A DNA stretch of 64,000 nt from Williamsia phyllosphaerae (lineage in GTDB: Bacteria > Actinomycetota > Actinomycetes > Mycobacteriales > Mycobacteriaceae), in assembly GCF_014635305.1 (NCBI RefSeq), contig NZ_BMCS01000002.1:372001-436000 (forward strand), given 5' to 3'. The notes below the pieces were generated by a model that saw only the letters and a program-made list of their open reading frames with translations, did no database searches and was not told the DNA's origin. Each line of letters starts with the position of its first letter. Within the stretch, counting starts at the first letter, position 1. Both the position numbers and the translations under genes were made by a program. Shown here in pieces: positions 1 to 64,000 of this stretch.

Positions 1-454
1 GCACGTCGAGGCCGGCGATCCGATCATCGGTCGCGGTGAACTCCACCCTGTTCCCGAGGAAGCGGACTCGCACGGGGACCGACGTGGTGATCCCGTCGTT
101 GGCGCGACTGACCTCGAGTCGCGCATCACCGGGCACACCCACCGAGGACAACGCGATCACCGCACCGCCACCGATGTACTTCTGGGGGCCGTAGAGCACC
201 ACCGAGTAGCCCGGCCCGCCGTTGGCCAGTGGCACCGGCGCCCCACGCAGGGAGATTGTCGCCGACAGTGATCCGGTGGATCGTCCGTAGTCCACTGTCG
301 CGGAGAGGATGTCGATCGCAGGCGCACTGAGCAAGGACGGCGGCGAGTACACCGTCACCGGGGCGGCCGAGGCGGGGGCGGCTCCGAGACCGATGCCCAT
401 GGCCGCGGCCAGACCGCAGGCGAACGCGAGGGCGGAGCGACGTGGTGTGAACAA
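1..454 (-). CDS. Secreted protein of unknown function (3' end outside window)
   Basis: The visible 151 codons start at a TTG (454-452) preceded by a strong AGGGAG ribosome-binding site 6 nt upstream. The first ~30 residues form a signal peptide: a basic start, a hydrophobic Leu/Ala/Gly core and an Ala-rich cleavage region ending near ASA-AP. The mature part looks beta-rich, with many Val, Thr, Gly and Ser and no cysteines in the visible part, like small exported beta-sandwich proteins. I do not recognise a family. The gene runs off the left edge. A perfect 10-bp inverted repeat lies just upstream (482-507) and probably controls it. Exported location is well supported; function is unknown. Confidence 0.72.
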   Translation of the reverse strand, partial: MFTPRRSALAFACGLAAAMGIGLGAAPASAAPVTVYSPPSLLSAPAIDILSATVDYGRSTGSLSATISLRGAPVPLANGGPGYSVVLYGPQKYIGGGAVIALSSVGVPGDARLEVSRANDGITTSVPVRVRFLGNRVEFTATDDRIAGLDV

Positions 455-481
455 GGTGAACTCCCTGAGATGTCCCGACCT

Positions 482-507
482 CAATTGGTACTGAACGGTA
501 CCAATTG
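482..507. promoter_or_regulatory. Perfect inverted repeat, probable TetR-type operator
   Basis: CAATTGGTAC (482-491) and GTACCAATTG (498-507) are exact reverse complements around a 6-nt spacer. The site lies 28-53 nt upstream of the TTG start of the secreted-protein gene. A 26-bp symmetric site at this position is typical of a repressor dimer site. No regulator gene is adjacent in the window, so the binding protein is unknown. Confidence 0.55.
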
Positions 508-541
508 TTCGCCTGGGGAACAAGGAGGTGTGCGGGACAAA

Positions 542-581
542 AGAAGCCACTCGCGAACCGGATGGCTCGCGAGTGGCTTCT
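542..581 (-). terminator. Rho-independent terminator of the BCCT transporter gene
   Basis: The 15-nt arms 542-556 and 567-581 are perfectly complementary around a 10-nt loop. Read on the minus strand the hairpin is followed directly by a T-rich tail (TTCTTTTGT). It sits 14 nt after the BCCT stop codon, so it ends that transcript. Confidence 0.85.
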
Positions 582-594
582 GGAGTGCGACAGC

Positions 595-2337
595 TCAGCT
601 GGTGGTCGTGCCCGGCCGGGCCTCCCCCGACGGATCGGCGGCGACAAGCGACTCGTCGACCGGCAGGTCGTCCGACGGCAGCACGTCGTTGGTGTCGTCG
701 GTGGCCGCGATGGTGTTGGCGTGGACGCGCAACTTGTCATCGAGTCCGTCCGAGCGGTGCTTCTCCGCCAGGATCAGCGGATCGCGCCGCAGATCTTTGT
801 AGAGCGACACGCACATCAGGATCATCACGATCACGAACGGCAGGGCCGCGATGATCGCCATCGTCTTGATGCCCTGGAGGGCGTCGTCACCGCTGACCCA
901 CAGCAGCAGAGCGGCCACGGCACCGGTGAGGACACCCCAGAAGATGGTCACCGTCCTGCTCGGTTCGGGTCGTCCGCGTTCGGACAGCGTCGCCATCACC
1001 AGGGAGGCCGAGTCGGCACCGGAGACGAAGAAGATCGCGACCAGGACCATGACGAGCACCGAGGCGATGCCTGCCCACGGCAGGTTGCCGAGCAGATCGA
1101 ACAGCTGCGACTCCGGGCCGTCGCTCTCCGACAGGCCCTTTCCGTCCATCTCCTGGCTGATCGCGGTGCCACCGAAGATGGCGAACCACACGAGCGAGAC
1201 GCTGGACGGGACGACCATCACGCCGATCACGAACTCGCGGATGGTGCGTCCACGGCTGATCTTGGCCAGGAACATGCCGACGAACGGGGTCCAGGAGACC
1301 CACCAGGCCCAGTAGAAGATGGTCCAGCCCGCCAGCCACTCCTTGCCCGCGGCGTCGGTGCTCGCACCGGAACGCGCGGCGTCGGCGGTGATCTCCTTGG
1401 CGTAGCTGCCGATCGACGTCGGCACGACGTTGAGGATGAAGATGGTCGGGCCGACGACGAAGATGAACAGGGCCAGCGTGATGGCCAGCACCATGTTGAT
1501 GTTCGACAGCCACTGGATGCCCTTGGCGACGCCGGACACCGCAGACGCGACGAACGCCGCGGTGAGGACCGCGATGACCGCGACGAGAAGCAGCTTGCCG
1601 CTCTCGCCGACGACGTTGAGCTCCTCGAATCCCGAACCGATCTGTGCGGCACCCAATCCGAGGGACGCGACCGTACCGAACAGGGTCGCGAAGATGGCGA
1701 GGATGTCGATGACCTTGCCGCCCCAACCGTTGGCGCGGTTGCCCAGGAGCGGTGCGAACACTGCGCTGATGAGCTGGCCGCGTCCGCAGCGGTAGGTGCT
1801 GTAGGCGATCGCGAGTCCGACGACGGCGTACATCGCCCACGGGTGCAGGCCCCAGTGGAACATCGTCGTCGCCATGGCCACGCCGACGTCGTTGGCGTTG
1901 GTTCCGGGAGGCGCGTCGGAGTAGTGGGTGAGCGGCTCGTTGGCGCCGTAGAACATCAGGCCGATGCCCATGCCGGCGCTGAACATCATCGCGATCCAAC
2001 TGACCGTCTTGAACTCGGGCTTCTCGCCGTCGCGACCGAGCGGGATCTTCCCGTACTTGCTCGCCGCGAGGAACACGGCGAACAGGACGAACCCGGTGGC
2101 GCAGAGGATGAACATCCATCCGAGGTTGTCGGTGATCCACGCGAGGATGTTCGCGGTCACGTCCTTGAGGCCGGTCTTGTCGACGATCCCCCAGACGAGG
2201 AACCCGACGATCAGGGCGGCGGTGACGCCGAAGACGACGAAGTCGACGTGGTGTCCGCCGGCCTTCGAAGACCTCGTATCCCGGGTTTCGGTGTCGCCAC
2301 CATCACCCGACATTCGTGTTTGCGTAGTCGTAACCAT
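595..2337 (-). CDS. BCCT-family betaine/choline/carnitine-type transporter
   Basis: This 580-residue membrane protein belongs to the betaine-carnitine-choline transporter family (BetP, OpuD and relatives), which are sodium- or proton-coupled symporters for quaternary-ammonium osmolytes. It has the usual 12 membrane segments. The family tryptophan signature is present (FYWAWWVSWTPFVGMFLAKI followed by SRGRT), with a glycine-rich GMGIGLMFYG stretch in an early helix. The N-terminus has ~40 hydrophilic residues and the C-terminus an acidic tail of ~40, as in osmoregulated members. I start it at ATG 2337; an in-frame ATG lies at 2373, and neither has a strong ribosome-binding site. The exact substrate cannot be read from sequence. 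Confidence 0.93.
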   Translation of the reverse strand: MVTTTQTRMSGDGGDTETRDTRSSKAGGHHVDFVVFGVTAALIVGFLVWGIVDKTGLKDVTANILAWITDNLGWMFILCATGFVLFAVFLAASKYGKIPLGRDGEKPEFKTVSWIAMMFSAGMGIGLMFYGANEPLTHYSDAPPGTNANDVGVAMATTMFHWGLHPWAMYAVVGLAIAYSTYRCGRGQLISAVFAPLLGNRANGWGGKVIDILAIFATLFGTVASLGLGAAQIGSGFEELNVVGESGKLLLVAVIAVLTAAFVASAVSGVAKGIQWLSNINMVLAITLALFIFVVGPTIFILNVVPTSIGSYAKEITADAARSGASTDAAGKEWLAGWTIFYWAWWVSWTPFVGMFLAKISRGRTIREFVIGVMVVPSSVSLVWFAIFGGTAISQEMDGKGLSESDGPESQLFDLLGNLPWAGIASVLVMVLVAIFFVSGADSASLVMATLSERGRPEPSRTVTIFWGVLTGAVAALLLWVSGDDALQGIKTMAIIAALPFVIVMILMCVSLYKDLRRDPLILAEKHRSDGLDDKLRVHANTIAATDDTNDVLPSDDLPVDESLVAADPSGEARPGTTTS

Positions 2338-2461
2338 GTCTTTACTGTCGCAGGATTTGGCTGCGACATTCAAACGAGTCGGGGAATGGACATCGACTCG
2401 TAACAGTCGCCAGCTGCCCCGTTCGGGCTCAGCTGACCCTCAGGTGGCGCTCAGGCGCAGC

Positions 2462-2821
2462 TCAGGACCGTTTCAACGCCACTGACAGCATGTCGGCGAT
2501 CATTTCGTCGCCGATGCCCATCGAACGCAGTTCGGCGACGTGCGCCACGGTCATGCGCTGCGCTTTCGCGTCCGCGGAGCCTGACCGCTCCGTCACGAAC
2601 GACCCGTTGCGCCCCCGCGTCTCGATGACGTCGGCCGCCTCGAGCTCGCGGTAGGCCCGCGCCGCGGTGTTCGGTGCGATGGACAACTCGGCGGCGAGGG
2701 CGCGCACGGTCGGCAGCTTCGAGCCCACCAGCAATTCGCCCCTGCCGACGAGCTCGATGACCTGCCGCCGCACCTGTTCGTAGGGCGGTTCGGCGGAATC
2801 GGGATCGATGGTGATGTCCAT
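2462..2821 (-). CDS. Short GntR-family (YtrA-type) transcriptional regulator
   Basis: This 119-residue protein has a GntR winged helix-turn-helix (about residues 10-75; motif SKLPTVRALAAELSIAPNTA) followed by only ~40 residues. That matches the small YtrA subfamily, which usually controls neighbouring transporter operons and has no large effector domain. The ATG start lies 11 nt after the arginine deiminase stop, so the two genes are almost certainly co-transcribed. Likely targets are its own operon and perhaps the BCCT transporter downstream; this is inferred from position only. Confidence 0.88.
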   Translation of the reverse strand: MDITIDPDSAEPPYEQVRRQVIELVGRGELLVGSKLPTVRALAAELSIAPNTAARAYRELEAADVIETRGRNGSFVTERSGSADAKAQRMTVAHVAELRSMGIGDEMIADMLSVALKRS

Positions 2822-2832
2822 TCCCCGGCCCG

Positions 2833-4080
2833 TCACAGCAGATCGCGCGCGACCGGGCACGACATGCAGCGCGGACCACCCCGGCCCGAGCCCAGTTCAC
2901 TGCCGGCGATGGTGAGGACCTCGATACCCGAGTCCCGGAGGCGGCGGTTCGTCTCGACGTTGCGGTCGTAGGCCACGACGACGCCGGGCGAGATCGCCAG
3001 GGTGTTGTTGCCGTCGTCCCACTGCTCGCGTTCGGCGGTCACCGCGTCGAGCCCGGTGTCGATGACGCGGAGCTTGCCGATCCCCATGGCGTCGGCGGCC
3101 GCCTCGACGAACGGCGCCGGTCCCACGACGGTCGGGGTGTCGTCGTCCATCCGGATCGTGAACGCCGACAACGAGTCCTGGATCACCGGGTACATCACCA
3201 CGGCGTCGGTGTCGACCATCGTGCAGACGGTGTCGAGATGCATCGACGCTCGCCGCTGCTCGATGGGGACCGCGAGCACGGTGTGCGCGAGTCCGTCGTC
3301 GAACAGGCTGCGCGCCAGCGCCTCCGCCCCCGCGGGCGTGGTCCGCTCACCGACACCGACCGCGACGACCCCCGGCGCCATCAGCAGGATGTCGCCGCCC
3401 TCGATCGGGGCGCTGTGCGACTCGTAGGCGCGACGGGCGCCCCGGAACCGCGGGTGGTGGGCGTAGATCAGGTCGGTCAGCGATGTCTCGCGCACCCGTG
3501 CGGGCAGCGCGAGGGTGGTGATCGCGAACCGGGTCCCGATCCAGAACGAGCTGTCCCGGGTGAACAGCAGGTTGGGCAGCGGATCGATCGCGAACTCGAC
3601 GCCGTGATGCATCCGTCGCACCAGCGACGCCCGCGCCGCGGCGGGGCTCTCGGGCATCTCGTCGAACGTCATGCCCGCCATCAGGATCGTGGCCAGGTCG
3701 GCGGGCGGCAGGGTGCGCAGGTGGCCGGCGAGTTCCTGGGCGAGGTGGTGCCCGAGGCGACGCGCGCTGACCGCTGCGGCGATGCCCTGCATGCGGGCGG
3801 CGCCACTGAGCTCGATGGTCTGGCGCAGCAGGTCGCCGAGCAGCAGGACCTCGACGTCGTGATCACGCAACACCTGGGCGAACGTGTCGTGCTCCTCCTG
3901 CGCCCGGTCCACCCAGGGCAACCCGTCGAAGAGCAGTTGGTCGCTGTTGCGCGGGGTCAGACGCCGGAGCTCGTCGCCCGGCCGGTGCAGCATCACACTG
4001 CGGAGCCGACCCACCTCGGAATTCGCACCCAGCGGTGGTGCCGATCCGGGATCGACGGCAGATCCGCTCTGATCACTCAT
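2833..4080 (-). CDS. arcA: Arginine deiminase
   Basis: The 415-residue protein hydrolyses L-arginine to citrulline and ammonia. It has the usual family length and the catalytic residues of the guanidino-modifying superfamily: Asp176 in FTRDSS, Glu227 in EGGD, His281 in MHLDTV and nucleophile Cys405 in [13 protein letters not shown] near the C-terminus. No ornithine carbamoyltransferase or carbamate kinase gene is nearby, so the energy-yielding ADI pathway is not complete here. The enzyme may instead serve nitrogen supply or acid resistance. A GntR regulator follows within 12 nt and a divergent MFS/ABC region lies upstream. Confidence 0.95.
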
Positions 4081-4116
4081 GCGGACACGGTAATCGTCGG
4101 CGCGGCGCGTCGCCGC

Positions 4117-5379
4117 TCACCGACGGGGCGGCTCCACGGTTGCGTCGCCGTCGGCCGTGGGTGGGATCGACGAGATGACGGGCTTGTCGATGGGCTCGCC
4201 GGTGCGCACCGGGGCGGTCTCCCGGGCGACCGACCACAGCGCCAGGGCCACGAGCGGCACCGCGCCGGTGAGCAGGAACGCCGGACCGTAGCCACCGGCG
4301 TGGTCGACCATCAGACCCGCGAGGATCGGCCCGGTCACGGCACCGACGTCGGAGATCATCTGGAAGGCGGCGAGTGCGGTGCCGCCCTGACCGCGCTTGG
4401 CGAGCAGGTCGGCCAGTGCCGCCTGGTGGGTGGGGGCGAACAGCCCCGACCCGACGCCGGCCACGAAGCTCAGGACGCCGGCCAGCCACAGGGATCCGCT
4501 GTAGCCGAGGACCAGGGTGGCACCCGACATCAGGGCGAGACCGGGCAGCATGATCGGCTTCCTCCCCAGGCGATCCGAGAGCCGCCCCGCGACGACGATG
4601 GACGCGACGTTGCCCGCGGCGTACACGGCGAGCACCACACCCGACCACGCGCTGGACTCGTCGAGCCCGTAGACGATGTAGAGCGGCACGAGCGCCACGC
4701 GCACGCCCTGACTCGCGAAACCCTGGGTGAAGCTCGAGGCGAGGATGGCCCGATAGGTCCTGTCGCGGAGCGCCTCCCGGAGTCCGACGGGGTCGAGGAC
4801 CGGACCCGATCCGCCGACCGGGCGGCCGCCGACGCCCCGCAGTTGGGTGGCCACGACCGCCGAGGCGATCAGCAGGGCGACCGCGTAGACGACGAACGGC
4901 AGACGCAACCCGTAGTTGACCAGCGCCGCGCCGATCAGCGGGCCGGTGATGTTGCCGAGGAGGAAGCCGCCGCTGAAGAAGCCCGAGACGCGGCCGCGCA
5001 GATCGGTGGGCGAGAGCCGGATGAGCAACGCCAGCGCGGAGACGCTGAACATCGTCGAGCCGATGCCGCCGAGACCACGGAAGATCAACAGCTGCCAGTA
5101 GTTCTGGGCGAAGGCGCACGCCAGCGTCGAGGCCGCGACGATGAGCAGGCCGGTGAGGTAGACCCGCCGCTCACCGAGCAGCGACACCAACTTGCCGCTG
5201 GCGGGGGCGAACAGCAGACGCATCATCGCGAACGCCGAGACGATCACCGTCGCCGCGGCGACGGACACGTCGAAACTGCGGGCGAAGTTGGGGAGCGCGG
5301 GGGCGATCAGGCCGTAGCCGAGGGCGATGACGAAGTTCGCGGCGAGCAGAACCCAGATCCCGCGAGGGATCTGTCTCAT
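4117..5379 (-). CDS. MFS exporter (DHA1-like)
   Basis: The 420-residue protein has about 12 membrane helices. Major-facilitator loop motifs are visible after helix 2 (GKLVSLLGERRVYL) and in the second half (GRLSDRLGRKPIM). The layout resembles DHA1 drug-efflux proteins, but no substrate can be assigned. It ends 37 nt from the arginine deiminase start on the same strand. It is divergent from the amino-acid ABC importer. I chose ATG 5379, directly before the first helix; ATG 5427 would add 16 hydrophilic residues and is possible. The C-terminal ~35 residues are a charged cytoplasmic tail. Confidence 0.87.
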   Translation of the reverse strand: MRQIPRGIWVLLAANFVIALGYGLIAPALPNFARSFDVSVAAATVIVSAFAMMRLLFAPASGKLVSLLGERRVYLTGLLIVAASTLACAFAQNYWQLLIFRGLGGIGSTMFSVSALALLIRLSPTDLRGRVSGFFSGGFLLGNITGPLIGAALVNYGLRLPFVVYAVALLIASAVVATQLRGVGGRPVGGSGPVLDPVGLREALRDRTYRAILASSFTQGFASQGVRVALVPLYIVYGLDESSAWSGVVLAVYAAGNVASIVVAGRLSDRLGRKPIMLPGLALMSGATLVLGYSGSLWLAGVLSFVAGVGSGLFAPTHQAALADLLAKRGQGGTALAAFQMISDVGAVTGPILAGLMVDHAGGYGPAFLLTGAVPLVALALWSVARETAPVRTGEPIDKPVISSIPPTADGDATVEPPRR

Positions 5380-5461
5380 CGTGGACCCGGATTCGACGTG
5401 ATCGGCATGTGTTCGATAGTCGACCATCGCCCGGCGTTGCACCAAACCGTCGACCGTTCCC

Positions 5462-5467
5462 TACGAT
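5462..5467 (+). promoter_or_regulatory. -10 element (TACGAT) of the amino-acid ABC operon
   Basis: TACGAT ends 7 nt before the ATG at 5475, and no Shine-Dalgarno sequence is present. This is the arrangement expected for a leaderless actinobacterial mRNA that begins at the start codon. Confidence 0.5.
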
Positions 5468-5474
5468 CTGGCAG

Positions 5475-6353
5475 ATGACGATCTCGACCTCTCGCGGCCT
5501 GGCCGCCATCGCCGTGCTGGCCCTCGCCCTGACAGCCGCCTGCGCACCCACCTCCGACTCCGACGGCGGATCCGCCTCCGGCGCGGCGTCGGCGTCGTTG
5601 TCGGAGTGCGAGCCCGCCACCCTGCCGGTCGTGGCCAAGGGAACGCTGACCGTGGCCACCGACGACCCGGCGTACGAGCCGTGGTTCAGCGACAACGACC
5701 CCACCAACGGCAAGGGCTTCGAGTCGGCGGTGGCCTACGCCGTGGCCGACAAGCTCGGATTCACCAAGAATCAGGTCAAGTGGACCAAGGCGGGGTTCAA
5801 CCAGGTGATCCAGCCCGGCAAGAAGAACTTCGACTTCGACATCAACCAGTTCTCGATCTCCGCGCAGCGGGCCAAGGCCGTGGACTTCTCGAGCCCGTAC
5901 TACTCGGCCTCGCAGGCGATCATCACACTCGCGGACTCACCGTTCGCGGGTGCGACGTCACTCGCCGACCTCAAGGGCGCGAAACTCGGTGCGCAGATCG
6001 CCACCACCTCGCTCACCGCGATCGATCAGATCGCACCGACCACCGCGCCGCTGGTCTACGACGACACCTCCAAGGCCGGCCAGGCCCTGCAGAACAAGCA
6101 GGTCGACGCGATCGTCGCCGACCTGCCGACCGCGTACTACCTGACGTCCGCGGAGATCACCGGCGGCAAGATCGTCGGCGAGTTCCAGCCGACGAAGGGT
6201 GAGCAGGAACGGTTCGGACTGTTGCTGTCGAAGGGCAGCGCGCTCACTCCGTGCGTCAACGCAGCGGTCGACTCGTTGAACTCCGACGGCACCCTGACCG
6301 ATCTCCAGAACGAGTGGTTGACCCGGGCGACCAGCGTTCCCGAACTGAAGTGA
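5475..6353 (+). CDS. Amino-acid ABC transporter substrate-binding lipoprotein
   Basis: This 292-residue protein carries a lipoprotein signal peptide with lipobox LTAAC (Cys23), so the mature protein is anchored outside the membrane. The rest is a family-3 bacterial solute-binding domain, with TVATDDPAYEPWF near the N-terminus and a motif resembling FDFDINQFSISAQRAKAVDF in the middle, typical of polar amino-acid receptors (GlnH/FliY type). It is the first gene of a tightly overlapping operon: its TGA overlaps the GTG of the permease. The substrate is probably a polar or charged amino acid or derivative. Confidence 0.93.
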   Translation: MTISTSRGLAAIAVLALALTAACAPTSDSDGGSASGAASASLSECEPATLPVVAKGTLTVATDDPAYEPWFSDNDPTNGKGFESAVAYAVADKLGFTKNQVKWTKAGFNQVIQPGKKNFDFDINQFSISAQRAKAVDFSSPYYSASQAIITLADSPFAGATSLADLKGAKLGAQIATTSLTAIDQIAPTTAPLVYDDTSKAGQALQNKQVDAIVADLPTAYYLTSAEITGGKIVGEFQPTKGEQERFGLLLSKGSALTPCVNAAVDSLNSDGTLTDLQNEWLTRATSVPELK

Positions 6354-7198
6354 CCTCCCGCGCGACGCCGCTGAGCGAACGCCAACTCGAGCGGCAGCGG
6401 TACCGGCGTCGCCGGACGCGGACGCGGGCCGCCATCGCCGCGGTCTCGACGGTCGTCGTGCTCGGCCTCGTCATCGCGGTCGTGATCTCCTCCCCGGGCT
6501 GGGACCGGGTGCACGCCACGTTCTTCGACTGGCACGACGCGAAAGGGTCGTTCCCCGACGTCGCGAAGTCGTTCTGGCTCAACATCCGTCTGTTCCTCGT
6601 CGTCGAGGTCTTCGTCCTCGTGCTCGGTCTCGTCGTCGCGATCATCCGGGTCATCCCCAGCCCCGCGCTCGCGCCGGTCAAACTGGTGGCGGTGCTCTAC
6701 ACCGACATCTTCCGTGGCACCCCAACACTTCTCATCGTCCTGCTGGTCGGTTTCGGTGTGCCCGCGCTCGAGTTGAGCGGCTTGCCGACGAGCCTGTTCT
6801 GGCTCGGCGTCATCGCACTGACGCTGAGTTACGGCGCGTACGTCGCCGAGGTCATCCGCGCGGGCATCCTGTCGGTGCACCCGTCCCAGTGGGCGAGCGG
6901 TCGCGCGATCGGCCTGTCCTACGGCAAGACCCTGCGGCACGTGATCCTGCCGCAGGCGTTGCGACGGGTCGCTCCCCCGCTGCTCAACGACTTCGTGTCG
7001 CTGCAGAAAGACACCGCGCTGCTGTCGACGATCGGGCTGGTGGAGTCGTTGCGCGCGGCCCAGGTGATCTCCGGTCGCGATTTCGTCTTCACCCCGTACG
7101 TCGTCGCTGCGTGCTTCTTCATCGTCGCCACGATCCCCCTCGCCCGTCTCACCGACTATCTGACGGTGCGTTCGATGCGCCGCGAGAGCGGGTTCTGA
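6350..7198 (+). CDS. Amino-acid ABC transporter permease
   Basis: The 282-residue inner-membrane permease belongs to the HisM/GlnP (polar amino-acid) family. It has a basic cytoplasmic N-terminus, about five or six helices, and the EAA-type loop near residues 185-205 (ending IGLSYGKTLRHVILPQALRR) that contacts the ATPase. The GTG start overlaps the binding-protein stop (GTGA), and the stop overlaps the ATPase start (ATGA), so translation is coupled. There is a single permease gene, which would form a homodimer, as in other three-gene importers. Confidence 0.93.
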   Translation: MTSRATPLSERQLERQRYRRRRTRTRAAIAAVSTVVVLGLVIAVVISSPGWDRVHATFFDWHDAKGSFPDVAKSFWLNIRLFLVVEVFVLVLGLVVAIIRVIPSPALAPVKLVAVLYTDIFRGTPTLLIVLLVGFGVPALELSGLPTSLFWLGVIALTLSYGAYVAEVIRAGILSVHPSQWASGRAIGLSYGKTLRHVILPQALRRVAPPLLNDFVSLQKDTALLSTIGLVESLRAAQVISGRDFVFTPYVVAACFFIVATIPLARLTDYLTVRSMRRESGF

Positions 7199-7962
7199 TG
7201 ACCGCGACCGGGAAAGACGCGACCTCGGCGACCGAGCTGCTCCGCGCCGTGGCGATCCGCAAGTCGTTCGGCGGCAACGACGTCCTGCGCGGTATCGACC
7301 TCACCGTCGGGCAGGGCGAGGTCGTCTGCCTGATCGGCGCGTCCGGATCGGGCAAGTCGACGCTGTTGCGCTGCCTCGACCTGTTGGAGGTCCTCGACGA
7401 CGGTGACATCTGGCTCGACGGGCGCGAGATCACCGATCCGCGTGTCGACGTCGACGAGGTACGGCGTTCGATCGGGATCGTCTTCCAGGCCTACAACCTG
7501 TTCCCGCACCTGTCGGTGCTGCGCAACCTCACCCTCGGACCGGTCAAGGCTCGCGGGATCTCCGGTGCCGACGCCCGTGCCCGAGCGCACGCCCTGCTCG
7601 AGCGGGTCGGGCTGTCGGAGAAGTCCGGCGCGTACCCGGACTCGCTGTCGGGTGGTCAGCAGCAGCGGGTCGCACTCGCCCGCGCGATCGCGATGGACCC
7701 GCAGGTGTTGTTGCTCGACGAGATCACCTCGGCGCTCGACCCGATGCTCGTCGGCGAGGTGCTCGACGTCATCAGGGGTCTGCGGGCCGACGGGATGACG
7801 ATCGTGATGGCCACCCACGAGATGACATTCGCCCGCGAGGTTGCCGACCGCATCGTGTTCATGGCCGACGGCCGGATCGAGGAGTCCGGTCCGCCGGAGC
7901 AGATCTTCACCGCGCCGAGCAGTCCACGCACCGCGGAGTTCCTCGCCCGACACCTTGGCTGA
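7198..7962 (+). CDS. Amino-acid ABC transporter ATP-binding protein
   Basis: The 254-residue ATPase energises the importer encoded just upstream. Walker A is GASGSGKST (about residues 47-55), the Q-loop is in IVFQAYNLFPHLSV, the ABC signature is LSGGQQQR, Walker B is VLLLDEITSALD and the switch histidine is in ATHEMTF. These are hallmarks of the GlnQ/HisP group. The D-loop region reads DEITSALDP rather than the usual DEPTSALDP, a small deviation. The ATG overlaps the permease stop by 4 nt. Confidence 0.95.
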   Translation: MTATGKDATSATELLRAVAIRKSFGGNDVLRGIDLTVGQGEVVCLIGASGSGKSTLLRCLDLLEVLDDGDIWLDGREITDPRVDVDEVRRSIGIVFQAYNLFPHLSVLRNLTLGPVKARGISGADARARAHALLERVGLSEKSGAYPDSLSGGQQQRVALARAIAMDPQVLLLDEITSALDPMLVGEVLDVIRGLRADGMTIVMATHEMTFAREVADRIVFMADGRIEESGPPEQIFTAPSSPRTAEFLARHLG

Positions 7963-7980
7963 GCCCGCCCGGGGGCCGGG

Positions 7981-8550
7981 TCACGAGGACGCGTCGGCCG
8001 GTCGGTCGAGCTGCAGGATGTGGTGCGCGGGGTCGTCGATCGGGTTGTCGGGCACGAGATCTCCGCTGGCGACGATGCGGAAGCCCGCCTTCTCCAGAGC
8101 CCGCCACGACCGGCGGTTCGCGGCCACCACGGGAACCAGCAACGTCTGGGCGTCGCCGTACCGGTCGAAGGTGTCGGCGCTGACCGAAGCGATGATCACC
8201 GGACCGAGTCCGCGTCCGATCAGCTCCGGGACCCCGATCAGGTAGTCGATGGTGTACGCGGTCGGAGGCACCGCTCCGATGACCGGCTCGAACTCGTGCA
8301 GGTACTCGGGGTAGTCGGCGATCCGGCACCGCTGGACCAGACCGACCGGTGTCCCGGCGACGAGCACGACGAGGTTGTCGCCGGGTTCGGCGCCGTCGAT
8401 CCCCGGCCCGAAATCGCGTTCCAGCGCGGCGCCGTCGAACTCCTGATGCCACCACCGCGCGACGTCGGGGGTCGCCAGCCAGCGGGCGAGCAACTCGAAG
8501 TCGTCGCGTGTCAGCGGGCGGAATCCGATGTCGGGGTGTGCGATCACCAT
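7981..8550 (-). CDS. GNAT acetyltransferase of the AAC(6')-like family
   Basis: The 189-residue protein has the GNAT fold, with the acetyl-CoA loop at GRGLGPVIIASV and a C-terminal NRRSWRALEKAGF segment. The N-terminal VARWWHQEF and the YTIDYLIG strand resemble aminoglycoside 6'-N-acetyltransferases and their chromosomal relatives (PF13523-type). Similar genes occur in many soil actinobacteria and often have other acceptors, so drug resistance should not be assumed. The start overlaps the patatin stop: ATG 8550 is annotated, but GTG 8547, which forms a GTGA overlap with better ribosome-binding spacing, is an equally good choice. It is co-transcribed with patatin. Confidence 0.85.
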   Translation of the reverse strand: MVIAHPDIGFRPLTRDDFELLARWLATPDVARWWHQEFDGAALERDFGPGIDGAEPGDNLVVLVAGTPVGLVQRCRIADYPEYLHEFEPVIGAVPPTAYTIDYLIGVPELIGRGLGPVIIASVSADTFDRYGDAQTLLVPVVAANRRSWRALEKAGFRIVASGDLVPDNPIDDPAHHILQLDRPADASS

Positions 8551-9557
8551 CTCCGGGATTGTTGCTCGTCGAGCGCGTGCTCGGTGAGCGATCGACCGAG
8601 TTCGATCATCTCCGTCGCCCGGTGGAAATCCAGGCTGCGGATGGCGGTGCGCGGCACCTCGATCAGCACGTCCGGCGGGAACGCGGCCAGCTGATAGCGG
8701 GCCAGCGCCTCCTGCATGATGTCGAGCGAGCGGTCCATGATCGTGAAACGACTGAGCTTGCGCAGGGCCGAGTCGTCGGACGGCGAGGCGATGACGCGGG
8801 ACTCCTGATCGGAGGTCTCCGCGACCGCGGCCACGCCGTCGGGATCCACCTCGGAGGCGTCCTCCGCGCCCGGGTCGCCGGCGAACCGGTCGACGATGGA
8901 CTTGACGAAGTTCTGTTCCAGCAACGGCGACGCGGTCCGTCGGATCATGTCCATCGCGCCGGGTACCACGTGGGCCGATTCGTGGCTCTCGGCGTCGATC
9001 CCACCGGTGTCCGCACCGAGGTCGACGCCGATGATCAGGTCGGCGCCGGCCGCGGCCAGGGGCGCGATCGGTACCGGGTCGAGGATGCCGCCGTCGACCA
9101 GGACGCGACCGTTCAGGACGAACGGGGTGATGACCCCGGGGATGGCGATCGATGCGCGGATCGCGGTGTCCACCGGCCCGCGTTGGAACCACTTCGCACG
9201 GCCCGCGGTGAGGTCGGTGGCGACCGCGGTGAACGGGATCGGGAGGTCCTCGATCTGCACCTCACCCAGGATCTCGCGCACCTTGTCGAGGATCTTGGCG
9301 GCGTGGATGACCCCGGGCGCCGACAGTGAGACGTCCATCAACCGCACCACGTCGAGCTGGTTCAGCCCGGTGACCCAGGACGTGTACTCCTCGAGTCGGC
9401 CGGCGGCGTGCAGGCCCGCGATGAGGGCGCCCATCGAGGATCCGGCGATGCCGACGATCTCGTAGCCGCGTTCCTCCAGCACCTGCAGGACACCGATGTG
9501 GGCGTACCCCCTGGCACCGCCACTGCCGAGCGCCACCGCAACGGTTGTTGTGCTCAC
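8544..9557 (-). CDS. Patatin-like phospholipase/esterase
   Basis: The 337-residue protein is a RssA-type patatin lipase. The oxyanion loop GSGGARGYAHIG (residues 11-22), the nucleophile elbow GSSMG (39-43, Ser41) and the DGG motif (155-157, Asp155) form the complete Ser-Asp dyad. About 120 residues follow the catalytic core, including an acidic stretch of unknown role. No signal peptide is visible, so it acts in the cytoplasm or at the inner membrane face. I start it at GTG 9557, directly before the first beta-strand. It shares an operon with the GNAT gene. Confidence 0.9.
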   Translation of the reverse strand: MSTTTVAVALGSGGARGYAHIGVLQVLEERGYEIVGIAGSSMGALIAGLHAAGRLEEYTSWVTGLNQLDVVRLMDVSLSAPGVIHAAKILDKVREILGEVQIEDLPIPFTAVATDLTAGRAKWFQRGPVDTAIRASIAIPGVITPFVLNGRVLVDGGILDPVPIAPLAAAGADLIIGVDLGADTGGIDAESHESAHVVPGAMDMIRRTASPLLEQNFVKSIVDRFAGDPGAEDASEVDPDGVAAVAETSDQESRVIASPSDDSALRKLSRFTIMDRSLDIMQEALARYQLAAFPPDVLIEVPRTAIRSLDFHRATEMIELGRSLTEHALDEQQSRRW

Positions 9558-9670
9558 GCCGTCCAGCGTACGAGCCGTCACCTCGCAGCGGTTCCGTGGG
9601 CACACCACATCGACTTCCCAGGCGAGCCGGACACGCTGGCCGCACCGACCACGTGTGAAAGAGGAATTCG

Positions 9671-9898
9671 ATGGCCACCCCCGCCACCATCACGACCGTG
9701 CCGCCGCGCTGCTCTACGCAATGCGCCGCAAGCCGGCGCTCGCCGACACCATCCGGGCAGGGCGACACCCCGCTGCAGATCTACGCCGGTGTCATGGGGC
9801 TCGCCGTGCTGGCTCTCGTGTCGACGACGGTGTCGTACTTTCACCGCGAACCGCGACACAGTCAGCAATCTTTCCCGTTGAGCGGGAAGAACTGCTGA
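9671..9898 (+). CDS. Small membrane protein, possibly frame-damaged
   Basis: This 75-codon frame has a good ribosome-binding site (AGAGGA, 5 nt before ATG) and one clear membrane helix (about residues 35-56, LQIYAGVMGLAVLALVSTTV). The segment before the helix is odd. Between about 9713 and 9770 the neighbouring frame has better codon use and reads ALLYAMRRKPALADTIRAG, which would join naturally to DTPLQIYAG in the first frame. That would need two compensating single-base shifts, so the gene may be mutated, or one base may be wrong at each end. The region otherwise holds no other gene between patatin and lysE. Function is unknown. Confidence 0.4.
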   Translation: MATPATITTVPPRCSTQCAASRRSPTPSGQGDTPLQIYAGVMGLAVLALVSTTVSYFHREPRHSQQSFPLSGKNC

Positions 9899-9960
9899 CT
9901 CTGGTCTCGCACCGTCGGCGGGGCGCAACGACGCACCTTGGGGGCAGCGCGAGCAGGCCT

Positions 9961-9966
9961 TATCGT
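9961..9966 (+). promoter_or_regulatory. -10 element (TATCGT) of the LysE-family gene
   Basis: TATCGT ends 7 nt before ATG 9974, with no Shine-Dalgarno sequence between, which suggests a leaderless transcript. Confidence 0.45.
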
Positions 9967-9973
9967 GGCCTGC

Positions 9974-10594
9974 ATGAACTGGGCTTCCTACGCAGCGTTC
10001 CTCGGGCTCGTCGCCCTGCTGACACTGTTGCCGGGACCCGACACCGCCGTGGCCATCAAGAACACATTGCAGGGTGGTCGGCGTCGCGGGGGCTGGTGTC
10101 TGTTCGGGATCAGCACCGCCAGCGTCGTGCAGAGCACCGCGGCCGCGGCCGGCCTCGGCGTCCTCATCGTCACGGTCGAACCACTGTTCCTCACCATCAA
10201 ATACGTCGGTGCGGCCTATCTGCTGTTCCTCGCGGTACAGGCCTTGCGCAGTGCTCGACGCGGCGAGTACAGCGACGACACCACCCCGTCCGGGGGGTCG
10301 TCGTCCGCGGTGGCGGGGTGGCGTCAGGGTTTCATCTCCAACATCTGCAACCCGAAGGTCATCGCCTTCTACCTCGCTGTGCTGCCGCAGTTCCTGGGAA
10401 CCGAGCCCACGCTCACGGCGATCGCGGTCTACGCGGTCACGTTCCCACTGATCGGTACCGCGTACCTCGCGGTGATCATCCACGGCGTCCACCGGGCGCG
10501 GGAGGTCTTCACCCGCAGACGCATCCGTCGCACGATGGATGCCGTGACCGGCGCGGCCCTGGTCGCGTTCGGACTCCGGCTCGCCACCGAGTGA
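9974..10594 (+). CDS. LysE/RhtB-family amino-acid exporter
   Basis: The 206-residue inner-membrane protein has about six hydrophobic segments and the family signature near the N-terminus (LLPGPDTAVAIKNTLQGGRRRG). The central NPKVIAFYLAVLPQF segment matches the LysE/RhtB family. Members export amino acids such as homoserine, threonine, lysine or leucine; the substrate here is not predictable. An internal cytoplasmic loop is rich in Ser, Asp and Gly. Translation starts at ATG 9974, just after a TATCGT hexamer. It is a single gene between patatin and the pyrimidine-type cluster. Confidence 0.92.
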   Translation: MNWASYAAFLGLVALLTLLPGPDTAVAIKNTLQGGRRRGGWCLFGISTASVVQSTAAAAGLGVLIVTVEPLFLTIKYVGAAYLLFLAVQALRSARRGEYSDDTTPSGGSSSAVAGWRQGFISNICNPKVIAFYLAVLPQFLGTEPTLTAIAVYAVTFPLIGTAYLAVIIHGVHRAREVFTRRRIRRTMDAVTGAALVAFGLRLATE

Positions 10595-10684
10595 TCCGCT
10601 GACCCGGGCCCACCACCGCGAGGGCGGCGATCGTTTTACCCGAATGCAATGCCGCAGAAACGCGTCTGGGCGCAGAATCTGGGG

Positions 10685-11530
10685 ATGAACGAGCAGACCG
10701 TCCGTGCCGCGATCGTCCAGACCTCGTGGACCGGTGACCGCGAGACGATGATCGCCGCGCACATCGACTACGCACGGGAGGCGGCGCTGCAGGGCGCGCA
10801 GATCATCGGCTTCCAGGAGGTGTTCGACGCGCCCTACTTCTGCCAGGTGCAGGAGGAGAAGTACTACGCCTTCGCCGAGGAGATCCCCGGTCCGACCACC
10901 GACACGTTCTGCGACCTAGCGCGCGAGCTGTCGATGGTGATGGTGGTCCCGATCTACGAACGCGAGCAGGGCGGGTTCCTTTACAACACCGCGGTGGTCA
11001 TCGACGCCGACGGGACGCTGCTCGGGAGATACCGCAAACACCACATCCCGCAGCTGCCCGGCTTCTGGGAGAAGTTCTACTTCCGCCCCGGCAACCTCGG
11101 ATGGCCGGTGTTCGACACCGCCGTCGGCAAGGTAGGTGTCTACATCTGTTACGACCGCCATTTCCCCGAGGGCTGGCGCGCACTCGGTCTCGCGGGTGCG
11201 CAGATCGTCTACAACCCCTCGGCCACCAGCCGCGGCCTCTCGAGCTACCTGTGGAAGCTCGAACAGCCCGCATCGGCCGTCGCCAACGAGTACTTCGTCG
11301 CCGCGATCAACCGCGTCGGCGTCGAGGCGGAGTACGGCGACAACGACTTCTACGGCACCAGCTACTTCGTCGACCCCGAGGGCAAATTCGTGGGCGAGGT
11401 GGGTTCCGACACCGACCCCGAACTCATCGTCCGCGACCTCGACCTGGGTCTCATCGAAACGGTGCGCAATCGGTGGGCGTTCTACCGCGACCGCCGCCCG
11501 GACGCCTACGGCCCGCTCACCGCACCCTGA
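10685..11530 (+). CDS. Carbon-nitrogen hydrolase, probable beta-ureidopropionase / N-carbamoyl amidohydrolase
   Basis: The 281-residue nitrilase-superfamily enzyme has the full catalytic triad: Glu45 (GFQEVF), Lys118 (RYRKHHIPQ) and Cys155 (ICYDRHFPE). The fold and the HIPQLPGFWEKFYFRPG segment resemble beta-ureidopropionase and N-carbamoylputrescine amidase. The next gene, 32 nt downstream, is a dihydropyrimidinase, which favours hydrolysis of N-carbamoyl-beta-alanine to beta-alanine, CO2 and ammonia in reductive pyrimidine breakdown. I chose ATG 10685 from the family N-terminus; an in-frame ATG at 10649 would add 12 residues. Confidence 0.92.
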   Translation: MNEQTVRAAIVQTSWTGDRETMIAAHIDYAREAALQGAQIIGFQEVFDAPYFCQVQEEKYYAFAEEIPGPTTDTFCDLARELSMVMVVPIYEREQGGFLYNTAVVIDADGTLLGRYRKHHIPQLPGFWEKFYFRPGNLGWPVFDTAVGKVGVYICYDRHFPEGWRALGLAGAQIVYNPSATSRGLSSYLWKLEQPASAVANEYFVAAINRVGVEAEYGDNDFYGTSYFVDPEGKFVGEVGSDTDPELIVRDLDLGLIETVRNRWAFYRDRRPDAYGPLTAP

Positions 11531-11562
11531 CGTCCGCTCTCCTCGATCGAAGGGACACCGAA

Positions 11563-12984
11563 GTGTCGACGACGTTCATCCACGGCGGAACGGTGGTGTC
11601 GACCACCGGTGCCCAACCCCTCGACGTCCTGATCTCCGACGAGACGATAGTCGCGGTCATCGCGCCCGGATCCACCGTTCTCGGAGCGGATCTCGCGGCG
11701 AGCGCGGATCACACCATCGACGCGACCGGGCGCTACGTGATCCCCGGTGGCATCGACGCGCACACGCACATGGAGATGCCGTTCGGTGGCACCTTCGCCT
11801 CCGACACCTTCGAGACCGGGACCCGTGCCGCGGCGTGGGGTGGCACGACGACCATCATCGACTTCGCCGTGCAGAACCCGGGGATGCGGTTGCAGGACAC
11901 CGTCGCCGCGTGGCACGAGAAGGCCGCGGGCAACTGTGCCGTCGACTACGGCTTCCACCAGATCATCGGCGGCGTCGACACCGACTCACTCAAGGCGATG
12001 TCCGAACTCGTCGCCGAGGGCATCACCAGCTTCAAGCTGTTCATGGCCTACCCGGGGGTCTTCTACTCCACCGACGGCCAGATCCTGCAGGCCATGCAGT
12101 TCGCGGCCGAACTCGGCGCGCTGATGATGATGCACGCGGAGAACGGGATAGCGATCGACGTCTTGGTCGAGCAGGCCCTCGCCCGTGGTGACACCGATCC
12201 GATCTTCCACGGCACATCACGCGCATGGCAGATGGAGGAGGAGGCCACGCACCGGGCGATCATGCTGGCGCATCTGACCAAGGCGCCGCTCTACGTCGTA
12301 CACGTCTCGGCCAAGCAGGCCCTCGAACAGATCGCGACGGCACGGGGCAACGGGCAGAACGTGTTCGCCGAGACGTGCCCGCAATATCTGTACCTGTCCC
12401 TCGAGGAGCAGCTCGGCGCACCGGGTTTCGAGGGCGCCAAATGGGTCTGCTCGACCCCGCTGCGCCCACGCGCGGAGGGTCACCAGGACGAACTGTGGCG
12501 CTACATCCGCACCGGCGACGTGACGACGGTGGCCACCGACCACTGTCCGTTCTGCATGAAGGACCAGAAGGACATGGGCGTGGGGAACTTCGCGAAGATC
12601 CCGAACGGTATCGGGTCGGTGGAACACCGGATCGACCTGATGTTCCAGGGCGTCAAGGACGGCAAGATCTCGCTCGAACGCTGGGTGGACATCTGTTGCA
12701 CGACGCCCGCGCGCATGTTCGGGATGTACCCGCGCAAGGGCATCATCTCCCCCGGTGCCGACGCCGACATCGTCATCTACGACCCGAACGGACACACCAG
12801 CATCGGCGTCGAGAAGACCCACCACATGAACATGGACTACTCGGCCTACGAGGGCTTCGAGATCGACGGCCACGTCGACACCGTCATCTCGCGTGGCCGG
12901 GTCATCGTCGACGACGGCGCCTATCACGGCTCCAGGACCCATGGCTCGTTCGTCAAACGCGGCCTGTCGCAGAACCTGATCTGA
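11563..12984 (+). CDS. Dihydropyrimidinase / D-hydantoinase
   Basis: The 473-residue amidohydrolase opens the ring of dihydrouracil, dihydrothymine or hydantoins. The binuclear zinc site is complete: His67 and His69 (GIDAHTHME), the carbamylated Lys158 (SFKLFMAY), His191 (MHAENG), His247 (VVHVSA) and Asp326 (ATDHCPF). It starts at GTG 11563 with AGGGA about 9 nt upstream. Its product is the substrate of the amidohydrolase encoded just before it. A flavin/F420 oxidoreductase and an aminotransferase follow in the same operon. Confidence 0.95.
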   Translation: MSTTFIHGGTVVSTTGAQPLDVLISDETIVAVIAPGSTVLGADLAASADHTIDATGRYVIPGGIDAHTHMEMPFGGTFASDTFETGTRAAAWGGTTTIIDFAVQNPGMRLQDTVAAWHEKAAGNCAVDYGFHQIIGGVDTDSLKAMSELVAEGITSFKLFMAYPGVFYSTDGQILQAMQFAAELGALMMMHAENGIAIDVLVEQALARGDTDPIFHGTSRAWQMEEEATHRAIMLAHLTKAPLYVVHVSAKQALEQIATARGNGQNVFAETCPQYLYLSLEEQLGAPGFEGAKWVCSTPLRPRAEGHQDELWRYIRTGDVTTVATDHCPFCMKDQKDMGVGNFAKIPNGIGSVEHRIDLMFQGVKDGKISLERWVDICCTTPARMFGMYPRKGIISPGADADIVIYDPNGHTSIGVEKTHHMNMDYSAYEGFEIDGHVDTVISRGRVIVDDGAYHGSRTHGSFVKRGLSQNLI

Positions 12985-13040
12985 CGGCCGGCCGGACACG
13001 AAGCGCAGCGGAGCTGGACCAGAAGGAGGTCGGGTACATC

Positions 13041-14069
13041 ATGGATCTCGGTGTTGTGCTGCAGTGCAATCCGCCCGCGTCGGAGGTGGTCGACCTCGCC
13101 GTGCGCGCCGAACAGCTCGGGTTCAGCCACGTCTGGACGTTCGACTCCCACCTGCTGTGGCAGGAGCCGTACGTCATCCACTCGGCAATCCTCGCCGCCA
13201 CCGACCGGGTCGTCGTCGGGCCGATGGTGACCAACCCCGCGACCCGCGAACCGACGGTCACCGCGTCCACGTTCGCCACGCTCAACGAGATGTACGGCAA
13301 TCGCACCATCTGCGGCATCGGCCGGGGCGACTCCGCGGTCCGCACCCTCGACGGTCGACCGAGCACGCTCGCCACCCTGCGCGAGTCGATCCGGGTGATC
13401 CGCGCGCTGGGGAATTCCGGCGAGATGGAGATCGACGGCACCACGCTGCGGCTGCCGTGGAGTCACGGCTCCGCGCTGGAGGTCTGGGTCGCGGCCTACG
13501 GCCCGAAAGCACTCGCGCTGACCGGTGAGGTCGCCGACGGCTACATCCTGCAGCTCGGCGACCCCGACATCGCCGTGTGGATGATCGGGCAGGTGCGGGC
13601 GGCCGCCGAACGCGCAGGACGCGACCCGGCCGCCATCCGGTTCTGCGTCGCGGCACCGGCCTACGTCACCGCCGACGACTCCCCCGACTCGCTGGCCCAC
13701 GCGCGCGAGCAGTGCCGCTGGTTCGGAGGCATGGTCGGCAACCACGTCGCCGACATCGTCACCCGCTACGGCGCGACATCGGAGGTCCCCGAGGCGCTCA
13801 CCTCGTACATCGCCGGACGCACCGGCTACGACTACACCGAGCACGGCCGCGCCGGGAACAGCCACACCACCTTCGTGCCCGACGACATCGTCGACCGCTT
13901 CTGCATCATCGGTCCACCGGCCACGCACGTCGAGCGCCTCGCCGAACTCCGCGAACTCGGCGTCGACCAGTTCGCCGTCTACCTGCAGCACGACGCCAAC
14001 TCCGAGACGCTCGAGGCGTACGGCGCGCAGGTCATGCCTGCCCTGGTGCAGGGCACAATGAACACATGA
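13041..14069 (+). CDS. LLM-class F420-dependent oxidoreductase (TIGR03842-like)
   Basis: The 342-residue protein is a luciferase-like TIM barrel. The N-terminus (MDLGVVLQCNPPASEVVDLA), the CGIGRGDSAVR loop and the WVAAYGPKALALTGEVADG segment match the actinobacterial TIGR03842 group, which are predicted to use the deazaflavin F420. A near-perfect ribosome-binding site AGAAGGAGGT lies 10 nt before the ATG. It sits between dihydropyrimidinase and an aminotransferase and overlaps the latter by 4 nt, so it should work in the same pathway. Substrate and reaction direction are unknown; a pyrimidine/dihydropyrimidine redox step is a reasonable guess because no classical dehydrogenase gene is present here. 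Confidence 0.9.
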   Translation: MDLGVVLQCNPPASEVVDLAVRAEQLGFSHVWTFDSHLLWQEPYVIHSAILAATDRVVVGPMVTNPATREPTVTASTFATLNEMYGNRTICGIGRGDSAVRTLDGRPSTLATLRESIRVIRALGNSGEMEIDGTTLRLPWSHGSALEVWVAAYGPKALALTGEVADGYILQLGDPDIAVWMIGQVRAAAERAGRDPAAIRFCVAAPAYVTADDSPDSLAHAREQCRWFGGMVGNHVADIVTRYGATSEVPEALTSYIAGRTGYDYTEHGRAGNSHTTFVPDDIVDRFCIIGPPATHVERLAELRELGVDQFAVYLQHDANSETLEAYGAQVMPALVQGTMNT

Positions 14070-15436
14070 CCGACAACTCCGTCCCCACACCCGACCCCGC
14101 GACCGGAGCGCAGGTCCGCGCCGACGACCGCGCCCACGTCTTCCACTCGTGGTCGGCCCAGGCGCAGATCGACCCGCTACCGATCGCCGGCGCACAGGGC
14201 TCCTGGTTCTGGGACTACGACGGCAAACGGTATCTCGATCTCGGCTCGCAGCTCGTCAACGCCAACGCGGGCCACGGCCACCCCGCCATCGTCGACGCGA
14301 TCTGCGAACAGGCCCGGATCCTGCCGACCATCGCGCCGTCGTTCGCCAACGACAAACGCGGCGAACTGGCCCGACTCATCGCCGAACGGGCGCCGGGCGA
14401 CCTCAACAAGGTGTTCTTCACCAACGCCGGTGCCGAGGCCAACGAGCACGCGATCCGCATGGCGCGCGTGGCCACCGGCCGCTCGACGGTGCTGGCGATG
14501 TACCGCAGCTATCACGGCGCCTCGGGCACCACGATCGGGCTGACCGGCGATCCCCGTCGCTGGCGCGCCGAGCCGACGGGTAACGACGTCGCCCGGTTCT
14601 TCGGCCCGTACCCGTTCCGGTCGCCGTGGAACACCGACTCGATCGAGGCGGAGGGCGTTGCGGCACTGAATCATCTGCGACAGGTGGTCGAGCTGCAGGG
14701 CCCCGCGACCATCGCCGCGATCATCATCGAGACCGTCATCGGCACCAACGGCGTCATCGTCCCGCCGCCGGGATACCTCGCCGGTGTCCGCGCGCTGTGC
14801 GACGAGTACGGCATCGTCTACATCGCCGACGAGGTCATGGTCGGATTCGGCCGCCTCGGAGAGTGGTTCGGCGTCAACGCCTTCGACGTCACCCCGGACC
14901 TCATCACCTTCGCCAAGGGCGTCAACTCCGGCTACGTCCCGCTCGGCGGGGTCGTCATCGGGTCGCGCATCGCCGACCACTTCGCCGACACCCCCTACCC
15001 CGGCGGCCTCACCTACAGCGGGCATCCGCTGGCCTGTGCCGCGGGTGTGGCGTCGATCAAGGCCTTCGAGGCCGACGGCGTCATCGACCGGGTCCGCGCG
15101 ACCGGCGAGGACCTCATCCGCCCGACCCTGGAGAAGATCGCCGACAATCATCCGTCGGTCGGTGAGATCCGCGGTATGGGGTTCTTCTGGGCGATCGAAC
15201 TCGTCCGCAATCCCGAGACCCGCGAGGGACTGGTCCCGTTCAACGCATCCGGCGCGGCGGCGGCGCCGATGGCCGAACTCGTCGGGGCGTTCAAGGAGCG
15301 CGGGGTGTGGCCGTTCACCCACTTCAACCGCATCCATCTCGCGCCGCCGCTGGTCACCTCCGACGACGACCTCTCCCACGCGATGGGTGTCCTCGACGAG
15401 GTCCTCGACCTCGCCGACCGACACGTGGTGTCGTAG
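14066..15436 (+). CDS. Class III aminotransferase (omega-amino acid type)
   Basis: The 456-residue PLP enzyme has all class III features: the FTNAGAEANEHAIRMAR phosphate-binding stretch, Asp255 in IADEVMVGFGR and the Schiff-base Lys284 in ITFAKGVNSGY. Relatives use beta-alanine, 4-aminobutyrate, taurine or other omega-amino acids with pyruvate or 2-oxoglutarate. In this cluster the likely substrate is beta-alanine or 3-aminoisobutyrate, giving (methyl)malonate semialdehyde. The ATG overlaps the oxidoreductase stop by 4 nt. A semialdehyde dehydrogenase is not present in the window. Confidence 0.93.
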   Translation: MTDNSVPTPDPATGAQVRADDRAHVFHSWSAQAQIDPLPIAGAQGSWFWDYDGKRYLDLGSQLVNANAGHGHPAIVDAICEQARILPTIAPSFANDKRGELARLIAERAPGDLNKVFFTNAGAEANEHAIRMARVATGRSTVLAMYRSYHGASGTTIGLTGDPRRWRAEPTGNDVARFFGPYPFRSPWNTDSIEAEGVAALNHLRQVVELQGPATIAAIIIETVIGTNGVIVPPPGYLAGVRALCDEYGIVYIADEVMVGFGRLGEWFGVNAFDVTPDLITFAKGVNSGYVPLGGVVIGSRIADHFADTPYPGGLTYSGHPLACAAGVASIKAFEADGVIDRVRATGEDLIRPTLEKIADNHPSVGEIRGMGFFWAIELVRNPETREGLVPFNASGAAAAPMAELVGAFKERGVWPFTHFNRIHLAPPLVTSDDDLSHAMGVLDEVLDLADRHVVS

Positions 15437-15506
15437 ACGCAGCGATGAGTTCGGGCGCCGCGGCAGGTCTGTACGGTCAGCACCCACCAGCGTCCGAGGA
15501 GCAGTC

Positions 15507-15965
15507 ATGGCATCGATCACCCCGTCCCTGTGGTTCAACGAAGATCTCGAGGAGGCACTCGAGCTGTACACGTCGGTGTTCCCGGACACGACCGTCCACG
15601 GGGTCAACCGGTCGTCGGAGGACGGTCCGGTCCTCTCGGCCGAGTTCGAACTCGTCGGACAGCGGTTCATGGCGCTGAACTACCCCTCGGACTTCCGGTT
15701 CACCGAGGCGGTGTCGCTGGTGATCTCCTGCGCTGACCAGGCCGAGGTCGACCACTACTGGGATCAGCTCGTCGTCGGCGGCGAGGAGTCGCAGTGCGGA
15801 TGGCTCAGGGATCGGTTCGGACTCAGCTGGCAGATCGTCCCGACGCGGTTGTACGAGTTGCTGTCCGACCCGGACCCGGCGCGCGCGAACGGCGCGATAC
15901 AGGCCATGTTGCAGATGCAGAAGATCGTCATCGCCGATCTCGAGGCCGGCGCCGACAACGCCTGA
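15507..15965 (+). CDS. VOC/PhnB-like glyoxalase-fold protein
   Basis: The 152-residue protein belongs to the PhnB / '3-demethylubiquinone methyltransferase-like' branch of the vicinal-oxygen-chelate superfamily. It shows the N-terminal SLWFNEDLEEALELYTSVFP and the GWLRDRFGLSWQIVP segment before the last strand. Members are mostly of unknown function and are often wrongly named methyltransferases. A GAGGAG ribosome-binding site precedes ATG 15507. It converges on soxR, with only 6 nt between the stops. It is probably separate from the upstream catabolic operon, 70 nt away. Confidence 0.85.
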   Translation: MASITPSLWFNEDLEEALELYTSVFPDTTVHGVNRSSEDGPVLSAEFELVGQRFMALNYPSDFRFTEAVSLVISCADQAEVDHYWDQLVVGGEESQCGWLRDRFGLSWQIVPTRLYELLSDPDPARANGAIQAMLQMQKIVIADLEAGADNA

Positions 15966-15971
15966 GGAGCC

Positions 15972-16427
15972 TCAGGTCTCGCGAGGCACCCGCAGGCGTG
16001 AGGCGCCCGGGCCGGTCGTCGCGGCGACGTCGTCGGGGTTGAGCAGCTTGCAACTGCTCATCGACAGGCAGCCGCACCCCACGCACGACCCCATCAGGTC
16101 ACGCATGTGCTCGAGCAACTCGATGCGCTCGTTGATGTCGTCGATCCACTGCTTCGACGCCTTCTCCCACATCCGCGGGGTCGGGGACTCGGTGGTGCCC
16201 AGCACCGCGAGCACCTCACCGATCTTCGTCAGCGGGATACCGGCGGCGGCCGACGCCCGGATGAACGCGACCCGCCGCAACATCGCGCGGTGGTACCGGC
16301 GCTGGTTGCCCGAGGTGCGACGACTGAAGATGAGTCCCTTGTCCTCGTAGAAGCGCACCGCCGACGGGGCGACGCCGGCACGCTGCGCCAACTCCCCGAC
16401 GGTGAGTTCGACATTCTTCGGAGGCAT
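15972..16427 (-). CDS. soxR: Redox-sensing MerR-family regulator SoxR
   Basis: The 151-residue protein has a MerR winged helix (residues 8-75, LTVGELAQRAGVAPSAVRFY), a dimerisation helix (about 85-112) and the [2Fe-2S] cysteine motif C-x2-C-x-C-x5-C (Cys115, 118, 120, 126). That motif is diagnostic for SoxR. In actinobacteria SoxR responds mainly to redox-cycling metabolites and usually controls a small regulon. A palindromic SoxR-like box lies 18-39 nt upstream of the start (16445-16466), so autoregulation is likely. ATG 16427 is used; the GTG at 16436 would add three residues. Confidence 0.94.
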   Translation of the reverse strand: MPPKNVELTVGELAQRAGVAPSAVRFYEDKGLIFSRRTSGNQRRYHRAMLRRVAFIRASAAAGIPLTKIGEVLAVLGTTESPTPRMWEKASKQWIDDINERIELLEHMRDLMGSCVGCGCLSMSSCKLLNPDDVAATTGPGASRLRVPRET

Positions 16428-16444
16428 GCCGAGCACCCTACGCC

Positions 16445-16466
16445 GACTTCAAGTGAGATTGAAGTC
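16445..16466. promoter_or_regulatory. SoxR box upstream of soxR
   Basis: GACTTCAA (16445-16452) and TTGAAGTC (16459-16466) are exact reverse complements around a 6-nt spacer. The core CTTCAA-N6-TTGAAG has the size and symmetry of known SoxR sites (CCTCAA-N6-TTGAGG). It lies in the 43-bp gap between soxR and the upstream membrane-protein gene, so it most likely serves soxR itself. Confidence 0.75.
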
Positions 16467-16470
16467 CCGA

Positions 16471-16806
16471 TCAGCTTCGCATTGCGGTGACCAGGATGGC
16501 CGGGAAGATGTAGGTCGCGATCAGTACGAGGATCCCCACGAGCGGGATGGAGACCGACACCCGATCGCAGTAGTACGCCCTACACGCGAACCCGATGGTC
16601 ACGGCGATGATGATCGGTCCGCCGATTGCGACCGCGCCGCTGCCGACGAGCATGGCGCCGAGAGACGTCGGATCGCGCGCCCAGTCCGAACTCGGGAGCA
16701 TCAGCCGAACAAAGAGCGCGCACTGCACGGTGACCAGCACCGCGGTGGCCACCCGGTCAGCGATGTTCCAGCCACTCGAACTCGACGTTGCGCTGTCCGC
16801 CATCAT
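16471..16806 (-). CDS. Small multi-pass membrane protein of unknown function
   Basis: The 111-residue protein has a short hydrophilic Ser-rich N-terminus and about three membrane helices (roughly residues 19-38, 51-74 and 83-107), with a conserved-looking FACRAYYCDR loop between the last two. I do not recognise a family. It lies directly upstream of soxR on the same strand, but the soxR palindrome is in the gap between them, so they need not be co-transcribed. A second ATG (16803) is equally possible as start. Confidence 0.62.
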   Translation of the reverse strand: MMADSATSSSSGWNIADRVATAVLVTVQCALFVRLMLPSSDWARDPTSLGAMLVGSGAVAIGGPIIIAVTIGFACRAYYCDRVSVSIPLVGILVLIATYIFPAILVTAMRS

Positions 16807-16925
16807 GATGCCGCCCCTGGTTCGTCAACTCGCCGCGGTGTGCGGTGTCGAACTCTTGGATGCGCTGACAGAACCCGAATGTTCCCCGGCACGGGCCGCC
16901 GTATCGGGGCCCCGAGGTGCTGACT

Positions 16926-17010
16926 GTGTGGAAAGCGCCATCGAGTGTGCTGGCAGCGATACGCGAGACGTGCCGCAAAACAACGCACACTCGATGAGCG
17001 CTTTCCGCAC
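16926..17010. repeat. Long imperfect inverted repeat upstream of the DUF222/HNH gene
   Basis: Positions 16926-16950 and 16985-17010 form a 25/26-nt inverted repeat with one bulged base and one mismatch, around a 34-nt spacer. This gap (16807-17123, 317 bp) has no credible gene. The hairpin lies about 50 bp before the SOS box. It has no T-tract in either direction, so it is not an obvious terminator. It could be a structured RNA, a recombination target or the relic of a small element. Confidence 0.6.
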
Positions 17011-17058
17011 CGTCAGCGGCTTTTCACCATCCCCAGAACGCGGGAAGACTTCGAATGT

Positions 17059-17074
17059 TCGAACATGTGTTCGA
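17059..17074. promoter_or_regulatory. Mycobacterial-type SOS (LexA) box
   Basis: The 16-bp site TCGAACATGTGTTCGA fits the mycobacterial LexA consensus TCGAAC-N4-GTTCGA on both half-sites. It lies 50-65 nt before the GTG start of the DUF222/HNH gene and just upstream of a possible -10 element (TACGCT, 17085-17090). This predicts induction by DNA damage. Confidence 0.85.
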
Positions 17075-17123
17075 GTAGTTGTGGTACGCTGACAATGTAG
17101 CCGCGCCCGGGGAGGAGTGCTTC

Positions 17124-18683
17124 GTGACCATCGCCGATATGCCTGACACCGATACCGTGTCTGTTCTGGAAGCGAATTACGCTGCGCTCGAACAGCTCCT
17201 AGACGAGATCGCAGCTGGCTCGTCGGATGCATGTAGCGATGCGGTGGTCGCGGAGTTGGCCGAGCGTCATGAGCGGGTGGTGCGGCGGATGGAATCGATC
17301 GGAAACCGACGGATCCTGGACGTGTCTGATCGGGAGGCCTTCCGGGTGTCGGGGTCGAAAAGCCTGACCGACTACATGTCGACCCGGTTACGGATCACCC
17401 GCCCCCGCAGACGGTTACGCGCAGTCCAACACCTCGAAGCCATGCATGCGATGACCGGCGAGAAACTCCCACCCCGCGCCCCGAACACCGCAGTAGGCCT
17501 GGCCGACGGACACCTGGGTGCCGAGCACGTCGATGCGATCCTCGACGTACTGGCCAAGGTTCCCGCCGCAGTCGACCCCGACGAGACAGCGAAAGCCGAA
17601 TCCGCGTTGGCCACCGAAGCGCGTCGGTTGACGCCGCGGGAGATCACCCAGCTCGGGGTCCGGATCCTGGCCTACCTCGACCCCGATGGCACCCTGACCG
17701 ACGACCGTGACCGCGCCCGCAACCGGAAGCTGTCATTGGGTTCTCAGGACGCGCAGCTGATGTCGACACTGTCCGGGACCCTCGACCCGACCACCCGGGC
17801 ACTGTTCGAGGTGGTGCTCGCGGCGTGGGCGGCACCCGGGATGAACAACCCCGACGACGATCAGTCTCCGCGCGGCGACACCGCCGGCATCGACCCCGAC
17901 CATCTGCGCGACGCCGCCGGCCGCGACACCCGCTCAGCGGCCCAACGCAACCACGACGCATTGAAAGCGCTGCTGCAGTGCGCGGCCGACGGCGGCCTGC
18001 TCGGTGCGTCGCATCGCGGACTGCCACCGCACATCATCATCTCGATCACCGAGAACGAACTCCGCGACCGCGCCGGCGTCGCGAACACCGCGACCGGCAC
18101 CGACCTCCCCTTCACCGACGTGCTGACGCTGGCGGCGAAAGCGCAGATGCATCTCGCGGTGTTCGACGACCACACCGCCGAACCACTGTTCCTCGGCCGC
18201 GCCCACCGCCTCGCATCCCAAGCCCAACGATTCCTGTTATTCGCGAAATACGGCGGCTGCGGGGCAGCGGACTGCCCGACCCCCTACGCGCACTGCGAAA
18301 TCCACCACGCAGAAAAAGACTGGGCCGACGGCGGCACCACCGACGCCAACCACCTCGCACCCGCATGCGGCCCCCACAACCGGGCCGTCGGCCCCAACCC
18401 CGACCAATGGACCACCGAAAAAATCACCACCGGCCCCGACCGCGGCCGATACGGCTGGCGCCGCAACACCGACCCACCCGAGGAACTCCACGCCAACCAC
18501 CGACACCACATCCGCGAACTCCTCGACCAACACGGTGACGATGACCCGTGGGTCGAGAACACATCACACGTCGAGATCCCGTTGTCGAGCATCGAGCACC
18601 GACTGGCGCTTCGACTGATCGAACGGATACCGCGGCCCACCGCAGACGTCGCCTGGCCCCGGCGCCCGGTCAGCTACATGTGA
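17124..18683 (+). CDS. DUF222 / HNH endonuclease protein (13E12 repeat family)
   Basis: The 519-residue protein has an N-terminal DUF222 domain (about residues 10-330) and a C-terminal HNH domain (about 375-430). The HNH domain shows CGAADCPTPYAHCEIHH, then a HLAPACGPHNRAV segment with the zinc-ligand cysteines and the catalytic-type histidines. The family is the 13E12 repeat family of mycobacteria, present in many copies in mycolic-acid actinobacteria; its role is unsettled. The GTG start has GGGGAGGAG about 6 nt upstream. A perfect SOS box and a long inverted repeat precede it, so it is probably LexA-repressed. Codon use changes to very C-rich in the last third, as often seen in these recombining genes. 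Confidence 0.92.
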   Translation: MTIADMPDTDTVSVLEANYAALEQLLDEIAAGSSDACSDAVVAELAERHERVVRRMESIGNRRILDVSDREAFRVSGSKSLTDYMSTRLRITRPRRRLRAVQHLEAMHAMTGEKLPPRAPNTAVGLADGHLGAEHVDAILDVLAKVPAAVDPDETAKAESALATEARRLTPREITQLGVRILAYLDPDGTLTDDRDRARNRKLSLGSQDAQLMSTLSGTLDPTTRALFEVVLAAWAAPGMNNPDDDQSPRGDTAGIDPDHLRDAAGRDTRSAAQRNHDALKALLQCAADGGLLGASHRGLPPHIIISITENELRDRAGVANTATGTDLPFTDVLTLAAKAQMHLAVFDDHTAEPLFLGRAHRLASQAQRFLLFAKYGGCGAADCPTPYAHCEIHHAEKDWADGGTTDANHLAPACGPHNRAVGPNPDQWTTEKITTGPDRGRYGWRRNTDPPEELHANHRHHIRELLDQHGDDDPWVENTSHVEIPLSSIEHRLALRLIERIPRPTADVAWPRRPVSYM

Positions 18684-18741
18684 AGAGACTCCGGGCGCCA
18701 TGAGGTGCTCGACCCGCTGCCCGCACGTGAGTATCGGTTAT

Positions 18742-18747
18742 TAGTCT
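18742..18747 (+). promoter_or_regulatory. -10 element (TAGTCT) of the MFS gene
   Basis: TAGTCT ends 6 nt before GTG 18754 and no Shine-Dalgarno sequence is visible, consistent with a leaderless transcript. Confidence 0.4.
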
Positions 18748-18753
18748 GTCGAA

Positions 18754-20115
18754 GTGACTGATCTCCAGACCCCCGCGGTGAGTGTCGCCGCGCGTCTCGA
18801 CCGCCTGCCGATCGTGCGCGCGCACTGGGTGGCCACCGGCGTCATCGGCCTCGGCCTGTTCTTCGACCTCTACGAGAACTTCCTGGCCGCGACCATCTCG
18901 TCGGTGCTGCGAACCGACCTCGACCTGAGCCGGACCGAGCTGAACCTGCTCCTCGGATCAGCCTTCCTGGGCCAGTTCCTCGGTGCCGCGGTGATGGGCC
19001 GATACGCCGACCGGGTGGGCCGGCGCCGCGCGTTCATGATCAACCTCGCGGTGTACTCGCTGTTCTCGCTGCTCGGCGCATTCAGCCCCAACGCGACGTT
19101 CCTGGTCGTCACCCGGTTCATCGCCGGGATTGGCATCGGAGCCGAGTTCGCACTCGCCGACTCGTACCTCTCGGACCTGCTGCCCAAGAACATGCGGGGC
19201 AAGTTCATCTCCTGGGCCTACACGGTCGCGTTCCTCGGAGTCCCCACCGTCGGCCTGCTGGCGAGGTGGCTCGTGCCCCTGGAACCGTTCGGAGTCGACG
19301 GATGGCGCTGGCTGTTCGTCTTCGGCGGGCTCGGCTCGTTCGCGGTGTGGCTGGTCCGTCGGGGCCTGCCGGAGTCACCGCGCTGGTTGGAGACGCAAGG
19401 CCGCCACGACGAGGCCGACGAGATCTGCCGTCGTTTCGAGCAGCAGGCCATCGACGCCGGCCACGTGCTGGCCGAGCCCGATCCGCACCTGACGGTCACA
19501 CCGATGAAGAAGGTCCCGCCGACCGCACTGTTCCGTGCGCCGCTGACCCGACGCACGACCATGCTCTGGATCCTGTCGGTCCTCGAGGTCTTCGGGTACT
19601 ACGGGTTCGGCACCCTCGCGCCCATCATCCTGCTGGACAAGGGGTTCGATCTCGTCACGTCGCTGGGTTTCGTCGCGGCGACCTACATCGGCTACCCACT
19701 CGGATCCGTTCTGGCCATCCCGATCGTCGAACGCATCGAGCGCAAGTGGCTGGTGATCTCCTCGGCCGGGCTGATGGCCGCGTTCGGACTCTGGTTCGGG
19801 TTCGCCGACGCCGCGTGGGCGATCGTCGTGTCCGGTGTGCTCTACACGATGGCGTCGAACCTGTTCTCCAACGCGTATCACGTGTATCTCGCCGACTCCT
19901 ACCCCACCGCGATCCGCGGAACGGCTGCGGGCGCGGCGTATTCGCTGTCGAAACTGGCCACCGGCGTCCTGCCGTTCATCCTGCTGCCGTTCCTCGACGC
20001 CAACGGGTCGGGCGCGGTGTTCGCCCTCGTCGCGGTCGCCATGGTCGCCCTGATGATCAACGTCGCGGTTCTGGGCCACCGCAGCACGGGGTTGTCCGCC
20101 GACGCGACGGTGTAG
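18754..20115 (+). CDS. MFS transporter (sugar-porter/NiaP-like)
   Basis: The 453-residue protein has 12 predicted membrane helices. The helix-1 segment GLFFDLYENFLAATISSVL, the loop MGRYADRVGRRRAF after helix 2 and the PESPRWLETQGRHDEADEI motif after helix 6 are typical of the sugar-porter and NiaP/aromatic-acid branch. In this branch an acidic residue in helix 1 usually binds the substrate. Substrates can be nicotinate, aromatic acids or polyols, and I cannot choose. It starts at GTG 18754 and appears to be a single gene. Confidence 0.9.
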   Translation: MTDLQTPAVSVAARLDRLPIVRAHWVATGVIGLGLFFDLYENFLAATISSVLRTDLDLSRTELNLLLGSAFLGQFLGAAVMGRYADRVGRRRAFMINLAVYSLFSLLGAFSPNATFLVVTRFIAGIGIGAEFALADSYLSDLLPKNMRGKFISWAYTVAFLGVPTVGLLARWLVPLEPFGVDGWRWLFVFGGLGSFAVWLVRRGLPESPRWLETQGRHDEADEICRRFEQQAIDAGHVLAEPDPHLTVTPMKKVPPTALFRAPLTRRTTMLWILSVLEVFGYYGFGTLAPIILLDKGFDLVTSLGFVAATYIGYPLGSVLAIPIVERIERKWLVISSAGLMAAFGLWFGFADAAWAIVVSGVLYTMASNLFSNAYHVYLADSYPTAIRGTAAGAAYSLSKLATGVLPFILLPFLDANGSGAVFALVAVAMVALMINVAVLGHRSTGLSADATV

Positions 20116-20159
20116 TCCCCAGGAGCGCGGCGACGTCGTTTGACGAGGCCCATGACCCC

Positions 20160-20474
20160 ATGGATGCTGGAGACATCAGCACTCAGGAGCCCGACCCCAC
20201 GTTTCGCCAGGCGGCGACCTACGCGATCACCGTCATCGTGGTCGCTGCGCTGTTCCTCGGCGTGGGTGGCCTTCTCTACGATCCGGTGCCGCTCGCGATC
20301 ATCATCGTGTTCCCGCTCCTGGTCCTCGCAGGCGCGGCCGGCGCGCTCTGGTGGACCTATCGCACCTGGCAGGCCAAGGGCCGCTGGCAGATCTGGCAGG
20401 GCGCGAGCTGGTTTCTGCTCGCCCTCTTCCTGATCTCGCTCGGCGGGACCGGCAGCGCACTGCTCGACCGCTGA
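20160..20474 (+). CDS. Small two- or three-helix membrane protein
   Basis: The 104-residue protein has a hydrophilic N-terminus, two adjacent helices (about residues 19-41 and 43-65), an aromatic Arg/Lys/Trp-rich loop (WWTYRTWQAKGRWQIWQGAS) and a third helix near the end. No family is recognised. Codon use is good throughout. It follows the MFS gene by 44 nt and precedes the DUF2254 gene by 91 nt. The start at ATG 20160 has only a distant ribosome-binding site, so the exact start is uncertain. Confidence 0.7.
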   Translation: MDAGDISTQEPDPTFRQAATYAITVIVVAALFLGVGGLLYDPVPLAIIIVFPLLVLAGAAGALWWTYRTWQAKGRWQIWQGASWFLLALFLISLGGTGSALLDR

Positions 20475-20565
20475 GCCGCACCCCACCCGCCTCCCGACCG
20501 CCGATTCCTGTCATGGACATCGGCGCTGCGTTATACCGTTCTCCCACGTACACAGGAGACTCGCG

Positions 20566-22860
20566 ATGTCGCACTGGTTCACCGAGAGATTCGTCGACAC
20601 AGGCCGACTGCCCATCTTCTTCCTGCTCGTCGCCTTCGTCCTGACGTTTCTCTTCATCCGGTTCAGCGTGCGGATGATCCGGGCCCAGGTGTCGTGGTGG
20701 CCGGGCAACGTCACCCCGGGCGGGATGCACATCCACCACGTCATCTTCGGTCTGGTGTTCATGCTGCTCTCCGGATTCGGACTCGTGGTGCTCTCCGACG
20801 AGCAGACCCCGGTGGCGAACTGCGTCCTCGCCGCGGTGTTCGGTGTCGGGACGGCGCTCGTACTCGACGAGTTCGCACTCGTGCTGCACCTGCGCGACGT
20901 CTACTGGGCCGAGGAGGGGCGCGCGTCGATCGACGCGGTGTTCGTCGCGATCGCGATCGTCGTGCTGTTCCTGTTCGGCATCCGCCCCATCGGTTTCGAC
21001 GGCGACGTCGGCGAACTCCGCGAGGACCACTCGATCGCCGCGGTCGTCGCGACGACGATCTGGTTGGCCGTCGAGCTGGGCCTCGCGGTGATCACCGTGC
21101 TCAAGGGGAAGCTGTGGACCGGGCTCGTCGGACTGTTCATCGTCCCGTTGCTGATCGTCGGCGCGATCCGTCTGAGTCGGCCCGCCGCTCCGTGGGCGCG
21201 GTGGCGATACGCCCGCAACCCGGGCAAACGGAGTCGATCGCTGGCCCGGGAGGAACGTTTCCGCGAGCCGATGGTGCGGGCGAAGATCATTGTGCAGGAG
21301 TCCATCTCCGGACGTTTCGGGTTGCCCGAGGTGACCACCCCCGCGAGCGTCGGCACGCCACCGCCGGTCCCCGCCGCCCTCGATGACTCCGCCCTCGACG
21401 GCACCACCGCACGGCCACCCCACCGACTCGCCACCGCGATCGCGTGGCAGCGCACGCGGCGGCGGCTGCGGCCGGTGCCGATCTGGCGCCTACCCCTGAT
21501 CCTGGTCGGTCTCGCGGTCATCGCGTCGGTGGCGCTCGACACCGCCGACGACCAGTTCACCGTCGACGGCATCGACGGTGGCGCCCTGGCCACCCTGCTC
21601 AGCGTCATCGCGGGCGCGATGATCACCCTCACCGCGCTGGTGTTCACCGCCATCACCCTGGCCATGCAGTTCGGGGCGACCCAGATCTCGGTGCGCGTCA
21701 TCCCGATGCTGCAGCAGGATCGCACCATGCGTGCGTCGATCGGTGTCTTCCTGGCCACGTTCGTCTTCGCGCTCGGCATAGCACTGGAGATCGCGATCGG
21801 CGGGCAGCCAGGCACCACGAAAGTCGAGGCGCCTGTGGTGTCGACGGCCATCGCGATGGTCCTGACGCTGATCAGTGCAGTCATGTTCGTGATGCTGGTC
21901 TCGAAGGTGGGCAATGTCCTCAACTCCGAACGCCTGCTGCGGTGGATCGCCGCCGAGGGTCATCGCGCGATCCTGCGGCGCTACCCCGAGGTGCCCACCG
22001 ACACCGAGACACTCGAGGAGTCGGCCGGGAACCCGACCATGTCCCAGCCGCCCGCCGACGCCGACGTCGACCCGGCGTCGGTGATCGTGGTGCGGTTGCG
22101 GCAGGTCCCCGCACACGGTCGCGTCCTGCTGGCCATCGATCTCGCACGGATCCAGCGACTGGCGACCCGCTGGGAGGTGTCGGTGGCGATCCTGCCCGCG
22201 ATCGGCGACTTCGTCCCCCACGACAGCCCGGTGTTCGAGGTCCGCGGCACCCCGACCGGGCTGGCGCCGCACCAACATCCGGCACATCAACTGCAGGGCA
22301 CACTGATCTTCGGCGACACCCACCAACCATCGGTGAGCCCGGTCGCCGCACTACAGTCCATCGTCGACGTCGCATCCAAGGCGTTGTCGACGTCGGTGAA
22401 CAACCCCGGTCTCGCGGTCCAGGCACTGAACCACCTCGAGGACCTGCTCCTCGTACTGGCACCGCGACTGCGCGCCGGCACCGCCGACGTCACGTTCTCG
22501 CGGATCACCGGATACCGACGTTCCTGGGCCGACCACGTCTCCATCGCGACCGACGAGATCCGACAGTTCAGCGGTGGATCCATGCAGGTGCAGCGCCGAC
22601 TACGGGGGTTGCTGACGACCCTGATCGACAACTGCCCGGAGGCGCAGCACCCGCCGCTGGTCGAACGACTCGCCGCACTCGACGTCCGCAGCACCACCGA
22701 GTGGGACTCCCCGCTCGACCGCCGCCTGGCGAGCGCCTCGGACTCCCAGGGGCTCGGATCGGAGTCGGGTAGCCGACGCGGACCGGCGGTGGCTCACCCC
22801 AGCAACGACTGCATCACCCCGGCCGCCTCGGCGAACCTGCTCGGATCCGAACTCCCGTAG
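20566..22860 (+). CDS. Fusion membrane protein: N-terminal multi-pass domain plus DUF2254
   Basis: The 764-residue protein has two parts. Residues ~1-210 form about six helices with a histidine cluster (GGMHIHHVIFG) on a loop after the first helix. A cytoplasmic linker (~210-300) leads to a DUF2254 domain (~305-630) with helices containing LLSVIAGAMITLTALVFTAI and a large soluble end. DUF2254 proteins are usually stand-alone and of unknown function. The last 67 nt overlap the 3' end of the convergent MocR gene, so the C-terminal ~22 codons are read in antisense. The start at ATG 20566 follows CACAGGAGACTCGCG, a good ribosome-binding site. Confidence 0.85.
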   Translation: MSHWFTERFVDTGRLPIFFLLVAFVLTFLFIRFSVRMIRAQVSWWPGNVTPGGMHIHHVIFGLVFMLLSGFGLVVLSDEQTPVANCVLAAVFGVGTALVLDEFALVLHLRDVYWAEEGRASIDAVFVAIAIVVLFLFGIRPIGFDGDVGELREDHSIAAVVATTIWLAVELGLAVITVLKGKLWTGLVGLFIVPLLIVGAIRLSRPAAPWARWRYARNPGKRSRSLAREERFREPMVRAKIIVQESISGRFGLPEVTTPASVGTPPPVPAALDDSALDGTTARPPHRLATAIAWQRTRRRLRPVPIWRLPLILVGLAVIASVALDTADDQFTVDGIDGGALATLLSVIAGAMITLTALVFTAITLAMQFGATQISVRVIPMLQQDRTMRASIGVFLATFVFALGIALEIAIGGQPGTTKVEAPVVSTAIAMVLTLISAVMFVMLVSKVGNVLNSERLLRWIAAEGHRAILRRYPEVPTDTETLEESAGNPTMSQPPADADVDPASVIVVRLRQVPAHGRVLLAIDLARIQRLATRWEVSVAILPAIGDFVPHDSPVFEVRGTPTGLAPHQHPAHQLQGTLIFGDTHQPSVSPVAALQSIVDVASKALSTSVNNPGLAVQALNHLEDLLLVLAPRLRAGTADVTFSRITGYRRSWADHVSIATDEIRQFSGGSMQVQRRLRGLLTTLIDNCPEAQHPPLVERLAALDVRSTTEWDSPLDRRLASASDSQGLGSESGSRRGPAVAHPSNDCITPAASANLLGSELP

Positions 22861-24188
22861 TTGAGCCGGATGTGCGGCCCGGACACATCGGCCGGGAACC
22901 ACTCCGCACCCGGCGAGATCGACACCCCGCGGGTCAGTGCGCGGGCGGCGTAGGTCTCGGCGTCGGCGTCCTCGGGCAGTCTCAGCCACAAGTTCAACCC
23001 GCCACGCGGAACGTGGGTCAACTCGAGGTCGGGTGCATGCTCGGCGACGCTGCGCACCAACAGGTCCCGGCGTTCGGTGAGTTCGCGCCGCAGTCGGGTG
23101 CAGTGGGTGCGCCATGACGGTCGGGTCACGACATCGAGCGCCGCCTGCTGCAGCAGCGGCGAGACGTAGAGGTCGTTGACCGCCAACGCGTTGGCGATCC
23201 GGTTGCGCGCCGGTCCACGCGCGACCACCGCGGCCACCCGCAACGTCAACGACGCGCTCTTGGTCAACGATCGGATGTAGACCACGTGACCGTCACCGTC
23301 GGCCGTCGCGAGCGGGACCGGGGTCTCGTCGATGGCGAAGTCGTGTGCCCAGTCGTCCTCGACGAGGAACGCGCGCCGCGAACGGATCACGTCGAGGATC
23401 TCTCGACGATCCGCCGGGTTCCACAGTGCACCGGTGGGATTGGCGAAGTTCGGTTGGGCGTAGAACAGTCGCGCACCCGAGGACCGCAGGGCGTCGTCGA
23501 GATCTTCCGGCCTCGGTGCGCCGGTCGTGCGGGCCACCGGCACGATGACCAGACCGGCCTGCCGGGCAGCGGTGATCGCACCCCAGTAGGTCGGCGACTC
23601 CATGACGATCGGTTCGCCCGGGCCGGCGAGGGCGCGGAACACCGTGGACAGCGCACTCTGACCGCCGGAGGTGATCACCGCGTCGGAGTCGCGCCACGCG
23701 TCGTCTGCGACGCCGGTCAGTTCTCGGACGAACCACGCCCGCAGCTCGCTGACCCCGGCGATCGGCGGCCTTTCGAAGCTGCGGTCCTCGCGAATCGCCT
23801 TGGCCAACGCCGAGCGCACCTCGCGCATGGGCATCAGTGACATGTGCGGGTAGCCGCCGTGCAGCGCGATGGTCTCGCGGTCGACGCCGCGCAGCGACGA
23901 GCCCACCGGCGATGCGCCACTGCGCTCCGGGCCGAGGCTCGTGGTCTGCCAGTCGACGTCGGCGGTGCGACGAGTGCGCGGGCGGTGCACGACGAAGTTG
24001 CCTGCACCGGGCCGGGTCTCGACGAGTCCGTCGGCCACCAGGGTGGCGATGGCGCGTTGCACCGTCACCGGGCCCGCGGTGAAGCGTTCGGCCAGGATGC
24101 GCGTCGAGGGCAACCGGCTCCCCGGGGACGAATCGGCCACCAGGGAACGGAGGTGACCCGCGATTCGCGTACTGCTATCGTTCGACAT
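22794..24188 (-). CDS. MocR/PdxR-type regulator (GntR helix-turn-helix plus aminotransferase domain)
   Basis: The 464-residue protein has a GntR winged helix (about residues 10-70, SRLPSTRILAERFTAGPVTVQRA) and a fold-type I aminotransferase domain (about 110-464). In the latter, the PLP lysine is in SLTKSASLTLRVAAVVA and the NFANPTGALW motif binds the cofactor. MocR proteins sense PLP or amino compounds and often control a divergent gene, here an EamA transporter. The ATG (24188-24186) shares bases with the transporter ATG on the other strand. No ribosome-binding site is present, which points to a leaderless mRNA. Confidence 0.93.
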   Translation of the reverse strand: MSNDSSTRIAGHLRSLVADSSPGSRLPSTRILAERFTAGPVTVQRAIATLVADGLVETRPGAGNFVVHRPRTRRTADVDWQTTSLGPERSGASPVGSSLRGVDRETIALHGGYPHMSLMPMREVRSALAKAIREDRSFERPPIAGVSELRAWFVRELTGVADDAWRDSDAVITSGGQSALSTVFRALAGPGEPIVMESPTYWGAITAARQAGLVIVPVARTTGAPRPEDLDDALRSSGARLFYAQPNFANPTGALWNPADRREILDVIRSRRAFLVEDDWAHDFAIDETPVPLATADGDGHVVYIRSLTKSASLTLRVAAVVARGPARNRIANALAVNDLYVSPLLQQAALDVVTRPSWRTHCTRLRRELTERRDLLVRSVAEHAPDLELTHVPRGGLNLWLRLPEDADAETYAARALTRGVSISPGAEWFPADVSGPHIRLNYGSSDPSRFAEAAGVMQSLLG

Positions 24189-24204
24189 GAGTAGCAACGA
24201 TAGC
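24174..24204. promoter_or_regulatory. Symmetric divergent promoter/operator spanning both start codons
   Basis: GCTATCGTT (24174-24182) and AACGATAGC (24196-24204) are perfect 9-nt inverted arms with a 13-nt spacer that contains both overlapping ATGs. Each arm carries a TATCGT hexamer: 4 nt before the plus-strand ATG and 7 nt before the minus-strand ATG. The site could therefore act as both divergent leaderless -10 elements and the binding site of the MocR dimer (22-bp centre-to-centre spacing, two helical turns). Confidence 0.65.
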
Positions 24205-25185
24205 GCTTTCGTCCGGTCCGCGACACCGCTTTCCACACGGTCCGGTGTCTGGTTCGGCTTCCTCGGCGTGCTGGCCTTCTCGTTCACGGTCCCGTTCACG
24301 CGCGTGGCGGTCGGCGCACTTGATCCGCTGTTCGTCGGCACCGCCCGAGCGGTGGTCGCCGGCGTCCTCGCGATGATCGCGCTCGCCGTGTGCCGTGTGC
24401 GGTTCCCGAGTCGGTCCCAGGTCACCCGACTCGTCGTCGTGGCGATCGGCATCGTCGTCGGTTTCCCTGTTCTCACCTCGTTGGCCCTGACCACCACCAC
24501 CGCAGCCCACTCGGCGGTCATCATCGGACTGCTGCCCGCGATCACCGCGGCCACCGTGGTGATGCGCACCGGCGAGCGGCCCGGGCGCCGGTTCTGGCTG
24601 TTCAGCGTGGCCGGAGCGTGCGCGGTCATCGGCTACTCGTTCATCGCGCACGGCTCGCTGGGCAGCCCGAGCATCGGTGACCTCTATCTGGTCGGGGCCG
24701 TGCTGCTCGGTGCGCTCGGCTACTCCGAGGGCGGGCTGCTGGCCCGGGAACTCGGCGCCTGGCAGACGGTGAGCTGGGCGCTGGTCGTCGCGTTCCCGGT
24801 CATGTCGGTCGCCACCGTCGTCGTCGCGGTCCTCGCACCGCCGCACGCGAGCGCGGCGCAGTGGTCGGCGTTCGCCTACCTGGGCGTGGTCAGCATGTTC
24901 CTGGGATTCTTCGCCTGGTACCGCGGACTGGCGATCGGTCCGATGACGACGGTCAGTCAGACCCAGCTGATCCAGCCGGTGCTGACCCTCATCTGGTCGG
25001 CCCTGCTCATCGGAGAGGCGATCACGGCACCGTTGGTCATCGGTGGCGTGGTGATCGTCGGATGCGCGTGGGGCGCGGTGCGGAGCCGCATGTCCTCGGC
25101 GGCAACTGCGGCGGTCGCCACCCCGGCGGTCACTGGATCGGCGAGTCCGGAGGTGCCGCGCGGAACACCGGTGCCTCTTCGATAG
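24187..25185 (+). CDS. EamA/DMT-family transporter
   Basis: The 332-residue protein has ten membrane helices in two EamA repeats (about residues 16-145 and 160-295), as in drug/metabolite transporters such as RhaT and YdcZ relatives. The second repeat ends with the conserved TQLIQPVLTLIWSALLIGEAIT segment. It is divergent from a MocR regulator, a common pairing, and its expression is probably controlled by it. The substrate is unknown; amino acids or vitamin B6-related compounds are guesses from the regulator family. The last 56 nt overlap the next minus-strand gene. Confidence 0.9.
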   Translation: MSSNDSAFVRSATPLSTRSGVWFGFLGVLAFSFTVPFTRVAVGALDPLFVGTARAVVAGVLAMIALAVCRVRFPSRSQVTRLVVVAIGIVVGFPVLTSLALTTTTAAHSAVIIGLLPAITAATVVMRTGERPGRRFWLFSVAGACAVIGYSFIAHGSLGSPSIGDLYLVGAVLLGALGYSEGGLLARELGAWQTVSWALVVAFPVMSVATVVVAVLAPPHASAAQWSAFAYLGVVSMFLGFFAWYRGLAIGPMTTVSQTQLIQPVLTLIWSALLIGEAITAPLVIGGVVIVGCAWGAVRSRMSSAATAAVATPAVTGSASPEVPRGTPVPLR

Positions 25186-25363
25186 CGCCGACACCTGTGA
25201 TCTCCGACAACGCCGTACGCCGATCCGCGGGCACGGTGGCCGAGATGAGGCCGATCGCGGCGTGCACCCCGGTCACCTCGACGCCACTCGCGCGGACCGC
25301 GGCCACGACCTCGTCGATGGCCGCGAGGTGCGCGTCGTCGACGGTAATGGTGATCTCGGGCAT
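25130..25363 (-). CDS. Small I9 propeptide-like protein beside the subtilase
   Basis: The 77-residue protein begins MPEITITVDDAHLAAIDEVV and has a beta-alpha-beta-beta-alpha-beta pattern. It ends in an extended tail (APVFRAAPPDSPIQ), like subtilase propeptide / inhibitor I9 domains. Similar short proteins in mycobacteria are often mislabelled as aldolases. It lies 106 nt downstream of the subtilase gene on the same strand and overlaps the end of the EamA gene in antisense. A role as separate inhibitor or folding chaperone of the protease is plausible but inferred. Confidence 0.65.
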   Translation of the reverse strand: MPEITITVDDAHLAAIDEVVAAVRASGVEVTGVHAAIGLISATVPADRRTALSEITGVGAIEEAPVFRAAPPDSPIQ

Positions 25364-25469
25364 GAGCCGCACTCTACGCCCGGTCGCGACCTCCGCCGAG
25401 CGGGCCGAAAACACCCCTCGAGCGTGCTTAGGCTCGACGGGGCGTTTCGGCACGCTCGACGGCGGCGAG

Positions 25470-26765
25470 TCAGCGGGGCGCCTGCACCAGACCCGCGCCG
25501 ACATCGGCGGCGGGGATGTCGAGGCGACGGGCCTCCCGGGTCAGCGTGGTCCACAGGTCGCGACCCCGCCGGCCGGTGGTCTCACACCACAGCGCGGCGA
25601 TGCCCGCCACATGCGGTGTCGCCATGGAGGTCCCGCTGATCGTGTTGTACCGCGACGGACTCTCGGCGAAGACCGGCCACGACGAGTAGACATCGACACC
25701 CGGCGCCGCGATGTCGACGTTGCCGCCGTCGACGCGCGTGCTGCGCGCCGAGAACGGGGCGATGGCCGATGCGCCGTCGATCGCGCCGACCGCGGCGATC
25801 GACGGACTGTTGGCCGGGACCCCGACGAAACCGGGATCCGACGGCCGGTTGGCGTTGTTACCCGCCGCCGCGATGATCAGGGTGCCCGCGTCGAGTGCGC
25901 GTCGGCCGACGGTCTCGTACGCCTGCGACACCGCCCGAACGTCGGCGCCCAACGACATCGACACGATGTGCACACCGTTGGCCAGCGCCCAGTTCAGACC
26001 CGCGAGAATCCCCGCGTCCGGACCGCCGCCGTCGTTCCCGAGCACCTTGCCGACGTAGATCTCCGCTCCGTGCGCGATGCCGTACCGCCGACCGGTCGGC
26101 GGCGCGAGCGGACCGCACGACGTTCCGACGCAGTGCGTTCCGTGGCCGTGGCCGTCCTGGGGCTGCTCACCCGAGACGAAGCTCTGCGCCGTGATCGAGC
26201 GACCGACGAAGTCGGGGTGGGTGAGGTCCATACCCGTGTCGAGCACCGCGACCTTGACCCCGGCGCCGGTGGCCGCGGAGGTGGACACCCCGGTCGCGAT
26301 GAGTCCCCAGGTGAACTGATCGGTGTCGACGATCGGGCCGGTGGCCGCGGCCGAAACCACTGCCCCACCGAGACGTTCGGACAGATCGGTGACGCCGCCG
26401 CGATAGCCGCGCAGATAGTCCGGCGACGCCCCGCCCGACTCGGCGGAGCGGATGCGCTGCACGCGTTCGGGTTCGATCGATCGGATCGCGCCGTCGAGCG
26501 AGCACATGGCGTCGAGCGCGACGATCTGATCGGCGTCGGCGTCGACGACCGCGACCCCCAGCTCGGCGAAGATGGTCGCCTGAGCCGAGCGGGTCTGCTC
26601 GATGTCGAGGGCCTGTCCTGCGAAATCGGTTGTCGAGGCCACGCTCGTCATGCCCGCCACCTGACGCAGAGTGCCTGCGTAGGAGGAACTCCCGTCGTTC
26701 GGGGCGAACACGACGATGCGCCGTCCGGTCCCGGTGTCGCCAGAGGTATGGGTGTCGCCGATCAT
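25470..26765 (-). CDS. Subtilisin-family (S8) serine protease without signal peptide
   Basis: The 431-residue protein has the complete catalytic set: Asp176 (VAVLDTGMDLTHPDF), His211 (GHGHGTHCVGT), the oxyanion Asn303 (AAAGNN) and Ser380 (ISGTSMATPHVAG). Residues ~15-105 look like an I9-type prodomain. The N-terminus is hydrophilic, with no signal peptide or twin-arginine motif, and no C-terminal anchor is seen. The enzyme is therefore predicted to be intracellular, unlike mycosins. A strong ribosome-binding site (GGGAGGAAG) precedes ATG 26765. A small I9-like gene follows. Confidence 0.92.
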   Translation of the reverse strand: MIGDTHTSGDTGTGRRIVVFAPNDGSSSYAGTLRQVAGMTSVASTTDFAGQALDIEQTRSAQATIFAELGVAVVDADADQIVALDAMCSLDGAIRSIEPERVQRIRSAESGGASPDYLRGYRGGVTDLSERLGGAVVSAAATGPIVDTDQFTWGLIATGVSTSAATGAGVKVAVLDTGMDLTHPDFVGRSITAQSFVSGEQPQDGHGHGTHCVGTSCGPLAPPTGRRYGIAHGAEIYVGKVLGNDGGGPDAGILAGLNWALANGVHIVSMSLGADVRAVSQAYETVGRRALDAGTLIIAAAGNNANRPSDPGFVGVPANSPSIAAVGAIDGASAIAPFSARSTRVDGGNVDIAAPGVDVYSSWPVFAESPSRYNTISGTSMATPHVAGIAALWCETTGRRGRDLWTTLTREARRLDIPAADVGAGLVQAPR

Positions 26766-26928
26766 CGAATCTTCCTCCCGTTGGTCACATTCGTCGCCCG
26801 CGCCGCTCACGCTACTTCGCCTGACTCATCAACTCATGCGCATACCGTAACCTCGCGCTCCGACATGTACCGGACGTCGTCGGTCGAGTAAGTTGGTGTC
26901 GATTCGACGACGTGAGGACAGCAAGAAG

Positions 26929-27213
26929 ATGCTCGTGCACGGCTTGATCGCCAAGGCGACAACGACAGTGGTGACCGGCGCGGTGGGCGCCGTCGCCTAC
27001 GACCTCGCGCGCAAGGCCGTCGCGAAGGCGCCGGTCCGCGACGCCGCCGTGGTCGTCACATCCTGGGGCCTGCGGGGCACCCGCAAGGCCGAGGAGTCCG
27101 CGGAGTCGGCACGCCTGGCCGTGGCCGACGTGGTCGCCGAGGCACGCGAACGCGTCGGCGAGGAGACCACCCCTCCGGGCACCGCCGACGCCGGACACAC
27201 CCACGAGCATTGA
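26929..27213 (+). CDS. PacL-type DUF1490 protein, partner of the metal ATPase
   Basis: The 94-residue protein starts with a membrane helix (about residues 5-25, AKATTTVVTGAVGAVAYDL), followed by a basic, Ala-rich helical region. It ends in GHTHEH, a likely metal-binding tail. This matches DUF1490 / PacL proteins, P1B-ATPase-associated scaffolds known in M. tuberculosis beside CtpC, CtpG and CtpV. Its TGA overlaps the TTG start of the ATPase gene, so the two are translationally coupled. It should stabilise the ATPase in the membrane and help bind zinc or a similar metal. Confidence 0.88.
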   Translation: MLVHGLIAKATTTVVTGAVGAVAYDLARKAVAKAPVRDAAVVVTSWGLRGTRKAEESAESARLAVADVVAEARERVGEETTPPGTADAGHTHEH

Positions 27214-29348
27214 TCGACATCACCCCGGTCTCCGACGCGGCCGGCCGTCTCCGGCTGCGGGTGGGGTGGCTACGCGGATCGTCGATCCGTGCGGTCGCCA
27301 TCGAGGAGGCCGTCATCGGCGTGCCGGGCGTCCGTGTCGTGCACGCCTATCCACGCACCGGTTCGGTCGTGATCTGGTACCGCACCGGGTCCCTGGACCG
27401 CGACGCGATGATCTCCGCGATCGAGGCATCGTCGTCCGTCTCGGCTGACCTGCTGCCCGTTCGCCCGCCGTACTCCGCGGAGATCTCCAACACCGACATC
27501 GTCCGCATGGGCGTCGGCGCCCTCGCGCTGGGCCTTCTCGGAATCCGCCGCTACGGACTGCGCCGTGCGCCGATGCTCGGTCCGACGAGCCGGCTGTTCG
27601 CGACCGGCGTCACCGTGTTCACCGGCTACCCGTTCCTGCGCGGCGCGTTCCGCTCGCTGCTCGGCGGAAAGTCGGCCGGCACCGACGCACTGGTCTCGGC
27701 GGCCACGGTCGCCAGTCTGCTGCTACGCGAGAACGTCGTGGCGCTGACCGTCCTGTGGCTGCTCAACATCGGCGAGTTCCTGCAGGACCTCACGCTGCGC
27801 CGCACCCGGCGCGCCATCTCGGACCTGTTGCGCGGCAACCAGGACACCGCCTGGGTCCGCCTCGCCGACGGCACCGAGATCCAGGTCGGCATCGAGACCC
27901 TGGCCGTCGGCAACGAGGTCATCGTCCACGACCGTGTCGCGGTACCCATCGACGGAACCGTCGTCGAGGGCGAGGCCCTCGTCGACCAGTCCGCCATCAC
28001 CGGCGAGAGCCTGCCGGTGACCGCAGGCGTCGGCGCCACCATCTACGCCGGGTCGGTCGTGATGAACGGTCGGTTGGTCCTGCGTGCGGATGCGGTCGGC
28101 GACAACACGACCATCGGCCGGATCATCACCCGGGTCGAGGAGGCGCAGCACGACCGCGCCCCGATCCAGACCGTCGGCGAGAACTTCTCGCGACGGTTCG
28201 TGCCCGCGTCGTTCGCGGTCTCGGCCATCACCCTTCTGCTGACCCGCGACGTCCGGCGTGCGATGACGATGCTTCTCATCGCCTGCCCGTGTGCGGTCGG
28301 TCTGGCGACCCCGACCGCGATCAGCGCGGCCATCGGCAACGGCGCCCGACGCGGCATCCTGATCAAGGGCGGCTCACACCTCGAGCGCGCCGGCCGGTTC
28401 GACGCCGTCGTCTTCGACAAGACCGGGACCCTCACCCAGGGCCGTCCCATCGTCACCAACGTCGTGTCGTTCCACGACGACTGGCAGCCCGAGCAGGTCC
28501 TCGCCTACGCGGCGAGCTCGGAGATCCACTCCCGACATCCGTTGGCCGAGGCGGTCATCCGGTCCACCGAGGAACGCCACATCGCCATCCCCCCGCACGA
28601 GGAGTGCGAGGTGCTCGTCGGACTCGGCATGCGTACCCGGGCCGACGGACGCACTCTGCTGCTCGGCAGCCCGTCACTGCTCACCGGCGAACAGGTCGCG
28701 GTCAGCGCGGACGCCGAGGCGTGGGTCGACAAGCTGCGCTCACGCGCGGAGACCCCACTGCTGCTGGCGGTCGACGGTGAGCTGGTGGGGTTGATCAGCC
28801 TGCGCGACGAGGTGCGGGCCGAGGCGTCCGAGGTGATCGCCGAACTGCGGTCGGTGGGCATCACGCGCATCGTCATGCTGACCGGCGACCACCCGACCAC
28901 CGCGGCCGCGGTCGCCGCCGAACTCGGCATCGACGAGTGGCGCGCCGAAGCGCTCCCCGAGGACAAATTGGCCGCGGTTCGCGACCTGCAGGACGCCGGA
29001 CACGTCGTCGCGGTGGTCGGCGACGGCATCAACGACGCTCCGGCGCTGGCGGCCGCCGACATCGGCATCGCGATGGGCCTCGGTGGCACCGACGTGGCCG
29101 TCGAGGCCGCCGACATCGCCCTGGCCGGAGACGACCTGCGACGCCTGGTCGATGTCCGTGAGCTCGGCGCGCGCACCGTCGATCTCATCGGCCAGAACTA
29201 CGGGATGTCGATCGCGGTGAACGCCATCGGACTCGCTGTCGGAGCCGGCGGCGCACTCTCCCCGGTGCTCGCCGCGGTGCTGCACAACGCCTCGTCGGTC
29301 GCGGTGGTGGCCAACAGCTCCCGACTGATCCGACACCGCCTCGACTGA
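27210..29348 (+). CDS. ctpC: CtpC-like P1B-type metal-exporting ATPase
   Basis: The 712-residue pump shows all P-type ATPase motifs: TGES (264-267), the metal-site CPC (359-361) in IACPCAVGLATPTA, the phosphorylated Asp403 in DKTGTLT, the HP dipeptide (443-444) and GDGINDAPAL. Long stretches such as IGNGARRGILIKGGSHLERA and SEIHSRHPLAEAVIRSTEER match mycobacterial CtpC as I know it. CtpC exports zinc (and manganese has been reported) and protects against metal poisoning. It starts at TTG 27210 overlapping the PacL gene. The N-terminal ~90 residues form a degenerate HMA-like domain without CxxC. Confidence 0.93.
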   Translation: MIDITPVSDAAGRLRLRVGWLRGSSIRAVAIEEAVIGVPGVRVVHAYPRTGSVVIWYRTGSLDRDAMISAIEASSSVSADLLPVRPPYSAEISNTDIVRMGVGALALGLLGIRRYGLRRAPMLGPTSRLFATGVTVFTGYPFLRGAFRSLLGGKSAGTDALVSAATVASLLLRENVVALTVLWLLNIGEFLQDLTLRRTRRAISDLLRGNQDTAWVRLADGTEIQVGIETLAVGNEVIVHDRVAVPIDGTVVEGEALVDQSAITGESLPVTAGVGATIYAGSVVMNGRLVLRADAVGDNTTIGRIITRVEEAQHDRAPIQTVGENFSRRFVPASFAVSAITLLLTRDVRRAMTMLLIACPCAVGLATPTAISAAIGNGARRGILIKGGSHLERAGRFDAVVFDKTGTLTQGRPIVTNVVSFHDDWQPEQVLAYAASSEIHSRHPLAEAVIRSTEERHIAIPPHEECEVLVGLGMRTRADGRTLLLGSPSLLTGEQVAVSADAEAWVDKLRSRAETPLLLAVDGELVGLISLRDEVRAEASEVIAELRSVGITRIVMLTGDHPTTAAAVAAELGIDEWRAEALPEDKLAAVRDLQDAGHVVAVVGDGINDAPALAAADIGIAMGLGGTDVAVEAADIALAGDDLRRLVDVRELGARTVDLIGQNYGMSIAVNAIGLAVGAGGALSPVLAAVLHNASSVAVVANSSRLIRHRLD

Positions 29349-29354
29349 GTGCGC

Positions 29355-29813
29355 TCAGCCCTGGTCGGGAAGACGATCCAGGAACGGCTGCTGCGCGGCG
29401 AGGATCTTCTCCCGGGCCACGTCGATGGCGAACCACTCGACGCGGTCGACCTCGGGGAACGACGCGGTGACACCGGAGCGCGGGGGCCACACCATCTCGA
29501 AGGTGTTGCTCACCGCGTCGGACACGTCGAGATCGGCCTCGACCGCGAACGCGGTGACGATCTTGCCGCCCTTCTGGGTGATCTCCCCCAGGTCGATGAC
29601 CGTACCGTCCGGCACCGGCATCCCGAGTTCCTCGGTGAACTCCCGCCGGGCCGCGTCCAGCGCCGGTTCGTCGGACTCGTACTCCCCCTTGGGGATCGAC
29701 CACGCCCCGGCGTCCTTCTTGGCCCAGAACGGTCCACCCGGGTGGGCCAGCACCACCTCCACCGTCGCCGACGACCGACGGAAGACGAGCAGCCCGGCGC
29801 TACGTCTGGGCAT
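29355..29813 (-). CDS. Nudix hydrolase
   Basis: The 152-residue protein has a Nudix box (G-x5-E-x7-REFTEEL-G at about residues 42-64, within GEYESDEPALDAARREF) that binds Mg2+ and hydrolyses nucleoside-diphosphate derivatives. The N-terminus (PRRSAGLLVFRR) and the insertion FWAKKDAGAWSIPKG resemble the AP4A/MutT-like actinobacterial group. Its actual substrate is unknown. It converges on ctpC with only 6 nt between the stops and seems to form its own short unit with the small membrane-protein gene upstream. Confidence 0.9.
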   Translation of the reverse strand: MPRRSAGLLVFRRSSATVEVVLAHPGGPFWAKKDAGAWSIPKGEYESDEPALDAARREFTEELGMPVPDGTVIDLGEITQKGGKIVTAFAVEADLDVSDAVSNTFEMVWPPRSGVTASFPEVDRVEWFAIDVAREKILAAQQPFLDRLPDQG

Positions 29814-29843
29814 ACGACGACTCGCGCGGGCGCGTTGGGAGGT

Positions 29844-30044
29844 TCAGGGCTGGGCGTGGATGAGCGACGTGGCCGTCGGCATCTCCGTGACCGGCGCCTC
29901 GGGGTGCGGCGAGCGGACGCCGATACCGTCCCCGCTGCCGAGGTCGGCGTCGCGACGCTCCACGGCGCGACCGATCAACAGCGCAGCAGCGATCGAGACC
30001 AGGCACCACCCTGCACAGATGGTGATCACGATCACAGTCAACAT
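29844..30044 (-). CDS. Very small single-helix membrane protein
   Basis: The 66-residue protein consists of one N-terminal helix (MLTVIVITICAGWCLVSIAAALLIG...) and a hydrophilic C-terminal tail. A GGAG ribosome-binding site lies close before ATG 30044. It lies 30 nt upstream of the Nudix gene on the same strand. No family is recognised. Small size makes it uncertain, but the helix and ribosome-binding site support a real gene. Confidence 0.55.
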   Translation of the reverse strand: MLTVIVITICAGWCLVSIAAALLIGRAVERRDADLGSGDGIGVRSPHPEAPVTEMPTATSLIHAQP

Positions 30045-30160
30045 GGCTCCATCGTGTCTGGTCGCGGTCACGAACACAACTCCGGGGTCGGCGTTTCGCG
30101 GGATCGGAAACACCGTTAACCAGGTCTAATGATCGTAAATGGCTCGCTCGGCCATCCACG

Positions 30161-31105
30161 TCACCCCTCCGATGGCTTCGGAAGCCCCTCGACTGCGGCG
30201 CGGATCTCGCCCGCTTCCGGATACGACTCCAGGGTCCCGGTCGCCTGCACGGAGATCGATGCCGCTGCCGTGGCCCACCGGACCGCGTCGGCGAGCTCGT
30301 CCCCCGTCGCCAGGCGAGCGGCCAGTGCGCCGACGAACTGATCACCGGCGCCGGTGGAGTCCACCACCTCGACCCGCGGTGAGCGTTGTCGCCCGTCGCC
30401 GTCGGAGTCCACCCAGACCGCCCCGGCGGCGCCGAGCGTCGCGACGACACTGTTCGCTCCCCGCGATCGCAGTTCCCGGGCGGCGGCGATCGCGGAGTCC
30501 GGACCGTCGACGGCGAGCCCGGTGAGGTCGGCCAGTTCGTTGTCGTTGACGATCACCGGGTCGCAGCGACCCAACACAGACTCCGGCACCGGACGCGCGG
30601 GAGCCGCATTCAGGACGAACCGACCGGCGCACTGCTGCGAGGCCGCGACGATCACCTCGTCGGGGATCTCGAGCTGGCACACCACGACCGGCGCGGTCTC
30701 GATCGCCGCACGCTCGTCGTCGGAGAGCGCGCCCCAGACACCATTCGCCCCGGCCGCGACCACGATCGTGTTCTGCCCGTCGGCGACGGCGATGTAGGCC
30801 GCACCGCTCGGCGCATCGGCGACCGCCGCCACCAGATCGGTGGCGACGCCCCGTCGGTCGAGTTCGGCGACGAGTGCGCGCCCGTCCTCGTCGTCACCGA
30901 CCCGCCCGCAGAACGACACCGCACCGCAGGTGATCTGGGCCGCGACAGCCTGATTGGCACCCTTGCCACCGACATTGCGCCGCACCGAGCGCGCGATGAG
31001 GGTCTGTCCCGCGCGCGGCAGGTGATCGAGTTCGGTGACGACGTCGAGGTTCACCGATCCGACGACGACCACGAGTGGCGTCGGGGTCGGGGTCGTGGGG
31101 GTCAT
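30161..31105 (-). CDS. rbsK: Ribokinase (PfkB family)
   Basis: The 314-residue sugar kinase has the PfkB signatures GGKGANQAVAA (about residues 46-56) and the C-terminal DSTGAGDQFVGALAARL with the catalytic aspartate. The GSVNLDVVTELDHLPRAGQT start and the VNDNEL segment fit ribokinase specifically. It phosphorylates ribose at O5 using ATP. No ribose transporter or RbsR is nearby; it probably salvages ribose from nucleosides. It is followed by the DUF3556 gene further upstream on the same strand. Confidence 0.9.
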   Translation of the reverse strand: MTPTTPTPTPLVVVVGSVNLDVVTELDHLPRAGQTLIARSVRRNVGGKGANQAVAAQITCGAVSFCGRVGDDEDGRALVAELDRRGVATDLVAAVADAPSGAAYIAVADGQNTIVVAAGANGVWGALSDDERAAIETAPVVVCQLEIPDEVIVAASQQCAGRFVLNAAPARPVPESVLGRCDPVIVNDNELADLTGLAVDGPDSAIAAARELRSRGANSVVATLGAAGAVWVDSDGDGRQRSPRVEVVDSTGAGDQFVGALAARLATGDELADAVRWATAAASISVQATGTLESYPEAGEIRAAVEGLPKPSEG

Positions 31106-31153
31106 CGTGTCAGTGTCGCGTAGAGCCGCCTCATCGCGTCCCGCGACCGGCCC

Positions 31154-32887
31154 TCACCGTGTCGGGGCGGTTCCCGACTCCACCTGCACCGGCAGGTCGT
31201 CGGCCCACGGCTGGGCGTTCACCATGTCCGTGACCCGGATCGAGCCGCGTTCGAATTCGCCGGTCGCGGGGTCGACCAATCGGTACTGCTGCGTGCGTCG
31301 GTGGATCGGCTGCGCGTCGAGCAGGATGACGCGGACCTCGCCGGGGTCGAATTGACAGCGTTCCTGCAACGCGGCGATGAGCGTCTCGTTATGCATGTGT
31401 CCGTCGCCGAAGTTCCAGCCGATGGCGGTGCTGCAGATCCGTTCGCCGTCGACGATGACGTAGTCGGATTCGTCCCGGTCGGCGAGGGCGCGGTGGACGA
31501 GGGTGAACAGGGCGCGGCCGTGGGTGTTCATGGCGCGGAACGCGTATCCGAGGTGTTGCTGGATGACCGCCTGCTCGGGACCGAACATCTTCTCCAGCTG
31601 CGCCTGCGGCATGATCGCGATCGTCTTGACCCGATCGGTCAGTTTCGCCGACGCGGTTGGCGTCATGCACCACATGGTGGTGTCCCAGTTGCCCGCGTAG
31701 TAGCGCATCCCCGGCAGGAACGAGATCTTGTGCGGGAACAGGTTGCCTGCGACGACGACGGCCACGACGACCGCGAACAGTCCGAACACCGGGATCGGTT
31801 GCGAGACGTCGCCGAGACCGGTCTCGGCGTGGCCGACGAACAGGATCCCGACCCCGATGATCATGAAGACGTTCCATTCCAGCGGTGCCCCCATCGGAAT
31901 CGACGACAGGATGCCGAGGTGGAACACGATCATCACGGTGGCGGCGACGGTGGTGACGATTCCGCCGCCGGAGAAGAACAGGACCAGCGGCACCGCCATC
32001 TCCACCGCGGTGGCGACGTGGGCGATCGTCGCCGCCAGACGGGAGGGTCGCAGGTCGTCCGGGTAACTGCGGAAGAACCGCTTCTTGATCGAGGTCGGCC
32101 GGATCGTGGGGCTGTTCGACAGCATCGTCGACATCACGAACGGCAGGTGCGGGTTGACCTTCGAGGTGGCCGCCGCGACCCAGATGACGAGGAAGATCAG
32201 TTTCGCCGCCACGACCATGTCGACCGCGGCGAAGAGGAACGTCACCGACAACGTCGCGTAGATCTCACCACGGCAGGCCAGGAAGATCACCTTGTCGCGG
32301 AGTCCGAGCACGGCCAGCACCCCGAGCATGACGGCGACAGGTGCGACCGGCAATACGCCGACCGTCGTGTCGAGTGCGGGCACCTCTCCGGTGCCGTCGG
32401 AGGCCAGCGCCCACACCGCGGCACCGAGCAGCGCGGCGTAGAGGAGCACGTCGAACGGGGTGCGCGCGGTGCCCGCGGTCAGCGGGATCCGCGGCCACGG
32501 GGGCAGTCGAATGGTGCCCGGCCGCAGCCAGTACAGCGGCGATCCCATCGGCGGGAAGTAGCGGTTGTTGAGCGGACCGAAGCCACAGCCGAGTCCGAGG
32601 ACCTCGAACAGCAGCGAGAACACGACGATCTTCTGGAAGACGATCGGTTCCGACCACCAGGAACCGGTCGCGGTGAACCCGTCGACGCCGGTGGTCGCCA
32701 GCGCGACAGCGATCCCGCCGAGCACGTACAGGACGATCTTGGTGACGTAGAAGACGTACAGGGCATCGGGTACACCGAACCCTCGACGCGCGAGGTGTGC
32801 CGCGGCCGGGCGGATGCGTTCGCTCCGGCTGCCCGCCGACCACGCGGCCATGTCCCACACGGGCAGGTCGGGGCGAAGGAATCCCAT
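31154..32887 (-). CDS. DUF3556 multi-pass membrane protein
   Basis: The 577-residue protein has about ten membrane helices and highly characteristic stretches ([67 protein letters not shown]). These match the DUF3556 family of mycolic-acid actinobacteria, which is of unknown function. The C-terminal ~150 residues are soluble. It is divergent from an AccD4-like carboxylase, and the shared promoter region has an operator-like site, suggesting a link to lipid metabolism. It starts at ATG 32887 with a TAGGTT hexamer 8 nt upstream and no ribosome-binding site. Confidence 0.85.
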
Positions 32888-32895
32888 GGGAGAAC

Positions 32896-32920
32896 AACCT
32901 AGCCCAAACGAGCGCTTGGT
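32896..32920. promoter_or_regulatory. Leaderless promoter (-10) of the DUF3556 gene with operator-like palindrome
   Basis: On the minus strand TAGGTT (32901-32896) ends 8 nt before ATG 32887. Immediately upstream, 32907-32920 (AACGAGCGCTTGGT) is an imperfect palindrome around AGCGCT, matching its own reverse complement at 10 of 14 positions. Such AGCGCT-centred sites are typical of TetR-type regulators of acyl-CoA metabolism. The regulator is not in the window. Confidence 0.45.
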
Positions 32921-33058
32921 CGGTGGAGAACGAACCCGACACCGCACGGCAGCGTCCCTCGCCACCCGGGGTGCGGAGGTTGTCACAGCGAACCCGAGCT
33001 CGGGCAGCCCATTGTTCAGACTTCGGTCGCAGCGGCCGACCCGGTACGAACCGCCACC

Positions 33059-33064
33059 TACCGT
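33059..33064 (+). promoter_or_regulatory. -10 element (TACCGT) of the accD gene
   Basis: TACCGT ends 8 nt before ATG 33073 and there is no Shine-Dalgarno sequence, consistent with a leaderless mRNA. Confidence 0.45.
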
Positions 33065-33072
33065 CGGCCTCG

Positions 33073-34644
33073 ATGACCATTGTCGAAAGTGAGCCACCCG
33101 TGGGCACGACCGCAGACAAACTCGCCGAGCTGCACAAGAAGATGGCCGAGGCGGCCGAGCCGGCCGGCGACAAGGGCATCGCCAAGCGGCGGCTGAAGGG
33201 GATCCCGAGCGCGCGCGAGCGCATCCACAGCCTTCTCGACCCGGGAACCTTCGTCGAGATCGGGGCGATGGTCCGTCAGCCCTACGTCACCGACGCGCTC
33301 TACGGCGACGGCGTCGTGACCGGGCGCGGCCTCATCGAGGGCAGACCGGTGGTCGTCATCTCCCATGACCAGACGGTGTTCGGGGGTTCGGTCGGCGAGA
33401 TGTTCGGTCGCAAGGTCGCCGCCGCGATGGAGACCGCGATCGACAACGGCTGTCCCCTCGTCGCGATCAACGACTCCGGTGGCGCCCGCGTGCAGGATGC
33501 CGTCACCTCCCTGGCCTGGTACGCGGGGATGAGCCGCCGTCAGATCCGGCTGTCGGGATTGGTCCCGCAGGTGTCGCTGATGTTGGGCAAGTGCGCTGCG
33601 GGCGCGGTCTACGGACCCATCAACACCGACGTGTTGATCGCGACCGAGCGGGCCTACATGTTCGTCACCGGTCCGGACGTGATCCGCGAGGTCACCGGCG
33701 AGGAGGTGAGCATCGACGAACTCGGCGGTGCCTACAACCAGGCCCGATACGGCAACATCCATCACGTCGCGGCGACCGAGGATGAGGCTTTCGCGTGGGC
33801 CCGGGAGTATCTCGGGTTCTTCCCGTCGTCGTGTTGGGAGAGTCCACCGGTGGTCAACCCCGGACTCGAACCCGAGATCACGGCGTCGGACCTGGAACTC
33901 GACCGGATCATCCCCGACCAGGACCGGGCGGGATACGACATGCACGACATCCTGGTTCGCATCTTCGACGACGGGACGTTCCACGAGTTCGGCGAGCCGG
34001 TGGCCAACAATCTCATCACCGGCTTCTCCCGGGTCGACGGGCGCACGGTGGGTGTGCTCGCGAATCAGCCGCTGGTCTCCGCGGGTGCGCTCGACGCCAA
34101 GGCGTCGGACAAGGCCGCCCACTTCATCCGGCTGTGCGATGCCTTCAACATCCCGCTGGTCTTCGTCGTCGACACCCCGGGGGTGCTCCCCGGCGTCGAC
34201 GAGGAGAAGATCGGCGTGATCAAACGCGGCGGCCGGTTCTTCTACGCGGTGGCCGAGGCCTCGGTGCCGATCGTCACCGTCATCGTGCGCAAGGCCTACG
34301 GCGGCGGGTACGCGGTGATGGGCTGCAAACAGCTCGGCGCCGACGTCAACCTGGCCTGGCCGACCGCCCGCATCGCCGTGATGGGTGGCGAGTCGGCGGT
34401 CGGGCTCATCGGACGGCAGGCGCTCGCCGCGGCGAGCGACGAGGACCGCCCACGGGTGCGCGAGGAGCTGATCACCTTCTACAACGACACCGTCGCGACC
34501 CCGTGGGTCGCCGCCGAGCGGGGCTACATCGATGCGGTGATCCAGCCCTCGGACACCCGACTCGAGATCCGCAAGGCGCTACGGCTGCTGCGGGACAAGA
34601 CGACATCGGACACCCCGCGTCGCCACCGCGTCATCCCGCTCTGA
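33073..34644 (+). CDS. Acyl-CoA carboxylase carboxyltransferase (beta) subunit, AccD4-like
   Basis: The 523-residue protein is a biotin-dependent carboxyltransferase. It has the N-lobe oxyanion region [11 protein letters not shown], the acyl-CoA pocket [20 protein letters not shown] and the C-lobe [11 protein letters not shown] motif. Its length and sequence are close to mycobacterial AccD4 (long-chain acyl-CoA carboxylation for mycolic-acid synthesis), but the neighbours pks13 and fadD32 are absent, so it is an AccD4-like paralogue with an unknown acyl substrate. A biotin-carrying alpha subunit must be encoded elsewhere. It is divergent from DUF3556. Confidence 0.92.
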
Positions 34645-34669
34645 TCGGCGACGAAGGTCGCGGCAGACG

Positions 34670-35233
34670 TCAGAAGGTGACGGTCGGCGGTGCCTGCTGC
34701 CCCTCGGGCGCCTTGTAGAACTCGCGGGTCGACACCTTCGCGAAGCCGGAGAAGAACATCCACGGGATGGTCTGCACCAGGGTGTTGAGGGTGGTGACGG
34801 CGTCGTTGTAGTACTGGCGGGCGAACGAGATCTGGTTCTCGGTGTCGGTCAGCTGCCGCTGCAGGTCGAGGAACTGCGTGTCGGCCTTGAGGTCGGGGTA
34901 CGCCTCCGCCACCGCCATCACGTTGACCAGGGCGTCACTCAACTGGGCGTCGGCGGCGGCCTTCTCCGGGACCGCGTCGCCCTCGGCGGCCTTCGCCACG
35001 CGTGAGCGCGCAGCGGTGACGGCCTCGAACACCCCGGATTCGTGTGCGGCGTAGCCCTTCACGGTGTTCACCAGGTTGGGGATCAGGTCGGCCCGTCGGG
35101 TCAGCTGGACGTCGATGCCGCCGAGTGCTTCCTGCGCGCCGATGTCGGCCTTGCGCAGCTTGTTGAAGCCGACGACGCCGAAGCCCACGAGGGCGACGAT
35201 GACCACCACGATCACGATCAATGCGATCAGCAT
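34670..35233 (-). CDS. LemA-family membrane protein
   Basis: The 187-residue protein has one N-terminal helix (MLIALIVIVVVIVALVGFGVV) followed by a helical bundle with the LemA signatures VQLTRRADLIPNLVNTVKGY and ISFARQYYNDAVTTLNT. LemA proteins project a four-helix domain outside or inside the membrane; their role is unclear, possibly envelope stress. The gene lies 40 nt downstream of the DUF2207 gene, a very common pairing. An AAAGGGA ribosome-binding site precedes ATG 35233. Confidence 0.92.
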   Translation of the reverse strand: MLIALIVIVVVIVALVGFGVVGFNKLRKADIGAQEALGGIDVQLTRRADLIPNLVNTVKGYAAHESGVFEAVTAARSRVAKAAEGDAVPEKAAADAQLSDALVNVMAVAEAYPDLKADTQFLDLQRQLTDTENQISFARQYYNDAVTTLNTLVQTIPWMFFSGFAKVSTREFYKAPEGQQAPPTVTF

Positions 35234-35273
35234 GCGGTATTCCCTTTCACGACACATCCATCGGTTTGCCTTG

Positions 35274-37028
35274 TCACCACGAGCCGCCTCCTCCGCCGCC
35301 CCCGCCGCCACCGCCGGAGAAGCCACCCCCACCGCCGGACGACGAGGAGGTCGTCTGGGTGGCCTGATACGCCGAGATCGCCGACGACACCGAGGAGTTG
35401 AAGTCCGCGGAGAAGTTGCTCATCGACGCCAGGCCGTAGCCGGCAGCGTAGCCGTGGCCGGCCCCGAAATACGACGGGGTCGGCGGATCCTCGCCCACCT
35501 CGATCCGGTACTTCGTCGCCCACACCTCGGCGACCCCGAACGCGACAGCCCACGGGATGTACTGCGTGTAGAGCTCTTTGCGGCCACTGAAGTCGAATCG
35601 CGCCTCACTCGAGGCGGTCCCGAGCACACGTCGGAACCCGCCGATGTGCGACCACGCCTCGCGTCCCTTCTTGGTGCGGAACGTCTTCGCCTCGGGCGCC
35701 GCCAGCGGCAACGCGAACACCGCGAAGATCGCCAACGGCAGTCCGATCAGCGACATGTGGAACGGACTGAAGAAGAACAGGTAGCCCGCGCCGAGTGCGG
35801 CGCCGATGACGAGCAGGGCGCCGATCGACCCGATTCCCTTGACCTGCATCAGTCCGGTCGCCTGCGACCACGACGTGACCGACGAGTCGAAGCGGGCCCG
35901 CGCGGCCTTGAGGGCCTTGCCACCGTCGACGTCGCCCGGCTGGGCGGAGAAGCTCTGTCCCGGTGCGACTCCGAGCGTGGTCGCGGTCTGCGCGGTCACC
36001 GCGTCGAGGCGACCGAAGTCGCCGTCCTTGCCGGTGATGGTCCATGCGCCGTCGACGTTGTCGATGTCGGCGACGCCCTTCTCACCGAGTTCCAGCATCG
36101 TCGCGGCGTACATGTCGTCGCTGATCTTCTCGGTGAGCACGTAGGCACCCTGCGCCGGGCCCATGCCCTCGGGCGGGCCGTACATCAGTGGATACGCGGG
36201 CGGCGGCTCTCGGACACTGCGTGCCAGAAGCCAACTCACCACGCCCGCGACCACGGCGAGGAGCGCGAAGACGATGGCCAGGGGTACCGACCGGCCGAAC
36301 ACGGGGTCGAACGGGATCGACCACGGGAGCGACTTCTGTCCGGGCGCCGCGGTGCTCAATGCGGTCTGCACCGTGACCGGGGTGTTGGGTTCGAGCGATC
36401 CGGTGGTGACGGTCAGGGTGTTGCCCGCCGCGCTCGCCTGACAGCCGGCGTCCGACCCGGCCCCGACCGCGCACCGGGTGTCCTGCGGCGGTGTCGGCGT
36501 GGTCGCGCGCAGGGTGGCCTTCGTGATCGGCATCCGCCATCCGCCGGGGATGAGGTTCCAGTAGAACTGCGAGCCGCGCGCCCCGTTGATGGGGTCCGAC
36601 AGCACTCCGTCGACCTCATAGGTGATGACGTAGCGGTGGTTCCCGCTGATCGAGACGTCTGCCTTGCCGATCTTGGCGACCACGTAACGACCACCGCGCT
36701 CGGTGCTCAACGAGACACCGTCCGACGATCCGTCCCGGGTCACGCGGATGTTCTTGGGCACGTAGCGGATGTGGGAGTCCGCCGGGTCGGCGATGTCGAA
36801 GAACCGGAAGATCCCGTGTTTGGACAGCGGGAAGTCGACGTCCAGGGTCTCGGTGGCCGTCATGGTGCCGTTGTCGTCGACCTCGAAGTCGGCGGTGTAG
36901 TCGGTGATGACGGCGGTCTCGGCGGCGGCATCGGACTCGCTGTCGTCGAAGCTGCCGAACAATGCGGGCAGCAGCATCGCCCCGATGACGACCAGGACCG
37001 CGAACACGCTGACGACCGCACGCCTCAT
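35274..37028 (-). CDS. DUF2207 membrane protein, partner of LemA
   Basis: The 584-residue protein has a signal-anchor helix, a ~200-residue extracytoplasmic DUF2207 domain (VDFPLSKHGIFRFFDI), a helix near residue 255, a cytoplasmic stretch, and two more helices near 395-440. It ends in a glycine-rich tail closing with SW. This tail and layout are typical of DUF2207 proteins in LemA operons. Function is unknown, but the pair is thought to act in the envelope. It starts at ATG 37028, just after a short gap from the IclR gene. Confidence 0.9.
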   Translation of the reverse strand: MRRAVVSVFAVLVVIGAMLLPALFGSFDDSESDAAAETAVITDYTADFEVDDNGTMTATETLDVDFPLSKHGIFRFFDIADPADSHIRYVPKNIRVTRDGSSDGVSLSTERGGRYVVAKIGKADVSISGNHRYVITYEVDGVLSDPINGARGSQFYWNLIPGGWRMPITKATLRATTPTPPQDTRCAVGAGSDAGCQASAAGNTLTVTTGSLEPNTPVTVQTALSTAAPGQKSLPWSIPFDPVFGRSVPLAIVFALLAVVAGVVSWLLARSVREPPPAYPLMYGPPEGMGPAQGAYVLTEKISDDMYAATMLELGEKGVADIDNVDGAWTITGKDGDFGRLDAVTAQTATTLGVAPGQSFSAQPGDVDGGKALKAARARFDSSVTSWSQATGLMQVKGIGSIGALLVIGAALGAGYLFFFSPFHMSLIGLPLAIFAVFALPLAAPEAKTFRTKKGREAWSHIGGFRRVLGTASSEARFDFSGRKELYTQYIPWAVAFGVAEVWATKYRIEVGEDPPTPSYFGAGHGYAAGYGLASMSNFSADFNSSVSSAISAYQATQTTSSSSGGGGGFSGGGGGGGGGGGSW

Positions 37029-37086
37029 GGCGCGGAGCCTACTGTGCGCATGCCCGATTCGCCTATGTCCGATCGGCCCCGGGGCA

Positions 37087-37860
37087 TCAGCCCAGGCGCG
37101 CGAGGTCTGCGGAGATGGCGTCGGCTGCGGCGAGAAGTGCCGGCAGCAGGTCGCGGCGCATCTCCTCCGGAGTGTGGCGGGTCGCGGTCGTCGACAGATT
37201 GACCGCCGCGGTGACCCTGCCGGTGCGGTCGCGGATCGGCGCGGCGATCGACCGGAGGCCGTCCTCGAGTTCCTGGTCGACCAGGCTGTGTCCCTGGTCG
37301 CGGACCCGGTTCACCTCCGCGCGAAGGGCATCGACGTCATCGAGGGTGCGAGAGGTCAGCGGCTGGGCTCCATGGGCCAGCTGCTCGTCGAGTGCGTCGG
37401 CGCCGAGCCCAGCGAGCAGCACCCGGCCCATCGACGTCGCGTGGGCGGGGAATCGGGTGCCGATGGTGATCGACACCGTCATGATCCGGCTGACCGGCAC
37501 GCGTGCGACGTAGACGATGTCGTGCCCGTCGAGGACCGACACCGAGCTCGACTCGCCGACCGTGGCCGAGAGGTGCTCCAGGTGCGGGCCGGCGACTTCG
37601 GGCAGCGACAGACTCGACAGGTAGCTGTAGCCGAGATCGAGGACGCGGGGGGTGAGCCAGAAGCGCGATCCGTCGCCGGCGACGTAGCCGAGGTGCTCGA
37701 GGGTCAGCAGGAATCGTCGGGCGGTCGCGCGCGTGAGGTCGGTGGCTTTCGCCACCTCGGACAGCGTGCGACGGGGGTGGGTGGCGTCGAACGCGCGGAT
37801 CACCGACAGTCCGCGCGCGAGCGACTGCACGTGATCGCCCGATGTCTCCGGGGTCGTCAT
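37087..37860 (-). CDS. IclR-family regulator (PcaR-like)
   Basis: The 257-residue protein has an N-terminal winged helix (about residues 12-75, RRTLSEVAKATDLTRATARRFL) and a C-terminal effector-binding domain (about 85-250) with the conserved SMGRVLLAG and GLRSIAAPIRDRTGRV stretches. It is most like PcaR/PcaU/CatR regulators of aromatic degradation. It is divergent from a 3-oxoacid CoA-transferase, and two 15-bp operator copies lie in the shared gap, so it probably controls that operon, with beta-ketoadipate or a similar acid as effector. Confidence 0.92.
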   Translation of the reverse strand: MTTPETSGDHVQSLARGLSVIRAFDATHPRRTLSEVAKATDLTRATARRFLLTLEHLGYVAGDGSRFWLTPRVLDLGYSYLSSLSLPEVAGPHLEHLSATVGESSSVSVLDGHDIVYVARVPVSRIMTVSITIGTRFPAHATSMGRVLLAGLGADALDEQLAHGAQPLTSRTLDDVDALRAEVNRVRDQGHSLVDQELEDGLRSIAAPIRDRTGRVTAAVNLSTTATRHTPEEMRRDLLPALLAAADAISADLARLG

Positions 37861-37904
37861 GGGCGGTTCCTCTCCCGCCGCGATGAAGACGGCGCGAGGC
37901 CCAT

Positions 37905-37938
37905 GTTCGCATTACGAACACTGGTTCACAATACGAAC
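37905..37938. promoter_or_regulatory. Tandem IclR/PcaR operator overlapping the CoA-transferase promoter
   Basis: Two copies of a 15-bp palindrome occur: GTTCG-N5-CGAAC at 37905-37919 and GTTC-N7-GAAC at 37924-37938, 19 bp apart start to start. The second covers a TTCACA -35-like box (37925-37930), 17 bp before TACAGT (37948-37953). The pairing with the divergent IclR gene makes this a likely activator/repressor site. Confidence 0.7.
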
Positions 37939-37947
37939 ACTGTCGGA

Positions 37948-37953
37948 TACAGT
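37948..37953 (+). promoter_or_regulatory. -10 element (TACAGT) of the CoA-transferase operon
   Basis: TACAGT ends 7 nt before ATG 37961, with a TTCACA -35-like box 17 bp upstream inside the operator. The transcript is probably leaderless. Confidence 0.6.
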
Positions 37954-37960
37954 GCTCGGC

Positions 37961-38713
37961 ATGGACAAGGTGGTGCGCACAGCGGCCGACGCGGTGGCCG
38001 ACATCCCCGACGGCGCCAGCATCGCCGTCGGCGGGTTCGGCCTGGTCGGGGTGCCCGAGATACTGATCGACGCGCTGCGGGATCAGGGCGCCGGCGAGCT
38101 GGAGACCATCAGCAACAACTGCGGCACCGACGGGTTCGGGCTCGGGGTGTTGCTCGCCGAGCACCGGATCCGGCGCACGATCAGCTCCTACGTCGGCTCC
38201 AACAAGGAATTCGCCCGGCAGTATTTGCAGGGCGAGCTCGAGGTGGAGTTGACGCCGCAGGGCACCCTCGCCGAGCGGATGCGGGCGGGCGGCGCCGGGA
38301 TCCCCGCCTTCTTCACCCCCGCGGGTGTCGGAACCCAGGTCGCCGACGGCGGACTCCCGCTGCGCTACGACGGGGCCGGCGGTGTCCTGGTGGCCAGCGA
38401 GCCCAAGGAGACCCGGGAGTTCGACGGCGTCACCTACGTGATGGAGCGTGGCATCGTCGCCGATTACGCGTTTGTGCACGCCTGGAAGGGCGACCGGCAC
38501 GGCAACCTCGTCTATCGCCGGAGCGCCCGGAACTTCAACCCCAACGCCGCGGCCGCCGGCAGGATCACCATCGCCCAGGTCGAGCATCTCGTCGAACCGG
38601 GCGAGCTCGACCCGGAGAACATCCACACGCCGGGCATCCAGGTGCAGCGTGTCGTCGAGGTCGGGCCGGTCGAGGTCGGGATCGAGAAGCGCACGGTGCG
38701 GACGGAGAACTGA
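37961..38713 (+). CDS. pcaI: 3-oxoacid CoA-transferase subunit A
   Basis: The 250-residue alpha subunit has the family signature [17 protein letters not shown] near the N-terminus and [15 protein letters not shown]. It transfers CoA from succinyl-CoA to a 3-oxo acid, together with subunit B encoded 1 nt downstream. The PcaR-like regulator suggests 3-oxoadipate (pcaI) over acetoacetate (scoA), but no other pca gene is in the window, so the symbol is provisional. A leaderless start at ATG 37961 is likely. Confidence 0.88.
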
Positions 38714-38714
38714 G

Positions 38715-39347
38715 ATGGCCTGGACACGTGATGAAATGGCGGCCCGCGTCGCTCTCGAACTGCGCGACGGCGAGTACGTGAACCTGGGGATCGGTATGCC
38801 GACCCTGGTGCCCAACCACATTCCCGCCGACGTCACCGTCGTCCTGCACTCGGAGAACGGCGTCCTCGGTGTCGGGCCCTATCCCACCGACGACGAACTC
38901 GACCCGGAGCTGATCAACGCGGGCAAGGAGACCATCACGGTCCTGCCCGGGGCGTCCTACTTCGATTCGGCGGCGTCGTTCGGGATGATCCGCGGCGGCC
39001 AGGTCGATGTCGCCGTCCTGGGCGGCATGCAGGTCAGCGCGCGCGGGGACCTCGCCAACTGGATGGTCCCCGGACACATGGTCAAGGGCATGGGCGGTGC
39101 GATGGACCTGGTCCACGGCGCTCGGCGGGTGATCGTGATGATGGACCACCAGTCCCGCGACGGCGCCTCGAAGATCCTCCCCGAGTGCACCCTCCCCCTG
39201 ACCGGTGAGCGCTGTGTCGGACGCATCATCACCGACCTCGCCGTCATCGACGTCACCGACGACGGGCTGGTCCTCATCGACACCGCACCCGGCGTCACCG
39301 CGGACGAGGTGGTCGCGGCCACCGCCGCTTCCCTGCTGGTCGCCTGA
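38715..39347 (+). CDS. pcaJ: 3-oxoacid CoA-transferase subunit B
   Basis: The 210-residue beta subunit carries the catalytic glutamate Glu47 in [11 protein letters not shown], which forms the glutamyl-CoA intermediate. The [10 protein letters not shown] motif and the [15 protein letters not shown] segment are family typical. It completes the heterodimer with the preceding gene, with only 1 nt between stop and start. As with subunit A, beta-ketoadipate is the likely substrate from the regulator, with acetoacetate or another 3-oxo acid as alternative. Confidence 0.9.
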
Positions 39348-39417
39348 CTCGCCCGACGAGGGGACGGCCGAATATGGGATCCGGGTGACCCTTTGGTACC
39401 GTTGTCGAGCAGTACCA

Positions 39418-39490
39418 GGGGCTATAGCGCAGTTGGTAGCGCGTCTCGTTCGCATCGAGAAGGTCAGGGGTTCGATTCCCCTTAGCTCCA
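39418..39490 (+). tRNA. tRNA-Ala (anticodon CGC)
   Basis: The 73-nt cloverleaf folds with acceptor GGGGCTA/TAGCTCC, D-stem GCGC/GCGC, anticodon stem TCTCG/CGAGA with loop TTCGCAT (anticodon 39451-39453 CGC, decoding GCG) and T-stem AGGGG/CCCCT with loop TTCGATT. The G3:U70 wobble pair, the main alanine identity element, is present, and the discriminator is A. The CCA end is encoded (39491-39493). Confidence 0.96.
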
Positions 39491-39530
39491 CCACCGGGAC
39501 CCATCGGGCCCTTTCTCCCGTTCCCGCGAC

Positions 39531-39588
39531 ATCGATCGACTCCCGCGACGGGGATCTCTGTCGCGCAAGTCGAACCACGTCGCGGGAA
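39531..39588. terminator. Possible bidirectional hairpin after the tRNA
   Basis: TTCCCGCGAC (39531-39540) and GTCGCGGGAA (39579-39588) are exact reverse complements; a second copy of TCCCGCGAC (39541-39549) could pair instead. The hairpin lies between the convergent tRNA and the YjbR-like gene and might end transcription in both directions. There is no T-tract, so this is uncertain. Confidence 0.4.
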
Positions 39589-39593
39589 GCGTG

Positions 39594-39926
39594 TCAGCCT
39601 GCGTCGAAATCGCGGACCATGGTCTTCGGCGCACGGCGTCGCCACGCCTCGGTGATCATCTCCGCGACGACGTCAGCGTCCGCGGCGGTCAGCGACACCG
39701 CAACCGCCGACAGCTTCGCACCCCAGTACACCTCGGTGCACCAGTCGAATTCGGCCACGGCCTCGCGGATCTGCTCGTCCGACACCATGACCCGCAGGGT
39801 GTCGTCGTCGGGCATCGTGGCCAGGATGTTCTTACGAAAGCGCAGCGCCGCCATGCCGTGATGGTCGGCAACAGACACCTCGGGGAGCGACAGCGCACGA
39901 GCACTGACGTCATCCCAGGTGGTCAT
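39594..39926 (-). CDS. MmcQ/YjbR-family protein
   Basis: The 110-residue protein has the small CyaY-like fold of the MmcQ/YjbR family: an N-terminal helix with MTTWDDVSARALSLPEV, a central EVYWGAKLSAVAVSL and a C-terminal ITEAWRRRAPKTMV. Members are widespread and of unknown function; DNA binding has been suggested. It follows the sepX/glpR gene by 8 nt and is probably co-transcribed with it. Confidence 0.87.
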   Translation of the reverse strand: MTTWDDVSARALSLPEVSVADHHGMAALRFRKNILATMPDDDTLRVMVSDEQIREAVAEFDWCTEVYWGAKLSAVAVSLTAADADVVAEMITEAWRRRAPKTMVRDFDAG

Positions 39927-39934
39927 GGGACGAG

Positions 39935-40933
39935 CTACTCGCCTGCGGCCCTACGGAACTCGGGCTCCTCGCGCATGACGCGACGACGCTGGAACGGCGG
40001 GAGGTGGTCGAACACGGGATGCTCGTCGTCGATCTCGAGCACCACGGCACCCGGCCGGATGAGGTGTTCGGGGATCTCGTCGGCCAGCGGGCTCTCGTCC
40101 TCGATGCGGCGGCGCTGCTGAGTCATTCGCGCGGCACGCGCGGCGCGGACACTTCGCTGGCGACGGATTCGCTCCTCGATACGCACGGTGCGTCGCAGGT
40201 ACGCCATGTAGGCGACGAGGAGGAACACGCCGACACCGGTGGCGGCCCAACCGATCCCGCCCAGCAGCACACCGACACCGACCGACGCGATCGCGAGAAC
40301 CGCGAACACGAGCAGGAGTCGCTGACGACCGCGGTAACGGGCCTCGCTGCGGCGGGTGTCGGCGGTGGGGTCGTATCCCCCGCGACCGCGCCGGGCCGGC
40401 TCCTCGGCGGTCAACGGCTCGGTGACCACCTCGTAGTCGGAATCCTCGTCGTCGAACTCGTCGTCCGCATCGAGATCGTCGAGGTCGTCCAGATCGTCGT
40501 CGGCGTCGGCGTCGAGATCGGCGTCATCGGACTCGAGGCGCTCGACGTCGTCCGCGGAATCGACGGTGTCGGACTCATCGGCATCGGCATCGCGATCGTG
40601 ATCGTCCGAGTCCACGACGATCTCGTCGGCCTCGTCGATGTCCTCCGGCGCCTCGGCGACCAGCACGTCCGAGTGGTCGTCGAGCTCGTTGATCAGCTCA
40701 CCGGGCTTGCGGTACTCACGCACCGGCGCGACCCAGTCGGCATCGTGCGGATGACGTCCGCGAGCGACCTTGCTGCTCGCCTTCGACATCGCGCGGCCGC
40801 CACGGTTGATGACGCGGGTCGCGAGGGTGGCCTCGGTGCGCTTGCGCACCTCGGGCCGTCCCTTGATCACCATCGGCACCAGCACGAACAGCCAGATCGC
40901 CACCAGACACACCCACAACACGGAATTCGGCAT
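39935..40933 (-). CDS. sepX: Divisome membrane protein SepX/GlpR
   Basis: The 332-residue protein begins with a membrane helix (MPNSVLWVCLVAIWLFVLVPMV). A basic region follows, then a long acidic Asp/Glu-rich linker (about residues 80-185), two further helices (about 208-250) and a basic/charged end with LIRPGAVVLEIDDEHPVFDHLPP. This matches the actinobacterial SepX/GlpR protein, the membrane receptor of the gephyrin-like Glp that helps place the Z-ring. Glp itself is encoded two genes away (41791-43059), which strongly supports the assignment. Confidence 0.88.
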   Translation of the reverse strand: MPNSVLWVCLVAIWLFVLVPMVIKGRPEVRKRTEATLATRVINRGGRAMSKASSKVARGRHPHDADWVAPVREYRKPGELINELDDHSDVLVAEAPEDIDEADEIVVDSDDHDRDADADESDTVDSADDVERLESDDADLDADADDDLDDLDDLDADDEFDDEDSDYEVVTEPLTAEEPARRGRGGYDPTADTRRSEARYRGRQRLLLVFAVLAIASVGVGVLLGGIGWAATGVGVFLLVAYMAYLRRTVRIEERIRRQRSVRAARAARMTQQRRRIEDESPLADEIPEHLIRPGAVVLEIDDEHPVFDHLPPFQRRRVMREEPEFRRAAGE

Positions 40934-41090
40934 GACCGCGGCTCTCCTCTCCGTTCCGACCGACCCTGGTGATCACCCGAGCCTCATGAGTCACAAATGA
41001 CTGCCCTCAGGCTAGGGGTGGGGGCGCCCCGGCCAGCGCAGACGCGCCGAAGCGACATTGAAAGTTCTCCCCTGTTCGCGACGGGGTCGA

Positions 41091-41753
41091 TCAGCCGGGA
41101 TACGACGCCCGGCCACTGCGCACGAGGGCCTCGGCGGCGCTGCCGGCGATCTCCTCCGCGGTGAGTGCGAACAGGATGTGGTCGCGCCACCCACGGTCGA
41201 CGTCCATGTAGCGCTCGAGCAGGCCCTCCTTGCGGAAGCCGACCTTGGTCAGCACGGCCTTCGACGCCTCGTTGCCGGGTTGGACCGTCGCCTCGAGTCG
41301 GTGCAGCCCGACCGCGCCGAAGCAGTGGTCCACGCCGAGCGCGACCGCCGCGGTCGCGACACCCTGGTTGGTCACCGAGTTGTCGATCCAGTAGCCGATC
41401 CAGGCGTTGCGCAGGGCGCCGCGCTGGATGTTGCCGATGGTCAGCTGCCCGACGAACTCGCCGTCGACCTCGATGACCAGCGGCAGCATCGACCCGTTCT
41501 TGGCCTCACGCTTGAGCACCGAGTGCAACGTGGGCCACGAGGTCATGTGGTGACGGTCGACCCAGTTGCCCTGACCGGTGGGTTCCCACGGCATGAGGGT
41601 GTTCTGGTTGGCGATCCGCAGCGAACTCCACGCGCGGGCGTCGCGGAGGCGGACGCCACGCAGCGTCACCGTTCCCGCTCTCGTCTGCAGCGGCCCCAAC
41701 ACCGTGGGCCAGCCGGGATGCCCGGCGCCGCTGCGCACCCATCGTCCAAACAC
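41091..41753 (-). CDS. RimJ-like GNAT N-acetyltransferase
   Basis: The 220-residue acetyltransferase has the RimJ/RimL pattern: N-terminal RGVRLRDARAWSSLR, an IGYWIDNSVTNQGVATAAV acetyl-CoA site and a HRLEATVQPGNEASKAVLTKVGF end. RimJ-type enzymes acetylate protein N-termini such as ribosomal S5. In this genome neighbourhood (glpR-rimJ-glp-galU) the gene is conserved in mycobacteria, so a housekeeping role is likely. It starts at GTG 41753. The 37-nt gap to glp suggests one operon. Confidence 0.9.
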   Translation of the reverse strand: MFGRWVRSGAGHPGWPTVLGPLQTRAGTVTLRGVRLRDARAWSSLRIANQNTLMPWEPTGQGNWVDRHHMTSWPTLHSVLKREAKNGSMLPLVIEVDGEFVGQLTIGNIQRGALRNAWIGYWIDNSVTNQGVATAAVALGVDHCFGAVGLHRLEATVQPGNEASKAVLTKVGFRKEGLLERYMDVDRGWRDHILFALTAEEIAGSAAEALVRSGRASYPG

Positions 41754-41790
41754 GATCGAAGACTATTACCCGTGTCCGACCGCGGTGGCG

Positions 41791-43059
41791 CTATCCACGC
41801 TGCGCCAGGAACGCCACGTCGACCTCTTCGCCGATGCGGAGCTCCTCCACGTCGGGCTCGACCATCACCAGACAGTTGGCCTCGGCCAGTCCGGCGAGCA
41901 GATGCGACGACCCGCTCTCGGACGTGCCGATGACCTGCACGAGGTATTCACCGGTCTGTTCGTCGCGCATCAGCTGCCCACGGAGGTAGCCCTTACGGCC
42001 GCGGACCGACGCGATCGGGCCGACGGTGCGCGCCCGGATGATGCGACGCATCGGCTTGCGTTTGCCCAGCGCGATGCGGATGAGCGGGCGGACCATCACC
42101 TCGAACGCGACGAGCGCGCTCACCGGGTTCGACGGCAACAGGAAGGTCGGGACCTCGTCGCGTCCGAGCTGTCCGAAGCCCTGCACGGAGGCGGGGTGCA
42201 TCGCGATCCGTTCCACATCGATCTCGCCCAGCGGCGCCAATGCGTCGCGGATGTTCTCCGACGCGGTCCCGCCGAGCGGCGCGCAGATCACCACGATCTC
42301 GGAGCGGATGAGCTGCCCCTCCACCACGTCCCGCAGTTGCGAGGCCTCACGATCGGCGATGCCCACACGGTTGACGTCGGCGCCGGCGTCGCGCGCGGCG
42401 GCCGCCAACGAGTAGCTGTTGACGTCGAAAACCTGTCCCGCACCGGGGGTCCGGTCGATGTCGACGAGTTCTCCACCGACCGAGATCACCGACAGCCGGG
42501 GTCGCGGGTGGACGAGGACGCGGGTACGACCCACCGCGGCAAGCAATCCCACCTGGGCGGCACCGATGATGGTCCCGGCGCGCACGGCGACATCACCGGG
42601 CTGCACGTCGTCGCCCACGCGACGCACGTAGTCGCCGGTCTCCACCGCGTGTCCGATCTTGACCTTCGACACCCCGCCGTCGGTCCACCGCAGCGGCAGG
42701 ACCGCGTCGGCGAGAGTCGGCAGGGGCGCGCCGGTTTCGACCCGCACGGCCTGCCGTGGCTGGAGTCGGGTCGGGGTGCGCGAACCGGCCTCCACCTCAC
42801 CGACCACCGGCAGCACCACCACGACGTGTTCGCCGGGGGCCTCGGAATCGTCGGAGGCGACGATGCCTGCCTCGGCGACGTCGACGCTGCGGACCGCGTA
42901 GCCGTCGATGGCGGCCTGGTCGAACCCGGGCAACGGGTTCTCGGTCGTCACCTCTTCGGCACAGAGCAACCCCTGCGCCTCGGAGATCGCCACCCGCACC
43001 GGACGTGGTGCGACCGCGGCCGCGGTCACCCGCGTCAATTGGTCCTCGACCGACCGCAT
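41791..43059 (-). CDS. glp: Gephyrin-like molybdopterin molybdotransferase Glp (MoeA family)
   Basis: The 422-residue protein has the MoeA domain order: domains I/II with FDQAAIDGYAVR, domain III with LSVISVGGELVDI and the PSNPVSALVAFEVMVRPLI site, and a C-terminal beta domain. In corynebacteria the Glp paralogue has been recruited to cell division, binding FtsZ and the membrane receptor GlpR, whose gene lies in this same cluster. It may also keep MoeA activity (Mo insertion into molybdopterin). A strong GGGAGG ribosome-binding site precedes ATG 43059. Confidence 0.9.
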   Translation of the reverse strand: MRSVEDQLTRVTAAAVAPRPVRVAISEAQGLLCAEEVTTENPLPGFDQAAIDGYAVRSVDVAEAGIVASDDSEAPGEHVVVVLPVVGEVEAGSRTPTRLQPRQAVRVETGAPLPTLADAVLPLRWTDGGVSKVKIGHAVETGDYVRRVGDDVQPGDVAVRAGTIIGAAQVGLLAAVGRTRVLVHPRPRLSVISVGGELVDIDRTPGAGQVFDVNSYSLAAAARDAGADVNRVGIADREASQLRDVVEGQLIRSEIVVICAPLGGTASENIRDALAPLGEIDVERIAMHPASVQGFGQLGRDEVPTFLLPSNPVSALVAFEVMVRPLIRIALGKRKPMRRIIRARTVGPIASVRGRKGYLRGQLMRDEQTGEYLVQVIGTSESGSSHLLAGLAEANCLVMVEPDVEELRIGEEVDVAFLAQRG

Positions 43060-43159
43060 CTCGCCTCCCGCCCATCGCTCCCGCACGTCAGTTCGCGCAG
43101 AATCCGACGTTAGCCGGTCGGCGAGCCGAACCGGTGACGCAACGCGGTGCGCGCGGCGA

Positions 43160-44125
43160 TCAGGCCTGCTTGAGTCGCTCCTCGAGGAACTCCCGCAGAT
43201 CGGGGCCGTAGTCGTCGCGGTCGAGCGCGAAGTCGACGCACGCCTTGAGGTAACCGCCCGGGTTGCCCAGGTCGTGCCGGGTACCGCGGTGGACCACCAC
43301 GTGGACCGGGTGGCCCTCCTCGATGAGCAGGGCGATCGCGTCGGTGAGCTGCAGTTCGCCGCCGGCACCGGGTTTGATCCGACGCAGGGCGTCGAAGATG
43401 GCGCGGTCGAGGATGTAGCGGCCGGCCGCGGCGTAGTTCGACGGCGCATCGGCGGCGTCGGGCTTCTCGACCATCCCCTTGAGCCGCATGACGTTCGGGT
43501 TGTGCGCGTCCGGCAGCGGCTCCACGTCGAAAACGCCGTAGGCGGAGATCTTCTCGGTGGGCACCTCGATGGCGCAGAGCACGGTGCCGCCGCGGCGCTG
43601 CCGGGTACGGGCCATCACCTCGAGCACCCCACCGGGCAACACGAGGTCGTCGGGCAGCAGGACCGCGATCGCGTCCTCGTCGTCGTCGAGCTGGGATTCC
43701 ACGCAGCCGACCGCGTGGCCGAGTCCGAGGGGCTTCTCCTGGATGACCGACGAGACGTGCATCAGCGACGGCGCGTTGCGCACCTTCGCGAGCATGGCGT
43801 TCTTGCCTCGTTTCTCCAGCGTGTTCTCCAGCACGAGGTCCTCGACGAAGTGCGCGACGACGCCGTCCTTGCCGGGCGAGGTGATGATCAGCAGTCGTTC
43901 GGCGCCCGCCGATTTCGCCTCCTCGGCGACGAGTTCGATGCCGGGGGTGTCGACGACCGGCAGCAACTCCTTCGGCACGGTCTTCGTGGCGGGCAGGAAG
44001 CGGGTACCGAGGCCGGCCGCGGGGACGATCGCCGTCTTGGGGATCGGTGGTGTGTTGGGTACGAATTCGTACTCGGCACCCGGCGACCCGTCGCCCTGAT
44101 TTCCGACCGTCTGCGTTTCCGTCAT
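43160..44125 (-). CDS. galU: UTP-glucose-1-phosphate uridylyltransferase
   Basis: The 321-residue enzyme makes UDP-glucose from UTP and glucose-1-phosphate. The nucleotide-binding signature AAGLGTRFLPATKTVPKELL (about residues 36-55), the LPDDLV metal site and the ELQLTDAI segment are clear. UDP-glucose feeds trehalose, glycogen and glycolipid synthesis. An N-terminal acidic extension of ~28 residues precedes the core. The gene is upstream of glp on the same strand and divergent from 5-formyl-THF cyclo-ligase, a conserved actinobacterial arrangement. Confidence 0.95.
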   Translation of the reverse strand: MTETQTVGNQGDGSPGAEYEFVPNTPPIPKTAIVPAAGLGTRFLPATKTVPKELLPVVDTPGIELVAEEAKSAGAERLLIITSPGKDGVVAHFVEDLVLENTLEKRGKNAMLAKVRNAPSLMHVSSVIQEKPLGLGHAVGCVESQLDDDEDAIAVLLPDDLVLPGGVLEVMARTRQRRGGTVLCAIEVPTEKISAYGVFDVEPLPDAHNPNVMRLKGMVEKPDAADAPSNYAAAGRYILDRAIFDALRRIKPGAGGELQLTDAIALLIEEGHPVHVVVHRGTRHDLGNPGGYLKACVDFALDRDDYGPDLREFLEERLKQA

Positions 44126-44276
44126 GTTCCACACCCTAGGACTCGACCCTGGACACCGACTGTGCGTGCGTTCGATCGACGACGGCTTGTGGCAACGTCG
44201 ACCGCACGAGCAATCTATCGGGTGGGCGCCGATCGCGAAGGGTGGAGACCATGGAGCCGACACAGGGACCGATCCG

Positions 44277-44882
44277 GTGAGCCAGACACCGGGGGATTCC
44301 GTGGCCGAGGCGAAGGCCGCGCTGCGCCGCCGCCTGATCGCCGCCCGCACCGCCATGGACGAGACCGAACGCGCCGCGGCGGCGGCGGATCTCGCGGGCT
44401 GGATGTCGGCCGATGTCCCGTTCCGGCTCGAGGCCGACGTGACTGTGTGCTGCTACGCCAGTGTCGGGACCGAACCGGCGACGGCGCAGATGCTCGACGC
44501 GCTGGTCGACCGGGGTGTGAACGTGCTGCTGCCCATCACCCCCGACGGACCCCCGACGGCGTTGGAGTGGGCGCGGTACACCGGCACGGACGGGTTGCGG
44601 ACCGGACGGTTCGGACTGTCCGAACCCACCGGCAGGCGGCTGTCGAACGCCGCCCTGGAGATCGCCGAGGTCGCCCTGATCCCGGCGCTGGCCGTCGACC
44701 GTCGCGGTGTGCGCCTTGGCCGCGGAGCGGGGTACTACGACCGATCCCTGGCCGCGACCGGCGCCGAACTGGTCGCCGTGGTCTACGACGACGAGGTGCT
44801 CGACGAGATCCCCGCCGACTCCTACGACATCGCCGTGGGCTGGTCGTTGACCCCCGGCGACGGGTTCACCCGGCTGGGGTGA
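44277..44882 (+). CDS. 5-formyltetrahydrofolate cyclo-ligase
   Basis: The 201-residue enzyme converts 5-formyl-THF to 5,10-methenyl-THF using ATP. The N-terminal AKAALRRRLIAARTAM and the C-terminal ATP/Mg site RGVRLGRGAGYYDRSL are diagnostic. It starts at GTG 44277; no better start lies upstream in frame. It is divergent from galU and followed by the FmdB-like gene, matching the conserved order in mycobacteria. Confidence 0.93.
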   Translation: MSQTPGDSVAEAKAALRRRLIAARTAMDETERAAAAADLAGWMSADVPFRLEADVTVCCYASVGTEPATAQMLDALVDRGVNVLLPITPDGPPTALEWARYTGTDGLRTGRFGLSEPTGRRLSNAALEIAEVALIPALAVDRRGVRLGRGAGYYDRSLAATGAELVAVVYDDEVLDEIPADSYDIAVGWSLTPGDGFTRLG

Positions 44883-45028
44883 CCGCCCCTCGACTCCCCC
44901 ACTGGCACTCACGTGTCGCGAGTGCCAGAACCGGCGGTAGACTCGACGGCGGTCCGCGATGCGGTCCCCTGATCTCACCGCGCGACGACCTGTCGACGCG
45001 CGGCCACTCACTCCCTCGGAGGTGCCCG

Positions 45029-45409
45029 GTGCCGACATACTCGTACGCCTGCACACAGTGCGACAACCGGTTCGACATCTTCCAGTCGTTCACCGACGAC
45101 TCGCTCACCGAGTGCCCGAAATGCGGCGGCAAGCTGCGCAAACTCTTCAACTCGGTGGGCATCGTGTTCAAGGGCAGCGGCTTCTACCGCACCGACAGCC
45201 GCTCGGGTTCGACCGCCTCGGAGAGCGCGAGCAGCGACTCGTCGTCGTCCTCGGACTCCAAGTCGTCCTCGTCGGATTCGGGTTCGTCGAGCAAGGAGTC
45301 GTCGTCCTCCTCGTCGGACAAGCCCTCGAAGTCGTCGCACAAGTCGTCCGGATCCTCGGGATCCGGCTCCTCGGGCTCGGGGTCCTCGACTCCCGCCGCC
45401 GCGTCCTGA
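45029..45409 (+). CDS. FmdB-family zinc-ribbon protein with serine-rich tail
   Basis: The 126-residue protein has an N-terminal zinc ribbon: CTQC and CPKC with about 21 residues between, then the LFNSVGIVFKGSGFYRTD motif of the FmdB (CxxC_CXXC_SSSS) family. From about residue 60 the chain is almost only Ser with Asp, Lys and Gly, a low-complexity tail that is common in actinobacterial members. The family was linked to regulation of amidase/formamidase genes in methylotrophs, but the function here is unknown. A GGAGG site precedes GTG 45029. Confidence 0.9.
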   Translation: MPTYSYACTQCDNRFDIFQSFTDDSLTECPKCGGKLRKLFNSVGIVFKGSGFYRTDSRSGSTASESASSDSSSSSDSKSSSSDSGSSSKESSSSSSDKPSKSSHKSSGSSGSGSSGSGSSTPAAAS

Positions 45410-45529
45410 TCTCCTCGCCCGGGTCACCGCCCGGGCTCGCGATGGTCCCGCGATCCACAGTTCCGGTCCGTCCACAGGGTGATCGACTGATCTCTCGCGT
45501 CGGTCCGCGGCCGTTTCTAGCGTGGGGAC

Positions 45530-46264
45530 ATGCCTGCCGACCGGTTCCGTCTCCAGCCGACGATCGTCGATCGGTTCCGCTCTGCCGCACGGCCCGGATG
45601 GACGCGTGCGCTGGCCGTCCGCCGCACTCTCGCGGTCGCGCTGCTGGTTGCGTCGATCGTCGCCGCCGTCGTCGCTCATCGCGGTGAGCAGCAGGTCACG
45701 GTGATGATCGCCGCGACCGACCTCTCCCCCGGTACCGAGTTGGCGGCGACCGATCTGACCGAACTGCGCATCGGCCCGGGCGTCGTGCCGCAGGGCGCAC
45801 TGCGGATGACCCGTGACGGGGTGGGACGGACCGTCACCGGACCCGTGCATCGCGGCGAGGTGCTCACCGACTGGCGACTGCTCTCCCCGCGCCTACCCAC
45901 CCAGCTGATGGACGACCCGAACGCCCGACTCGTGCCGGTCCGTCTCGCCGACGACGCGGTGGTGCGCCTGCTGCGCTCGGGCGACGTCGTCGACGTGCTC
46001 ACCGAGGCCCCCGACCCGCAGAGGTCGGCGTCCGGTGTGGATGTCGTTACCGACGAGCGCGATTCGCGAGCCGCCCCGGTGTCGTCGGCCGCGTCCGGGC
46101 GAGTACTGGTGCGCGGGGCGGTCGTCGCGGTGGTCGCGGCACCGGAATCGCGTACCGCGCGGGGATCGGCGGCGCCGGTCATCATGCTGGCCATGGGCGA
46201 GCGCGAGGCCCACACCGTCGCGGGCGCCACGCTGGCCGCCCCGCTGACGGTTGTCTTTCACTGA
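45530..46264 (+). CDS. SAF-domain protein (CpaB/RcpC-like)
   Basis: The 244-residue protein has an N-terminal basic region, one membrane helix (about residues 30-48, RTLAVALLVASIVAAVVAH) and an extracytoplasmic SAF domain (about 54-115) with VTVMIAATDLSPGTELAATDLTE. SAF domains occur in Flp pilus CpaB proteins and in antifreeze/dehydratase enzymes. In mycobacteria this gene stands near mscL without other pilus genes, as here, so a pilus role is doubtful. It is 174 nt upstream of mscL. Confidence 0.85.
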   Translation: MPADRFRLQPTIVDRFRSAARPGWTRALAVRRTLAVALLVASIVAAVVAHRGEQQVTVMIAATDLSPGTELAATDLTELRIGPGVVPQGALRMTRDGVGRTVTGPVHRGEVLTDWRLLSPRLPTQLMDDPNARLVPVRLADDAVVRLLRSGDVVDVLTEAPDPQRSASGVDVVTDERDSRAAPVSSAASGRVLVRGAVVAVVAAPESRTARGSAAPVIMLAMGEREAHTVAGATLAAPLTVVFH

Positions 46265-46375
46265 TCTGACAATGCATTTGGTTGGCCGCGGCGATGTCGG
46301 TGCAGCTCCGAGGTGGCGGCAGGGACGCGGGGCGCGCCGAGTAGGACGAGAGTCCCGCATGCCACACCGGGTCTG

Positions 46376-46384
46376 GTTACGATT
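46376..46384 (+). promoter_or_regulatory. Extended -10 element (GGTTACGAT) of mscL
   Basis: An extended -10-like GGTTACGAT lies about 55 nt before the mscL ATG, in the 174-nt gap after the SAF gene. A leader of ~45-50 nt with AGGA near the start would result. Confidence 0.35.
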
Positions 46385-46438
46385 CCTTCACCGGACGCGG
46401 CCGCTCATTGCCGCGCCTCGATCGAACAGGACAGACAC

Positions 46439-47263
46439 ATGCTCAAAGGATTCAAGGAATTCCTGCTCCGCGGCAATGTGATCGACCTCGCTGTCGCTGT
46501 TGTCGTCGGCGCCGCGTTCAGCGCCATCGTCACCGCGTTCACGGGCAGCATCATCCAGCCGCTGATCAACTCGCTCGGCGGCACCGGCGCGGCCCAGGGA
46601 CTCGGGTTCACGATCCGCGACGGCAACCCCAGCACCTTCGTGGACTTCGGGACCCTGATCACCGCGGCGTTGAACTTCCTCATCATCGCCTCGGTCGTCT
46701 ACTTCGTCATCGTGATGCCGTTCGAGAAGCTCAAGGCGTTGCGCGCCAAGGCCGGTGACGACGCCGCCGCGCTCACCGAGGCCGAGTTGCTCACCGAGAT
46801 CCGTGACCTGCTGGCCGGAAAGGACCCGAAGGAGGCCAAGCAGAAGGCCGCCGACGAGTCGATGACCACGGCGTTCCCCGGCAGCCCCGCCTCGGGACAG
46901 TCTCAGGGTGAGAGCCCGCTGGATCGCAGCCCGAACATCTCCGGACAGTTCAGCGGCCAGGGGCCGGCCCCCCAGGGGCAGCGACCCCCCAACCAGGGAC
47001 CGCCGAATCAGGGTGGCCAGAACCCGGGCGGGCAGAACGCGGGCCCACAGAACCAGCCTCCGCAGCAGCCGTACCCGGGCCAGAACCAGCCCGGCGGACC
47101 GCCCCAGTACGGCCAACCCGGCCAGGGCGGATACCCCGGCCCCGACAACCGCGGCGCCTACGGCCAGCAGTACGGCGCACCGGGTGGGCCCGGCGAGTAC
47201 CGCCAGGGCGACTACCCGCCCCCGGGTTACCGTCCCGACGGACCGGGCCGCCACGAGCAGTAG
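46439..47263 (+). CDS. mscL: Large-conductance mechanosensitive channel MscL with long disordered tail
   Basis: Residues ~1-130 are MscL: the N-terminal MLKGFKEFLLRGNVIDLAVAVVVG amphipathic start and first helix, the periplasmic loop, the second helix (NFLIIASVVYFVIVMPFEKL) and the C-terminal bundle (LLTEIRDLLAGK). The channel opens under membrane tension to release solutes. Residues ~135-274 form a Pro/Gln/Gly/Asn-rich, disordered cytoplasmic tail with many GQN/PGQ units, about as long as the channel itself. Typical MscL proteins are 130-150 residues, so this tail is unusual. Confidence 0.95.
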   Translation: MLKGFKEFLLRGNVIDLAVAVVVGAAFSAIVTAFTGSIIQPLINSLGGTGAAQGLGFTIRDGNPSTFVDFGTLITAALNFLIIASVVYFVIVMPFEKLKALRAKAGDDAAALTEAELLTEIRDLLAGKDPKEAKQKAADESMTTAFPGSPASGQSQGESPLDRSPNISGQFSGQGPAPQGQRPPNQGPPNQGGQNPGGQNAGPQNQPPQQPYPGQNQPGGPPQYGQPGQGGYPGPDNRGAYGQQYGAPGGPGEYRQGDYPPPGYRPDGPGRHEQ

Positions 47264-47303
47264 TCAGGCCCGCAACCGCCCACCCGAACGACACCGAACA
47301 GCA

Positions 47304-47342
47304 CCGATGGGGTGCACCGACTCAGTCGGTGCACCCCATCGG
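47304..47342 (+). terminator. Strong hairpin terminator after mscL
   Basis: 18-nt arms 47304-47321 and 47325-47342 are perfectly complementary around a 3-nt loop (TCA). It lies 41 nt after the mscL stop. No T-tract follows, as is common for actinobacterial terminators. Confidence 0.75.
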
Positions 47343-47468
47343 CGTCTCTGCCCGGCCGCGGTGTCATTCAGGCGATCAGCGTTCCCTATCGACCTCCGGT
47401 CGGCCCGTACGACTCCCCGAGACTGAGGTTCGCCCGAGGCGTACCGCGCAGCGAAGGGAACGCACGCA

Positions 47469-48644
47469 ATGACCTCCACCATGGGAGCCGTCGATCTCAC
47501 CGGTCTCACCGACCGGATGACCGAGTTCATCACCGAGGAAGTACTGCCCGTCGAGCGTGAGGTCATCGTCGACGAACGCCCGGTCACCGACGACCTGCGC
47601 ATCCAACTGCAGACCGCGGCCAAGCGTGCCGGGGTCTTCGGACCGCTGTCGGCCCCGGAGTACGGCGGACTGGGCCTCACCGCCAGTGAACTCGTCGTGG
47701 TCATGGATGCGGCCGGCGCGAGCCTGCTCGGCCCGACCGCGGTCAACTGCTCGGCCCCCGACGACGGCAACATCGATCTGCTGAGCCACGCCGCGAACCC
47801 CGAGCAGCGGGAGCGTTACCTGACGCCGCTGTCCTCGGGCCTGGTCCGATCGTCGATAGCGATGACCGAACCGGCGCCCGGCGCAGGATCGGATCCGTCG
47901 ATGCTGGCCACGACGGCCGAGAAGACCCCGACCGGGTGGATCATCAACGGCGCCAAACACTTCACCACCGGAGCCGACGGCGCCGCGTTCTTCATCTGCT
48001 TCGCGGACACCGCGAACGGACCGACCATGTTCCTCGTCGACTCCGACAACCCCGGCGTCCGGGTGGACGGCCGCATGCGCACCCTCGATCGCTGCGTCAC
48101 CGGCGGACACTGTCGGGTCACCTTCGTCGACTGCGTCGTCGACGATTCCGCAGTCCTCGGCGAGGTGGGGACGGCCATGCTTCACGCCCAGGCCCGCCTC
48201 GCGCCGTCGCGGCTGATCTTCTGCATCAACTGGCTCGGACTCGCCGTGCGTGCACACCACATGGCCGGGCGACACATCAACTCCCGCCACTCGTTCGGTG
48301 GCCCCATCGCCGACAACGGTCTGGCGCAGGGACTCATCGCCGACAGCGAGATCGACATCGCCGCCTCCCGCGGTCTGATCCGTCGGGCCGCCGAGCTCAT
48401 CGACGAACAGGGGCCCGCGGCGTCGGAGGCCCGACACTCCGCGACGGTGGCGAAGGCGTTCGTCGCCGAGGCCGTGTGGCGGATCCTCGACCGCTCGGTG
48501 CAACTGCACGGCGGGCTCGGGGTGGCCGAGGACTCCCTTGTCGCGCGGTTCCTCGTCGAGAGCCGCGCCTTCCGCATCTACGAGGGACCCACCGAGGTGC
48601 TGCGCTGGTCGATCGCGCGCCGCACCCTGCGATCCCTGCGCTGA
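47469..48644 (+). CDS. Acyl-CoA dehydrogenase
   Basis: The 391-residue flavoenzyme has the three ACAD domains: an N-terminal helical part, the FAD-contacting IAMTEPAPGAGSD, and a C-terminal part with the catalytic-base region RIYEGPTEVLRWSIAR. It oxidises an acyl-CoA at the alpha-beta position. The ACAD10/11-like sequence suggests a branched or hydroxylated chain, but the substrate is unknown. It heads the long run of genes up to 55460; the next gene begins 52 nt downstream. A GAAGGGAACG site precedes ATG 47469. Confidence 0.92.
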   Translation: MTSTMGAVDLTGLTDRMTEFITEEVLPVEREVIVDERPVTDDLRIQLQTAAKRAGVFGPLSAPEYGGLGLTASELVVVMDAAGASLLGPTAVNCSAPDDGNIDLLSHAANPEQRERYLTPLSSGLVRSSIAMTEPAPGAGSDPSMLATTAEKTPTGWIINGAKHFTTGADGAAFFICFADTANGPTMFLVDSDNPGVRVDGRMRTLDRCVTGGHCRVTFVDCVVDDSAVLGEVGTAMLHAQARLAPSRLIFCINWLGLAVRAHHMAGRHINSRHSFGGPIADNGLAQGLIADSEIDIAASRGLIRRAAELIDEQGPAASEARHSATVAKAFVAEAVWRILDRSVQLHGGLGVAEDSLVARFLVESRAFRIYEGPTEVLRWSIARRTLRSLR

Positions 48645-48696
48645 GACCCCGGCGCCTCGCCGACCCATCACGTTCCACCATCTCCGGGAGGACCCC

Positions 48697-49239
48697 ATGA
48701 CCGCATCGACAACCACCCGTCTGGGCGCGTTCGCACGCGCCCTGGGCACCGACATCGACTTCCGCGCACCCGATTACGACCTGCTACGGCAGCGTTCCGA
48801 CGACATCGTGCCGTTCGGCAAGCACGTCGGGACCGTCATCACCGCGGTCACCGCCGACGAGGCGATCGTCGAGATCGGCGGGGAGCGCAGCGGCCAGAAC
48901 CACATGGGCACCGTGCACGCCGGCGCGATCTACACCGCCGCCGACATCGCCGGGGCCGCCGCGTTCGTCGGGGCGGCCGCAACCCGGCTGGCGCGGGTCG
49001 AGCGACTCGTGTTGCGCTCGGCGACCGCCACCTACCGCAAGCCCGCCACCGGTGTGCTGACCACGATCGCCTCGGTCGACAAGCGGGAACTCGCACCGAT
49101 CCTCGCCGCCACCGGCGACGGCCGCCACGAGCTCACCGCCAAGGCCTGGGTGCACAACGCCGACGGGGTCGTCGTCGCCAAGTTCGGTTTCGACTACGTC
49201 GTGGACCTCATCGACATCGACGCGCAGGCCGGCGCATGA
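48697..49239 (+). CDS. Hotdog-fold thioesterase-like protein (PaaI/DUF4442-like)
   Basis: The 180-residue protein has a hotdog fold, with the N-GTVHAGAIYTAADIAGAAAF segment forming the central helix of PaaI-type thioesterases. The catalytic acid usually found in this helix is not obvious, so it may be a divergent or substrate-binding member. A GGGAGGA ribosome-binding site precedes ATG 48697. Its stop overlaps the alpha/beta hydrolase start (ATGA), linking it to the operon. Confidence 0.83.
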   Translation: MTASTTTRLGAFARALGTDIDFRAPDYDLLRQRSDDIVPFGKHVGTVITAVTADEAIVEIGGERSGQNHMGTVHAGAIYTAADIAGAAAFVGAAATRLARVERLVLRSATATYRKPATGVLTTIASVDKRELAPILAATGDGRHELTAKAWVHNADGVVVAKFGFDYVVDLIDIDAQAGA

Positions 49240-50200
49240 GCGCCCCCGAGAAATCGGCCCCCGAGACGTCGACACAGCGCGCGAGCAAGCCGGACACGAG
49301 GGAATCGGTGGTCGTCACCACCGCGCCCGGCGTCACCATCACGCTGCGGCTGTGGCGCAATCCGGTCGCCGGCGCACCGGTGGTGCTGATCCTGCCCGCG
49401 ATGGCCATGAAGGCCAAGCACTACCGCGCGCTGGCCGGTGCCCTGGCCGCCTCCGGCGCACAGGTCGCCACGTGTGACCTGCGCGCGCAGGGCGAGGCCC
49501 GGCCGTCGCTGGAGGACAGCCCGAACTTCGGCTACCGCGAGATGCTCGAGGAGGACCTGCCCGCGCTCATCGCGGCGGTCCGCGAGCAGTTCGGCGTCGA
49601 GCGTGTACATCTGTTCGGGCACAGCGTCGGTGGGCAGCTCGCGATCCTGCGCGCGGCCGCCGAGTTCGGTGCCACCGACACCCGACCGTCGATCGCCTCG
49701 GTCACCATCATCGGCACGGGCACCGTGTTCTGGCGCGCGTTCGGACCGCGTCGCTGGTTCGAGGCACTCTCGCAGATCCAGTGGATCGGCATGGTATCCC
49801 GGGTACGCGGCTCGTGGCCCGGTGGCGTGCTCATCCCCGGACCGATGGCCGGACGGGTCATGGTCGACTGGTCCCGCCACTCGCTGACCAGCCACTATCG
49901 GCCGGCGGGCACCGAACTCGACTACGACGCCCTCGTCGACCGGCTCCCCGTCCCGGTGCTCGCGATCTCGCTGGCCGACGACGACCTCGGTCCCCGGTCG
50001 AACGTCGACTTCCTGGTGCGCAAGCTGCGCAGCGCGTCGGTGAGTCGCTGGCACATCGAGGGCGACTCACCCATCACCCACCGCGGGCACGTCGACTGGC
50101 TGCAGGACTCCGCGCTGCTCGCACCGGTGGTCACCGCCTGGATGTCGGCAGGCACCCTGCGTCCCGACCTCGCAGGCGCGAACGTCGCGGGGGAACCGGC

Positions 50201-50204
<4 letters not shown>
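49236..50204 (+). CDS. Alpha/beta hydrolase
   Basis: The 322-residue enzyme has the serine-hydrolase nucleophile elbow GHSVGG (Ser130) and a C-terminal candidate catalytic histidine in THRGHVDW. The VVLILPAMAMKAKHYRALA start resembles serine aminopeptidase/monoacylglycerol lipase-like (Hydrolase_4) enzymes. There is no signal peptide, so it acts inside the cell. Both ends overlap neighbours by 4 nt (thioesterase upstream, ABC ATPase downstream), so it is translationally coupled to the importer and may cleave the imported ester. Confidence 0.88.
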
Positions 50205-51361
<1,157 letters not shown>

Positions 51362-51372
51362 GAGCACCAGCC

Positions 51373-52737
51373 GTGAAGGCAACACTGAAGTTCGCCGCGA
51401 CGATGCTCGCCGCGTCGCTCACGCTGGCGGGCTGTCTGTCCAGCAATTCCGACACCTCGACCACCGCCCAGGTCCCCGAACTGGCCGCGGGACAGAAGGT
51501 CTCGATCGTCCTGGAGAGCTACAACTACGGCATGGCCGGGGCCTGGACCGACACCTTCAACTCACTGATCGGCGAGTTCGAGAATCAGCACCCGAACATC
51601 ACCGTGCGCGCGCAGAAGCCGCAGGGCAACAGCCCCAACCCGGCCACCGACACCATCTCGAGCATCCGTAACCAGCTCGCCGCGGGCACCGTCCCCGACG
51701 TCGCGCAGCTCGGGTTCTCCGACCTCGACTTCACCATCCACCAGCTGCGGGCGAAGTCGCTCGACGCCCTGGTCGGCAAGGACGCCGTCCAGAAGAACTT
51801 CGACGGGACCACCCACCCGTACGCACCGACCGCACGCACTTTGGGCAACTGGGACGGACAGACCTACGGTGTCCCCTTCGTGTTCTCCACCCCGGTGCTC
51901 TACCTCAACGCGTCGCTGATGACCCGCGCCGGACTCGACCCGAACAACCCGCCGAAGACGTGGTCGCAGGTGCAGGCCGCGGCCGCCCAGATCAACCAGC
52001 GCACCGGCGCGGGCGGCGTGTACGTCGACTGCCTGACCAAGTCGGCCAAGGACTGGTGCTTCCAGTCGATGGTGCGGTCCAACGGCGGTCGCGTACTCGC
52101 GCAGGATCGCAAGTCCCTCGACTTCGCGTCCGAGCCGGCCGTGCAGGTGGTGTCGATGGCACAGAACCTGGTCCGCTCCGGTGCCTCACCGAAGCTCACC
52201 CAGCAGCAGGGGTACGAGGCGTTCGCCCGCGGTCAGATGGGCATGATCCTCGAGACCAGCGCACTGCAGGGCCAGTTCGTCAAGGGCGCCAAGAGCGGCA
52301 ACTGGGACCTGCGCTCGACCACCATGCCGAGTTTCGACGGCAAGCCGGTCGTGCCAACGAACTCCGGTGCGTCGCTGTTCATCCTGTCGGGCGACCCGGC
52401 CAAGCAGCGTGCGTCGTGGGAGCTCATCCAATTCCTCACCAGCAACGAGGCGTACACGAAGATCTCCGAGGGCATCGGCTACCTGCCCCTGCGGACCGGA
52501 CTGATCGACGACCCCAACGGCCTCAAGGCCTGGGCGGCGAAGAACACGCTGCTCGAGCCGAACCTCACCCAGCTGTCGGCCATGGAACCGTGGGTCTCCA
52601 TGCCCGGCAACGACTATCTGCAGATCAGGGACTCCATGATGACCGCCGTCGAATCCGCCGTGTACCAGGGCACCGACCCCGCCTCCACCCTCCAGGCCGC
52701 TCAGAAGCAGGCGAGTTCGCTTCTGCCCGCCTCATGA
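51373..52737 (+). CDS. UgpB-like ABC transporter substrate-binding lipoprotein
   Basis: The 454-residue protein has a lipoprotein signal with lipobox LTLAGC (Cys21). A family-1 solute-binding domain follows, with NITVRAQKPQGNSP, PFVFSTPVLYLNASLM and the TNSGASLFILS segment typical of UgpB-like receptors. The ligand could be sn-glycerol-3-phosphate, a glycerophosphodiester or an oligosaccharide. It starts at GTG 51373 with GGAG upstream. Its stop overlaps the phosphodiesterase start by 4 nt. Confidence 0.93.
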   Translation: MKATLKFAATMLAASLTLAGCLSSNSDTSTTAQVPELAAGQKVSIVLESYNYGMAGAWTDTFNSLIGEFENQHPNITVRAQKPQGNSPNPATDTISSIRNQLAAGTVPDVAQLGFSDLDFTIHQLRAKSLDALVGKDAVQKNFDGTTHPYAPTARTLGNWDGQTYGVPFVFSTPVLYLNASLMTRAGLDPNNPPKTWSQVQAAAAQINQRTGAGGVYVDCLTKSAKDWCFQSMVRSNGGRVLAQDRKSLDFASEPAVQVVSMAQNLVRSGASPKLTQQQGYEAFARGQMGMILETSALQGQFVKGAKSGNWDLRSTTMPSFDGKPVVPTNSGASLFILSGDPAKQRASWELIQFLTSNEAYTKISEGIGYLPLRTGLIDDPNGLKAWAAKNTLLEPNLTQLSAMEPWVSMPGNDYLQIRDSMMTAVESAVYQGTDPASTLQAAQKQASSLLPAS

Positions 52738-53597
52738 CCACGCCCGACCACACCATCATCCAGCTGACCGACACCCACCTCAGCACCCCCGGTGATCTGG
52801 TGCACGGCGTGATGGACACGACCCGCAACCTGCGCGACGTGCTGGCCCATCTCGACGCCTCCGATCAGAACGTCGACGCGATCGTGTTGTCGGGCGATCT
52901 CGCCGACGCCGGGAAACCGGCTGCGTACGAATGCCTGCGGTCGATGGTGGAGCCCACGGCGGCCCGACTGGGCGCATCCGTCGTCTACGCCGTCGGCAAC
53001 CATGACGACCGGGCGTCGTTCCGCACGGGCCTGGGCCTGAGAGACGTCGGCCCGCACGAGTTGGGCACCCCGTACGACGTCGTGCACATGGTCGGCGACC
53101 TGCGGATCATCGTGCTCGACAGCACCTCCCCCGGTCGCCACGACGGCAGCCTGGAGGTCGAGCAACTCGACTGGTTGGCCGATCAACTGCGGCACCGCAC
53201 CCCGCGCGGCACGATCCTGGTGCTGCACCACCCGCCCATCCACTCGCCGGTGTCCACGGTGGACTTCCTGCGCCTCAACGACCCCGACTCGCTGGAGTCG
53301 GTGCTGGCCGGTTCCGACGTGCGGATGATCCTGTGCGGACACGCCCATCACACCGGCGCCTCGGCCATCGCCGGTATCCCGGTGTGGATCGGACCGCCCA
53401 TCTCCTACCGCACCGACCCGATGCCGCCGGCCGGTCGTCACCGTGCCGGGGTGGGTTTCGGCTTCAGCCGCATCGACGTCTTCGGCCGGTCCGCGGTCGC
53501 GACGGCGGTCGACGTGGTCGGTGCACGTGAGGTGTACAGCGAGCCGCGGTCGGTGGCCATGGAACGCCTCTGGGCACTGACACCGTTGGCGCGGTGA
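52734..53597 (+). CDS. Metallophosphodiesterase (class III, Rv0805-like)
   Basis: The 287-residue enzyme has all five metal-binding motifs of calcineurin-like phosphoesterases: TDTHL (DxH), SGDLAD, GNHDD, LHHPP and CGHAHH. It is closely related to mycobacterial Rv0805, a cyclic-nucleotide phosphodiesterase with broad diesterase activity. Within a Ugp-like import operon (both ends overlap neighbours by 4 nt) it may cleave an imported glycerophosphodiester or a signalling nucleotide. No signal peptide is visible, so it acts in the cytoplasm. Confidence 0.9.
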   Translation: MTTPDHTIIQLTDTHLSTPGDLVHGVMDTTRNLRDVLAHLDASDQNVDAIVLSGDLADAGKPAAYECLRSMVEPTAARLGASVVYAVGNHDDRASFRTGLGLRDVGPHELGTPYDVVHMVGDLRIIVLDSTSPGRHDGSLEVEQLDWLADQLRHRTPRGTILVLHHPPIHSPVSTVDFLRLNDPDSLESVLAGSDVRMILCGHAHHTGASAIAGIPVWIGPPISYRTDPMPPAGRHRAGVGFGFSRIDVFGRSAVATAVDVVGAREVYSEPRSVAMERLWALTPLAR

Positions 53598-54565
53598 CCG
53601 GGGTGTTCGTCGAGGCCCCGATCACTCCCGTCACCGAGAAGAAGGACCTCGGGTCCCCGGTGACGCCCGCTCGTCGCGACCGGAATCTCCTGGCGCGTCT
53701 GCGATCGTCGTCGGTGCCCTACCTGTACCTCGTGCCCGCGCTCATCCTGCTGGTGGTGTGGACCTACCGTCCGCTGGTGCAGGCCGCGCAGCTGTCCACC
53801 GTGTCGTGGAACCTGCTGCCGGACTCCCCCATCGTGTCGGTGGGAACGGCGAACTATCGCAAGCTGTTCGAGATGCCCGACCTGGGCGACGCGGTCTGGC
53901 TGACCGTGGTCCTGATCATCGGTCTGCTGCCGTTCACCGTGGTGCTGCCGGTCATCGTCGGCGGGGCGATGCGACGGTTGTCCTCGCGTGGCTCGCGGAT
54001 CTATCAGGGCCTGATCTTCGCACCGTTCCTGGTCGCGCCGGTGGCGGGCGCCGCGGTGTGGCGGTGGCTGCTCGATCCCGGATCCGGCGTCGTCAACCGG
54101 GTTCTCGGGTCGGATCGCAACTGGATCTACGACGAGTCCACCGCACAGGTGGCGATCATCGTCATCACCGGATGGCATCTGATCGGCTTCGCGGTCCTCG
54201 CGGTCGCCGCGGGACTGGCGGGCATCAACAACGACTACGAGGAGGCCGCGCAGCTCGACGGGGCCACCCGTCGACAGATCACCTGGCGCATCACGCTGCC
54301 GCTGCTGTCACCCACGTTGGTCTTCCTCGTCCTGATGACCGTGCTGCTCAGTGCGCAGTGGACCTTCCCTCTCATCGACACCCTCACCCAGGGTGGCCCG
54401 GCGCGGGCCACCACCAACATCTACTACCTGCTCTGGGACTACGGTTTCCACACCTTCGACGCCGGTCGCAGCGCGGCCGCGGGCATGCTGCTGTTCGTCG
54501 GATTCGGTGTGATCGCCGGAGCGCTGGTGTGGATCTCGGAACGGATCACCTTCCATGACAAGTAA
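53594..54565 (+). CDS. UgpA-like ABC transporter permease
   Basis: The 323-residue permease has six membrane helices and the EAA motif (about residues 216-235, EEAAQLDGATRRQITWRITL) that docks to the ATPase. Its N-terminal ~40 residues are a hydrophilic extension. It is the first of two permeases, matching UgpA/MalF-type subunits. GTG 53594 overlaps the phosphodiesterase stop, and the end overlaps the second permease by 11 nt. Confidence 0.93.
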   Translation: MTGVFVEAPITPVTEKKDLGSPVTPARRDRNLLARLRSSSVPYLYLVPALILLVVWTYRPLVQAAQLSTVSWNLLPDSPIVSVGTANYRKLFEMPDLGDAVWLTVVLIIGLLPFTVVLPVIVGGAMRRLSSRGSRIYQGLIFAPFLVAPVAGAAVWRWLLDPGSGVVNRVLGSDRNWIYDESTAQVAIIVITGWHLIGFAVLAVAAGLAGINNDYEEAAQLDGATRRQITWRITLPLLSPTLVFLVLMTVLLSAQWTFPLIDTLTQGGPARATTNIYYLLWDYGFHTFDAGRSAAAGMLLFVGFGVIAGALVWISERITFHDK

Positions 54566-55460
54566 CTCCGTCCTCGACCGCGTCGAGGACACCGGTCCGG
54601 TCGACCCGCCGACGGTCCCACCCCCGTCCACCGATCCGGGGGCGAGCCGCTCCAGGCAGCTGTGGCGGCGGGTCTCGGGACACCTCGTCCTCGGCCTCAC
54701 CGCGCTGGCCTGCATCTTCCCCATCTACTGGCTCGTGGCGACCTCGCTGCGCAGGCCGGACGACGTCAACTCGCTGAGCATCATCCCGTGGCCGCTGTCG
54801 TTGGCGAACTTCGCCGACGCCGCCGACGCGGTCGACATCCCGGGTCTGATGGCCAACACCTTCCTGATCGCGGCCGCGTCCACCTGCGGTCAGCTGCTCA
54901 TCGCGCTGCTGGCGTCGTATGCGTTCGCCGTCTACGACTTCCGGTTCAAGACCCTGCTGTACCTCGCGTTCGTCGGGACCTGGTTGGTCCCGTACCAGGT
55001 CACGATGCTGCCGAACTACGTCCTGCTCAACCAGCTCGGGCTGATCAACTCACTGGCCGGCGTCGTCGTCCCGACGCTGAGTTCGGCCCTGGCGGTCCTG
55101 CTGCTGCGCCAACACATGTCGAGCTTCCCCACCGAGCTGATCGAGGCCGCGCGGATGGACGGACGCTCCTCATGGTCGATCCTGTGGACGGTGGTGGTCC
55201 CGAACATGCGACCCGCCCTCGCCGCGCTGGCCATCCTGCTGTTCATCAACTCGTGGAACGACTACTTCTGGCCCGCGATCGTCCTGCAGCGCAGCAACGA
55301 CGTGCTGCAGTTGGGGTTGCGCAGCTTCATGGGCACCGAGGGCAACCAGTGGGGGCCGATGATGGCGCTCGCCGGACTCGCCTGCCTACCGGTGTTCGCG
55401 CTCTACGTGGTGCTGCAGCGCCACATCGTCAACGCGTTCGTCCGCAGCGGCCTGCACTGA
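54555..55460 (+). CDS. UgpE-like ABC transporter permease
   Basis: The 301-residue permease has six helices and the EAA motif (IEAARMDGRSSWSILWTVVVP). The conserved NSWNDYFWPAIVLQ and the LQRHIVNAFVRSGLH end match UgpE/MalG-type subunits. A Pro-rich N-terminal extension of ~40 residues precedes helix 1. It completes the importer and overlaps the first permease gene by 11 nt. The repeat cluster at 55464-55578 follows directly. Confidence 0.93.
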   Translation: MTSNSVLDRVEDTGPVDPPTVPPPSTDPGASRSRQLWRRVSGHLVLGLTALACIFPIYWLVATSLRRPDDVNSLSIIPWPLSLANFADAADAVDIPGLMANTFLIAAASTCGQLLIALLASYAFAVYDFRFKTLLYLAFVGTWLVPYQVTMLPNYVLLNQLGLINSLAGVVVPTLSSALAVLLLRQHMSSFPTELIEAARMDGRSSWSILWTVVVPNMRPALAALAILLFINSWNDYFWPAIVLQRSNDVLQLGLRSFMGTEGNQWGPMMALAGLACLPVFALYVVLQRHIVNAFVRSGLH

Positions 55461-55463
55461 CCC

Positions 55464-55578
55464 CAGTTGGGCACCTACACCCGCCAGTTGGGCACCTACA
55501 CCCGCCAGTTGGGCACCTACGACCATCGGTTGGGCAGGTAAGTGCCCAACTGATGGTTCTACGTGCCCAACTGGCGGG
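55464..55578. repeat. Cluster of 21-bp direct repeats with inverted copies
   Basis: Copies of CAGTTGGGCACCTACACCCGC lie at 55464-55484 and 55485-55505, with a third diverging at its end (55506-55526) and a degenerate fourth (55527-55540). Inverted copies follow (TGCCCAACTG, 55543-55552, and 55560-55578). The 17-nt sequence ACCCGCCAGTTGGGCAC at 55500-55516 pairs exactly with 55562-55578. It fills the whole gap between two convergent genes and may act as a terminator or be a mobile palindromic repeat. Confidence 0.8.
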
Positions 55579-56823
55579 TCAGCGGGCGGGCTGGGGTTCG
55601 CGCGGTTGCGCCTCGTCCGAGACGGTAGCTGCGGGACGGCGTCGCCGATCCAGCCCCAGTCGCGTCAGGGTGATGGCCATCAACGCCAGCGCGGGGGTAC
55701 CGATGGCGATCGCGATGGGGGCGATCGTGCGCAGGTGCAGTGCCTCGATGATCGAACTGTAGAGCGCGCCACTGGCCATCTGGACGAAGAAGAACAGTCC
55801 GGCACCGACTCCCTGTGCGGGCAGGTTCAGCGAAATCAGCCCGCTCTGCGCGTGCGGGATCGCCGCACCGACACCGACGTACGTCACGGCCAGCGGGACG
55901 ACGAGCGCGAAGACCGAGTCGACCCCGGAGACGGCGAGTGCGATGACGACGGTCGCGCCGATCCCGCCGATCGAGGTGCCGAGCAGATAGGCGCGGGCGT
56001 GCGAGCTCATCCGGCGGATCAGGACGCTGCCGCTGATGTAGCCGATCGCCGGGATCATCAGCAGCAGTCCGTACTCGATCCGCGACACCCGGTGGATCCC
56101 CTGCAGCAGATACGCCGACTGTTCGATGAACAGGAAGTAGCTCATCCAGGCCAGCGAGATCACCGCCGCGTGCCAGTAGAACCCGCTGCGCCGCAACGCC
56201 GCACCGATCCCGGCCGCGATCGACGACGGTCGGACCGCGACCGGCGTCGTCGGACGGGCCGACGGCACCAGCCGGTAGAACGCGAACGCCAAGATCAGAC
56301 CCACCGCGGCCAGCACCCCGAACAGCGAACGCCACGTCGCGATCTCGATGAGCGAGGCTCCCACGAACGGGGACAGCGCCGGTGTCGCCGCGATGACGAT
56401 CGACAGCGACGTGAGGATCTGCATCCGCTCGGACTCCGGATAGCGCCGCTGGATCACCAGTCGGCAGAGCACGGTCGCCGAGGTGCCCCCGATGGCCTGG
56501 ACCACCCGGGCGCCGGCGAGCACACCGACGGTCGGTGCCGTCGCGGCGAGCACACCGCCGATCGCGAACAACACCAGTCCCCACACCTGCAGGGTCCGGG
56601 CGTCGAAGCGGTCGGCCAGCACCCCGGCGGCGAACATCGAGATCGCGTATCCGGCCATGTATCCCGACAACGTCAACTGGATCGCCGACACCGACGTACC
56701 GAGGTCGGCGGCCATGTCCGGGATCGACGGGTTGAGCAGACTCAGGCCCAGCTGCGGCACCATTACCGCGACGAGCAACATCACCGTCGCGTGCCGACGG
56801 GGCAGGGACATCAATTCAGACAT
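55579..56823 (-). CDS. MFS exporter (Bcr/CflA-like)
   Basis: The 414-residue protein has 12 membrane helices. The loop GVLADRFDARTLQVWG after helix 2 and the drug/H+ antiporter motif C region (RVVQAIGGTSATVL) are visible. Bcr/CflA-type proteins export drugs, cysteine-derived or siderophore-like compounds. Its start overlaps the end of the FAD-oxidoreductase gene by 8 nt, so the two form an operon and the exporter may remove the product of that enzyme. The stop touches the repeat cluster. Confidence 0.9.
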   Translation of the reverse strand: MSELMSLPRRHATVMLLVAVMVPQLGLSLLNPSIPDMAADLGTSVSAIQLTLSGYMAGYAISMFAAGVLADRFDARTLQVWGLVLFAIGGVLAATAPTVGVLAGARVVQAIGGTSATVLCRLVIQRRYPESERMQILTSLSIVIAATPALSPFVGASLIEIATWRSLFGVLAAVGLILAFAFYRLVPSARPTTPVAVRPSSIAAGIGAALRRSGFYWHAAVISLAWMSYFLFIEQSAYLLQGIHRVSRIEYGLLLMIPAIGYISGSVLIRRMSSHARAYLLGTSIGGIGATVVIALAVSGVDSVFALVVPLAVTYVGVGAAIPHAQSGLISLNLPAQGVGAGLFFFVQMASGALYSSIIEALHLRTIAPIAIAIGTPALALMAITLTRLGLDRRRRPAATVSDEAQPREPQPAR

Positions 56824-58309
56824 AGGTGGCCTCCGACCGGTTCGACGTCATCGATTCGTCGGCGATGTGGCGTGCCACCGACCGCGCGCGGCGACGGATC
56901 TTGCCCATGCTGCTGATGTAGTAGAGATCTCCCGAGGCGATCTCACCGATCACGTACATGCCGGGGACCGCCTGTCCCGACGCGTCGAGCAACGCATTGG
57001 TACCGACGTCCACGCGCAGTCCGCCGTAGGGATTGCGCTGCGCCAATCCGCGGTACAGCAGCGACGACACCAGGCTCGCGGCGGCCGGCGACGGCGCTCC
57101 GGCCGGGGTCCGCGTCGCGTTGACCGCGTGTTCCACCGATTCCCGGGTCCCGTCGGCGAAGCGGATGCCGAAACCGGTCCGTCCCGGATCCACGTCGCGG
57201 ACGCCTGCGGAGATGCTCAACGCTCCATCGCTGAGCATCAGCCCGAGCCGTCGCGCGCTCTTGGCGGGCAACGGGTTCGACAGCGCCGCGAACGCGGCGT
57301 GCGTCGTGGACAGGAACGTCGCCCGGGCCGGGCGGGTCATCGCCGCCCAGATCTCGTTGACGTAGTGCTGGGCGATCCCGATGACCAGGCGTTGCACCGC
57401 GACATCGACCGATCCGGTGGCAACCGCCATCTCGGCCAGTCGCTCGGCGGCCGGTTGCGAGATCTCACGGAACGCGGCCCGGACCTCCGATCGTCGGATT
57501 CCCTCGCCCAGGGCGAGATAGTCGACGATGTGCAGGACGTCCTCCCACTCGAGGCCGCCGCGTTTGCGGGTGACCCGCATGATGAGGGCGGAGATGTCGG
57601 GGTCGAAGTCCAGCGGCGAGACGATCGCCCGGGCGTCGGGCAGGATCCCGTGTCGCGACACCATCGTGAGGTGCCCGCGCCAGCCGCGCGCCCGCACCGC
57701 GAGCGCGACGTCGACGGCACTGAGTCCGGTACCGATCACGGCGGCCGACTGTGTGGCCGCCACGTCGTCGATCCAACCGCTGGTGGGGTACGGATCCGGT
57801 GTGTAGGACGCGACGCCGTGCAGGTTGTACGGGTCGGCAGGCGGGCTCGATCCGAGCGCCAGCACCACCACGTCGTGGACTGCCTCCGCCCGGACGCCGT
57901 CGCCGGAATCCACGGTCAGACGCCATCCTCGGTCACGCGGGGCGATGTCGATGACGCGTCCGGAGACAAAGCCGAGTCGCTCGCCGAAGTGCGACGCGGC
58001 GGTGTCGGCGGAGTCGGTCAGGTAGCGGCCGTAGAGGCTGCGGGGCACGAAGCTGTGTTCGTCCTCGTCCAGCCATTCCGGCGCGTGTGCCCGAACCCAG
58101 TCGTGGAATTCGTCGGGCCACGAGTCCGACACCGACATGGCGAACACCTGGCGGTTGAGGATCGCCGAATCGGCGTTCTCGCAGTACGCACGGCCCGGGC
58201 CGAGGGGCCGGTCGGCGTAGACACTGACATCGAGCCGGTCGGAGTTCGGCAGTTGCCGCAGCAGGCTCACCGCCGCGGCGCCGCCACCCACGATTCCGAT
58301 CGAGACCAT
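56816..58309 (-). CDS. FAD/NAD(P)-binding oxidoreductase (NAD_binding_9 family)
   Basis: The 497-residue protein has an N-terminal dinucleotide site MVSIGIVGGGAAAVSLLRQL, then GPGRAYCENADSAILNRQVF. A second nucleotide site (AAVIGTGLSAVDVALAVRARG, about residues 180-200) and a C-terminal VPGMYVIGEIASGDLY complete the FAD-NAD(P)-binding family (PF13454) layout, which is related to N-hydroxylating and aromatic oxidoreductases. Function is not known. It is co-transcribed with an exporter. Upstream lie two palindromes (58324-58347 and 58416-58439), so it is probably tightly regulated. Confidence 0.86.
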   Translation of the reverse strand: MVSIGIVGGGAAAVSLLRQLPNSDRLDVSVYADRPLGPGRAYCENADSAILNRQVFAMSVSDSWPDEFHDWVRAHAPEWLDEDEHSFVPRSLYGRYLTDSADTAASHFGERLGFVSGRVIDIAPRDRGWRLTVDSGDGVRAEAVHDVVVLALGSSPPADPYNLHGVASYTPDPYPTSGWIDDVAATQSAAVIGTGLSAVDVALAVRARGWRGHLTMVSRHGILPDARAIVSPLDFDPDISALIMRVTRKRGGLEWEDVLHIVDYLALGEGIRRSEVRAAFREISQPAAERLAEMAVATGSVDVAVQRLVIGIAQHYVNEIWAAMTRPARATFLSTTHAAFAALSNPLPAKSARRLGLMLSDGALSISAGVRDVDPGRTGFGIRFADGTRESVEHAVNATRTPAGAPSPAAASLVSSLLYRGLAQRNPYGGLRVDVGTNALLDASGQAVPGMYVIGEIASGDLYYISSMGKIRRRARSVARHIADESMTSNRSEATYV

Positions 58310-58323
58310 GCAGCGCTCCACTT

Positions 58324-58347
58324 CCCTGGACAACTAGTTAGCCAGGG
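58324..58347. promoter_or_regulatory. 24-bp near-perfect palindrome upstream of the FAD-oxidoreductase gene
   Basis: The half-sites CCCTGGACAACT and AGTTAGCCAGGG match as inverted repeats at 10 of 12 positions, with the self-complementary AACTAGTT at the centre (58332-58339). The direct repeat TAGTTA (58335-58340, 58348-58353) overlaps. Located 15 nt before the ATG, it is a strong candidate repressor operator. Confidence 0.6.
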
Positions 58348-58415
58348 TAGTTAAACACCACACGTCCGAATCGCACCAGATGGTCGGAAAGAGACGTTCG
58401 TTACGTTCTGCGGCC

Positions 58416-58439
58416 AAATGCATTAGCCTGCATGCATTT
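58416..58439. promoter_or_regulatory. Second inverted repeat upstream of the FAD-oxidoreductase gene
   Basis: AAATGCAT (58416-58423) and ATGCATTT (58432-58439) are exact inverted repeats with an 8-nt spacer, about 107 nt before the ATG. An AT-rich site in this GC-rich gap suggests protein binding. No other gene lies between 58310 and 58525. Confidence 0.5.
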
Positions 58440-58488
58440 ACGATCACCGCGAGCCGCGCGGAGAGTTCGCCGCCGCGACACCCGCCGG

Positions 58489-58518
58489 CAACCCCCACCC
58501 CGGTTGGGGTGGGGGTTG
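58489..58518 (-). terminator. Hairpin terminator of the DUF485-ActP operon
   Basis: CAACCCCCACCCC (58489-58501) pairs perfectly with 58506-58518 around a GGTT loop, 7 nt after the actP stop on the minus strand. Very GC-rich stem without a long T-tract. Confidence 0.8.
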
Positions 58519-58525
58519 AGAGGGG

Positions 58526-60133
58526 CTAGTGCGAGACCGCCTTCTCCACACCGACACCGGTGAGCGAGCGGACCTCCATCTCGGCCTGCTTCGCCGCGCT
58601 CTCCTGCCTACGACGTCCGACCCAGGTGCCGATGACCGCGAGCAGGAAGCCTGCCGGGATGGAGACGATGCCGGGGTTCGACATCGGGAAGATGTCGAAG
58701 TTGGCGTCGGGGAACATCGAGGTCGGCTTGCCGGAGACCGCGGGCGAGATCACGATCAACCCGATGCAGACGATCAGACCCCCGTAGATGCTGAACAGCG
58801 CACCGGTGGTGTTGAACTTCCGCCAGAACAGCGAGAAGAGCAGCGTCGGAAGGTTGGCCGAGGCGGCGACGGCGAAGGCCAGCGCCACCAGGAACGCGAT
58901 GTTCTGCCCCATGGCGAGGATGCCCAGCACGATCGAGACGACACCGATGACGACCACGGTGATCCGCGAGACGCGGACCTGCTGCTCCTCGGATGCGTTG
59001 CCGCGCTTGATGACACTGGCGTACACGTCGTGGGCGAACGAGGCCGACGCGGTGATGGCCAGTCCGGCGACGACGGCGAGGATGGTCGCAAAGGCGACCG
59101 CCGAGATCACCGCGAGGAAGATCGTGCCGCCGAGCTCGAACGCGAGCAGCGGTGCCGCGGCGTTCTCCTTGCCGGGTGCGGCCAGGATCTTCTCCGGGCC
59201 GACCATCCGGGCCGCGCCGTAGCCCAGCACCAGCGTGAACAGGTAGAACGCGCCGATGAGGCCGATGGCCCAGGTGACCGATCGACGGGCCTCCTTGGCG
59301 GTGGGCACGGTGTAGAAGCGCATCAGCACGTGCGGGAGTCCGGCGGTGCCGAGGACCAGGGCGATACCGAGCGAGATGAAGTCCAGCCGCGACATCGCGC
59401 TGATGCCGTACTTCGCGCCCGGCGCGAGGATGTCCTTGCTGGAGTTGGCCTGTGCGTCGGCGAGCAGCGTCGAGAAGTTGCCCTTCACCGCCAGCAGCAC
59501 GAGCACGAACATGATGCCGGCGCCGAGGATCAGCAGCACCGCCTTGACCATCTGGACGTAGGTGGTGCCCTTCATGCCGCCGACGAGCACGTAGACGATC
59601 ATCAGGACACCGACCACGGCGACCACGACGCCCTGACCGAACTTGCCGTCGATGTTGAGCAGCAGCGCGACGAGTCCACCGGCACCGGCCATCTGGGCCA
59701 GCAGGTAGAACAGCGACACCGTCAGCGTGGAGAGTGCCGCCGCCATGCGGACCGGGCGTTCTTTCAACCGGAAGCTCAGGACGTCGGCCATGGTGAAGCG
59801 GCCGGTGTTGCGCAGCAGCTCCGCGACGAGGAGCAGCGCAACCAGCCATGCGACGAGGAATCCGACGCTGTAGAGGAACCCGTCGTAACCGTAGACGGCG
59901 ATGGCGCCGGCGATGCCGAGGAACGACGCGGCCGACAGGTAGTCGCCGGCGATCGCGAAGCCGTTCTGCGGACCGGAGAACTGACCGCCACCGGTGTAGA
60001 AGTCGGAGGCCTTCTTCGTGGTGCGGCTGGCGCGGATCACGATCGTCATGGTGATGACGACGAACGCCACGAAGATGGCGATGTTGAGGATCGGGCTACC
60101 GACCGCGGTGGATTCTGCGGCGAGAGTGGTCAT
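58526..60133 (-). CDS. ActP/MctC-type monocarboxylate symporter
   Basis: The 535-residue sodium/solute symporter has about 13 helices. The sequence GFAIAGDYLSAASFLGIAGAIA, the LPHVLMRFYTVPTAKEARRS loop and the long C-terminal end match ActP (acetate) and corynebacterial MctC (pyruvate/acetate/propionate). It is coupled by a 4-nt ATGA overlap to a DUF485 gene upstream, the standard partner of such symporters. Carbon starvation or acetate use is the likely context. Confidence 0.94.
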   Translation of the reverse strand: MTTLAAESTAVGSPILNIAIFVAFVVITMTIVIRASRTTKKASDFYTGGGQFSGPQNGFAIAGDYLSAASFLGIAGAIAVYGYDGFLYSVGFLVAWLVALLLVAELLRNTGRFTMADVLSFRLKERPVRMAAALSTLTVSLFYLLAQMAGAGGLVALLLNIDGKFGQGVVVAVVGVLMIVYVLVGGMKGTTYVQMVKAVLLILGAGIMFVLVLLAVKGNFSTLLADAQANSSKDILAPGAKYGISAMSRLDFISLGIALVLGTAGLPHVLMRFYTVPTAKEARRSVTWAIGLIGAFYLFTLVLGYGAARMVGPEKILAAPGKENAAAPLLAFELGGTIFLAVISAVAFATILAVVAGLAITASASFAHDVYASVIKRGNASEEQQVRVSRITVVVIGVVSIVLGILAMGQNIAFLVALAFAVAASANLPTLLFSLFWRKFNTTGALFSIYGGLIVCIGLIVISPAVSGKPTSMFPDANFDIFPMSNPGIVSIPAGFLLAVIGTWVGRRRQESAAKQAEMEVRSLTGVGVEKAVSH

Positions 60134-60486
60134 GAGAGCGGGCCTTCCAGCTCGTCGCGGATGGCGGCTGCGCGCGGGTCGAGATCGCGGTTGGCGAAGC
60201 GCACGTAGATCGCGGTGATCACGAACGTCGACACGAACTGCCCGAGGCCGAGGATGATGCCGAGGTTGACGTTGCCGAAGACCTTGGTGGCCATGAAGTC
60301 CGTCGCGTAGGTCGCGAGCAGGACGTACAGGGCGTACCAGGCGAGGAAGAACCCGGTCAGCGGGAAGACGAAGCGACGCAGCCGACTGCGGAGTTCCTGG
60401 AACTCCGGGGACGCCTGCATGTCGATGAACGCCTGCTCGTCCGGAGCCTTCCGCGCGGGAGACCGTTCCGGGCTCGATGTGGTCAT
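60130..60486 (-). CDS. DUF485 membrane protein, symporter partner
   Basis: The 118-residue protein has two membrane helices (about residues 42-64 and 77-98, with FFLAWYALYVLLATYATDFM and LGQFVSTFVITAIYVRFANR), the complete DUF485 pattern. DUF485 proteins are almost always encoded directly before ActP/MctC-type symporters and probably help their assembly. The ATG is at 60486. The stop overlaps actP by 4 nt. The upstream 162-nt gap carries GTCACAAAATGAC (60544-60556), a possible regulator site. Confidence 0.92.
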   Translation of the reverse strand: MTTSSPERSPARKAPDEQAFIDMQASPEFQELRSRLRRFVFPLTGFFLAWYALYVLLATYATDFMATKVFGNVNLGIILGLGQFVSTFVITAIYVRFANRDLDPRAAAIRDELEGPLS

Positions 60487-60648
60487 GACAACTCCTGATG
60501 TGATCGGGATTGCGAGTTGCCTGCAGACAGTAGTGAGAGCCAGGTCACAAAATGACGTGGTCGCGCCAGTCACACGCCGAGCTGCGAGAGTGTGCGACGA
60601 ACGGTCGCTGTGGTGCGACGAGCGGCACGGCGGATCGGTACGTCCGGG

Positions 60649-62406
60649 CTAGAGATTGGCCTCGCGGTCGCGTCCCACGCCGAGTCGTTCGGGTGCGTGC
60701 AGTCGGGTCAGGACCCGCGCGACGTCGGTCGGGATCCGGTCAGAAGTCCACAGTGAGACGCCGATCATCACCGCGAAGGCCAACGGGACGCTGATCGCGG
60801 CGGGGTATCCGACCAGCACCGACGGCCATCCACCCCAGAGGTCGTCGGGGAAACCGCCGACCGCCGTGGTCAGGGACGCTCCCCCGGCCACGACGCCACC
60901 GACGATCAGTCCCGCGGCTGCGCCGACAGCGGTCAATCCGCGCCACCAGACGCCGAGCACCAGCAGCGGGCACAGCGTGGACGCGGCGACCGCGAAGACC
61001 AGACCGACGCTGCGCGACAGGTCGACCGACGTGACGCCGACGGCCAGCAGCACCGGGATCACCCCGGCGAGCAACGATGCGAGCCGGAAGTCGCGCACCC
61101 GTCCTCGCAGCACGTCGGTGCTCACGACGCCGGCCACGCTGACCAGCAGTCCCGACGACGTCGCCAGGAACGCCGCGATCGCGCCGGCCGCGACCAGAGC
61201 GGCGAGCAGCTGCCCGCCGATCCCGGAGACCACCGACCCCGGCAGGAGCAGCACCGCGGCGTCGGAACCGCCGGTGATGAGCAGCTGCGGGACCCAGAGT
61301 CGGGCGAAGGCACCGAGCAGCGTCGGGAAGAGGTAGAACACCGAGAGCAGTCCGACCACGGCGAGCGACGTCCGGCGCGCGGCCCGCCCGTCGGGGTTGG
61401 TGTAGAAGCGCACCAGCACATGGGGTAATCCCATGGTGCCCAAAAAGATACCGATGATCAGCGAGTAGACCTGGTACATCGGGTGGTCGCCGCCGAATCC
61501 CCAGCCCGGGGTCGCCCACTGCTCGTGGGTGGCGGGCGCTCCGGCCACCACCGGCACCGACGATCCCGCCGCGAGCACCACCGACGTCCCCGACGTCAGC
61601 TCGTGATCACCCGCGGTGAGTCGGATCGGTCCCGACACCGCCTTGCCGTCGATGGTCCCGGTCGCGGTCACCTGCAGCGGCTCGGCGACCTGGACGATGA
61701 CGTCGGTGGTGACGTCGACGGTGGTCTGTTCGGTGACCGTCGGCGGCGCGCTGGACCCGAGATCGTGGTCGCCGCCGTAGAAGTGCAGCGCCAGGACGAC
61801 GGTGGGCACGGCGATCGCCGTCAGCTTCAACCAGTACTGAAACGCCTGCACGAACGTGATCGACCGCATCCCGCCGCCGATGACGTTGGCGATCACGATG
61901 AGCCCGACCACCACCGCGCCCACCCACGGCGGGATCCCCAGCAGGATGTTGAGCGTGAGTCCGGCGCCCTGCAGCTGCGGGACCAGGTAGAGGATGCAGA
62001 TGAGGACCACCACAGCGGTGGCGAGCTTGCGTAGTCGCGTCGACCCGAGGCGGAACTCGGCGAAGTCAGGGACGGTGTAGGCCCCGGAACGACGCAGGGG
62101 TGCTGCGACGAACAGCAGGAGTCCGACGTAGCCGGCGGTGAATCCGATCGGATACCAGAGCGCGTCGGCGCCGTACTTCGCGATGAGCCCTGCGACACCG
62201 AGAAACGACGCGGCCGACAGGTACTCACCGGAGATGGCCGCGGCGTTCCAGTTCGAGCCGACGCTGCGCGAGGCGACGAGGAAGTCCGAGGTGGTTCGCG
62301 CGAGGCGCACTCCGTATGCGCCGATCGCCACCGTCGCGACGGCCGCGGCGACCAACGCGATCACCGTCGGCACCGGGACCGACGAACCGGTCAGCCCGTT
62401 CATCAT
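60649..62406 (-). CDS. Second sodium/solute symporter with an inserted extracytoplasmic domain
   Basis: The 585-residue symporter resembles ActP in its first half (AISGEYLSAASFLGVAGLIA) and in LPHVLVRFYTNPDGRAARRTS. Between helices, at about residues 215-300, it has an ~85-residue hydrophilic Thr/Val-rich insertion (GSSAPPTVTEQTTVDVTTDV...). It is predicted to form a beta-rich domain outside the membrane, absent from the MctC-like protein downstream. The gene sits directly after a LytTR two-component system and a small membrane gene, so the pair may sense and import the same carboxylate. Confidence 0.88.
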   Translation of the reverse strand: MMNGLTGSSVPVPTVIALVAAAVATVAIGAYGVRLARTTSDFLVASRSVGSNWNAAAISGEYLSAASFLGVAGLIAKYGADALWYPIGFTAGYVGLLLFVAAPLRRSGAYTVPDFAEFRLGSTRLRKLATAVVVLICILYLVPQLQGAGLTLNILLGIPPWVGAVVVGLIVIANVIGGGMRSITFVQAFQYWLKLTAIAVPTVVLALHFYGGDHDLGSSAPPTVTEQTTVDVTTDVIVQVAEPLQVTATGTIDGKAVSGPIRLTAGDHELTSGTSVVLAAGSSVPVVAGAPATHEQWATPGWGFGGDHPMYQVYSLIIGIFLGTMGLPHVLVRFYTNPDGRAARRTSLAVVGLLSVFYLFPTLLGAFARLWVPQLLITGGSDAAVLLLPGSVVSGIGGQLLAALVAAGAIAAFLATSSGLLVSVAGVVSTDVLRGRVRDFRLASLLAGVIPVLLAVGVTSVDLSRSVGLVFAVAASTLCPLLVLGVWWRGLTAVGAAAGLIVGGVVAGGASLTTAVGGFPDDLWGGWPSVLVGYPAAISVPLAFAVMIGVSLWTSDRIPTDVARVLTRLHAPERLGVGRDREANL

Positions 62407-62434
62407 CGTCTGCTCATCGTGGGTTCGTGGACCA

Positions 62435-62809
62435 TCAGTCGTCGACGAGGTCGCCGAACTCCTGCTCGTTGCGATCCGCGGAGCGGTTGTAGACCCAGCA
62501 CACCGCGAGCAGCAGTGGGTACACCGCGAACCCGAGCAGGATCCACGACAGACGGATACCGAGGATCGTCACCGCCCCGGCGTCCGGGAACAGGGCCAGC
62601 AGCAGCGGGATGGCGCAGAGGACACCGAGGGTGACGCCGGCCAGGCGCAGCGCGAGTCCGAGCTGGGCACGCATGAGGCCGCGGATCAAAGCGTCCCCGA
62701 CCTCGGTCTGCTCCTGCACCTCGACGCGGGTGCGGACCGTGCGCGCGCCGCGTCGGGTGGCGAGTACGACGCGTTCGCGTCGGGGCGGGCCGTCCGACGG
62801 CGTGCTCAT
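62435..62809 (-). CDS. Small two- to three-helix membrane protein (DUF485-like position)
   Basis: The 124-residue protein has a charged N-terminal ~45 residues and two membrane helices (about 51-73, LGLALRLAGVTLGVLCAIPLLL, and 84-108), ending in an acidic tail. It resembles DUF485 in size and location but lacks a clear DUF485 signature. It overlaps the response-regulator stop by 4 nt and precedes the symporter by 28 nt, so it may be the symporter's partner. Confidence 0.78.
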   Translation of the reverse strand: MSTPSDGPPRRERVVLATRRGARTVRTRVEVQEQTEVGDALIRGLMRAQLGLALRLAGVTLGVLCAIPLLLALFPDAGAVTILGIRLSWILLGFAVYPLLLAVCWVYNRSADRNEQEFGDLVDD

Positions 62810-63705
62810 CGGGAGCCCCGGGTCGGGCGGGGGCTCGGCACCAGACGGTCCTTGAGTTCGCGGGTGTGTCGTCGGCTGACGGGGAGCTCGACGGGCGCAC
62901 CGTCACGCTGGGACCGCAGCACCACCACCGTGGCCGATCCCGCGGTCCGGATGCCGGTCACCAGCGGCAACGACACCAGGAACGACCGGTGCACGCGCAC
63001 GAATCCTGCGTGCGCCCAGCGGGTCTCGAGAGTGGAGATCGGGATGCGGACCAGGTGCGAGCCGGCGGCGGTGTGCAGGCGGGCGTAGTCGCCCTCGGCC
63101 TCCACCCATTCGACCGAGGAGCGGTGCACCAGCGTCGTCGCCCCGCCCATCTCGACGCCGATGATCTCGTCGGCCGTGTCGTCGGCCGACGGGCCCGACG
63201 ACACGTCGGCCGGGTCCCGACTCCCCCGTGCGTCGACGACGCGGCGCACCGACTCGGCGAGCCGTTGTGCACGTAGGGGTTTGAGGAGGTAGTCGACGGC
63301 GCCGAGGTCGAAGGCGCGCACCGCGCGGTCGTCGTGGGCGGTCACGAACACCACCGCGGGTGGGTCCGCGAACGCGGCCAGCACGCCGGCGAGTTCGAGC
63401 CCGTCGAGTCCGGGCATGTTGATGTCGAGGAACACCGCGTCGATGGCCGACGGTCGCGCGTCGTTGATCAGGCGGAGCGCGGTCGTGGCATCGGCGGCGG
63501 TCAGCACCTCGCCCACCTGATCCTGCGCCCGCAGCAGGTAGGACAGTTCGTCGAGCGCCGGCCACTCGTCGTCGACCGCGAGCACCGTCAGGGCAGCGGT
63601 CGGTGCGGCGGCGGTCCCAGAAGTATCGGTCACGGGGGTCTCGGTCCCAGAGGTGTCGATCACAGTGGACCCATCGTGCCACCGGTTGGTCCGGTCGGTG
63701 CTCAC
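62806..63705 (-). CDS. LytTR-family response regulator
   Basis: The 299-residue protein has an N-terminal variable extension (~38 residues), a receiver domain (about 40-155, phosphorylated Asp94 in VFLDINMPGLDG, Lys in YLLKPL) and a C-terminal LytTR DNA-binding domain (about 180-285, HTAAGSHLVRIPISTLETRW... FVRVHRSFLVSL). It pairs with the histidine kinase whose stop overlaps its GTG (63705) by 4 nt. It probably regulates the symporter genes downstream, as BtsSR/YpdAB-type systems do for carboxylates. Confidence 0.93.
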   Translation of the reverse strand: MSTDRTNRWHDGSTVIDTSGTETPVTDTSGTAAAPTAALTVLAVDDEWPALDELSYLLRAQDQVGEVLTAADATTALRLINDARPSAIDAVFLDINMPGLDGLELAGVLAAFADPPAVVFVTAHDDRAVRAFDLGAVDYLLKPLRAQRLAESVRRVVDARGSRDPADVSSGPSADDTADEIIGVEMGGATTLVHRSSVEWVEAEGDYARLHTAAGSHLVRIPISTLETRWAHAGFVRVHRSFLVSLPLVTGIRTAGSATVVVLRSQRDGAPVELPVSRRHTRELKDRLVPSPRPTRGSR

Positions 63706-64000
63706 ACGGCGATACCGGGACGGAATTTCGGGACCCGCATGCTGACCTTGGTGCCTGCGCCGGGCGCGGTCTCGACGACGAGTCCGTAGTCGTTGCCGAA
63801 CGCGGCGCGGAGGCGATCGTCGACGTTGGCCAGGCCGACGTGGGCGTTCTCGATCGCGCTCGGTCCCGACGCGCCGGAGGTGATGGCGTCGAGGTCGCCC
63901 GAGCGCAACAGTTCGGGGTCCATGCCGATGCCGTCGTCCTCGACGCTGATGACGCAGTCGGTGCCCTCGTCGGCGGCGATGATCGTCACCGTCCCTCCGG
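63702..64000 (-). CDS. LytS-type sensor histidine kinase (N-terminal part outside window)
   Basis: The last 98 codons are visible and cut at the right edge. They form the end of a HATPase domain, with ATP-lid VEDDGIGMDPELL and the GLANVDDRLRAAFGNDYGLVVET... GTKVSMRVP end typical of LytS/HisKA_7-type kinases. Its stop overlaps the LytTR regulator start (GTGA). The sensor part is not in the window, so the signal cannot be judged. Confidence 0.88.
   Translation of the reverse strand, partial: GGTVTIIAADEGTDCVISVEDDGIGMDPELLRSGDLDAITSGASGPSAIENAHVGLANVDDRLRAAFGNDYGLVVETAPGAGTKVSMRVPKFRPGIAV

Follow-up and report, generated by a model that had tools for sequence, protein, structure and literature searches.

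Reductive pyrimidine breakdown usually begins with a flavin/Fe-S dihydropyrimidine dehydrogenase (PreTA/PydA), and the question raised by this Williamsia phyllosphaerae locus is which enzyme would supply its dihydropyrimidinase. In the window (the whole 64,000-nt stretch of DNA analysed), a nitrilase-type gene, a dihydropyrimidinase gene, an LLM oxidoreductase gene and a class III aminotransferase gene lie almost end to end on a common strand (Table 1), bearing out the operon-like block described in an earlier, sequence-only reading. The 4-nt overlap noted there between the LLM and aminotransferase genes is exact, given that bases 14066-14069, running from the aminotransferase start to the LLM end, read ATGA. 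Directly upstream of the LLM ATG (13041) lies AGAAGGAGG, while the start at 10685 of the nitrilase-type gene is the second ATG of its ORF, with an earlier start possible at 10649.

Table 1. Coordinates of the four-gene block and of possible transport partners in the window.
Feature	Position	Strand	Evidence
Polar-amino-acid-type ABC transporter (binding protein, permease, ATPase)	5409..7962	+	PF00497, PF00528, PF00005
Nitrilase-superfamily N-carbamoyl-beta-alanine amidohydrolase (beta-ureidopropionase) candidate	10685..11530	+	PF00795, 240 bits
Dihydropyrimidinase / D-hydantoinase	11563..12984	+	TIGR02033, 553 bits
TIGR03842 LLM oxidoreductase, proposed F420H2-dependent uracil/thymine reductase	13041..14069	+	TIGR03842, 557 bits
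Class III aminotransferase, proposed beta-alanine / beta-aminoisobutyrate transaminase	14066..15436	+	NF004718, 685 bits
MFS transporter, possible uptake partner	18754..20115	+	PF07690, 167 bits

The sequence-only reading had seen no dihydropyrimidine dehydrogenase, and had named in advance a PydA/PreTA enzyme elsewhere in the genome as evidence against its proposal. The absence extends beyond the window to the whole genome, which is rated 100% complete: PreA (NF006183) found no match there at E 1e-30 or 1e-60, and the single DHO_dh protein is by family the quinone-dependent PyrD (568 bits, cut-off 433). No PreA exceeded the cut-off among 31 genomes including that of the window, with weak profile matches (111–132 bits, cut-off 335) in five of them, including the LLM genomes G019, G025 and G028. 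In a phylum sample of 198 genomes, PreA was present in one (G193), which lacks the LLM protein and groups PreT, PreA, an M20-family carbamoylase and a dihydropyrimidinase together. RutA (TIGR03612), which is FMN and O2 dependent, had no match in the window genome at E 1e-80 and exceeded the cut-off in 0/198 genomes.

The LLM protein is a clear member of TIGR03842 (cut-off 295; query taken from 13056), a family listed as a hypothetical equivalog in NCBIfam. Its nearest PDB sequence is the F420-dependent reductase Mer (1z69, E 9.8e-32), which is also its nearest solved relative in fold (Z 34–35 to the predicted model, pLDDT 87.4). The top 15 entries of the fold comparison are F420 enzymes without exception and RutA structures follow near Z 25, although the gap between rank 15 (F420) and rank 16 (FMN) is less than 1 Z and FMN enzymes use the same fold. 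Sequence and predicted fold place the LLM protein with the F420 enzymes (Mer, Adf, FGD) and away from RutA. It is unlike Mer in scoring far below the Mer family cut-off (TIGR03555, 119.4 bits against 348.7), and in an alignment of 44 LLM sequences, where 61 residues are invariant, the position of Mer Glu6 (the residue mutated in 8qq8, by the entry title) is occupied by V, T or C. A search of a phage collection with the LLM protein gave no match at E 1e-20.

Among the 198 genomes, the LLM protein is present in 45 and absent from 153. Dihydropyrimidinase accompanies it in 44 of the 45, compared to 19 of the 153 non-LLM genomes (counts that ignore kinship), and the two genes are no more than 15 kb apart in 38/45. 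Dihydropyrimidinase does not always signify the proposed pathway, since 18 of the 63 genomes that encode it have neither LLM nor PreA. We also examined 80 related loci, which were chosen as the best matches to the query and are therefore biased toward orthologues. Dihydropyrimidinase was found in 78/80, nitrilase in 73/80 and aminotransferase in 39/80, rising to 67/67 and 66/67 for the first two where more than 4 kb of upstream sequence was available; PreA, PreT, RutA and RutB were found in 0/80. In 14 LLM-bearing stretches, dihydropyrimidinase occurred in 12 and nitrilase in eight. No nitrilase was seen in G014 or G017, and the two upstream ORFs scanned for a substitute were a DNA ligase and an NCS2 symporter. 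In G017, this NCS2 nucleobase symporter (297 bits, cut-off 292; 369 bits to RutG, below the RutG cut-off) immediately precedes dihydropyrimidinase, LLM and aminotransferase genes. Both the position of the LLM gene within the cluster and the adjoining transporters vary among relatives, the latter by lineage.

The dihydropyrimidinase exceeds the TIGR02033 cut-off of 393 (query taken from 11557), matches the D-hydantoinase 4kqn at E 1.3e-138, and contains HTH, FK, HAEN and TDHC motifs. For the first gene of the block, the earlier label of "amidohydrolase" holds as to hydrolase but not in its metal-dependent sense, the family being the nitrilase superfamily. No curated equivalog reaches its cut-off for this protein (TIGR03381, 244 bits against 410). 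While an N-carbamoylputrescine amidase (5h8i, 1.8e-53) tops its list of PDB matches, near a beta-ureidopropionase-type protein (2vhh, labelled CG3027-PA, E 4.8e-53; also 8pt4 and 6ftq), we rejected that assignment because the residues following the Cys, CYDRHFP, resemble CYGRHHP of 2vhh, 8pt4 and 6ftq and not CWDQWFP of 5h8i. ICYDRHFP occurs in every relative whose alignment exceeds 200 residues (73/73), and we regard the gene as a candidate beta-ureidopropionase.

The aminotransferase is well above the NF004718/PRK06062 cut-off (472), and its nearest solved sequence is a taurine:2-oxoglutarate aminotransferase (6jix, 5.2e-111). The class III aminotransferases in G056 and G080 share an identity of only 30–32%. 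A methylmalonate semialdehyde dehydrogenase (MMSDH) is encoded in the window genome outside the block (620.6 bits, cut-off 448.5). In 22/80 related loci, a dehydrogenase 63–74% identical to a TIGR01722-scoring MMSDH (737 bits) lies within the locus itself, which points to a (methyl)malonate semialdehyde product.

The window genome encodes cofG, cofD and an F420-dependent glucose-6-phosphate dehydrogenase (FGD), each over its own cut-off. The cofG gene occurs in 39/45 LLM genomes compared to 65/153 without LLM, and cofD in five of the six cofG-less LLM genomes; G132, an assembly of 220 contigs, is the sole LLM genome without both. Seven genomes in which cofG fell short of the thresholds applied, considered as possible cases of LLM without F420 (G202, G223, G174, G178, G181, G025 and G028) were set aside, as all of them (7/7) carry cofD. 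In the available flanks, cofD was observed at 10/80 related loci against 0.34 expected, these loci being mainly from Cellulomonas and Microbacteriaceae-type relatives and not independent. In Paracoccus and Leisingera, the gene order is cofG-cofH-cofD-cofC-cofE-npdG-LLM, with an LLM gene (42% and 39% identity, respectively) last in the F420 operon and no dihydropyrimidinase within the 10 kb flanks; it is on the Paracoccus proteins that our cofG and cofH statements are based.

We therefore read the block as a reductive pyrimidine-degradation operon, at a probability of roughly two in three, in which an F420H2-dependent LLM uracil/thymine reductase would serve as a non-homologous replacement for dihydropyrimidine dehydrogenase. 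The sequence-only reading had suggested that the LLM protein, with F420, might either replace the first step or run in reverse, oxidising a dihydropyrimidine. The first alternative is supported by the lack of PreA and RutA, the F420 genes, the 44/45 link to dihydropyrimidinase and the F420-enzyme fold, while nothing was found in favour of the second. F420H2 donates its hydride at low potential (about -340 mV) and would suit a reductive step. In the proposed route, the LLM protein would convert uracil or thymine into its 5,6-dihydro form at the expense of F420H2, with FGD keeping F420 reduced. The ring would then be opened by dihydropyrimidinase (strong homology), and the nitrilase-family enzyme would release beta-alanine or beta-aminoisobutyrate by decarbamoylation (homology and motif). 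The aminotransferase would convert these to malonate or methylmalonate semialdehyde, a substrate assignment we infer alongside its homology, and a CoA-acylating semialdehyde dehydrogenase, elsewhere in the window genome and in-cluster in some other species, would carry out the last step. The use of F420 is suggested by the fold neighbours of the predicted model and the linkage to F420 genes, and it is the neighbouring genes that suggest which ring, be it uracil, thymine or a different one, would be reduced.

It is unlikely, though worth weighing, that the LLM protein is F420-dependent and feeds dihydropyrimidinase with a different reduced ring, such as a modified pyrimidine or a hydantoin-like or purine-derived compound. 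The TIGR02033 name also covers D-hydantoinase, with which most of the nearest solved relatives are labelled, the transporters beside the cluster depend on lineage, and a putative F420 luciferase-family enzyme of Chloroflexota has been proposed for yanthine reduction (PMC12507026). The beta-ureidopropionase-type residues of the nitrilase, the MMSDH-type enzyme in 22/80 loci and the uracil-permease-like neighbour in G017 instead fit uracil or thymine. It is improbable that the LLM protein works late, at the semialdehyde/amino acid end (e.g., in malonate semialdehyde reduction), with the first step left to an unrecognised enzyme or dihydropyrimidines feeding the operon. Its variable order in the cluster would permit this, and RutE (annotated as a putative malonic semialdehyde reductase) is a precedent inside a pyrimidine cluster, but 22/80 clusters already have an MMSDH-type enzyme and the link to dihydropyrimidinase (78/80) is tighter than that to aminotransferase (39/80). 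A RutA-like FMN-dependent oxygenase opening the ring oxidatively shares the superfamily, and RutA structures do appear in the fold list; this is very improbable, and we rejected it on grounds of family membership, gene partners and fold: RutA and RutB matches are missing as described above, the LLM protein resembles F420 enzymes more closely both by sequence and by fold, such a route would leave dihydropyrimidinase without a task, and some family members are flanked by F420 synthesis genes. That the LLM protein is a passenger unrelated to the block, as its abundance of relatives in the window genome (19 LLM-type matches at E 0.001) might suggest, is hardly credible given the 44/45 association, other gene orders included.

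Compared to the known reductive (Pyd/PreTA) pathway, the F420H2-dependent route proposed here would share dihydropyrimidinase, carbamoyl-beta-amino acid hydrolase, omega-amino acid transaminase and semialdehyde dehydrogenase, with an LLM/F420-type protein instead of PreT/PreA (PydA). An extended reductive pathway was reportedly described by Yin et al. in 2019. RutA shares the LLM fold and acts on uracil; unlike the LLM system, it is absent from the window genome and the 80 loci. A similar swap was proposed in 2025 for urate clusters of Chloroflexota, where an LLM protein stands before a ring-opening hydrolase in place of YgfK or the PydA homologue UacX of other bacteria (PMC12507026). Its substrate there, the purine-derived yanthine, was proposed from gene neighbourhood. 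This was also the only paper in the open-licence PMC literature to place an F420-dependent enzyme alongside uracil and dihydrouracil. TIGR03842 was named nowhere in that literature, nor was anything found that pairs F420 with pyrimidine catabolism or luciferase-like proteins with dihydropyrimidinase; subscription journals lay outside this scope and earlier publication is possible. F420 is mentioned alongside dihydropyrimidinase in PMC10117117, alongside hydantoinase in PMC11055893 and PMC4959651, and alongside pyrimidine degradation in PMC13367373. PMC8305020, where F420 occurs with hydantoinase and with pyrimidine degradation, is not relevant to the LLM question.

Uracil and thymine breakdown in many actinobacteria thus seems to rely on a small enzyme that probably uses F420, rather than on an iron-sulfur flavin enzyme. 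More broadly, we lean slightly towards the view that in Actinomycetota, and possibly in further F420-producing groups, the step of dihydropyrimidine dehydrogenase has passed, in most reductive pathways of the phylum, to an LLM uracil/thymine reductase that depends on F420H2, and that the F420 demand of this enzyme explains the adjoining F420 genes in Cellulomonas and relatives and the LLM genes ending F420 operons on Rhodobacterales plasmids. If true, this would give TIGR03842 a function, account for the PreA-free life of 44/63 dihydropyrimidinase genomes in our sample, add a dearomatising reduction to F420 chemistry, and supply a reason for F420 in lineages with F420 genes beside the LLM cluster. 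Studies of fluoropyrimidine breakdown would likewise have an interest in a uracil reductase that consists of one protein and lacks iron-sulfur clusters.

The two transporters flanking the block may be linked to it, though weakly. Between the ABC transporter and the block lies an ORF on the − strand (8544–9608, patatin-like by eye). The layout of this transporter is repeated in the same-genus genomes G003, G004 and G007, and the MFS transporter is retained downstream of the block in the same three genomes.

Four genes, separated by short spacers, occupy positions 10685–15436 of the forward strand of the window and encode a nitrilase-family hydrolase, a dihydropyrimidinase, a TIGR03842 LLM oxidoreductase and a class III aminotransferase. 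The LLM start codon (ATG) is closely preceded by AGAAGGAGG, and the end of this gene and the start of the aminotransferase gene have an ATGA in common, consistent with the operon-like block and LLM/aminotransferase overlap described in the sequence-only reading. In a family profile search, the dihydropyrimidinase, LLM and aminotransferase exceeded curated cut-offs; the nitrilase gave a strong PF00795 match and fell below the cut-off for every NCBIfam family. Three genomes of the same genus (G003, G004 and G007) keep the block, along with the ABC transporter of polar amino acid type that lies upstream of it and the MFS gene that lies downstream, and an LLM above the cut-off was present in 12 of 31 genomes compared, the window genome counted among them. 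We did note an ORF of DUF222/HNH type (judged by eye) that follows the block and precedes the MFS gene; it has the same place in G007 and was not found there in G003 or G004.

Features of the block and other stretches discussed
Sequence	Position	Strand	Feature
Window	10685–11530	+	nitrilase-family hydrolase
Window	11563–12984	+	dihydropyrimidinase
Window	13041–14069	+	TIGR03842 LLM oxidoreductase
Window	14066–15436	+	class III aminotransferase
Window	17079–18683		ORF of DUF222/HNH type (by eye)
Window	22767–24122	-	possible MocR-like regulator
L109 (genome G202)	17488–18482		LLM, in two pieces (17488–17685 and 17679–18482)

The sequence-only reading had also seen no classical dihydropyrimidine dehydrogenase, and a search of the whole window genome agreed: PreA (NF006183) had no match at E 1e-30, and the single DHO_dh protein is the quinone-dependent PyrD. 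PreA was above the cut-off in none of the 31 genomes, with weak profile matches (111–132 bits, below the cut-off) in five relatives. Across 198 genomes of the same phylum (at least 95% complete; taken as Actinomycetota, since the closest named relatives are Williamsia, Rhodococcus, Nocardia and similar genera), PreA was present only in G193, where dihydropyrimidinase is grouped with PreT, PreA and an M20-family carbamoylase and the LLM is lacking; the search control was positive in E. coli and Deinobacterium. RutA, of the oxidative route, had no match in the window genome and was above the cut-off in none of the 198, the sole near miss being a RutA-like protein in G191 (L118) narrowly under it (486 of 498 bits).

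Within this sample, 45 genomes carry the LLM, 63 dihydropyrimidinase and 44 both (Fisher p 1e-27, kinship ignored), and in 38 of the 45 the two genes lie no more than 15 kb apart on the same contig. The remaining seven comprise G171, without dihydropyrimidinase, five with the genes on separate contigs (G063, G107, G124, G132 and G157) and G069, where they are 50 kb apart. Neither LLM nor PreA was found in 18 of the 63 dihydropyrimidinase genomes (G037, G042, G047, G060, G074, G081 and 12 more).

We then compared the best 80 of 591 confirmed relatives, a set that leans towards close orthologues because only the best were taken, using tblastn at E 1e-20 for partner genes. Dihydropyrimidinase was present in 78 of these 80 loci, nitrilase in 73 and aminotransferase (at least 45% identity) in 39; PreA, PreT, RutA and RutB were each found in none. 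Rough ORF clustering of the same 80 placed the binding protein of an ABC system in 56 (it resembles NMT1/THI5 by eye and had no NCBIfam match) and a permease in 53; in 32 loci a regulator judged by eye to be MocR-like lies close to the cluster on the other strand. The reverse-strand window stretch in the table is 27% identical to this regulator and may be unrelated. A methylmalonate-semialdehyde-type dehydrogenase (MMSDH) occurs in 22 of the 80 loci, 17 times immediately before the LLM and five times 2–7 kb after it; the one profile-scanned matched TIGR01722 at 737 bits, and the others are 63–74% identical to it. Breakdown of uracil and thymine is expected to yield malonate and methylmalonate semialdehyde, and an MMSDH suits both; in the window genome such an enzyme is encoded elsewhere.

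Searching PDB sequences with the LLM returned 11 matches, ten of them F420 enzymes. Its AlphaFold model (pLDDT 87.4, 36 sequences) aligned best to Mer (Z 34–35), then to Adf and FGD (29.5–32.9); FMN monooxygenases scored from 28.6 downward, with RutA near 25. Glu6 of Mer is not conserved, and a comparison of 44 LLM sequences, the most distant 39% identical to the window protein, showed 61 invariant residues, marking a separate, tightly constrained family. Alongside the observed gene families, absences and associations, we infer its cofactor, direction and substrate, the best reading being that it transfers hydride from F420H2 to a pyrimidine: the 5,6 double bond would be reduced, and the resulting dihydropyrimidine would be opened by the neighbouring enzyme. 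The strongest competing explanation keeps this chemistry and applies it to another ring.

Among 14 LLM-bearing stretches, chosen partly for unusual appearance, nitrilase was present in eight and dihydropyrimidinase in 12. The order is LLM-nitrilase-aminotransferase-dihydropyrimidinase-MMSDH in G056 and ABC-nitrilase-aminotransferase-dihydropyrimidinase-LLM in G080, and in both the aminotransferase shares only 30–32% identity with that of the window. In G173 and G126 the LLM (44–45%) lies on the opposite strand to ABC-dihydropyrimidinase-aminotransferase, with no nitrilase match, and in G014 and G017 dihydropyrimidinase is accompanied by LLM and aminotransferase, nitrilase not being found. Directly before the dihydropyrimidinase of G017 lies a nucleobase symporter of the NCS2 family (297 bits against a cut-off of 292), a direct hint of a nucleobase substrate.

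As further indirect evidence on F420 use by the LLM, the window genome contains cofG, cofD and FGD. Overall, cofG is present in 39 of the 45 LLM genomes versus 65 of the 153 others (p 8e-8, kinship ignored), and five of the six LLM genomes without it have cofD. A cofD homologue lies in the examined flank of ten of the best 80 of 591 loci, against 0.34 expected for one gene per 4 Mb genome; these ten, one with cofE and two with cofG and cofH, are not independent, since they are drawn from Cellulomonas, Pengzhenrongella, Cryobacterium, Diaminobutyricibacter and Microcella. Twelve plasmid records also matched the LLM, ten from Leisingera. On the two examined, from Paracoccus alcaliphilus (L100) and Leisingera caerulea (L101), cofG-cofH-cofD-cofC-cofE-npdG is followed by a TIGR03842 LLM 42% and 39% identical to the window protein, respectively; dihydropyrimidinase was not found within 10 kb on either side.

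In the open-licence literature searched, we found the first step of pyrimidine breakdown assigned to neither an F420 enzyme nor an LLM enzyme. The same kind of enzyme swap has been proposed in a sister pathway: Chloroflexota urate clusters without YgfK and UacX, the latter a PydA homologue, have a putative F420 luciferase-family dehydrogenase (PMC12507026).

Two genomes of one genus rated 100% complete, G202 (L109) and G223 (L110), carry cofD on the contig that holds the LLM, at a distance of 11–12 kb, and cofG had no match in either at E 1e-50; their FO precursor may come from a divergent enzyme or from uptake. The two tblastn pieces of the G202 LLM lie in different frames, reflecting a frameshift, a sequencing error or a decaying gene.
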